Part shown: in pieces, positions 1 to 22,874 of the stretch
Position numbering within the stretch: position 1 is the stretch's first letter
How the letters are laid out: each line of letters opens with the position of its first letter
From: a virus
Strand: one strand, 5' to 3'
Virus record (IMG/VR): IMGVR_UViG_3300033156_001230
Span: 1 to 22,874 of that record
DNA: 22,874 nucleotides
Program-made: the position numbers and the translations under genes
Notes under the pieces: generated by a model
Told to the model about the DNA's origin: nothing
What the model saw: the letters and a program-made list of their open reading frames with translations, nothing else
Databases searched by the model: none

Positions 1-983
1 TCGATCCGCTCAGCCGGCACGGGCTCGGGCACCTCGGCCAGCAGCTTTTCGAGTTGCTCGACCTGCGAAGCGGTGGTGCGGGCCTGCGAGAGTTGCCGGC
101 GGACCTGCTGGCGCCGTTCCCGGGCCACGGCCAACGCCTGTTCCAGCTTCCGCACCTTCTCCTCGAGGTCCGCCTCTTCGGCCTCCAGCGACTCGATCGA
201 CTGGTCGGCCGGAACCTGGGAGCGGAGCGTATCGAGCGTCTGGCGGGCCTTTTGGGCCTGCGCTCGCCGTCGATCCGCCTCGGCGGCCTGCGTCTGAAGT
301 TCCTTCTGGGCGGCCTGCGTCTGAAGTTCCTTCTGGACGACCAACGCCGCCTGCAATTCGGCCTCCGTCTGATCGCGCCGCAGGTCGCGGATCGACTCAT
401 CCACCTCGCCTGCCTCGCGCCGCAGCGAGTCGCCCGCCAGCCGCTCGTTTTCGGCCGCCTTTTCTTGACGCCGCGCCTCCCCCTCCAGCGCCCGCTTCAC
501 CTTGCCGGCCAGGGTGACCGGATCGTCCGAGCGGCCCGGGAGCGCAATCAACTCGCCCAGGTTCGTCCCCTCTGGTAAAATCGCCTCGAACGCCGAGGGG
601 TCGGTGATCCGCGTCCTGTCGGCCGACTCCTCGTCTTTGATGGGCGGCTGGACAAGCTGCGAGATATCCAGCCGGCCCTCCAGGGTGATCACTTCGGCCT
701 CGCCGCTGCGGCGGGTGGACCGCCCGATCGTCAGCCGGGCGCCCATGCCCTCGACCAGGCCGCGCTTGGCGTGGTCCCGGCAGGGCGGCCGGCCGCGTCC
801 GCCCACCAGCGAATCGACCGCGGCCAGGGCGTGCGATTTTCCCGTGCCGTTGCGGCCACGCAAGACCACCACGCCCGCCTCGGGCAGCGGGATCGCCAGC
901 CGCTCGATGGGCCCCACGTTTTCGATGCGGATGGTTTTGGTAGCGGTTGTCGTCTTGGTTTCGTTTTCTGCGTTTGTGGTCAT
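1..983 (-). CDS. SMC/Rad50/RecF-like P-loop ATPase, partial (C-terminus beyond left edge)
   Basis: The protein opens from an ATG at 983 that overlaps the stop of the upstream exonuclease gene (ATGA), with AAGGAG about 8 nt before it. A Walker A motif GRNGTGKS lies at residues 43-50 after a short beta-rich start, the arrangement of the SMC/Rad50/RecF ATPase head. From about residue 163 to the edge it is charged and Gln/Glu/Arg-rich, consistent with a long coiled coil. The C-terminal half with Walker B and signature motif is off the window. ATPases of this build work with nucleases in DNA end processing or recombination, and here the direct neighbour is a DEDD exonuclease. Residues about 216-234 carry a duplicated QKELQTQAA from a 27-bp tandem repeat. 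The family is clear; the exact role is not. Confidence 0.85.
   Translation of the reverse strand, partial: MTTNAENETKTTTATKTIRIENVGPIERLAIPLPEAGVVVLRGRNGTGKSHALAAVDSLVGGRGRPPCRDHAKRGLVEGMGARLTIGRSTRRSGEAEVITLEGRLDISQLVQPPIKDEESADRTRITDPSAFEAILPEGTNLGELIALPGRSDDPVTLAGKVKRALEGEARRQEKAAENERLAGDSLRREAGEVDESIRDLRRDQTEAELQAALVVQKELQTQAAQKELQTQAAEADRRRAQAQKARQTLDTLRSQVPADQSIESLEAEEADLEEKVRKLEQALAVARERRQQVRRQLSQARTTASQVEQLEKLLAEVPEPVPAERI
282..336. repeat. 27-bp perfect tandem duplication (in frame)
   Basis: A 27-bp unit occurs twice with perfect identity (28 matching bases at offset 27). It adds nine residues to the coiled coil of the SMC-like ATPase and does not change the frame. Confidence 0.95.
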
Positions 984-1846
984 GATTGAAACTCCTTGAT
1001 AAGGGCCTCGGTCGTATCCACCGCCGTCGTATCCACCGCCGTGGCCGCCTCGGCCGCCTCCGCCACCGTGGGCGTCGTACCGTTGGGACCGGCGGCCACT
1101 TCCCGCGCGGCCGCTTCGGCCTCGGCGCGGTGCGGATCGGCCGCCTCGCCGACGCTCCGGCCGGTCATCCGCCGAAACAGCGCGCTCTCGGCCAGCACGT
1201 CGGCCACCGCATAGGCCAGGATCTCGCGATAGCGTTCTTGGGCGTAGAGTTCGGGGACCATGGCGCCGCTGACCACCTGCTTGGGGTCGATCAGCCCGCA
1301 GGTCTCCAGCAGTTCGCCCAGGCCGATATACTGGCGATCATCGAGCGTGAATCGCGACCACTCCCGCATGGTGTCATAGACCGGGTGGTCGCGCCATACG
1401 AGACAGGCCGGCAGCGCCACGGCGTGGCGGAGCATGGCCTGGCGGAGCTTGGGCAGGTCGAACTTCAAGACATTGTGCCCGACCAATACGGTGTCGGCGT
1501 CGCAAGAGCCGAGATAGTCGGCCGCCCGCCGCAGCATGGCCGTCTGGTCGGCCAGGCGTTCGGCCGGCACGCCGGGGGCCGCGTCGCCATCGCACGGCAG
1601 CCAGTGCAGCACGCGAAAATCGGCCGCCGTGAGCAAGGTGACGCTGATGATCGGCGCCGTGTCCAATAGCGCCAACCGCTCCTGTTTTTTTTCGTAGGCA
1701 TCAAGAAAACGGCTGCCGATGGTGGCCGGTTTCCATTTCGGGCTGGGCGCCCAGGCCCGCCGCATCCACTCTTCGGCCTCGGTCGGGTCGCCGGCGGTGG
1801 TCTCGATGTCCAGCACCACGTATTCCGGGGGAACGAGCCAGGTCAT
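980..1846 (-). CDS. DEDD-family 3'-5' exonuclease (RNase H-like fold)
   Basis: This 288-residue protein has the three exonuclease motifs in order: ExoI as VLDIETT (D13, E15), ExoII as GHNVLKFDL (D130), and ExoIII as YAVAD (Y212, D216). That makes it a DEDDy type, like the predicted PolB-like 3'-5' exonucleases of phages. Such enzymes degrade DNA from the 3' end with two metal ions. The start at 1846 has a strong AGGAGGTG site. The gene ends in an ATGA overlap with the SMC-like ATPase gene, so the two are probably translated together and may act on the same DNA ends. The C-terminal 50 residues are Ala/Glu/Thr-rich, low in complexity, and include a duplicated AVDTT. Confidence 0.88.
   Translation of the reverse strand: MTWLVPPEYVVLDIETTAGDPTEAEEWMRRAWAPSPKWKPATIGSRFLDAYEKKQERLALLDTAPIISVTLLTAADFRVLHWLPCDGDAAPGVPAERLADQTAMLRRAADYLGSCDADTVLVGHNVLKFDLPKLRQAMLRHAVALPACLVWRDHPVYDTMREWSRFTLDDRQYIGLGELLETCGLIDPKQVVSGAMVPELYAQERYREILAYAVADVLAESALFRRMTGRSVGEAADPHRAEAEAAAREVAAGPNGTTPTVAEAAEAATAVDTTAVDTTEALIKEFQS
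1011..1040. repeat. 15-bp perfect tandem duplication (in frame)
   Basis: Two adjacent identical 15-bp units encode the doubled AVDTT near the C-terminus of the exonuclease. The frame is kept. Confidence 0.95.
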
Positions 1847-1849
1847 GTT

Positions 1850-2297
1850 TCACCTCCTGTAATGCGAGCGTCCGTTGTTGTAGCCGCCATAACCTCGGTC
1901 GTACCCGCCGCGACCGTAGTACGGGTTGCGTGCTTGCAGGTACGGGCCGAAGAGCTGCGCGGCCATGGCGCCGACGGCCTGGAGATTTTGGGCCGCCTCG
2001 GGGCCGAACTCGACCCGCACCGACAGTTCGCGTCCGTCGGGCAAGGGAACGGTCACCGGCACATTCACGCCGGTCGGCTGCGGAACCGCGGCCATCGATT
2101 GCATGGCCGGTCGGCTGCGGAACCGCGGCCATCGATTGCATGGCCGGCGGGGCCATCGGCTGCAACGGCGACGGAAGTCCCATCGCCGCCTGGCCCACGG
2201 CCACGCTCTGCGGCGCGGGCTGTTGGGCCTGGGTCTGCTGACGGACCTGATCGGCGATCAGCTTCGTCAGTTGCTCTAGTGTACTGTTGTCACTCAT
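1850..2297 (-). pseudogene. Small Gln/Pro-rich, Gly/Tyr-tailed protein gene, frameshifted by a 37-bp tandem duplication
   Basis: The start at 2297 has AAGGAG 8 nt upstream and opens with MSDNSTLEQLTKLIADQV. The reading frame is lost inside a perfect 37-bp tandem duplication (2071-2144). The second half stays open in another frame, with a beta-rich PLPDGRELSVRVEFG stretch, an Ala-rich helix, and a Gly/Tyr/Arg tail ending at 1850 just before the exonuclease start. Removing one 37-bp copy leaves exactly 137 codons, one continuous 136-residue protein. The family is unknown. It sits between a small upstream gene and the exonuclease in the early region. As it stands, the full product would need a rare frameshift, or an internal ATG at 2104 could give the C-terminal half alone (84 residues). 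Confidence 0.8.
2071..2144. repeat. 37-bp perfect tandem duplication (frame-breaking)
   Basis: The units are 2071-2107 and 2108-2144; identity at offset 37 extends over 42 bases (2069-2110). Because 37 is not a multiple of three, the host gene is frameshifted. Both copies encode the same AMQSMAAVPQPTG segment, each in a different frame. Confidence 0.97.
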
Positions 2298-2388
2298 CGA
2301 AAGGGCTCCTTGTCGGCGCCGCCCGGGGAGCCCGAACCGGGCGACACCCGCTGCAAGTCAGGCCGTAACGGGCTCCGGCCGGGGAATC

Positions 2389-2580
2389 TCATTCGTTTCG
2401 TGCGAAGCGGAGGGCCGAATAGCGGTGCCTGACAATTCGCTCCTCACCGCTTTTCAGCGTCGTGTGGCACCAAAAATGCGGCCACTCGATCCTCATGATC
2501 TGGCATGGACGGCACACCGTGCCGAATGCGGCTCGCACCTTATCGCCTACATTCAATCGGTGAGCTTCTTTGGCGGTCAT
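2389..2580 (-). CDS. Small basic protein of unknown function, 63 aa
   Basis: This is a short ORF from an ATG at 2580. It overlaps the last 41 bases of the upstream winged-helix gene, suggesting coupled translation. It has a beta-rich look (HRLNVGDKVRAAFGTVCRPC), one CRPC pair, and basic/aromatic residues. The GDKVRA phrase is typical of small SH3-like barrels, but I do not recognise the family. It lies in the same direction as its neighbours. A 91-bp gap before the next gene holds a CGCCCGG/CCGGGCG hairpin (about 2321-2345) with no U-tract. It may be real or a chance ORF. Confidence 0.55.
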   Translation of the reverse strand: MTAKEAHRLNVGDKVRAAFGTVCRPCQIMRIEWPHFWCHTTLKSGEERIVRHRYSALRFARNE

Positions 2581-3025
2581 AAGGCATTCGTCGCCCGGTC
2601 GTGGCGATCTCCCAAAAGCCGTCTTCGTTCTTCTTGAACCAGTCGCTTCGACCGCAGCAGACGGCCACCGCTTGGACCGTCGATCCGATCGCGTCGGCGA
2701 TCTCCGCAGACGTGGCCGCCCGCCCGGACAATGCAGCCAGGTAATCGTAGATGCGCTCCTTGAGGCTCTTTCCGTCTAACCCGTCGGACCTCTTCGAGTT
2801 CTGTTTTGCCGGCGCGCGGCAATTGAGCTCCCCGGCTCGGATCGCCCGGATTTTTTCCAGCGTCATCAGCGACCGCAATTCCTGCTGTGCAGCGGCCACG
2901 CGTTGTTTGGCCTGCTCGATCTCCTGCGCCAGCCACTCCTTGGCCCCGGCCCCATCGAGGGTGACTAATAGCTCGGCCGGCGACATGCCGTCGGTCGTCG
3001 CGTCGTTCCGTTTCGCTTTGGCCAT
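2540..3025 (-). CDS. Winged-helix DNA-binding-like protein with N-terminal coiled coil, 161 aa
   Basis: I chose the start at 3025 because GGAAGGA lies just upstream and the ATG overlaps the stop of a small ORF (TGATG). The residues upstream in this frame read as another gene's shadow. Residues 20-60 are Gln/Glu/Ala-rich and probably helical. Residues about 85-140 (KSLKERIYDYLAAL, then TSAEIADAIG, then DGFWEIA) fit a winged helix: an HTH followed by a beta wing. This suggests a transcription regulator or DNA-binding accessory protein of the early region. The C-terminal tail overlaps the next gene. The specific family is unknown. Confidence 0.75.
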   Translation of the reverse strand: MAKAKRNDATTDGMSPAELLVTLDGAGAKEWLAQEIEQAKQRVAAAQQELRSLMTLEKIRAIRAGELNCRAPAKQNSKRSDGLDGKSLKERIYDYLAALSGRAATSAEIADAIGSTVQAVAVCCGRSDWFKKNEDGFWEIATTGRRMPYDRQRSSPIECRR

Positions 3026-3153
3026 CAGTCCTTCCTTTCTTTCGAGAAAATCTTGCCCGGGCCGGCCGCGGAGTCCTCGCGTTTCCGCTTGGGCGTCATG
3101 CCGACCGGCCCGGGCTTCCACCGGGGGGCAGGTGCGTCACCCGTCACGTTCAC
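3025..3153 (-). CDS. Short basic proline-rich ORF, 42 aa
   Basis: This is a GTG-initiated ORF with GGGAG four bases before the start. It has a basic, proline-rich sequence (PAPRWKPGPVGM, then TPKRKRED). Its stop overlaps the ATG of the winged-helix gene as TGATG, the kind of junction used for coupled translation. It begins only about 12 bases after the U-tract of the integrase terminator. GTG at 3147 and ATG at 3099 are alternative starts. No known family. Support comes from the ribosome site and the stop/start overlap, not from homology. Confidence 0.45.
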   Translation of the reverse strand: MNVTGDAPAPRWKPGPVGMTPKRKREDSAAGPGKIFSKERKD

Positions 3154-3164
3154 AGTACTCCCAC

Positions 3165-3193
3165 AAAAAAAGCCCCGCCGACCTGCTCGGGGC
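3165..3193 (-). terminator. Rho-independent terminator after the integrase gene
   Basis: On the minus strand GCCCCG (3193-3188) pairs with CGGGGC (3177-3172) across a 10-nt loop and is followed by seven U residues. It lies 33 bp after the integrase stop and directly before the short ORF at 3153. Confidence 0.85.
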
Positions 3194-3225
3194 ACACTGC
3201 ACTTGCCCTGTAACGGCGGGATAGA

Positions 3226-4137
3226 TCAATCCTGCCACGGCCGCGGCAACACCTCGGCCAGCGACGGCCCCGGGGCGACAAGCGGATTGACGTAGCTCTT
3301 CCGCGCCACCGCCGGCGAATGACCAACCGCGGCGGCGGCCCATCCAATCCCGCGAGCCGCCGCCGCGTAGGACTCGGCCGTGCGTCTGAGCGCGTGGAAT
3401 TTGTGCCGCCGGTCGTCCGGTAGGCCCGCGTCTCGCAGAATCTCTCCGAACTCGACCCAGATCTGTCGGTGGCGGTACGGATACGGCACAAGCCGTTTCC
3501 GCGATGGAGGCACGGTGCGGCGGATCAGATCGATCGTCTCGGAGTGAAGCCGGTAGAGCCGGTCGCAGCGCCGGCCCTTGGTGTTTTCGGCCGGTACGTG
3601 CCAAGTGCGGCGCTGAAGATCGACTTCTTCGAGTTTGGCCTTCAAAACTTCCCCGATTCGGCAGCCCGTGTCCCAGATCAGCAGCACGATCAGCCGCCAG
3701 TACATCCGCGTCGGCACGTGTTCCCAACGTCCGGTCTGCCGATCGCAGGCGGCCAGAATCCGCGCCACCTCGTCCAGACTCCAGGCGACCGGCAGCCGCG
3801 TCGGCTCCCGCAGGCAGGGCACTTCCGGCGGGGGCTCGATCAGCTCCGCTGCTGCGGCGTGTCGCCAGAGCGTGAGGATTGCCCGCCGCTTGCTGTTGAC
3901 CGTGGCCGAACGCGGTGGCGGTCCATCGCGCAGCCACCGCATCCACTCGATCACCGTTTTCCGCTGTAGGTCTGTCAGCCGGACTGAGGCCCCCGCAAAC
4001 CGGTCCAACAGCCGCACCGAGACGGCGAGTTGCTGGGCCGTCAACTTGGACAGATCGAGCCGTTGGTCGATGTAATGGTCGAGATACGCTTGCAGTGAGG
4101 TGGTGGGCCGAGGAAGCGGATTCGCACAGACAATCAT
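3226..4137 (-). CDS. int: Tyrosine-type site-specific integrase, 303 aa
   Basis: The catalytic set of phage integrases is complete: R160 in TGCRIGEVL, K187 in NTKGR, H248-A-L-R251 in KFHALRRT, H273 in VGHS and the nucleophile Y282 in KSYVNP. The N-terminal 100 residues form a helical SAM-like core-binding domain (starting about TSLQAYLDHYIDQRL). There is no separate arm-binding domain, so it is of the shorter, XerC-like build. The start at 4137 has GAGG 7 nt upstream. It lies between two strong terminators and next to an excisionase-like gene and a tRNA-like attachment segment. It should carry out integration and excision of this element. Confidence 0.95.
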   Translation of the reverse strand: MIVCANPLPRPTTSLQAYLDHYIDQRLDLSKLTAQQLAVSVRLLDRFAGASVRLTDLQRKTVIEWMRWLRDGPPPRSATVNSKRRAILTLWRHAAAAELIEPPPEVPCLREPTRLPVAWSLDEVARILAACDRQTGRWEHVPTRMYWRLIVLLIWDTGCRIGEVLKAKLEEVDLQRRTWHVPAENTKGRRCDRLYRLHSETIDLIRRTVPPSRKRLVPYPYRHRQIWVEFGEILRDAGLPDDRRHKFHALRRTAESYAAAARGIGWAAAAVGHSPAVARKSYVNPLVAPGPSLAEVLPRPWQD

Positions 4138-4266
4138 GATGCAGCCTCAGGAGTTCGCGTCGGGCCGCATCGAGCATCCATTGGGGCATCGGCGGCCCGC
4201 AGAATCGACCGCCTCTTCCGTGGCTGAAGCCTAGGATAGTTAGATCAGATAGGAGTTTGCGCCCAC

Positions 4267-4323
4267 AAAAAACCCCCGCCCGGACGGCCTGGTGCGTTGC
4301 CACTTGGCGGTCCGGGACGGGGG
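4267..4323 (-). terminator. Strong rho-independent terminator between xis-like gene and integrase
   Basis: On the minus strand CCCCCGTCCCGGACCGCC pairs with GGCCGTCCGGGCGGGGG across a roughly 16-nt loop, followed by UUUUUU. It would stop transcripts from the excisionase-like gene, so the integrase needs its own promoter or antitermination. The gene-free stretch 4138-4578 otherwise holds only the palindrome at 4526. Confidence 0.88.
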
Positions 4324-4525
4324 AATGTTCGATTTCCGCGCACAAGCGATCTGTGACAACGCGATCGGCCATGGCATGATCCGCTACTGCCAGGCTGCAC
4401 CCAGCAGACAACCCCAGAGGGGGGCCTGAGAGGTGCTGTGTGGTTTGGAACTACTCGGCGATCAGCCTTCCCCGCCACCGCCTTCAGCGTGTGTCAACGG
4501 TCATCAGCCGACCGACACCATTATC

Positions 4526-4541
4526 CTAACGACATCGTTAG
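4526..4541. promoter_or_regulatory. Palindromic operator-like site CTAACGA-CA-TCGTTAG
   Basis: This is a perfect 7-bp inverted repeat with a 2-bp centre just downstream of the excisionase-like gene. The half site ATCGTTAG with a following AT-rich TTGCAA recurs upstream of the same gene (4812-4828). The two sites therefore flank the gene, as expected for a small DNA-binding protein acting on its own locus. Confidence 0.55.
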
Positions 4542-4578
4542 AATCTTGCAACCCCATTTCGGAAGAAATCGAAGGAAA

Positions 4579-4794
4579 TCATTCCGGTTTCTTTGGCGGT
4601 CTGCCGGGGCCGCGCCGTCGGGACTGATAATCTTGGACGGCCACAATAGGGATCGCCCATTGGTGTTCGCCCAGCTTGTGACCCCCAAGATGGCCGGACA
4701 GAAGCAATTGGCGAACGCGACCATCGGTCACTCCGAGCATGTGTGCCGCTTCTGGAACCGAAACAAACTGGAAATTGGCGTCCACGATTGACAT
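4579..4794 (-). CDS. Small HTH protein, excisionase/MerR-like, 71 aa
   Basis: Residues 10-55 match the pattern of helix_turn_helix_17/excisionase proteins: VSVPEAAHMLGVTDGRVRQL gives the HTH, followed by a wing-like GHKLGEHQWAIPIVAVQDY. The tail RRRGPGRPPKKPE contains an AT-hook-like RGPGRPP that can bind the minor groove. Together with the neighbouring integrase this suggests a recombination directionality factor or small repressor. A TATAAT box ends only six bases before the ATG, so the mRNA may be leaderless; no good ribosome site fits the space. Repressor versus excisionase cannot be settled from sequence alone. Confidence 0.8.
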   Translation of the reverse strand: MSIVDANFQFVSVPEAAHMLGVTDGRVRQLLLSGHLGGHKLGEHQWAIPIVAVQDYQSRRRGPGRPPKKPE

Positions 4795-4800
4795 GCCTCT

Positions 4801-4828
4801 ATTATACTGGTATCGTTAGGATTTGCAA
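4801..4828 (-). promoter_or_regulatory. Promoter of the xis-like gene with operator half-site in the spacer
   Basis: A perfect -10 box TATAAT (4806-4801) lies 16 nt from TTGCAA (4828-4823). The spacer holds TCGTTAG (plus-strand 4813-4819), the same half-site as in the 4526 palindrome. The expected start of transcription falls at or one base before the ATG at 4794. Confidence 0.65.
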
Positions 4829-4903
4829 TCGAGAAAGCCGGGGTGGTTCCACGCCTACACAGCACGCGCCGGGCCCTTACGGGTGACCGCCACCCCGGCA
4901 AAG

Positions 4904-4955
4904 TGGGCGATACTGGACTCGAACCAGTGACCCCTAGCTTGTCGAGCTAGTGCTC
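4904..4955 (-). other. tRNA-Val(GAC)-like 3' segment, probable phage attachment core
   Basis: On the minus strand the piece reads as the 3' two thirds of a tRNA. It has the end of a D-stem (GAGC), an anticodon stem CTAGC/GCTAG, the loop TCGACAA with GAC at the anticodon positions, a variable GGGTC, a T-arm ACTGG-TTCGAGT-CCAGT, and the acceptor strand ATCGCCC plus discriminator A. No matching 5' acceptor (GGGCGAT) is found upstream, and position 33 is C instead of the invariant U. It is therefore not a normal tRNA gene. Phages that integrate into tRNA 3' ends carry exactly such a copy in attP, beside int. A weak D-arm-like stem (GCTCGC/GCGAGC) extends to about 4981. Confidence 0.6.
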
Positions 4956-4994
4956 GCGGGTAACCTCTTCGGGGGGCGAGCAAGCGCCACGCGG

Positions 4995-5022
4995 TTTGTG
5001 GCATTGCCACACTATTTGTGGC
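4995..5022. repeat. Paired TTTGTGGC direct repeats with an inverted GCCACA between
   Basis: TTTGTGGC occurs at 4995-5002 and 5015-5022. The first copy also forms a TGTGGCA/TGCCACA-type inverted repeat with the bases in between. Short repeated sites beside an att core are often integrase or excisionase arm sites. The gene-free stretch 4829-5178 shows only this and the tRNA-like segment. Confidence 0.35.
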
Positions 5023-5178
5023 GGCTTGGGTGATTTCCCCTACACCTGATCGGGCCGTGACGGATTCCGTCCTACCGGCGGCAAGAAATGCTTGACAAGC
5101 GTTTCGGCCCGGTGTTTCTTGACGTTCAAAATCGGTCCGTACTCGTTCAACCAACCTCAAATCCAGGGAGATGAGACG

Positions 5179-5838
5179 ATGCGATTGAGCTTTGTGATGG
5201 CGATGTTGCTTGGGTTGTCCGTGCAGGTGGGGATTGCCGCCGAACCGACCTTTCGTTCGCTGGCGGCCCGTACGGCGCTGGCGGCCCGTACGGCTTATCG
5301 CCAGTACCAGCAAGACCTCGCCAAAGCGGAAGCCACTTACCGCGCAAGCGTCAAGAAACTAGATGCCGCTTATGGCGCCGCACTCCAGCGGGTGCAAAAA
5401 CAGTACTGTGACGCCTTAATCAAGGCAAAAAACGAGGCCATGGACGCCCATGACCTAAACGACGCCAACGCGATACAGCAGGCAATCACTGCACTGGAGC
5501 CGAGTCTTTTGCGAACAATGCAATCGGTCGTTATTACGTCGCCTCGCAACAAATTGCGGCGACGGCTTATCGGAACAACGTGGCGACAACGGGGTACGGA
5601 GAGCACCAAGAATGACGTGCAGTTTCTCGCCGACGGCAAGACCAACGCGGGCGGCAATTGGGCTGTGATCGACGCCAACACTATTGTTGTCGGGCGGATT
5701 GCGCCGTCCAAACGGGTGTATGATGGAACGACATACCTTGCGCTGTGGACGTTTTCACGCAATGACAGGGCCGAGATCAGACCCTATGTAGCATATTCAT
5801 ATTCGCAGACCTTCGCTTGGGAACTTGTGCAGCCGTAG
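5179..5838 (+). CDS. Secreted planctomycete-type protein with helical hairpin and beta domain, 219 aa
   Basis: I chose the start at 5179 because GGGAG lies upstream and the first 20 residues form a signal peptide (MRLSFVMAMLLGLSVQVG, cut after AA). Residues about 30-115 are Ala/Lys-rich helices ending in HDLNDANAIQQAITALE, a phrase very like the D-LDEAN-I--AI--LE motif of many planctomycete secreted proteins. Residues about 135-219 form a beta-rich domain with TTWRQRG, ending in FAWELVQP. It runs opposite to all phage genes and lies next to the attachment segment, so it looks like a host-derived passenger gene. An 18-bp tandem duplication doubles ALAART after the signal peptide. The function is unknown. 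Confidence 0.8.
   Translation: MRLSFVMAMLLGLSVQVGIAAEPTFRSLAARTALAARTAYRQYQQDLAKAEATYRASVKKLDAAYGAALQRVQKQYCDALIKAKNEAMDAHDLNDANAIQQAITALEPSLLRTMQSVVITSPRNKLRRRLIGTTWRQRGTESTKNDVQFLADGKTNAGGNWAVIDANTIVVGRIAPSKRVYDGTTYLALWTFSRNDRAEIRPYVAYSYSQTFAWELVQP
5260..5295. repeat. 18-bp tandem duplication (in frame)
   Basis: The two adjacent units differ only in the last base and encode ALAART twice just after the signal peptide of the secreted protein. Confidence 0.92.
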
Positions 5839-5862
5839 CCTGGACCCGCCCGATGGCGGGGG

Positions 5863-5891
5863 TTGCGCCTCGATTCGGACAAGAGTAGAAT
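5863..5891 (+). promoter_or_regulatory. Possible promoter for the 5943 gene
   Basis: TTGCGC (5863-5868) and TAGAAT (5886-5891) are separated by 17 nt, with the expected transcription start near 5898, about 45 nt before the chosen ATG. A GC-rich hairpin at 5844-5863 without a U-tract lies directly upstream and could end the previous transcript. Confidence 0.35.
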
Positions 5892-5942
5892 CCCGTGGAT
5901 TTTGGCCCGCGTTTCTTGAATTCCACGGAGAACCACGACATC

Positions 5943-6239
5943 ATGACCGTTCTTGAAATGACTCAGCAGGACTTCTATAGGGAGTTCCTCATGGCTCGCA
6001 AGAATTTCAAGCCGCAAGAGTTCGGTGTCGATCTACCGAAAGACGAGTTCGTTGACCAGATGGTGAACGACTTCAGTTCGATCTATCGAGCCAATTGGAC
6101 GATCGACGAACTTCTGCTTCATCCGCGTGAAGCGGCTCGCTTCTGTGATGATGTCCGCAGACTCCACGGCTATTACGACGTGCCGGACGATATCATTCTG
6201 CGATCGATTCTCAATCGCAGGAAAAGCCCTCTTGGTTAG
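5943..6239 (+). CDS. Conserved-looking hypothetical protein, 98 aa
   Basis: I preferred the ATG at 5943, with GGAG upstream, over a GTG at 5895 in the same frame; ATG 5958 is also possible. The protein is acidic and helical, with ELLLHPREAARFCDDVRR, then YYDVPDDIILRSILNRRK at the end. I recall similar short proteins in planctomycete genomes but cannot name a family. It lies in the same direction as the secreted-protein gene and converges with the phage glycosyltransferase, sharing three stop-codon bases (TTAG at 6236-6239). It probably belongs to the same inserted non-phage pair. Confidence 0.7.
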   Translation: MTVLEMTQQDFYREFLMARKNFKPQEFGVDLPKDEFVDQMVNDFSSIYRANWTIDELLLHPREAARFCDDVRRLHGYYDVPDDIILRSILNRRKSPLG

Positions 6240-6848
6240 CAGGGGCGAGACGCCAGCACCCAAGGTTTACTTTCGTTCACCAGCCCCGCCCAGTCCCGGC
6301 TCCATTGGGGATCGATCCGGGCGACCGGTTCGATCGGTTCATTGCCGCGGCGCTCGTAGCCTCCCTTGCCCATCGCCGAGAGGTGCCGGGCCCGACTGCA
6401 TGGCCGGATAGCCGCCGACCGCCAGAAACGCCTCGCGGGTGAAGCCCCAGGCGCCGTGGAAGAGTCCATTCGTCGGCTTCCGCTCAAGTCGCGTGCGGCG
6501 GTCGATCCACACCTCGTCCGGCCGCGACCAGGGCACACCCGACTTCATAACCGCAGCCATGACTTCGAGGTGCCAAGGCAGATAGATGTCATCGTCGTCC
6601 CACACGGCGAACGCGTCCACATCGGCCGAAGCCAGCGCGGCACACGCGTTGCGCTTCTCGCCGAGCGTGCGGAACCGCTTTCCCAGCGACACGAGCCACC
6701 AGCCGGGGCCGGTTTGCTCGTCGTACTGCCCGGCGTCGTCCAGCACGATCAGCTCGCGCTGTGGATACGTCTGGCGCTCAAAGGACTCGATGGCCTCGGG
6801 CAATTGCTGTGGCCGATTGTAGGTACAGCAAAGACAGGCTATCTTCAT
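6236..6848 (-). pseudogene. GT2-family glycosyltransferase with out-of-frame internal deletion
   Basis: It starts at 6848 by ATGA overlap with the upstream GT2 gene. Residues 1-154 are a good GT-A domain: CTYNRP at the start, IVLDD, and the metal-binding VWDDDD (84-87), ending at GGYPAMQSG. The frame then runs to a stop at 6339. A second frame picks up near 6400 with HLSAMGKGGYERRG, a phrase like the C-terminal end of this phage GT2 group (compare HTYHGGNTW in the neighbour), and stops at 6236. The part that should hold the catalytic base and the intervening strand is missing. I read this as a deletion of perhaps 25-40 codons that also changed the frame. The product is probably inactive. Confidence 0.65.
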
Positions 6849-7561
6849 GCGGCGCTCGGGGGCAGGGGCAATGCGGGAAACCGGACGCGGAATGCTTCGT
6901 ATTCCTCCGGCGTCATCGGGCGGGTGATTTGACGCAGGATGTGGCCACGGTCCCACGTATTGCCGCCGTGGTAGGTGTGGACGTAGAGCAGCGGGTTGTT
7001 TTCCACCACAGCGGGCCGGCCGTGCTCGCGGGCCAGGTCGGCCAGGAAGAATGAATCTTCGCCGCGACGGGCCGCGTGGTACCGGCATCGCGTCGAGCGT
7101 GGAAACAACACCGTGCCCTCAATGGCGTGCCAGGGGCGCTTCCAATAGGCGTCGTGGACGCCTACGTCGTGCGACCACAGGTCGGCAATCGTCCATCGCC
7201 GCAGGCAGACGATGCCGCTCTTGCCCAGCGCGGCGACTTGCGTCGAGATACGCTCGGCAGCGTACCAATCGTCGTCGTCCCACTGGATGATGTACTCGCC
7301 TGTGGCCCACTCGATGCCGATGTTCCGCAACTCACCCAGCGTCAGCCGCTCGCCAGAAGCGTTCCGTGCGCCCCGGACATGCAACTCTCGGACGCGGTCG
7401 CACGGGGTCTTGAGCACTGAATCCACTCCGTCGTTGACGATGAGCAGACCGGCGTTAGCATAGTCCTGGGCCAGGAAGCAATCCACCGCCACGCGAGCCA
7501 GCGCGAGACGCTGCCGGCTCTTTCCGGTGACCATCATGGCCGTGACGCTCGGTTCATTCAT
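6845..7561 (-). CDS. GT2-family glycosyltransferase, 238 aa
   Basis: This is an intact GT-A fold enzyme. It has an N-terminal nucleotide-binding strand (TAMMVTG), LLIVNDG at 39-45, the metal-binding QWDDDDW (93-99), an acidic ED pair at 168-169 as likely catalytic base, and a C-terminal VHTYHGGNTW. It should transfer a sugar from a nucleotide sugar; donor and acceptor cannot be told. The start at 7561 overlaps the end of the sulfotransferase gene by 8 bases, and its own stop overlaps the next GT2 start (ATGA). Four genes are thus tightly coupled as a glycan-modifying cassette downstream of the tail genes. Confidence 0.88.
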   Translation of the reverse strand: MNEPSVTAMMVTGKSRQRLALARVAVDCFLAQDYANAGLLIVNDGVDSVLKTPCDRVRELHVRGARNASGERLTLGELRNIGIEWATGEYIIQWDDDDWYAAERISTQVAALGKSGIVCLRRWTIADLWSHDVGVHDAYWKRPWHAIEGTVLFPRSTRCRYHAARRGEDSFFLADLAREHGRPAVVENNPLLYVHTYHGGNTWDRGHILRQITRPMTPEEYEAFRVRFPALPLPPSAA

Positions 7562-8267
7562 CGAACCATCCCTCCAACTCGGAACCTGCGTAATGTCGCT
7601 TGAGATCTTCGTAGTTCTCGACGACCTCCCGCAACGGCCAATAGGGCTTGATTGTCCGGGGGCGTACGGGCACGCGTTCGACGCCCAGGTAATCCTGGAT
7701 CCGGCCGATGTGGTGTTCCCAATCGGCCACCAACGATTCGTAGTCGATCATCAAGGCGGCTGGCACCAAGGAGCGAGCTCGTTGCCAGAGCAAGCGATAG
7801 CAGTCCACGTCCGCTTCGAGGTCTTCGGGATCCACGCGGACCGGTGTGGGCGACGACGCGGGCGAGTAGTATTGCCAACGTCGTGTCTGGCTGGCCACCA
7901 AGTGAGAGACGTGTCGCCGAAGGAGATTGCGGCGGTTTAGGGCGATAACTCGGATGCCCTTGCCCTGTTCGTGAAGACGGCGGGCCAGTCGAAACCAATC
8001 CAATGGGGAGTTGTGCCGCCAGGGATAGGCGGATTCGCCGAGCGGGACGCGGTGGACACAGAACCCCGAGACGTCCGGGCCGCCGCGCAACCGTCTGGAT
8101 AGCACCTCTTCCACGTCTTCTTCCGTACGGGCCTCACAACCCGCCGCGTCGCGGTTGAAGATCTCGCCCGCACAACGGATCTGGGGATGGCGATCCAAGG
8201 CCGTGCGGAGCATGTGGGTGCCACAACGCGGAAACGATTCGATCACGAACGGGAGTGCGCGGGTCAT
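7554..8267 (-). CDS. Sulfotransferase, 237 aa
   Basis: The start at 8267 has GGAGGTG upstream and an ATGA overlap with the GT4 gene. Residues 9-20 (IESFPRCGTHML) form the 5'-phosphosulfate loop of PAPS-dependent sulfotransferases. IALNRRNLLRRHVSH supplies the Arg and Ser that bind the 3'-phosphate. LMIDYESLVADWE and IQDYLGV fit the C-terminal part of the fold. The enzyme moves sulfate from PAPS to a hydroxyl or amine of a glycan or other acceptor. In a phage late operon, surrounded by glycosyltransferases, the likely acceptor is a sugar on the virion or host surface. All expected motifs are present, so it should be active. Confidence 0.88.
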   Translation of the reverse strand: MTRALPFVIESFPRCGTHMLRTALDRHPQIRCAGEIFNRDAAGCEARTEEDVEEVLSRRLRGGPDVSGFCVHRVPLGESAYPWRHNSPLDWFRLARRLHEQGKGIRVIALNRRNLLRRHVSHLVASQTRRWQYYSPASSPTPVRVDPEDLEADVDCYRLLWQRARSLVPAALMIDYESLVADWEHHIGRIQDYLGVERVPVRPRTIKPYWPLREVVENYEDLKRHYAGSELEGWFDE

Positions 8268-8315
8268 CGTGCCACCTCCACCGACGCGAAGAGTTGTCGC
8301 CAACCGGCCAGGATC

Positions 8316-8381
8316 GTTTCCGGGTCGGCCAGTTCCTCGACTCGGGCCGTTTCCGGGTCGGCCAGTTCCTCGACTCGGGCC
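8316..8381. repeat. 33-bp perfect tandem duplication (in frame)
   Basis: Two identical 33-bp units encode ARVEELADPET twice near the C-terminus of the GT4. The frame is kept. Confidence 0.96.
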
Positions 8382-8592
8382 CGGGCCGCCTCGGCCGTCT
8401 CGATCCGCAACCGCTCGTCGTAGGCCAACGTCGCCGCGTAGTGGGCCAGTTCCTCGTCGCAGTCGCCCAAGAAGCCGGTGGTGCCGTGCTCGACCATCTC
8501 GGGCCAGCCCCATTGGTTTTGGGCCACGATGGGCACGCCGGCGGCCATCGCCTCCAGGCCCGCCCGCGGCCAATTCTCCCGGGCCCCGCCGT

Positions 8593-8602
8593 TTACCTTA
8601 CC
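8593..8602. repeat. 5-bp tandem duplication TTACC-TTACC (frame-breaking)
   Basis: On the minus strand GGTAA is doubled, which places TAA in the GT4 frame. Deleting one copy restores MLAVNGGA and the rest of the enzyme. Five-base tandem units are prone to slippage in both directions. Confidence 0.85.
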
Positions 8603-9320
8603 GCCAACATGCAGTGCAGCTTGCCGAAGAACTTTTGCACGGGCATGGCGTTCGGCTCGAAGCACTCCGCCCACGCCGGCGGGCGGCCCAGCTTGGCGTG
8701 TGTCTGCCGGGTCATGCCCAGCATCACCGCCCGCTTGTGCCGGTACTGGATCCGCCCGTAGATCGGCCAGGTGTTGCTCGACCACTTGTCCTGGTCGGGC
8801 CGGGCCACGCGGCCGAAGAAAAAGGGCTCGCCCGGTGCGTGCGGACGCGGACGGAAGGGCCACTCGGCCAGGTCGAACGCGCCGCGGATGAGGTGGCCGG
8901 CGGTCCCGTCGTAGCCGTAGCGCTGAAGCTGCGGCTCGATCTGCGACCGCTGGTATTGGCTCTGGAATACCAGTGCCTCGGGCAGCCCACCCTCGGCATA
9001 GAACTGCCGCTCGTGGCCGAAGAGGAACGTCATGCAGTTGACCCAGACCAACGGACAGCCGAGCCGCCGCAGCCGCGCGGCCTGCCGCATGAAGTGGACA
9101 TTGCAGAAGCCGACCGCGATCGAGCCGGCCAGATCGGGCACGGTTTCCAGTTCATCCGGCTTCACGTGGTGCGTGGTGCAGCCGATCGCCTCGACGCGCT
9201 GTTCCCAACGCGGGTCCGTTCCCCAGGTGGGGATCAGGTGCACGTTCCAACCGGCGGTGCGCCAGAGCCGGATCGTATGCCAGCATTCGGTGCAGGCGCC
9301 GCCCACGTCGCCGGGATAGC

Positions 9321-9346
9321 CGAGGATGAAGATCGAGGATGAAGAT
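9321..9346. repeat. 13-bp perfect tandem duplication (frame-breaking)
   Basis: The unit CGAGGATGAAGAT occurs twice directly at the GT4 start region. One copy fewer joins MIIFIL to GYPGDVGG in one frame. Confidence 0.93.
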
Positions 9347-9354
9347 GATCATTG

Positions 9355-9403
9355 CAAATTGAAAATTGAAAATTGAAAATTGGAAATTGAAAATTGAAAA
9401 TTG
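9355..9403. repeat. Heptamer array, CAATTTT type, 5' of GT4
   Basis: On the minus strand about seven copies of CAATTTT (variants CAATTTC and CAATTTG) run up to the GT4 start codon, which lies within the CAATG end of the array. No Shine-Dalgarno site is visible. Confidence 0.95.
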
Positions 9404-9415
9404 CCGGTCTGCTAC

Positions 9416-9455
9416 CTTTCCACTCACCACTCACCACTCTCCACTCCCCACTTTC
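9416..9455. repeat. Heptamer array, GTGAGTG type, 3' of the Cys-rich gene
   Basis: On the minus strand GTGGGGA/GTGGAGA/GTGGTGA units follow the codons for GKW. They encode the last residues of the Cys-rich protein and provide its TGA stop. Confidence 0.92.
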
Positions 9456-9681
9456 CCGCCGGGCAATGTTCGGTCGCCATGCGGAGTTTGTTTCGCAGCG
9501 CCGTGCCGTCCGGCCGGCAACGACAGCCGCACAAGGTGCAGGTACTCCGCTGCGGGTCGAAATGCTCGCACGGCCGGCAAATGGTCTCGAAGATCCGGCG
9601 GACCTGCTCATCGCCGCGCTTGGGGCGGCCGGCCGCCATCCAACGCCGCATGGCCTTGCCGTATCGCAACAGTCTGATCAT
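9424..9681 (-). CDS. Cys-rich (zinc-finger-like) small protein, 85 aa
   Basis: The core has CRPC, then CTLCGCRC, and a final Cys in MATEHCPAGKW, spaced like a small zinc-binding knuckle. Comparable short proteins with a CGC-type cluster and a C-terminal NKL-MATE-CP-GKW phrase occur in phage tail/glycosylation regions, as I recall them. The role is unknown. The start at 9681 has no ribosome site because a heptamer array lies directly upstream. The C-terminal GVESGEW and the stop come from the downstream array, so the original C-terminus was probably GKW or close to it. Confidence 0.75.
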   Translation of the reverse strand: MIRLLRYGKAMRRWMAAGRPKRGDEQVRRIFETICRPCEHFDPQRSTCTLCGCRCRPDGTALRNKLRMATEHCPAGKWGVESGEW

Positions 9682-9684
9682 GTA

Positions 9685-9744
9685 CAGTAGTGGATAGTGG
9701 GTAGTGGGTAGTGGGTAGTGGATAGTGGATAGTGGGTAGTGGAT
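9685..9744. repeat. Heptamer array, GTGGATA/GTGGGTA type (plus strand)
   Basis: About eight units with period 7 fill the gap between the poly-Ser gene stop and the Cys-rich gene start. Read in the coding direction (CCACTAT/CCACTAC) the array has no stop codon in any frame. Confidence 0.95.
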
Positions 9745-9754
9745 AACCGATCGC

Positions 9755-11278
9755 TTACGCTCCCGATGAACTGCTCGATGATCCCGATGAACTGCTCGAT
9801 GATCCCGATGAACTGCTCGATGATCCCGACGAACCGCACGGAATGCACTCGACCCATTCCTCCTCGGTAACCTCCGTGCCCGGCGGCAGCGTGATGTCTT
9901 GCAGGCAGAACTCGATACAGCCGTCTTCGCAATGGAAGTTGGTCATCACCGTAATCGTCAGCGGCCCGGAAGAACTGCTCGACGAAGAACTGCTGGAAGA
10001 GGAACTGCTGGAAGAGGAACTGCTCGACGAAGAACTGCTCGACTCGGGTGGAAAGGCGATCGGGTACTCCACCGGAAAACACTCCGGCGGCAAGGAAGCC
10101 ACCAGTGTTTTGGGCCAGTAGCTTCCCTGGGAATCCTGTTCGAGCAGGAACCAACTCCAGTCATCCCAGGCGGTGGTTTCCCAGCCGGCGTTCGGTGGGA
10201 GACTGAGGTAATAGACCGGCGCGTCGTCGTACCAAGTCCGCAGCGTCTCGAAGAGGTAGTCCGCCACGTCGTTGATCTGCTGGGTGTTGTAGATCTCGCC
10301 GTCGCGTTCGCGGGCCGGCTGGGTGAGATAGACGGTGAGGTTCACCGCGCCTGAGCCGTTCCGCTGGATGATGTATCGCTGGCCGCTGGGCCACAGGTAG
10401 CGAGGTTGGGCCAGCGGCAAGGAGAAGGCCACCTGGCCGAGACGGCGGAGGTTGCCGCCGGTGGCATCATCCGGCCGGCCGACGATCCGCGGCCTTTGGT
10501 CGAATTGATTGGTGACCGACTCGCTGGCCTCGGCAGGCGTCTGGAGGTGATAGTACTCTCCGTCGAACGTGACGCGCTGTCCACAGCAGGCGGCCAGACC
10601 GTCGAGAACCAGGCCGGCGGGCAGGTGCCGAGTCCAGGCCAAGGCGTCCGGCGGTACTGGCGGTTCGACGAGCCCTTGGACGCGAGACGCGAAGGGCAGC
10701 GCGCCGACGATCTCCTGCCAGGTCTGCGGCTCGATCAGTTCCACCATCTGCCGCCCCTCCTGGAACCGCCGGTCCACCAGCACGGCCATCGCCAGGTCGG
10801 GCCGGATCGTCGGCAGGCATTTGAGGATCTGTAGCCGATAGGTCCGTTGCGTCGTGCCCTGCTGGCCGTTTTGGCCGGAGAATTCCCAAGTGACCTCTGT
10901 GTCCAGCGCGCTGCGGATCGCCTCGGGATCGGTCCAGATCAACGCCATGGCGAAGCGGCCGGCCCCGGTGGGAAACCAGAGGGAATTCGGCTTGAAGGCC
11001 GGCGGCCGGGTCTGCCAGGGCCAGACGGGAAAACCGGCCTGTTCATCCACGCGGTTGCACAGATAAATGCCCTCCTGGACCGGCTGGCCGGCCGAAGAGG
11101 AGAGGCGGCCCAATTCCCGCAACGGGCTCCGCGGCCGATGGACACCGGCCAGCAGGTAAGGGTCGGGCCCGAAGACCGGGGCAAGCTGCGACGGCAGCCA
11201 CCGCTGGAGATATTCCTGCAATCGAGCGTCCGGATCAGGCCAGTAGATCGGGATGTCGCGACCCAAAACCTTGGTCAT
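9755..11278 (-). CDS. Phage structural (tail/appendage) protein with long poly-serine C-terminus, 507 aa
   Basis: The start at 11278 (MTKVLGRDIPIYWPDP) has AAAGGA upstream; an ATG six codons earlier is less likely. The first roughly 390 residues are a mixed alpha/beta structural protein with no motif I can name. Then come 25 consecutive serines (codons at 9968-10042), a 40-residue block with four Cys (CEDGCIEFC, CIPC), and three SSSSSSG repeats at the end. All six serine codons are used in the tracts, which argues that serine content is selected and not just DNA slippage. It lies between tail genes and the glycosyltransferases, so the serines are candidate O-glycosylation sites. By position it should be a tail fibre, tip or appendage protein. 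Confidence 0.78.
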   Translation of the reverse strand: MTKVLGRDIPIYWPDPDARLQEYLQRWLPSQLAPVFGPDPYLLAGVHRPRSPLRELGRLSSSAGQPVQEGIYLCNRVDEQAGFPVWPWQTRPPAFKPNSLWFPTGAGRFAMALIWTDPEAIRSALDTEVTWEFSGQNGQQGTTQRTYRLQILKCLPTIRPDLAMAVLVDRRFQEGRQMVELIEPQTWQEIVGALPFASRVQGLVEPPVPPDALAWTRHLPAGLVLDGLAACCGQRVTFDGEYYHLQTPAEASESVTNQFDQRPRIVGRPDDATGGNLRRLGQVAFSLPLAQPRYLWPSGQRYIIQRNGSGAVNLTVYLTQPARERDGEIYNTQQINDVADYLFETLRTWYDDAPVYYLSLPPNAGWETTAWDDWSWFLLEQDSQGSYWPKTLVASLPPECFPVEYPIAFPPESSSSSSSSSSSSSSSSSSSSSSSSSGPLTITVMTNFHCEDGCIEFCLQDITLPPGTEVTEEEWVECIPCGSSGSSSSSSGSSSSSSGSSSSSSGA

Positions 11279-11295
11279 CCGCACGAATCCTTTCA

Positions 11296-11400
11296 AAGTG
11301 GATAGTGGATAGTGGATAGTGGATAGTGGGTAGTGGATAGTGGATAGTGGATAGTAGAACTACCCTTCACTCTTCACTCTCCACTAACCACTATCCACTG
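11296..11400. repeat. Inverted pair of heptamer arrays (GTGGATA then its complement)
   Basis: A GTGGATA array (about 11296-11355) is followed by a complementary CCACTAT-type array (about 11370-11400). The transcript could fold into a long hairpin between the two genes. The right arm supplies the TAG stop of the upstream gene. Confidence 0.92.
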
Positions 11401-11894
11401 CTACTGGCCAACTCCCAATCGAACGGCAGGCCGAACTCCAGCGTCAGGCCCCAGAGCAGCGTCTGGGGACCGCCCAGGCGCTGGAGGAGTTGCGGGCCGC
11501 TGGAGCGGATGCAGTAGACCAATTGCCGCTGCGCGACCTCCAGGTCCCAACCGACCAGCGCGGCCAGCACCTGGCGCTTCCGCTCGTAAAGCCCGCGGGA
11601 GGCATTCAGGAGGGTTTTTTCTGCCTCGTCGGCCCGGTCCAAGGCGCAGCGGACGTAGATAGTCACCGCGAAGGTCCAGGCCTCGGTGATGTTGCCGGGG
11701 AACTGCTCGGCGGGCTCGAAACGGCCTTCGCCCGGACTGACGGCCAGAAAATAGTCGCCGCCCCGCGGGACTTCTTCCAGGGCCAGCGGTTGCCAGGCCA
11801 AAAAGCATTGGTTGGCATCGAGGCCCAATTGCTCGCGGAGCCGGGCCAGGATGGCCGTCAAGAGTGCGATGGGGGTGGTGTCGGGTCGGTCCAT
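11391..11894 (-). CDS. Phage structural protein of unknown function, 167 aa
   Basis: It begins MDRPDTTPIALLTAILARLR, with an N-terminal helix, then a beta-rich middle (FAVTIYVRC) and LLWGLTLEFGLPFDWEL. The size and layout resemble small tail-completion or terminator-type proteins, but the position far downstream of the tail tube is unusual for one. A CCACTAC heptamer array runs directly to the ATG, leaving no ribosome site. The last residues (SSG) and the TAG come from the downstream array. Its reading frame is clean and it lies in the late gene series, so it is very likely real; the role is a guess. Confidence 0.78.
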   Translation of the reverse strand: MDRPDTTPIALLTAILARLREQLGLDANQCFLAWQPLALEEVPRGGDYFLAVSPGEGRFEPAEQFPGNITEAWTFAVTIYVRCALDRADEAEKTLLNASRGLYERKRQVLAALVGWDLEVAQRQLVYCIRSSGPQLLQRLGGPQTLLWGLTLEFGLPFDWELASSSG

Positions 11895-11996
11895 GGGTAG
11901 TGGATAGTGGTTAGTGGATAGTGGTTAGTGGATAGTGGGTAGTGGGTAGTGGTGAGTGGTGAGTGGTGAGTGATCTCAATTCACCATTCATCATTC
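11895..11996. repeat. Composite heptamer array (GAATGAY, CACTCAC, CCACTAN types)
   Basis: In coding direction the order is GAATGAT-type units after the stop of the 545-aa gene, then CACTCAC units, then ACTACCC/ACTATCC/ACTAACC units running into the ATG of the 167-aa gene. Confidence 0.93.
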
Positions 11997-11997
11997 G

Positions 11998-13635
11998 TCA
12001 TGACCCGATCACGCTCTCGGGGATTGTCGGCGAGTCGCTGGTCGGCAGCGTCAGGCCGTATTCGTGGAGTCGGAAGACGCGGTGCGTCCATTCGTGGACC
12101 TTGCCGGCCCGGTTGTTGGCGGGGGCAAGCGTCCAGTACTGGCCCGGCTCGGGCGTGCGATTCGGTCGCAGGCAGGCCAAGGCGGGCCCGCCCGTATAGA
12201 GCCGCGTGGCGGGGACCAACACCAGGTCGTCGATGTAGAGCACGCCCCCGTCGTTCAATGCGGTAGTCATCTCGATCCGCAGCCAAAGGGTGCCGGCGTC
12301 CTCCGCCCGGAAGAACATCGCACCGGAGGCCGCCTGGTGCGCAGTGTCGGAGAGCCCGGGCACGGAGACGCTCAGCGCGTTGTTCTCGTCGGCCGGACTG
12401 GTGGTGACGGCGCCGTCGATCCCGTCGAGCACGGCGAACTGCACCTCGCCGGCGGTAGCGGCGTCGCGTCGCAGCCAGACGTGCAGGATGTACGGCGTCT
12501 CGCCGGCGACCGTGACCGGGACGTAGAGGACCGGCTTGGTGCCGCCGGCGTCACCGATGATTTTGAGTGTGCGACCCCGAAAACTGCCCGCCTCGCCTTG
12601 CTGCGTGGTGGCGTGGGCGATGGCCGGGCTGCTGCCGCCGGTGAGCTTGTTGATCGAAGCAAGCTGCTGGATGTTCCCGCCCAGGCCGTGGAAGGTGACC
12701 GTGTGGGTGTAGTTCGGTGAGGTCCCGGTGGACTCCACGGTGACCTCGGCCAGGTCGCCGATCGCCCGCAGGGCCGATTGGACCGCCGATGCGCCGGCGT
12801 CGTAGGCGATCGGCGCGGTGCCCCACTGCCTGCCGTCCGGGTCGGTGTAGAGCAAGGCGTACCAGCCGCCGGTCGGGGTGCCGGAGATGGTGACCGTCTG
12901 CTCTTCGGGTTCGGTCAGCGCGACATGGGTGGGCGAATCGCCGGTGTGGACGATCCAGTAGTCCGGGATCACCCCGTCGCCGGACAGCCCGAAGTCGCCG
13001 TTGGGCACCAGACTGCTGTCGGGCCCGAGCATCGGCAGGTAGGTATCCAGGCCGCTGCCGGCCGGCCAGTCGTAGCGCAGGGCGTCGGCGCGGGGGCCGG
13101 AGAGGACCCGCACGCCGGCAGAATCGCCGAACATCTCGAGCGTTTCGGCCAATAGCATCGGCTGGACGTAGCCCCGATCGTCCCGGTCGGTCCCGGCGAT
13201 GGAGATCTGCGGGCCAAGATTCCCGCTGCCGGCCGAGGGCGTGCCGAGACTGGTGGTCGTCTCCAGGACCGTCTCGCCTTGTGCCTGCATCTGCTCGATG
13301 ACGTAGCCCCAGGCCTCTTCCAGATCGCCGGCCCGGCCGGGCATCTCGCGACGGACCAACTCGAGGGTCAGGCGTTCGGCCGCCTGGCGGACCGCCGGGG
13401 CCAGCGAGTCGGAACCGCCCTGCCAGGCGAAGGTCGCGCTGGGAAGACCTCGCAGGGCCTGGTCGATCGCCAACTGGTCGGAAACGGCGTCGGCCATCGA
13501 CATCACCCCGGCCACCGCGCCGGGGACCGTACTCCCGTGGGCCACCAGCAGCAAATCCAAGCTGTAGTAGACCTTGCCCAACAGGTCGAACAGCCCCGGA
13601 TCGTTCGGGGCACCGCTGTAGAGGTTTAGTGGCAT
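11998..13635 (-). CDS. Phage tail/receptor-binding protein with carbohydrate-binding-like domains, 545 aa
   Basis: Residues 1-110 are helical (LAIDQALRGLP and so on), probably the virion-anchoring part. At about 215-235 LVPNGDFGLSGDGVIPDYW opens a jelly-roll-like domain that closes near 480 with LWLRIEMTTALNDGGVLYID, the pattern of carbohydrate-binding-like modules. Within it, APIAYDAGASAVQSALRAIG followed by VESTG and HTVTFHGLGG matches a domain phrase common in planctomycete surface proteins (PI-YNASA-AVQ-AL, then VT-TG, VTF-G). By position and domain type it may bind host glycans. The start has only a weak GAG site. Confidence 0.8.
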   Translation of the reverse strand: MPLNLYSGAPNDPGLFDLLGKVYYSLDLLLVAHGSTVPGAVAGVMSMADAVSDQLAIDQALRGLPSATFAWQGGSDSLAPAVRQAAERLTLELVRREMPGRAGDLEEAWGYVIEQMQAQGETVLETTTSLGTPSAGSGNLGPQISIAGTDRDDRGYVQPMLLAETLEMFGDSAGVRVLSGPRADALRYDWPAGSGLDTYLPMLGPDSSLVPNGDFGLSGDGVIPDYWIVHTGDSPTHVALTEPEEQTVTISGTPTGGWYALLYTDPDGRQWGTAPIAYDAGASAVQSALRAIGDLAEVTVESTGTSPNYTHTVTFHGLGGNIQQLASINKLTGGSSPAIAHATTQQGEAGSFRGRTLKIIGDAGGTKPVLYVPVTVAGETPYILHVWLRRDAATAGEVQFAVLDGIDGAVTTSPADENNALSVSVPGLSDTAHQAASGAMFFRAEDAGTLWLRIEMTTALNDGGVLYIDDLVLVPATRLYTGGPALACLRPNRTPEPGQYWTLAPANNRAGKVHEWTHRVFRLHEYGLTLPTSDSPTIPESVIGS

Positions 13636-13650
13636 GATCTCGCTCGTTTA

Positions 13651-13707
13651 GAGTGGTGAGTGGTGAGTGGTGGGTGGTGAGTGGTGAGTGTTCCCCATTC
13701 GTCATTC
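13651..13707. repeat. Composite heptamer array (GAATGAC and CACTCAC types)
   Basis: After the stop of the 624-aa gene the coding strand has GAATGACGAATGG and then six CACTCAC/CACCCAC units. It is the same order as at 11895-11996 and 17052-17090. Confidence 0.92.
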
Positions 13708-15582
13708 TCACGGCGTCAGGTCCTTGTCGTAGAGTTTGCTGCGGTCCACCAGCCGGTCGTTTTCCTTGAATTTGACGGTCGGCAGGTACTCGATCTTCAA
13801 CTGTTCGTCCCGGGCCAACGCCCGATCCAGCCCGTACTCCATGCGTGCCTCGACCGCGAACACCTTCCGCTCTCCGTCGGCGGCCAGGGTCGGCGCGGTG
13901 AAATCCTGATCGAAGCGGATCAGGTGCAGGTGGACTTCGCCGCGGCTGGTTTTCCAAGTCACCTGCGATTTGGGCTCGGGGAGTTCCGGCCAGGAGCCGA
14001 TCCGCTCGATCTCCCAGCGGATGGTCACCCGGGCCTGGGGGCCTTGGGCCAGTTCGACCCAATGGGTGGTCGGTGACAAGGAACCGGCCGCGGCGGATTG
14101 GTCGGCGGCGCCCTGGTAAGTGTACGGGACCTTGCCGCTCTTATCGACGCTGGTCTTGCCCAATGGCAGACCCACGCGCAACGTGTCCTCGTGGTAACGG
14201 GTCTCGGCGGCGGCGTGGGTGTAGAGGATTTTGCGGGCCTGCTCACTGATTTCGCCGGGCGAGACCTCGGGGAGCTCATCCACCTCGATGCCTTCGACGG
14301 TCGTGCCGCCGGTCCGCTCCTTTTCCTTTTCCTTTTGCGGTAATTGCTGCGGTAAGCCAGTCACCTGGTAGCCGTGGCGGTCACCGCAGGGGTCTTGCAG
14401 GTAGCAGGCCAGGGCCATGACGACCGCCGGCCGGCGGACATCGCCGTGGGAGTCGTAGCCCCAGACGGCCGGCATTGGACTCTTGTGCACCTCATACGGT
14501 GGCATGTCCTGCGCCCACGCGCGGGTGGAAAAATTCAGCGGCCGTCCAAATGTGTTCCGCAGCATCAAGAATCGCTGCTCTTCCACGTCGAAAGTCCGCT
14601 GTAGTCGCAGACGCATCTCGATGGTATTGCGATCGCCGATGTGGTCGATCATCGCGATCTGGTGGATTGCGCAGTCCTGGCTACGGAGCTGAAACTCCGA
14701 CCAGCCCATGCGGTCCAATACAATCTGGATCGCGCGAGTCATCATCATTTTCTTGGACGAATGCGGCGCGCCGTCCATGCGGATAGTGAAATCCGTAACC
14801 CAGTTGTAGCCGTTCTTGCTGACCTCGGTGTGCGTTACGTTCATCCGCGCCGCCGGTGAAGGCGCGGCCGTGTGCGTCTGCCGATCGACCACCTCGTAGT
14901 CGCAGTCCAGCCCATTGGCGGTGACGGCGAACTTCATCGAGTGGCGGCGGAATCCGTGTTCCAGCGGCGGGACGATCAGCGCCCGGGCGGTCTCGGCGTT
15001 GACCGTCGGATGGGAGAGGCGCAGCCGACCGGTGATTGTGCGAGTGGTGTAAAAACGCTCGTCAAGCGACTCCTGGATGCTCCAGCGGTTGGAGATCACC
15101 AAACCGCCACCGTGTTGCACCGCCAGGTCGGATGCGCAATCGGGCAGTACCGCCAGCTCGATTTCCCAGACGACGTGTACCGTGGCGCCGACGATCCGGT
15201 CGAATCGCAACAGCTTCGGTTTCGGACCGTTGTCGGCGTCGCGCGCGCCATCGCCGGCTGTTTCGTCGGCCGGTTCCACTTCCAATACGGTTACACCGCC
15301 GATGGCGATCTTGAACGATTTCCGCGGCGCGGTGAGCTTCTCCCGGATCTCGGTAAACAGCCACGACGCGCTGGTGATATTACCCCCGCGCTCCGGAGCG
15401 ATCCAGCAGATCGATCCCTCCAGATCGTCCCTCGACTCAGCGGCGTGCGCCACACCCGCGGCCGTGATCCGGTGGCGAGTGAACAACAGGTCGGTACCCG
15501 ATTGGTCGTACTGGACCTCCTGGTCCCAGGACCGGATCAGGCAGTTGTGAAAGCAAATCCCGTTGTAGGTGATTGTCGTCAT
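13708..15582 (-). CDS. Large phage tail/baseplate-like structural protein, 624 aa
   Basis: It starts by ATGA overlap with the upstream tape-measure-like gene. It is beta-rich, with repeated long strands (SFKIAIGGVTVLEVEP, then VVWEIELAVLP) that suggest several domains. A Lys/Glu linker (QKEKEKERTGG) at about residues 412-425 divides an N-terminal 410-residue part from a C-terminal part (VTWKTSRGEVHLHLIRFDQ). Directly downstream of the tape-measure position one expects distal tail or baseplate hub proteins. No motif allows a firmer name. Confidence 0.75.
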   Translation of the reverse strand: MTTITYNGICFHNCLIRSWDQEVQYDQSGTDLLFTRHRITAAGVAHAAESRDDLEGSICWIAPERGGNITSASWLFTEIREKLTAPRKSFKIAIGGVTVLEVEPADETAGDGARDADNGPKPKLLRFDRIVGATVHVVWEIELAVLPDCASDLAVQHGGGLVISNRWSIQESLDERFYTTRTITGRLRLSHPTVNAETARALIVPPLEHGFRRHSMKFAVTANGLDCDYEVVDRQTHTAAPSPAARMNVTHTEVSKNGYNWVTDFTIRMDGAPHSSKKMMMTRAIQIVLDRMGWSEFQLRSQDCAIHQIAMIDHIGDRNTIEMRLRLQRTFDVEEQRFLMLRNTFGRPLNFSTRAWAQDMPPYEVHKSPMPAVWGYDSHGDVRRPAVVMALACYLQDPCGDRHGYQVTGLPQQLPQKEKEKERTGGTTVEGIEVDELPEVSPGEISEQARKILYTHAAAETRYHEDTLRVGLPLGKTSVDKSGKVPYTYQGAADQSAAAGSLSPTTHWVELAQGPQARVTIRWEIERIGSWPELPEPKSQVTWKTSRGEVHLHLIRFDQDFTAPTLAADGERKVFAVEARMEYGLDRALARDEQLKIEYLPTVKFKENDRLVDRSKLYDKDLTP

Positions 15583-16424
15583 ATGTTGTTTGGCCGCTTA
15601 ACCCACGGCTCCTCATCTTTCTTGCGGACTTTGCTGGCCGCGCCTATTTTCCAACGGCCGAAAGCCATGTCATTCAAGAAATCGTCCAGCGCAGTGTCCT
15701 TTGGTGCTTCAGGTCCGCCGGGAATCCACTGATTAAGGAATCTCGCACCTTGAGTTAGCCAATTGGTCAACCACTCAGCGACGACATTCTTCAGATTCAG
15801 CCAAAATGCTCGAAGCTCGACCGTCTCTCGCGCCAGTGCCGCTTGGGACCGGAGAAGATTTCTTGCACTGTTCCGAGTCTCGCGCGCTACTTCCCGGTTT
15901 GCGAGCATTCGCGTGACCTCGAGCTGTGTGGCAGCCGCCACCGCTCCACCATATTCGGCAAGCCGCAGGTTGGTTGCGGTGACACTTTTTGCGAAGGCAT
16001 TGGCCGCCTTTGCTGCCATTGCGGCACCCACGGCGAAGCCGAGAACTCCTGCGACGATCGGATGACGCATTATCATGCGGCCGAGTCTCGCCACCATTCT
16101 TGCCGCTCTCCTTGGCGGCGTGATTGGCCGGCGACCCTTCTTTTTCTTGTCCGCTTCCGCCGCCGGCCACGGCCGCGGTCCCTCGCGGGGCACGGGCACG
16201 GCTGATTGCGAGATGGTCTGCTCGAGTTTGTGGAGCGCCTCGGTCAAGGTCTCCGCGGCCTCGGTGGATGGTGCCGTGGGAGTCAGCCCCGGGCCGGTCC
16301 TTTTGGCTAGCGGCTCATCGCGCTTCCCACTCTCTTGCGGCGGGCGGCGCATCACGTTGGAGGCCGTCGCTGCCGCCACCGAGGCCTGGACCCACTCGCT
16401 CATCATGTCGCTGAGTTGCGCCAT
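15579..16424 (-). CDS. Short tape-measure-like tail protein, 281 aa
   Basis: It lies directly after the frameshifted tail chaperone gene, the usual place of the tape measure protein. The N-terminal 100 residues are Pro/Ala/Thr-rich and flexible. Residues about 120-145 (HPIVAGVLGFAVGAAMAA) are hydrophobic. Residues 145-225 are long amphipathic helices (ANREVARETRNSARNLLRSQ), as in tape measures. At 281 residues it is far shorter than most; at about 1.5 angstroms per residue it would give a tail near 40 nm. It could instead be a minor tail protein. The start at 16424 lies in the second copy of a diverged 41-bp duplication. Confidence 0.65.
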   Translation of the reverse strand: MAQLSDMMSEWVQASVAAATASNVMRRPPQESGKRDEPLAKRTGPGLTPTAPSTEAAETLTEALHKLEQTISQSAVPVPREGPRPWPAAEADKKKKGRRPITPPRRAARMVARLGRMIMRHPIVAGVLGFAVGAAMAAKAANAFAKSVTATNLRLAEYGGAVAAATQLEVTRMLANREVARETRNSARNLLRSQAALARETVELRAFWLNLKNVVAEWLTNWLTQGARFLNQWIPGGPEAPKDTALDDFLNDMAFGRWKIGAASKVRKKDEEPWVKRPNNI

Positions 16425-16484
16425 GACCGGGACTTCTCCATCAAAACGTCGCCGATTCGTGCCATGACCGGGATGTCTCCATCA
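16403..16484. repeat. Diverged 41-bp tandem duplication across a stop/start junction
   Basis: The units 16444-16484 and 16403-16443 match at 32 of 41 positions by my alignment. Each carries GGAGA, TCCCGGTC and ATGGC. The copy at 16424 is the start of the tape-measure-like gene (MAQLSDMM); the other would read MARIGDVL. The stop of the frameshifted chaperone lies at the border. Confidence 0.8.
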
Positions 16485-17051
16485 TCGAGCGGGTCTGCTG
16501 GACTCGGGCCTTGTGCAGTTCGTAGGCCGCGCCGGCCGATTCCTCGTCAGTGGTGATCGCCTCCCAATACTCCCGCGGGATTTCCTCCGAAAGGGCCAAC
16601 CGCACCGCCAGAATCATCGGCCAGCTTCGCCTTCGCTGGATCCGCTGGGCGTGGAAGTAGAGTCCGGCCCAGAACTCGTACCGCCGGACTTCCCGGCCGG
16701 CGAGTCGCCAGAGGACCGCAGGACCGAGATCAGCAAAGGCATCGGCCCAGAATCGCGTTTTTTTTTGAGCCCTTCCAGGTAGGCCATGTACTGCGTGAAC
16801 AAATCCAGCAGGTCCCAGGTGGTCAGCCCGCGGCCGGTCTGCGGATCGAAAGGCTCGGCCTCGAAGGCCTCGGTCAGCCGCCGGCGGACCTGCGAGAGTC
16901 CCGGCTCCTGGCCCGCCTCGGCCTGGGCCACCATCTCGGGCCAATCCTCGTCGATCGCCAACCGGCTCCAGATCAGCAGCGGATCGGCCCAGCGAGTCCG
17001 CCGGCCGTCATAGTATTGCCAGATCAGTCGTTTGCGATTGCGGAAGAACAT
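16441..17051 (-). CDS. Tail assembly chaperone, -1 frameshift fusion product (203 aa)
   Basis: Reading starts at 17051 in frame 0 for 98 codons (MFFRNRKRLIWQYYDGRR to YLEGLKKK) and then shifts -1 within A9 into a second frame. That frame is open for 105 more codons (TRFWADAFADLG to SRSWHESATF). Both halves have well-formed protein character, and the second has no start of its own. A chaperone pair made by -1 frameshifting just before the tape measure gene is a hallmark of tailed phages (lambda G and GT). Here the order tail tube, chaperone, tape measure fits. The C-terminal half has aromatic helices (YEFWAGLYFHAQRIQRRR). Confidence 0.72.
16614..17051 (-). CDS. Tail assembly chaperone, frame-0 product (145 aa)
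   Basis: This is the unshifted product. After the A9 run it continues for 47 residues of low-complexity Ser/Gly/Pro (SAGDS-type composition) to a stop at 16614. I chose ATG 17051; ATG 17084 is in frame but would add MNHPLTTHHYP, which is encoded by the heptamer array. The first 95 residues contain WADPLLIWSRLAIDEDWPEM and a helical RRRLTEAFEAEPFDP, shared with the fusion. No ribosome site is visible at either start. Confidence 0.65.
   Translation of the reverse strand: MFFRNRKRLIWQYYDGRRTRWADPLLIWSRLAIDEDWPEMVAQAEAGQEPGLSQVRRRLTEAFEAEPFDPQTGRGLTTWDLLDLFTQYMAYLEGLKKKRDSGPMPLLISVLRSSGDSPAGKSGGTSSGPDSTSTPSGSSEGEAGR
16758..16766 (-). other. Slippery A9 run for -1 frameshifting
   Basis: Nine A residues on the coding strand cover codons AAA AAA AAA (Lys 96-98) of the chaperone. 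A slip of one base back gives ACG CGA in the downstream open frame. Transcript slippage by RNA polymerase on A9 would have the same effect. Confidence 0.7.
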
Positions 17052-17090
17052 GGGGTAGTGGTGAGTGGTGAGTGGGTGATTCATTCATCG
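17052..17090. repeat. Composite heptamer array (GAATGAA and CACTCAC types)
   Basis: In coding direction GATGAATGAATCACC follows the tail tube stop, then CACTCACC units and ACTACCCC abut the ATG at 17051. Confidence 0.9.
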
Positions 17091-17600
17091 TTACTCGGGA
17101 ACCTCGTCGTTGTACAATATCCCGTTCTTCGCGTGGGCCTCGAAGACCGCCAACAGCCGGGTGAAGCGGCTGCCTTTGTTCACCTCGATCGCTTCCCGCA
17201 AGAAGGCCCGCGGAAAATTCCAGGGGGTGGGAACGCCGTTCTCTTCTACCGCCGACCTGATCAGCAACCGGAAGGACTTCTCGTATTGCGCGGAATCGCT
17301 GAATATGAAGGTGCCCGGGGTGCCCACCTGGCCGGCCGTCAGGCCGTTGAGCCGCTGCAACTTGTCGGCCACCGTGAGATCGTACTTGGTCAGTTCCAGG
17401 CGGATCACCGCGATCTCGCCCAGGTACTGGACGTTGGCCGGCGGGCCGGCCTCGCCGCCCATGTCGTCGCTGGGCACGTCCAAGAAACGCGACTCCAGGC
17501 GGATCTCCACCCCGTCGCGAGTGTAACCGAGCAATTCCACCTCAGTGCTATCCCCTACGTACACCTGGGCTGCACCGAAGACATGAGTTTGTATCGCCAT
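17091..17600 (-). CDS. Major tail tube protein, 169 aa
   Basis: MAIQTHVFGAAQVYVG opens a beta-rich protein of the usual tail tube size. GYTRDGVEIRLESRFLDVP, then VQYLGEIAVIRLEL and FSDSAQYEKSFRLLI, give the alternating strands expected for the tube fold. It stands directly upstream of the chaperone and tape-measure-like genes and has a strong AAAGGAG site, in keeping with high expression of a major virion protein. The heptamer array upstream stops short of this site. Assignment rests on position, size and strand pattern. Confidence 0.72.
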   Translation of the reverse strand: MAIQTHVFGAAQVYVGDSTEVELLGYTRDGVEIRLESRFLDVPSDDMGGEAGPPANVQYLGEIAVIRLELTKYDLTVADKLQRLNGLTAGQVGTPGTFIFSDSAQYEKSFRLLIRSAVEENGVPTPWNFPRAFLREAIEVNKGSRFTRLLAVFEAHAKNGILYNDEVPE

Positions 17601-17613
17601 CGCGATCTCCTTT

Positions 17614-17670
17614 ACTCACCACTCCCCACTCACCACTCCCCACTCTCCACTCCCCACTCCCCACTCCCCA
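17614..17670. repeat. Heptamer array (GTGGGGA/GTGGTGA in coding direction)
   Basis: About eight period-7 units lie between the stop of the connector gene and the ribosome site of the tail tube gene. The TGA stop of the connector gene lies at its edge. Confidence 0.93.
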
Positions 17671-17671
17671 G

Positions 17672-18175
17672 TCACCTCCCCAACGGCAATCGTCCGCCGC
17701 GTTGCGGATAGTAGCGCCGCATCCGGTCGGGCAATAGGTTCAGTCGTTGGTAATCGACCGCCCGCGGGCCGTCGATCGTCGGCAACCCGGCGTCGCGCTG
17801 ATCGTCGAGCCCGAAGAGCCGCTCGCCGTTGCGAAGCCGGTCGAGATACTCTTCGCACCGCTTGCGGACCGCCTCGACCTGCTCGTGTCCGTATTTCTCC
17901 AGCCGGGCCGACATCAGCCGGACCATGGCCAGCTCGCAGGTCAGATCGACAAGCAGGGCCAGGCTGTTGCCCGTCAGGGCGGCCAGGTCCTCGGGCGTGT
18001 AGATCCCGCCCACCTGCACGGCCGCGTCGACGTAGCCGCTGGCCGCGTCCAACGCGGCGGCCACGCGGGGGTTGCCGATCGCCACATCGCCCGGCTCGCC
18101 CGTGTCGCTGGCCAGGTCCTTCAACACCCGCTCGTCGTAACGAGCCACCAGGTCGCTCGGATTCGCGTAGGCCAT
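17672..18175 (-). CDS. Head-tail connector protein (Mu gp36 / DUF1320-like), 167 aa
   Basis: MAYANPSDLVARYDERVLKD closely follows the Y-tP-DLi-RyGe-el pattern of Mu gp36-like head-tail joining proteins. It is followed by AALDAASGYVDAAVQ (helix with a YVDA phrase) and DLTCELAMVRLM, a helix typical of this family. The family links the portal to the tail. The C-terminus has RAVDYQRLNLLPDRMRRYYP. It is placed between capsid and tail tube genes, as expected. The start has no ribosome site because an array of CCACTAA units runs to the ATG. Confidence 0.78.
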   Translation of the reverse strand: MAYANPSDLVARYDERVLKDLASDTGEPGDVAIGNPRVAAALDAASGYVDAAVQVGGIYTPEDLAALTGNSLALLVDLTCELAMVRLMSARLEKYGHEQVEAVRKRCEEYLDRLRNGERLFGLDDQRDAGLPTIDGPRAVDYQRLNLLPDRMRRYYPQRGGRLPLGR

Positions 18176-18299
18176 GGGATTAGTGGTTAGTGGTTAGTGG
18201 TTAGTGCTTAGTGGGGAGTGAGTAGTGAAGAGTGAACGGTGAAGAGTAGTCCCACTATCCACTATCCACTATCCACTATCCACTATTCACTATCCACTG
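18176..18299. repeat. Inverted pair of heptamer arrays between capsid and connector genes
   Basis: In coding direction about seven GTGGATA-type units follow the capsid gene stop. A mixed middle and then CACTAAC units precede the connector ATG. The two arms are complementary enough to form a long RNA hairpin. Confidence 0.93.
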
Positions 18300-19349
18300 T
18301 CATTGGCACTTGATGAACCGGACGGTCGCGGCCGGGGCGACCAGCTTGGCGCAGAGGTTCTCCACCACGCGGCCCTTCACGCGGCGGTTATCCTCGTCGC
18401 GCCGCGTCTCCACGGTCATCTCCTCGTAGGCGAAGACCACCACCGAGGAGAAATTGGGCACGCCGGCCACGCCCAGCAGGCCGCCCACCCGCGAAAGCAT
18501 GTAGGCACCGGTCGTGGTGCTTGTCCCGCTGGGAAGGATCTGGCTGACGCTCTTGGTCGCTCCCTTCTTCGTGGTCACCTTCCGCGTGGGCTCGACCACC
18601 AGCGGGAAGCCGAAGAGCCGATCGGGCAGCCCGTACATCACGTTTCGCCCGGGCAGTTCGCCGCGGATCTGGGCCAGGGCCTCGGGCGAACCCTTGATGT
18701 AATCGACCAGTTCCTGGCTGACCGAAATGGCCTTGGCCAGGTTGGAGTTGATCACCAGCATCAGGTCCTTGGCCGGATCGACCGCAGCCAGCGTATCGTC
18801 CAAGATCACCTCGGCCGCCTGTTCCAGCGACTTCTGGATGGTCTTCTTGGTGGTGGTCGATCCGGACCACTTGTCCGAGTCGATGGAGTTGACATCGATC
18901 ACGTGGTTGCTGTCCAGGCTGGCGCCTTCCAGCGCGGTGATGACCAACTGCGTGCGGGCGGTCATCGCCTGGCGGGCCTTGATCGAGGCGTGCTGGGCCA
19001 CGATGTCCCAGGTGGCGTTCTCCACAGTGATGTCGCCCAGCATGAAGCTGTAGGCGTAGCGAAAACACTCGAAGGGCTTGAACTCGAAGGACTCGATCCC
19101 CTCGACGCCCTCGGGTGCCGGCTGACCGTCAGGCCAGACGAAATTCTTCAGGTCCGAATCGACGATCCGGCCCGCCTCCTCGCTGGTCATCTCCAGGTAG
19201 TAGCCGGCCGTCTTGGGCACCTTCACCACCTGGGCGTAGCGGTTGACCGCAAAATCCTTGATGTTTCGCGCGAAGTCCACGGTCAGCTTGCCGCTGGCCT
19301 CGTGGCTGCGGACGAACACGTTTTGGCTGGATGGGTAAACGGCAGGCAT
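18300..19349 (-). CDS. Major capsid protein, probably HK97 fold, 349 aa
   Basis: This 349-residue protein follows the protease/scaffold and decoration genes and precedes the connector, the position of the major capsid protein. It has an N-terminal arm, FKPFECFRYAYSFMLGD and then helical ASIKARQAMTARTQLVI (the spine-helix region), and DLMLVINSNLAKAIS with LFGFPLVVEP, phrases typical of HK97-like shells. The C-terminal VVVFAYEEMTVETRRDEDN fits the P-domain strands. A near-perfect GGAGGAT ribosome site precedes the ATG, suiting the most abundant virion protein. The fold is inferred, not shown. Confidence 0.85.
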   Translation of the reverse strand: MPAVYPSSQNVFVRSHEASGKLTVDFARNIKDFAVNRYAQVVKVPKTAGYYLEMTSEEAGRIVDSDLKNFVWPDGQPAPEGVEGIESFEFKPFECFRYAYSFMLGDITVENATWDIVAQHASIKARQAMTARTQLVITALEGASLDSNHVIDVNSIDSDKWSGSTTTKKTIQKSLEQAAEVILDDTLAAVDPAKDLMLVINSNLAKAISVSQELVDYIKGSPEALAQIRGELPGRNVMYGLPDRLFGFPLVVEPTRKVTTKKGATKSVSQILPSGTSTTTGAYMLSRVGGLLGVAGVPNFSSVVVFAYEEMTVETRRDEDNRRVKGRVVENLCAKLVAPAATVRFIKCQ

Positions 19350-19370
19350 TGGTTATCCTCCATGATTGAT

Positions 19371-19387
19371 TTCAGTGTTCAGTGTTC
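19371..19387. repeat. Short heptamer run TTCAGTG (2.4 units)
   Basis: Two and a half TTCAGTG units lie upstream of the capsid gene ribosome site. This is a further period-7 sequence with a different unit from its neighbours. Confidence 0.7.
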
Positions 19388-19411
19388 GGATTGGTGGGCG
19401 TTTCCACCCTG

Positions 19412-19834
19412 CTACGAGCTGCTCAGCACGGGCCAGGCCACGCCGAAGCGGACCTGCACCATGATCTTTTCGTCCTGGCCGCCGTTTTGCAGGGCGATCG
19501 CGCCGAAGTGGGCGTTGCCCGTCCAATCGACGGATACCCCCTTGCCGCCGGTGCCGGCGGTGAGCAGATCGCCGGCGCTGACCGCCTCGCCGAGTTGCAA
19601 CAGGCACACGTCCCCGTCGGTGAAGACGTGGACCGGCTGGCCGGAGACAGCCGCCTTGGGATCGCCACTGACAAGATCGCTCAGCGGCGGCTGGTTGCTG
19701 CCCTCCTGGGAGACGCCCATCAGGGGGTTGGCCTCATCGGTGGCCTGTTCCACCATAAAATTGCCGGTGAGGCAAACGAACCGACAGGGATAGATATCCC
19801 CGTTGGCCACGAGTTGAGGGACTACGTTGGGCAT
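19412..19834 (-). CDS. Capsid decoration protein (DUF2190-like), 140 aa
   Basis: It is a small beta-rich protein between scaffold and capsid genes. It shows the pattern of DUF2190-type decoration proteins: a DVCLLQLGEAVSAGDLLTAG stretch, then GVSVDWTGNAHFGAIAL and a closing VQVRFGVAWPVL. Such proteins bind the outside of the shell and stabilise it. It has a clear AAAGGAG site and compact spacing to the protease/scaffold gene (16 bp). Confidence 0.72.
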   Translation of the reverse strand: MPNVVPQLVANGDIYPCRFVCLTGNFMVEQATDEANPLMGVSQEGSNQPPLSDLVSGDPKAAVSGQPVHVFTDGDVCLLQLGEAVSAGDLLTAGTGGKGVSVDWTGNAHFGAIALQNGGQDEKIMVQVRFGVAWPVLSSS

Positions 19835-19850
19835 GGGAAACTCCTTTGAG

Positions 19851-20561
19851 TTAGTGGTTATCCCCTCCGTTCTTCAGCCGCTGGAGTTCGGCCTCATAAT
19901 CGACCGACTCGCCGTTGAGCGCCTTCCGCTCGCAGACGGCCAACGCCCGGTCGGCCAACTCCCGTTGGTACTTTTCGCGATCGAGTTCCACCGGGGCGTG
20001 CACGGCGGCCGGCAGACCCCGATCCAGGGGCAGCCGCTGGTAGTTCTCGCGGATCACCGTTAGGTGGTCGTCGAACTGCTCGGGCGTCATCCGCTCGGCC
20101 GCGCACCGCTTGGTCTCCTTTTCCAGGTCGAAGGCGTACTGGTTCCGCAGGTCGGCGAGCCTGCTGTAGCGCTCGGCGTTGATGCGGTGGTTCCGCTCGG
20201 TCCGGAGTTCCGCCTGGAGCCGCTCGAAATCGCCTTGCAGCCGGCTGTAGCGCTCGACCATCTCGGACTCGCTCTTTTGGTGCTTCTCGCGGGCGGCCGC
20301 GGCGGCGAACATTTTCCGTTGCTCCTCGGTCAGCGGCTTGCCGTCCACCTCGCCATCCTCCAGGATTTGCCGGGCCTTGCCCGGATCGATCTTGTCGGAC
20401 GGCTGCTGGTAAGGTTCGGGTTCCGGCTCCGTCGGCTCCGTGGCGCCGTTCTTGTCGTCGGCGTCGGATGGGGTGGCCATCCGCTCCTTGATCCACTGGA
20501 GCCAATCTAGCCCGTCCAGCGCCTCGATCAACTGCTGGATGTCCTCTTGCGATAGTGCCAT
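19851..20561 (-). CDS. Nested scaffold protein, internal start, 236 aa
   Basis: ATG at codon 200 of the protease gene (MALSQEDIQQLIEALDGLDW) is preceded by AAAGGAAG six bases upstream, much stronger than the site of the full gene. The product is an acidic, helical, Glu/Gln/Arg-rich scaffold that would be made in excess over the protease. Mu I/Z and lambda C/Nu3 use the same nested design, with the scaffold sharing the protease C-terminus. Confidence 0.65.
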   Translation of the reverse strand: MALSQEDIQQLIEALDGLDWLQWIKERMATPSDADDKNGATEPTEPEPEPYQQPSDKIDPGKARQILEDGEVDGKPLTEEQRKMFAAAAAREKHQKSESEMVERYSRLQGDFERLQAELRTERNHRINAERYSRLADLRNQYAFDLEKETKRCAAERMTPEQFDDHLTVIRENYQRLPLDRGLPAAVHAPVELDREKYQRELADRALAVCERKALNGESVDYEAELQRLKNGGDNH

Positions 20562-21158
20562 GGCATCTTCCTTTCGGTTTCTGATTGGTTTCGAGTCGGT
20601 TTCCTCGGGAACGAACACACTGGCGGCGGCCGGATGCGCAGCCGCGTATTTTTCGATGACCTGCCCGTCGCGCCGGGCGGAGTAGAGCAGACTCAGGCCC
20701 ATGTCCAGCCGTGGCGGTTCGGCGCCCAGCAGGGCGATCGGGTCGATCACCATGCGGTCGTAGCTCTTCTCCAGCCACAGTTCCGGGCTGCGGCGCGGGT
20801 ACTTCTTGACCCGCTCGATGTCCTCGCGGTAGATGTGCAGGTCGGCCAGGACCGCGTATTTCTCTCCCACCTTGCCGAGGCGGAAAGGGCCGGCGAAACC
20901 GACCAGCGGCGGGTCGCCCTTCTGCTCGCCGGGTCTGGGCGTATGGCCCAAGGTGACCGCCGCGTAGTCGCCCGTGGAGTCGATCCGCTGGTTGCACCGC
21001 CGGGCGATCGCCGCCAATTCCTCCCGGCCGAAGCGAAGCCGGCGACCGTCGCGGGCCGTGGTCTGGTGTTCCACCAGCACCGGCACATCGGCGATGGTGA
21101 CGAACCGATCGGCCGGAAAAGGGTCGCCCTGGCGGGATGTCTGGACGGCAGTAACCAT
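19851..21158 (-). CDS. Capsid maturation protease with C-terminal scaffold (Mu I-like), 435 aa
   Basis: The N-terminal 180 residues resemble Mu-type prophage I proteins: VTLGHTP (H72), LVGFAGPFRLG, then HIYREDIERVKKYPRRSPEL, where the conserved R-SPE phrase (S124) lies in the protease core. The C-terminal 235 residues are acidic and then heptad-rich (RLQGDFERLQAELRTERNHR), as in scaffold proteins. An internal ATG with its own ribosome site begins the scaffold alone. The start at 21158 follows an ACAAATC/ATAAATC heptamer array with no ribosome site. It would process capsid and scaffold during head assembly. Confidence 0.78.
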   Translation of the reverse strand: MVTAVQTSRQGDPFPADRFVTIADVPVLVEHQTTARDGRRLRFGREELAAIARRCNQRIDSTGDYAAVTLGHTPRPGEQKGDPPLVGFAGPFRLGKVGEKYAVLADLHIYREDIERVKKYPRRSPELWLEKSYDRMVIDPIALLGAEPPRLDMGLSLLYSARRDGQVIEKYAAAHPAAASVFVPEETDSKPIRNRKEDAMALSQEDIQQLIEALDGLDWLQWIKERMATPSDADDKNGATEPTEPEPEPYQQPSDKIDPGKARQILEDGEVDGKPLTEEQRKMFAAAAAREKHQKSESEMVERYSRLQGDFERLQAELRTERNHRINAERYSRLADLRNQYAFDLEKETKRCAAERMTPEQFDDHLTVIRENYQRLPLDRGLPAAVHAPVELDREKYQRELADRALAVCERKALNGESVDYEAELQRLKNGGDNH

Positions 21159-21162
21159 GTTG

Positions 21163-21201
21163 GATTTATGATTTGTGATTTATGATTTGTGATTTGTGAT
21201 T
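21163..21201. repeat. Heptamer array, ACAAATC/ATAAATC type
   Basis: In coding direction five period-7 units of CACAAAT/CATAAAT type run from the end of the small membrane gene to four bases before the ATG of the protease gene. They encode the last residues (NHKSQIINHKS) of the small protein. Confidence 0.92.
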
Positions 21202-21375
21202 GAGCGACTGCTGGAGCAGCTCCACACGTCGCAGCCGCTGTTCGTACTCGTCGAGCTTCTCGGTCAGCTTGGAAACCATCTTCTCCAGCATCGACAGCTT
21301 GGCCCACATGATCCCGGCAACCATTGCCAACCCGGTGACGTGAATTGCGATCGTGACGATGGCTTCCGTCGGCAT
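21166..21375 (-). CDS. Small membrane protein with coiled coil (holin/spanin-like candidate), 69 aa
   Basis: Residues 4-24 (AIVTIAIHVTGLAMVAGIMW) form one membrane segment. They are followed by a heptad-rich helix (LSMLEKMVSKLTEKLDEYEQ). This simple build is seen in small phage lysis or membrane proteins. AGGA lies 8 nt before the ATG. The last 11 residues are read from a heptamer array, so the original protein probably ended near LLQQS. It lies between the secreted protease and the capsid protease genes. The role is unproven. Confidence 0.7.
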   Translation of the reverse strand: MPTEAIVTIAIHVTGLAMVAGIMWAKLSMLEKMVSKLTEKLDEYEQRLRRVELLQQSLNHKSQIINHKS

Positions 21376-21389
21376 GGTTCGATCCTAAA

Positions 21390-21462
21390 ACGAATGACGA
21401 ATTGGAACCACTAACCACTATCCACTATCCACTACCCACTACCCACTACCCACTACCCACCG
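21390..21462. repeat. Composite heptamer array, reversed orientation
   Basis: On the plus strand ACGAATGACGAATTGG is followed by CCACTAA, CCACTAT and CCACTAC units, so the coding strand reads GTGGGTA. This is the reverse of the orientation at 17052 and 11895. It supplies VGSG and the TAG stop of the upstream gene. Confidence 0.93.
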
Positions 21463-21747
21463 CACCGCCGTTGAGCTTCTTGACCGTCGCTTCGGCGGTC
21501 GCCTCGGCCATCCGCTCTTTGGCCCGGGCCTCCTCGGGCGTGTCCTCGTCGTTCTTCCACCAATCGACGATGGCCGCCTTGGCGGACGTGTAGGCCGTAG
21601 GCCCGACACCGCGGGCGGCGGCCCGAATAATCATCCGGCCGGCCCCGTAACCGACCGCACCCAGGCCCAACAACGGTGCGACCATCTTCCAGAGGATGTC
21701 GGCCAGCGTGGCCCAGAGGTCTCCGCTGGTTCCCAACGTGTCGGCGG

Positions 21748-21779
21748 CGGCGGAAAAGTCGCCCGGCGGAAAAGTCGCC
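21748..21779. repeat. 16-bp perfect tandem duplication (frame-breaking)
   Basis: The unit CGGCGGAAAAGTCGCC occurs twice without a gap, identical over all 16 bases, inside the protease gene. Confidence 0.96.
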
Positions 21780-22041
21780 GCCGACCGCCTCGCCGGCCGC
21801 CTCGCTTAGCGCGGGAGCCACCTGGCGGACCTTCTCTTCCGCCTCGGCCTGGGCCTGTCGCCGAGTCTCGGCCTCCAGGTAGCCGGCCACCGCCTCTGAA
21901 AGGTCTCGCTGGGCGTCGGCCAGACCCTTCAGCGGCTCGGCCAGTGGGGCCGTGTCGATCGTCACGTTCGGCGCCGGGGGCGCGGCGATCTCGATCTTCG
22001 GCAGCGGCGCCTGGGTCGAAGGCGGAGGCGGCGGAGGGGAC

Positions 22042-22107
22042 GGCAGGGTGGGCCAGGCCCCGCCGCCCCCAGGAGGCAGGGTGGGCCAGGCCCCGCCGCC
22101 CCCAGGA
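22042..22107. repeat. 33-bp perfect tandem duplication (in frame)
   Basis: Two identical 33-bp units encode PGGGGAWPTLP twice in the linker after the protease domain. Confidence 0.96.
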
Positions 22108-22428
22108 GCCGGACTCGGGGACGGTTGCGATTGGTTGCGGCGGTAGGGCAACAGATACCAACGGGAAGGATCTTGACAACTCCCGCCCGGACAGCTCGCG
22201 CCGGGCCGCCACTGGGTCGATCCGCGCGTGGCGGCCAACGCCGCCCGGGCCGTTTCGCTCTGCCGGGGATCGCCGAAGGCCGCATAGACGCCCTGGACGC
22301 TCGAGGCGATGCCGAGCGGATCGCCATCTTCCATTCGCGCGGAGACCACGCCCACGATGTGGCGACCGCCCGGGTCCAGCAGGGCCGAGCCGCTGCGGCC
22401 GTCGGCCGGCGGCGGGACGAAGTAGAGC

Positions 22429-22452
22429 CGCGTGCCCGAGCGCGTGCCCGAG
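22429..22452. repeat. 12-bp perfect tandem duplication (in frame)
   Basis: The unit CGCGTGCCCGAG occurs twice and encodes SGTRSGTR in the protease domain before the catalytic Ser. Confidence 0.93.
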
Positions 22453-22874
22453 TAGCCGCGGGCGTGGCCCTGGAAGGCGGTCGGCCAGGCCCCGCGGGCA
22501 CAACCGGCCGAGGTGATCGTTTCTCCCGAGCGGAGCACGTAAGTGGGCGAGGCCAGCGGGACCGTTTTGGGCAGCACGCCGCCGAACTGGTTTTGGGGGA
22601 CGGCCACCAGCGCTACGTCATGCGAGTCGTTACGGCTCGCCACACGGCCTCTGAGGGCACGGGACTGGTGGCCGGCGCGCCAGAACTCGCAGGTCACCTC
22701 GGAGGCCGAGCGGACCACGTGGGCGGCCGTCAGGACCCAGACCTTGCCGCTGGAGATCGCGAAGCAACAGCCGCTGCCGGTCGAGCCGTCCGCGCAGCGA
22801 ATGCGACAGGTGGCTTCGATGGCGTCGCTGAGCGAGGCCCGCACCGGGGCGGCCAGAAGGGCCAGCAGGAGGAT

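Follow-up and report, generated by a model that had tools for sequence, protein, structure and literature searches.

Bacterial heptamer repeats have been on record for decades, and to our knowledge they have no accepted cause or role. REP/BIME elements, which are associated with RAYT transposases, are dispersed intercistronic hairpins located past stop codons. According to the account of Mrazek et al. 2007 given in PMC4679880, no class of longer repeats is more abundant than heptanucleotides in most bacterial genomes, and the contact length of a polymerase has been proposed in the same work as a cause of the 7-nt step. TAACTGA repeats occur in Beggiatoaceae, Cyanobacteria and Bacteroidetes, where indels measure 7 nt and Shine-Dalgarno sequences are missing (PMC4679880), GGGAATC repeats form inverted pairs and lie between aligned genes (PMC4692102), and base-paired heptamers are present in a Nostoc intron (PMC3488679). 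Phages are not mentioned in PMC4679880 or PMC4692102. A literature search in an open library gave no report of heptamer repeats in phage genomes, which is not proof of their absence.

Here we examined a virus record of 22,874 bp from IMG/VR, the whole of which is termed the window. Two independent methods, Tandem Repeats Finder and a period scan, agreed on 13 period-7 arrays between positions 9351 and 21460, with 2.7 to 10.7 copies per array, compared to a mean of 0.005 arrays at the same score in 200 dinucleotide-preserving shuffles. The calls have the coordinates given in Table 1, except that the composite array was called at 11898-11972 and the array beside the 13708 gene at 13651-13690. 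Every array sits at or across a gene junction, and to the left of 9.3 kb the predicted spacer, 1,986 bp in all, contains no array. An earlier note had claimed that such arrays occupy most junctions of the late operon from 9.3 kb on and are absent to the left, and both claims held. The arrays total 601 bp, of which 519 bp lie inside predicted spacer, corresponding to about half of the 1,062 bp of spacer between 9.3 and 21.5 kb, so that they are concentrated in non-coding DNA. Except for multiples of 7 and for longer repeats that lie in frame within coding sequence, other short periods gave no arrays in the window. The window arrays, which are tandem 7-bp units in several copies and above chance, belong to the heptanucleotide repeat class (LSSR/STRR).

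Table 1. Period-7 arrays and selected genes of the window
Feature	Positions	Strand	Remarks
(ATTGAAA)x7.6 array	9351..9403		junction 9424 ORF / 8593 gene
(CCACTCA)x4.7 array	9420..9452		covers stop end of ORF 9424-9681
(TAGTGGR)x8 array	9688..9742		junction 9755 gene / 9424 ORF; ends 6 nt before start codon
(AGTGGAT)x8.4 array	11297..11355		junction 11391 gene / 9755 gene; one arm of inverted pair with 11365..11399
(CTTCACT/CCACTAW)x5 array	11365..11399		second arm of inverted pair with 11297..11355
Composite array	11898..12001		occupies entire 11998/11391 junction; several units in a single 7-bp register
(GAGTGGT)x5.7 array	13651..13708		in-register GAATGAC-type units beside 13708 gene stop codon
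(AGTGGTG)x2.7 array	17057..17075		junction 17091 / 16614 genes
(ACTCCCC/ACTCACC)x8.1 array	17614..17670		junction gp36-like / 17091 genes
(TTAGTGG)x5 array	18180..18213		3' arm (mRNA sense) of post-capsid-gene hairpin
(CCACTAT)x6.7 array	18252..18298		5' arm of post-capsid-gene hairpin; begins 1 nt past capsid stop codon
(TTCAGTG)x2.4 short array	19371..19387		before capsid gene; below period-scan threshold
(GATTTRT)x5.6 array	21163..21201		covers 3' end of ORF 21166-21375
(CCACTAC)x7.9 array	21406..21460		junction trypsin-like protease / ORF 21166
Integrase	3226-4137		
Tail protein	11998..13635	-	phrog_10909 major tail, phrog_2839 tail sheath
Mu gp36-like head-tail adaptor	17672..18175	-	
Major capsid protein	18300..19349	-	HK97 fold predicted; marker for finding relatives
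Head protein	19412..19834	-	phrog_673, annotated head scaffolding
Likely head maturation protease	19851..21158	-	conserved upstream of capsid gene in relatives; inferred by position only
Trypsin-like peptidase domain protein	21453..22844	-	

The window arrays resemble the repeats of Mrazek et al. 2007 in period 7, many units and species-specific abundance, but the latter, in the description given in PMC4679880, are those of bacterial genomes, whereas the arrays reported here are in a phage. The cyanobacterial STRR heptamers, named as the analogue by the earlier note, are in the right neighbourhood: like those of the Nostoc intron (PMC3488679), the window arrays are degenerate tandem heptamers of variable copy number, some of which pair into predicted hairpins. 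The cyanobacterial repeats, however, are inside intron RNA or scattered over the chromosome, and here other units are placed at phage late-gene junctions. Similarities to TAACTGA repeats (PMC4679880) include an intergenic position, often abutting start codons without a Shine-Dalgarno sequence, 7-nt steps and mixed heptamers; the TAACTGA repeats of BOGUAY differ in being mostly in forward orientation before starts, with 2-6 copies and almost no inverted pairs, and the TAACTGA unit is not among the window units (AGTGGNN, ATTGAAA, GATTTRT). The GGGAATC/GGGGAYT repeats of Xanthomonas and Nostoc also lie between co-directional genes and near stop codons, and inverted pairs are common in Xanthomonas, as here, but their G-quadruplex unit and four-copy preference contrast with window units mostly free of GGG tracts (PMC4692102). 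REP/BIME elements resemble the arrays in that hairpins are dispersed between cistrons and follow stop codons; here, however, the arms are tandem heptamers, and neither a conserved element sequence across genomes nor linkage to a transposase was seen. The repeats themselves are already known from many bacteria (STRR, TAACTGA and GGGNATC types), and their concentration at phage late-gene junctions is new.

The capsid protein served to place the phage. Many HK97-fold capsids match its AlphaFold model, which has a pLDDT of 75. No relative was found among INPHARED phage records, and the 13708 tail-region protein likewise had no close relatives in a search. In one planctomycete family, 8/119 genomes contain relatives of the capsid, presumably in prophages, and the host of the phage therefore probably belongs to that group. 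Comparisons of phage and host below use related bacteria as stand-ins for the true host. The AGTGGNN unit occurs in 40/119 genomes of the family. All eight genomes with capsid relatives had no AGTGGNN and no GAGCNGG arrays genome-wide, and a 333-kb sample of these eight contained no period-7 array.

Relatives of the capsid gene were found on 19 viral contigs. At the threshold used, period-7 arrays are absent from the closest of these contigs (79, 65, 62 and 53% identity) and from most of the others. Of the exceptions, L235 has one strong short array, and L236 has at least 14 arrays with a different unit, GAGCNGG, and near complements of it. Array junctions of the window measure 39 to 124 bp, compared to mostly -4 to about 30 bp for the homologous spacers in relatives; the capsid junction is an exception, as about a third of the relatives have a long spacer there. 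Since these junctions are tight or overlapping in relatives, the arrays have opened them in the window. The earlier note had stated that arrays are absent where genes overlap by ATGA. This is true of the window, but several of its array junctions are 4-bp overlaps in relatives. The arrays either arose once the closest phage relatives had diverged or were lost in those relatives. Across the whole 37-kb contig of L236, one near-identical hairpin core occurs five times, always in the same orientation, and four copies are exact over a 21-bp query, indicating that copying within the phage has happened. The GAGCNGG unit was also found in six genomes of the planctomycete family, but a host origin of the hairpin core was rejected, given no copies in the six GAGC-bearing genomes versus four exact copies in the phage.

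The units of the window are less diverse than the earlier note suggests. AGTGGNN or its complement accounts for 11 of the 13 arrays, in both orientations, and only ATTGAAA (9351) and GATTTRT (21163) constitute separate families; the description of the units as different in the earlier note thus holds for these two, but not for the majority. At the 11998/11391 junction, one unbroken 7-bp register on the minus strand begins near the stop codon and reaches the start codon, passing through GAATGAT, GAATGGT, GAATTGA, GATCACT, CACCACT, ACCCACT, ATCCACT and AACCACT. An equal in-register passage from GAATGA-type to AGTGGNN-type units is present at the 13708/11998 junction. The GAATGAY units near 12 kb and 13.7 kb are therefore part of larger in-register arrays and not independent arrays. 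Taken alone, GAATGAY (2-3 copies) and TTCAGTG (2.4 copies) are short and weak. In another viral contig, TCAGTTA units grade into AGTGGNN-type units. Over all collected loci, with inverted pairs included, unlike neighbouring arrays were in phase in 57/221 cases versus 31.6 expected (p ~5e-6). The word of a unit can change by in-register point substitution while the period is inherited. In related viral contigs, on which length steps were measured as the window has no close array-bearing relative, arrays differed in length by 7, 7, 21 and 49 bp, that is, by multiples of 7 in 4/4 comparisons. The comparison of array lengths among related phages proposed in the earlier note thus agreed with the strict period of 7, and related phages carry different units independently.

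Arrays of this kind are widespread in bacteria. Among the matches listed, which include isolate genomes, AGTGGNN was found in Chloroflexota, Planctomycetota, Bacteroidota, Acidobacteriota, Cyanobacteria, Verrucomicrobiota and others. Within the planctomycete family, species have either many arrays or none, and three genomes (G015, G014 and G006) contain 1.0 to 2.1 period-7 arrays per 10 kb. There were 35 period-7 arrays in G015 and 31 in G014, compared to at most 3 for any other period from 4 to 20 except 14; in G014, no other period below 14 reached the threshold. Most bacterial arrays are intergenic (43/60 in G014, 28/44 in G015). Counts that depend on gene positions, these and those below, are approximate, as genes were called with a simple codon-usage gene finder. 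Arrays were present at 27/122 tandem versus 1/31 divergent junctions in G014, and at 13/122 versus 5/37 in G015. Arrays of G014 start at most 10 nt past a stop codon in 20/29 cases (median 6 nt), and bacterial inverted pairs are frequent, the stem being 30 to 50 bp long in some of them. Array-bearing tandem junctions amounted to 8/15, 10/20 and 17/19 in three phages versus 45/271 in the bacterial genomes sampled, an excess that partly reflects the choice of genomes, because the phages were picked for arrays and the bacteria for the presence of the unit somewhere. Within this limit, phage late operons carry arrays more densely than the bacterial operons examined.

We consider it fairly probable that the arrays result from in-register growth and copying of 7-bp units in spacer DNA, that they were gained in array-bearing hosts, and that some of them act as intercistronic hairpins. 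The arrays are heptanucleotide repeats of the known bacterial class, in a phage whose capsid relatives are presumably in planctomycete prophages, and bacterial genomes of that family share unit families and layout with them. Arrays in non-coding spacer would grow as 7-bp units slip during replication, and recombination or template switching could spread them between spacers, where they would be tolerated as long as the start region of the next gene, on which alone constraint may fall, is spared. This constraint by itself can explain the short distances from stop codon to array and the longer distances from array to start codon. Two complementary arrays around a short loop would form a strong hairpin directly past a stop codon. 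Several findings count against this explanation. Neutral inheritance from the host does not predict a higher density in phage late operons than in sampled bacteria. Among portal genes, of which two were found in array-bearing genomes, one is in the prophage contig L392, which is array-free inside an array-bearing genome; the other is in a 3.4-kb contig with an inverted pair. Array-free capsid relatives and array-free hosts correlate weakly (p ~0.03). Finally, units within a genome fall into 7-9 clusters, that is, unrelated families sharing period 7, which common descent alone leaves unexplained.

An alternative, which we regard as possible but doubtful, is that the arrays are selected regulatory elements: heptamer hairpins past stop codons would set the ratios of late proteins, protect mRNA segments or mask the next start, and period 7 would merely be how such hairpins are built and tuned. 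The most favourable case is a second phage contig, a siphovirus unrelated to the window phage, with tape measure, tail assembly, adaptor and neck proteins (PHROGs). It contains 40 arrays of a third unit type, TCAGTRA/ACTGRYY, at 19/21 same-direction late junctions; the arrays begin a median of 5 nt past the stop codon, and 16/16 foldable junctions form hairpins with z < -3. The fivefold hairpin of L236 in a single orientation, the higher density in phages than in sampled bacteria and the retention of a hairpin at the capsid junction despite replacement of its sequence also favour regulation. In the window, by contrast, only two junctions fold with z < -3. Complementary arms pair in the predicted fold at two junctions (11297/11365 and 18252/18180), and most arrays are single, unpaired and of mixed orientation. 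Arrays are, moreover, absent from most relatives. The antisense fold was better at 23 junctions and the sense fold at 11, so that selection at the RNA level is not visible, and we rejected RNA-strand selection via G-U pairs because no preference for the mRNA strand was seen. The presence of arrays at most late junctions, including those of structural genes, argues against phase-variation repeats, which would lie in a coding start or promoter spacer of a surface gene and switch its expression.

Pairing of complementary arrays into stems is nevertheless general in related sets. Inverted neighbour pairs outnumber direct ones by 78 to 25 in IMG/VR contigs, and by 23 to 15, of 53, in a multi-phylum bacterial set of 120 loci. 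The junction at which a role is most plausible is that of the capsid gene, where the window hairpin has a predicted RNA folding energy of -51 kcal/mol (z -6.7), and where hairpins are present in L236 and, at the same position, in the five array-free relatives L224, L226, L230, L233 and L237. In L224 the hairpin is followed by a T run, as in a terminator, whereas the window hairpin lacks a T run. The post-capsid hairpin probably does an ordinary intercistronic job, namely protection of the mRNA 3' end or attenuation, and the unpaired arrays are probably neutral filler.

What is new is the regularity with which at least three such viruses carry heptamers at late junctions, each with its own word and often as hairpins. 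It is a rather unlikely extension of this result that unrelated phages have repeatedly made heptamer hairpins of their late-operon junctions, the word being free, the 7-bp step and the position past the stop codon being kept, and the strength being tunable by whole units. If the hairpins are functional, they would be a simple means of controlling late gene expression, tunable through their length. Small phages with arrays at up to 19/21 junctions, beside array-free relatives, are compact test objects, in which array loss, change of unit and length can be compared at one junction across relatives. A comparison of array-bearing with array-free species of one bacterial family could help to trace what causes the 7-bp step.

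The earlier note had argued that unlike units with a shared period speak against the spread of one sequence and suggest a mechanism that measures 7 bp. The first part of this argument is not supported, given that one family dominates, units cluster and grade into each other in register, and one hairpin occurs five times in L236. As to the second part, a host or phage enzyme would add or copy 7-bp units of any sequence, which comes near to the polymerase-contact proposal of Mrazek et al. 2007. The nearly exclusive period of 7 together with 7-9 unrelated clusters per genome, the unrelated units in related phages and the many-or-none distribution of arrays within one family are consistent with such an enzyme. 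Yet units within a genome are far more alike than letter-shuffled units (mean nearest-unit distance 0.22-0.27 versus 0.83-1.15), and in-register drift implies that the period can be inherited, so that unlike units do not imply a ruler in this window. A ruler is unneeded here and appears unlikely to us. Among 119 genomes, three candidates for a host factor were tested, and no such factor emerged. In the comparison of 43 array-bearing with 76 array-free genomes of the family, loss of SbcCD, which would permit palindromes, showed no association (sbcD in 14/43 versus 30/76), and neither did loss of mismatch repair (mutS1 in 39/43 versus 69/76).

A third candidate, Y1_Tnp, was present in 37/43 array-bearing versus 28/76 array-free genomes (odds ratio 10.6, p 1.4e-7, phylogeny not controlled), and its copy number correlates with arrays (rho 0.58). 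Together with the dispersal of the hairpins between genes, this association could suggest REP/REPIN-like elements moved by a host RAYT (Y1) transposase. However, the control transposase DDE_Tnp_1 was also associated with arrays (odds ratio 4.2, p 0.005, phylogeny not controlled), and 5/25 strongly positive genomes lack Y1_Tnp. Y1_Tnp genes are, in addition, not flanked by arrays, with an array within 600 bp in only 1/40 and 0.17 arrays per 10 kb near them versus 0.97. Mobilization by RAYT was therefore rejected as very improbable, the association at genome level being without local linkage.

Short repeats assemble poorly, but an assembly artefact is hardly credible, as isolate genomes also carry arrays, units vary within arrays in a way unlike artefactual expansion, and parts of the siphovirus in seven further metagenome contigs give identical array lengths across all eight contigs, from different metagenomes.

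Among 119 genomes of the planctomycete family that hosts the presumed prophages, both the presence and the copy number of the RAYT-type transposase domain Y1_Tnp (PF01797) follow array abundance per genome. Despite this tracking at the genome level, there was no local linkage between Y1_Tnp and arrays in these genomes. Three hairpins at two loci of G014, an array-bearing bacterial genome, are nested, with outer arms of GGAAGGC enclosing an array of the AATGACG type, and the outer and inner units grade into each other in register. In G005, a genome of the Acidobacteriaceae, an inverted heptamer pair adjoins the portal gene of a phage (L393, contig 268).

In the related phage L236 (G520 contig), the hairpin core GGGAGGAAATCCCCCTGCCCCGTG is present in five near-identical copies, four located at late-gene junctions and one (6750) within a called gene. 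Heptamer arrays occupy 19 of 21 same-direction junctions in the siphovirus contig IMGVR_UViG_3300044824_000335 (L156, L134 and L215), parts of which were recovered from eight metagenomes.

Two window arrays, 21163-21201 and 9420-9452, each reach into the 3' end of a small ORF, whose final residues would thus be specified by heptamers (for example, ...NHKSQIINHKS). In the 9755-11278 protein, the serine-rich low-complexity stretches close to the C-terminal end correspond to coding tandem repeats of 15 and 21 bp, and three perfect or near-perfect tandem duplications are unrelated to the heptamers. An ORF in another frame (21446-21736), which appears more protein-like, overlaps the trypsin-like ORF (21453-22844) in its C-terminal part; a wrong frame or a frameshift is possible at 21446-21844. 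The tyrosine integrase gene adjoins that of an excisionase-like HTH_17 protein, an arrangement consistent with a temperate phage.

Positions of hairpins, duplications and integration genes
Feature	Sequence	Position	Remark
Nested hairpin	G014 L301	18159-18300	
Nested hairpin	G014 L301	19306-19433	
Nested hairpin	G014 L318	13296-13410	
Inverted heptamer pair, arms	L393	1559-1590 and 1676-1707	
Hairpin core copies	L236 / G520 contig	6750, 14413, 16027, 17806, 24660	all in the same orientation
Tyrosine integrase	window	3226-4137	
HTH_17 protein	window	4579-4794	
Tandem duplication	window	2069-2147	37 bp
Tandem duplication	window	8315-8381	33 bp
Tandem duplication	window	16407-16484	41 bp

Follow-up and report, generated by a model that had tools for sequence, protein, structure and literature searches.

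The window, meaning here the whole stretch of 22,874 bp that was analysed, is one entire virus record of the class 'linear', a class that often denotes a fragment. One of its ends is occupied by a gene for a trypsin-like protease, which was already proposed in a preliminary description of this DNA and is borne out by the present analysis; it lies on the minus strand and is followed by the gene of a small membrane protein. Genes were picked by codon-position G+C, a procedure by which some may be missed. The features of the region are as follows:

21446..22874, minus strand: gene of a predicted secreted trypsin-like protease, its 5' end cut by the contig edge and its frame broken once (ORF map, Pfam and the full-length relatives L010 and L012)
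22836..22874, minus strand: C-terminal end of the signal peptide, ILLLALLAAPVRA, whose start lies outside the window (overlap with L011)
22350..22769, minus strand: Trypsin_2 domain with His-Asp-Ser (LTAAHVV, HDVAL, DGRSGSA), from Pfam (residues 36-175), the triad alignment and the fold of the homologous domain of L010
22429..22452, minus strand: exact 2x12-bp tandem duplication, in frame, one copy in L009 and L011
22042..22108, minus strand: exact tandem duplication of 2x33 bp, in frame, located in the Pro/Gly-rich linker, one copy in L009 and L013
21748..21779, minus strand: exact, frame-shifting tandem duplication of 2x16 bp, one copy in L009 and L013
21446..21736, minus strand: C-terminal membrane anchor and tail of the protease in another frame, a 96-aa ORF (profile match 3.3e-47)
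21408..21460, no strand assigned: 7-bp tandem array of the CCACTAC family between the protease and the small membrane gene (repeat search)
21166..21375, minus strand: small membrane protein of 69 aa with one N-terminal segment and a coiled-coil-like rest (ORF and hydrophobicity)
19851..21158, minus strand: next gene, 435 aa, a head protease or scaffold by position only, with no Pfam match

The main open reading frame of the protease in the ORF list extends from 22874 to 21453 and is open at the contig edge. The signal peptide of the preliminary description is present, but the window begins inside it; the missing start is supplied by the upstream sequence of L011, which is identical to the end of the window at 432 of 434 bases. 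Beyond the Trypsin_2 domain a linker rich in Pro and Gly leads to a helical part, after which comes a hydrophobic segment. This last element, the C-terminal membrane segment reported earlier, is indeed encoded, at about 21650-21718 on the minus strand, but it stands out of frame in the window because of the exact 2x16-bp duplication at 21748-21779. The 96 out-of-frame amino acids are 100% identical to those of L009, where they are in frame, and the DNA differences between the two are synonymous only, so the frame break is either very recent or an artefact. Together with the intact genes of L010 and L012, this identity indicates that the protein normally possesses a C-terminal membrane anchor. 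Programmed frameshifting or phase variation of the anchor was considered and set aside: in a second relative with the anchor out of frame (L025, 5258-6518) the change is of a different kind, and both breaks could be assembly errors.

All three duplications in the protease gene are present in two copies in the window against one in each of two covering relatives. Tandem duplications of 12-37 bp, exact or near-exact and in or near open reading frames, are found in the window at 282, 1011, 2069, 5258, 8315, 9321, 9761, 21748, 22042 and 22429, and the units at 2069, 9321 and 21748 have a length that is not a multiple of three; they are either an assembly artefact or real repeat variation. Arrays of the 7-bp unit AGTGGAT/CCACTAC mark many gene boundaries (9688-9745, 11297-11355, 11894-11972, 13651-13690, 17614-17676, 18180-18298 and 21408-21460), arrays of other 7-bp units lie at 9351-9403 and 21163-21201, and such arrays are possibly leader or regulatory repeats. 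Further away from the protease, the window encodes two family-2 glycosyltransferases and a sulfotransferase (6339-8270; Pfam 2.4e-10, 4.5e-11 and 6.3e-12) and a 513-aa protein with a long serine run and Ser/Gly repeats near its end (9755-11296).

The window protease matches Pfam Trypsin_2 (PF13365) at 6e-14 with 53.4 bits, against a curated cut-off of 27.6, and Pfam Trypsin at 5.5e-5; its relatives L012 and L010 reach 43.8 and 48.6 bits with Trypsin_2. The full His-Asp-Ser triad claimed at the outset is in place in every family row that covers the three sites, the window included (29 of 29, in an alignment of 31 rows whose two truncated members keep whichever sites they cover). This alignment omits L013, the duplicates (L015, L016, L022, L027, L031, L033-L050 and L072), the weaker loci L051-L062 and the later-found loci L184, L189 and L190 of class A, as the window's own class of protease is called here. 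Class-A proteases carry several cysteines in the alignment, a CPxGxCP motif and a Pro-rich linker. Their dN/dS ratio lies between 0.15 and 0.36 in seven pairs of genes, and an eighth pair, comprising the 96-aa piece, has zero amino-acid changes.

The AlphaFold model of the L010 protein, in which the trypsin domain has a pLDDT mostly of 80-95 and the linker is poorly predicted, displays the chymotrypsin (S1) fold of the HtrA/Deg family. Foldseek searches with this predicted structure return Rv3671c/MarP first (1.8e-10), followed by DegP and DegS, and VIA-align gives Z scores of 20-22 over about 160-171 residues against HtrA-type chains; among viral structure models (BFVD), trypsin-like proteins of many virus kinds are matched. 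A PDZ domain is absent from Pfam scans of the window protein (to an E-value of 0.01) and of the L012 and L010 proteins (to an E-value of 1). The predicted export, tether and orientation of the protease are such that the signal peptide would export it and the C-terminal helix would hold it in the inner membrane, placing an HtrA/MarP-like trypsin domain on the outer face of that membrane.

Relatives of the protease were collected by pattern and profile searches from viral contigs, from one Pirellulales MAG (G006) and from further genomes of the same order. Within the order, 72 of 396 genomes match the protease profile at 1e-12 with three candidates scored per genome. The core tier (E ≤ 4.4e-72) comprises nine genomes and 10 places, G006 among them, and the weaker tiers are other phage copies mixed with general trypsin-like proteins, Trypsin_2-like proteins being common across genomes of the order. 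The core profile at 1e-15 finds only G006 among 392 genomes of the phylum, with at most four candidates scored per genome. Since few candidates were scored per genome in these searches, as well as in those described below for a papain-like gene in the phylum (eight) and for the membrane gene in the order (13), absences in the genome searches are soft. Searches of 50,697 GenBank phage records detected relatives neither for class A nor for a second class of trypsin-like protease (class B, see below) nor for the papain-like gene. The link to planctomycetes drawn in the preliminary description holds for the relatives, whose hosts are planctomycetes as the Pirellulales MAG and the order genomes show; for the window itself a planctomycete host is something we infer.

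The preliminary description had itself raised the alternative of a host gene at a prophage edge, which the position of the protease at the contig end and the commonness of Trypsin_2-like proteins in genomes of the order would favour. We hold this to be next to impossible, because phage genes lie on the far side of the protease in L011, L010 and L012 and because the core profile, at the depth of the phylum search, recovers no genome other than G006.

Among the neighbours of the protease in the window are a Mu gp36-like connector (17672-18175; Pfam 9.2e-9) and a head scaffolding protein (19412-19834; PHROG 1.2e-11), other head genes of the window being named by position or by eye; the names terminase, portal, ParB, AAA/GNAT and XhlA are throughout assigned by eye, without a family scan. 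In L010, L011 and the window, the protease has portal-like genes on one side and head genes on the other (portal and capsid names by eye or position); it precedes a terminase-like gene in L012, L009 and L013, and is found inside head operons (by eye), without a small membrane gene, in the second-tier loci L075 and L082. To call it a head-module gene is thus correct for the window lineage but not for the family, many members of which stand before the terminase. Such positions in the window, L010, L011, L075 and L082, partly read by eye, could point to a head-maturation protease or an injected virion protein. This is very improbable for a protein with a hydrophobic N-terminus and a C-terminal membrane segment, each present in 21 of the 22 members printed (the exceptions being L029, at the threshold used, and the frame-broken L025, respectively), with several cysteines and with a gene ahead of the terminase in so many relatives. 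As a separate observation, the 32.7-kb phage record of L012 carries a gene for a 397-aa Cas12f/Cas12u3-like protein at 2799-3992 (PADLOC 6e-15 and 9e-13) and a CRISPR-like array of 7 repeats with a spacing of 55-66 bp at 4874-5287, possibly a phage-borne mini type V system.

The small membrane coiled-coil protein that had been noticed beside the protease proves to be a 69-aa product encoded from 21375 to 21166. Its single hydrophobic stretch starts at residue 5-7 in the window, L009, L010 and L017 and is followed by basic residues, from which an N-out/C-in orientation is predicted with the charge rule applied by eye; dN/dS against L009 is 0.19. At 17 of 22 loci a small ORF with a strong membrane segment follows the protease at a distance of no more than 1.5 kb. 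The corresponding count for random windows taken from these loci is 13 of 1909, a comparison that does not amount to a strict probability because the loci are related to each other. Split by tier, the figures are 17 of 18 core loci and none of four second-tier loci (the count is without L011, L013, L017, which equals L072, L023, L027, L067, L069, L076, L077, L079, L080 and L081). The pair of protease and membrane protein put forward in the preliminary description is hence recurrent, but it is not the whole system, a papain-like gene lying upstream in many loci. No holin or spanin profile in PHROG gives a good fit to the genes of the window or its relatives, the lysis matches being weak (0.023-0.44 in relatives and 0.035 for the 96-aa piece of the window). 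Membership of the small protein in DUF2730 (PF10805), the family of Mu gp25, was ruled out by profile tests, with no such match among the matches listed at the cassettes of eight genomes, an hhalign probability of 1.4 and an E-value of 0.87 for the L017 protein.

The small membrane coiled-coil family (A7) occurs in 38 of the 396 genomes of the order, and the slot at the membrane gene holds a trypsin-like gene in 32 of these 38 (eight of class A, 24 of class B). Class B also belongs to Trypsin_2 (3.1e-19 to 5.1e-20 in the four scanned) and has the serine site GDSGGP in the 14 printed; inspection by eye adds a start resembling a signal peptide, a motif of the CxGxCP type and a membrane segment at the C-terminus. 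PADLOC yielded nothing convincing as a defence identity for the protease (best value 0.0017, for L012), and the RT-Protease match of class B (6e-7) spans its trypsin domain and does not convince either. Six genomes are without a trypsin-like gene at the locus: in G508 the papain-like gene stands directly before the membrane gene, G417 and G558 have a secreted cysteine peptidase that by eye resembles C39, and in G363, G401 and G663 the locus is cut by contig ends.

The survey of related phages has thereby uncovered a recurrent string of genes in Pirellulales prophages, usually in the order papain-like, trypsin-like, one of two small unknown families in some cases, membrane coiled coil, ParB-like, AAA/GNAT and terminase-like, the last three named by eye. 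Synteny in the relatives shows that planctomycete phages carry this fuller form of the cassette, in which the protease stands together with an enzyme of permuted-papain type (NlpC/P60-superfamily-like), the small membrane coiled-coil protein and, in some cases, a thioredoxin domain. A thioredoxin-like gene is located near the protease in L010, L012 and L071 and directly after it in the first two (Pfam Thioredoxin 2.8e-5, over the cut-off, in L010 and 3.5e-4, under the cut-off, in L012), and protease and thioredoxin domain are joined in one protein in L178, L180, L181, L183 and L195 (2.9e-20 in L183). In many prophages the class-B protease and the membrane gene are separated by members of the two small families, of ~223 aa (L126, 5298-5966; no Pfam match) and ~290 aa (L125, 5422-6318). 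At L136 (3-581) a class-A-like anchor is joined to a LysM-like end and the protease is missing; the LysM was seen by eye, has no Pfam match and is not claimed.

The papain-like gene is found upstream of the protease at 8 of the 19 class-A core loci with upstream sequence (L021, L026, L029, L063, L067, L070, L071 and L072) and at 22 of 24 class-B loci, the other two being cut, and its profile recovers it at the membrane-gene locus in 27 of the 38 genomes. Across the phylum it is detected at 1e-5 in six of 392 genomes, G006 included, and it was not found in the available stretch of L010, L011, L012, L023-L025, L030, L064-L066 and L069. A viral-contig search found 39 papain-like loci, which are not all independent (L169 and L021 are one record, and L185 and L186 share their peptidase). 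In 29 of them a trypsin-like gene follows within 2 kb downstream; the others have a C39-like secreted peptidase by eye (four: L182, L185, L186 and L193), a subtilisin-like protein (L187; thermitase 1.6e-37, signal peptide not clear) or no recognised peptidase (five: L159, L161, L174, L175 and L179). The occurrence of unlike peptidase folds at one place suggests that proteolysis itself is what the slot conserves. Papain-like loci without a recognised protease, among them L134 and L159, which have the membrane gene as well, indicate that the protease is not essential everywhere.

In the papain-like protein H46, Y115 and C151 are invariant (13 of 13 aligned), with His before Cys as in the permuted NlpC/P60 order, and H46 and C151 are probably the catalytic residues. 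The protein has a GDLLL motif, its best PDB match is 3kw0 (BcPPNE; E 0.0013 over 72 positions), one divergent copy matches YiiX weakly (6e-4, below the model cut-off), and the copies scanned have no Pfam match. As the AlphaFold model (pLDDT 32) is unusable as a fold, the assignment rests on the motif order, 3kw0 and the weak YiiX match. Canonical members of the NlpC/P60 group cut peptidoglycan, and permuted members target lipids, Tox-Act1 being a phospholipase, according to the accessible text of PMC12994826; lipid-amide substrates are proposed for YiiX and BcPPNE in the accessible text of PMC3142127. By analogy with these proteins, the papain-like neighbour may act on lipids and not as a hydrolase of the wall.

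The frequent position of the papain-like gene just upstream, in the proportions given above for both classes, also bears on an explanation by which the protease serves maturation only: it would have a single substrate, the phage papain-like enzyme or another envelope enzyme, and spare host proteins. The precedent is MarP, the top structural match, which activates the NlpC/P60 enzyme RipA in the accessible account (PMC6628586). We judge this explanation distinctly improbable, however, as L010, L011, L012, L024 and L030 are without a papain-like gene in the available stretch. The papain-like protein would also have to be brought across the membrane beforehand, as no signal peptide is obvious in it by eye.

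Membrane-held proteases of the DegS and MarP kind act in stress responses, and the fold of the phage protease is theirs. For MarP such a role is given in the accessible account (PMC6628586). A role at the host surface can accordingly be envisaged, in lysogenic conversion or superinfection exclusion, where the prophage protease would trim surface proteins or receptors or protect the envelope instead of contributing to lysis; the different places of the gene in different phages, like those of a moron, and its absence from some cassettes would agree with this. Set against it are the same strand and place in a recurrent string up to the terminase, in many genomes and viral contigs, and the recurrent partners. 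As common strand and place up to the terminase suggest late co-expression, we regard a surface role as unlikely.

In agreement with the preliminary description, which saw no peptidoglycan hydrolase, the scan of 20 window ORFs, that of the protease among them, recognises no such domain, and neither do the scans of 10 ORFs of G001 (32.7 kb), nine of G782 (41.1 kb) and one of L024. In eight cassette-bearing genomes Phage_lysozyme (PF00959) has no match, Amidase_2 (PF01510) none near the cassette and a single one on another contig, and NLPC_P60 (PF00877) none near the cassette, two on other contigs and a third, below the cut-off, ~4 Mb away. The scope of this search is 40 scanned ORFs and three families in eight genomes, in records that are fragmentary. 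Anammox planctomycetes possess peptidoglycan, as stated in the accessible text of PMC4432595, which may make some means of cutting the wall necessary; none was found within the search scope. Among the papers listed by a literature search, with subscription journals mostly outside its coverage, none deals with the cassette or with the phage opening of the planctomycete envelope.

The reading we favour, and to which we give an even chance, is that the protease and its cassette form a host-envelope exit (lysis) module in which the protease acts outside the cytoplasm. The genes would be expressed late, and the small membrane protein would provide a gating or release step. Membrane lipid, lipoprotein or wall would be the target of the papain-like enzyme, and the tethered protease would cut envelope proteins, a task fulfilled elsewhere by spanins, which serve here as the model; alternatively it would mature its partner enzyme in the manner of MarP and RipA. 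Thioredoxin, where it is present, would handle disulfides. Against an exit module speak the window lineage itself, in which the protease lies amid portal-like and head genes and the papain-like gene was not found, and L075 and L082, which sit in head operons without a membrane gene. A bolder version, close to the original proposal of a lysis pair acting in place of a peptidoglycan hydrolase, would have exit proceed without any dedicated peptidoglycan hydrolase, by means of the tethered protease, a lipid-directed permuted NlpC/P60 enzyme and a gating membrane protein, the protease slot being conserved in function while its occupant is exchanged among peptidases without relationship to one another (trypsins of two classes, fusions of thioredoxin and trypsin, C39-like and subtilisin). 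We advance this version only tentatively and consider it rather unlikely, and the same doubt attaches to its corollary that the exit chemistry differs from that of the well-studied double-stranded DNA phages.

The recurrent protease, papain-like and membrane gene set of planctomycete viruses may thus be a host exit route. If the cassette is a lysis module, it offers a small and concrete gene set to test in a phylum with an unusual envelope, and an example of phage exit to which proteolysis makes a conserved contribution. Should the set serve to modify the surface instead, it represents a recurrent way in which planctomycete prophages alter their hosts.

Among known systems, the phage protease is most readily compared with the S1C HtrA-type enzymes MarP (Rv3671c), DegS and DegP, with which it shares the chymotrypsin fold and the His-Asp-Ser triad. 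DegS is membrane-held, with its protease domain outside the cytoplasm. So is MarP in the accessible account (PMC6628586), and the same is predicted for the phage enzyme. Unlike these systems, the phage protease combines a signal peptide with a C-terminal anchor, shows no PDZ domain in the Pfam scans, has the CPxGxCP motif and the Pro-rich linker, and is the product of a phage gene; identity is 16-25% in the listed alignments. A similar trypsin fold occurs in two BFVD models from uncultured tailed phages, A0A8S5MFA3 (2.1e-9) and A0A6J5NXY4 (4.1e-9). The papain-like neighbour resembles the permuted NlpC/P60 proteins YiiX, BcPPNE and Tox-Act1 in its His-before-Cys order, GDLLL motif and 3kw0 match, and differs from them in having no Pfam match and in its setting, the gene not being seen in the window's lineage.

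The arrangement of the cassette invites comparison with the lysis region of phage Mu, where the genes run endolysin, spanins, gp24, releasin gp25, gp26 and terminase. The cassette differs from it in the presence of a protease, and no SAR endolysin, spanins or DUF2730 match are recognised. Since the profile tests reject DUF2730 membership, a similar place is all that is claimed for the small protein. Mu gp25 is N-out/C-in with a short outer part, as described in the accessible text of PMC9239132; such an orientation is predicted, by the charge rule applied by eye, for the small membrane protein, both are encoded between envelope enzymes and terminase genes, and by this analogy the small protein may work at a place similar to that of gp25.
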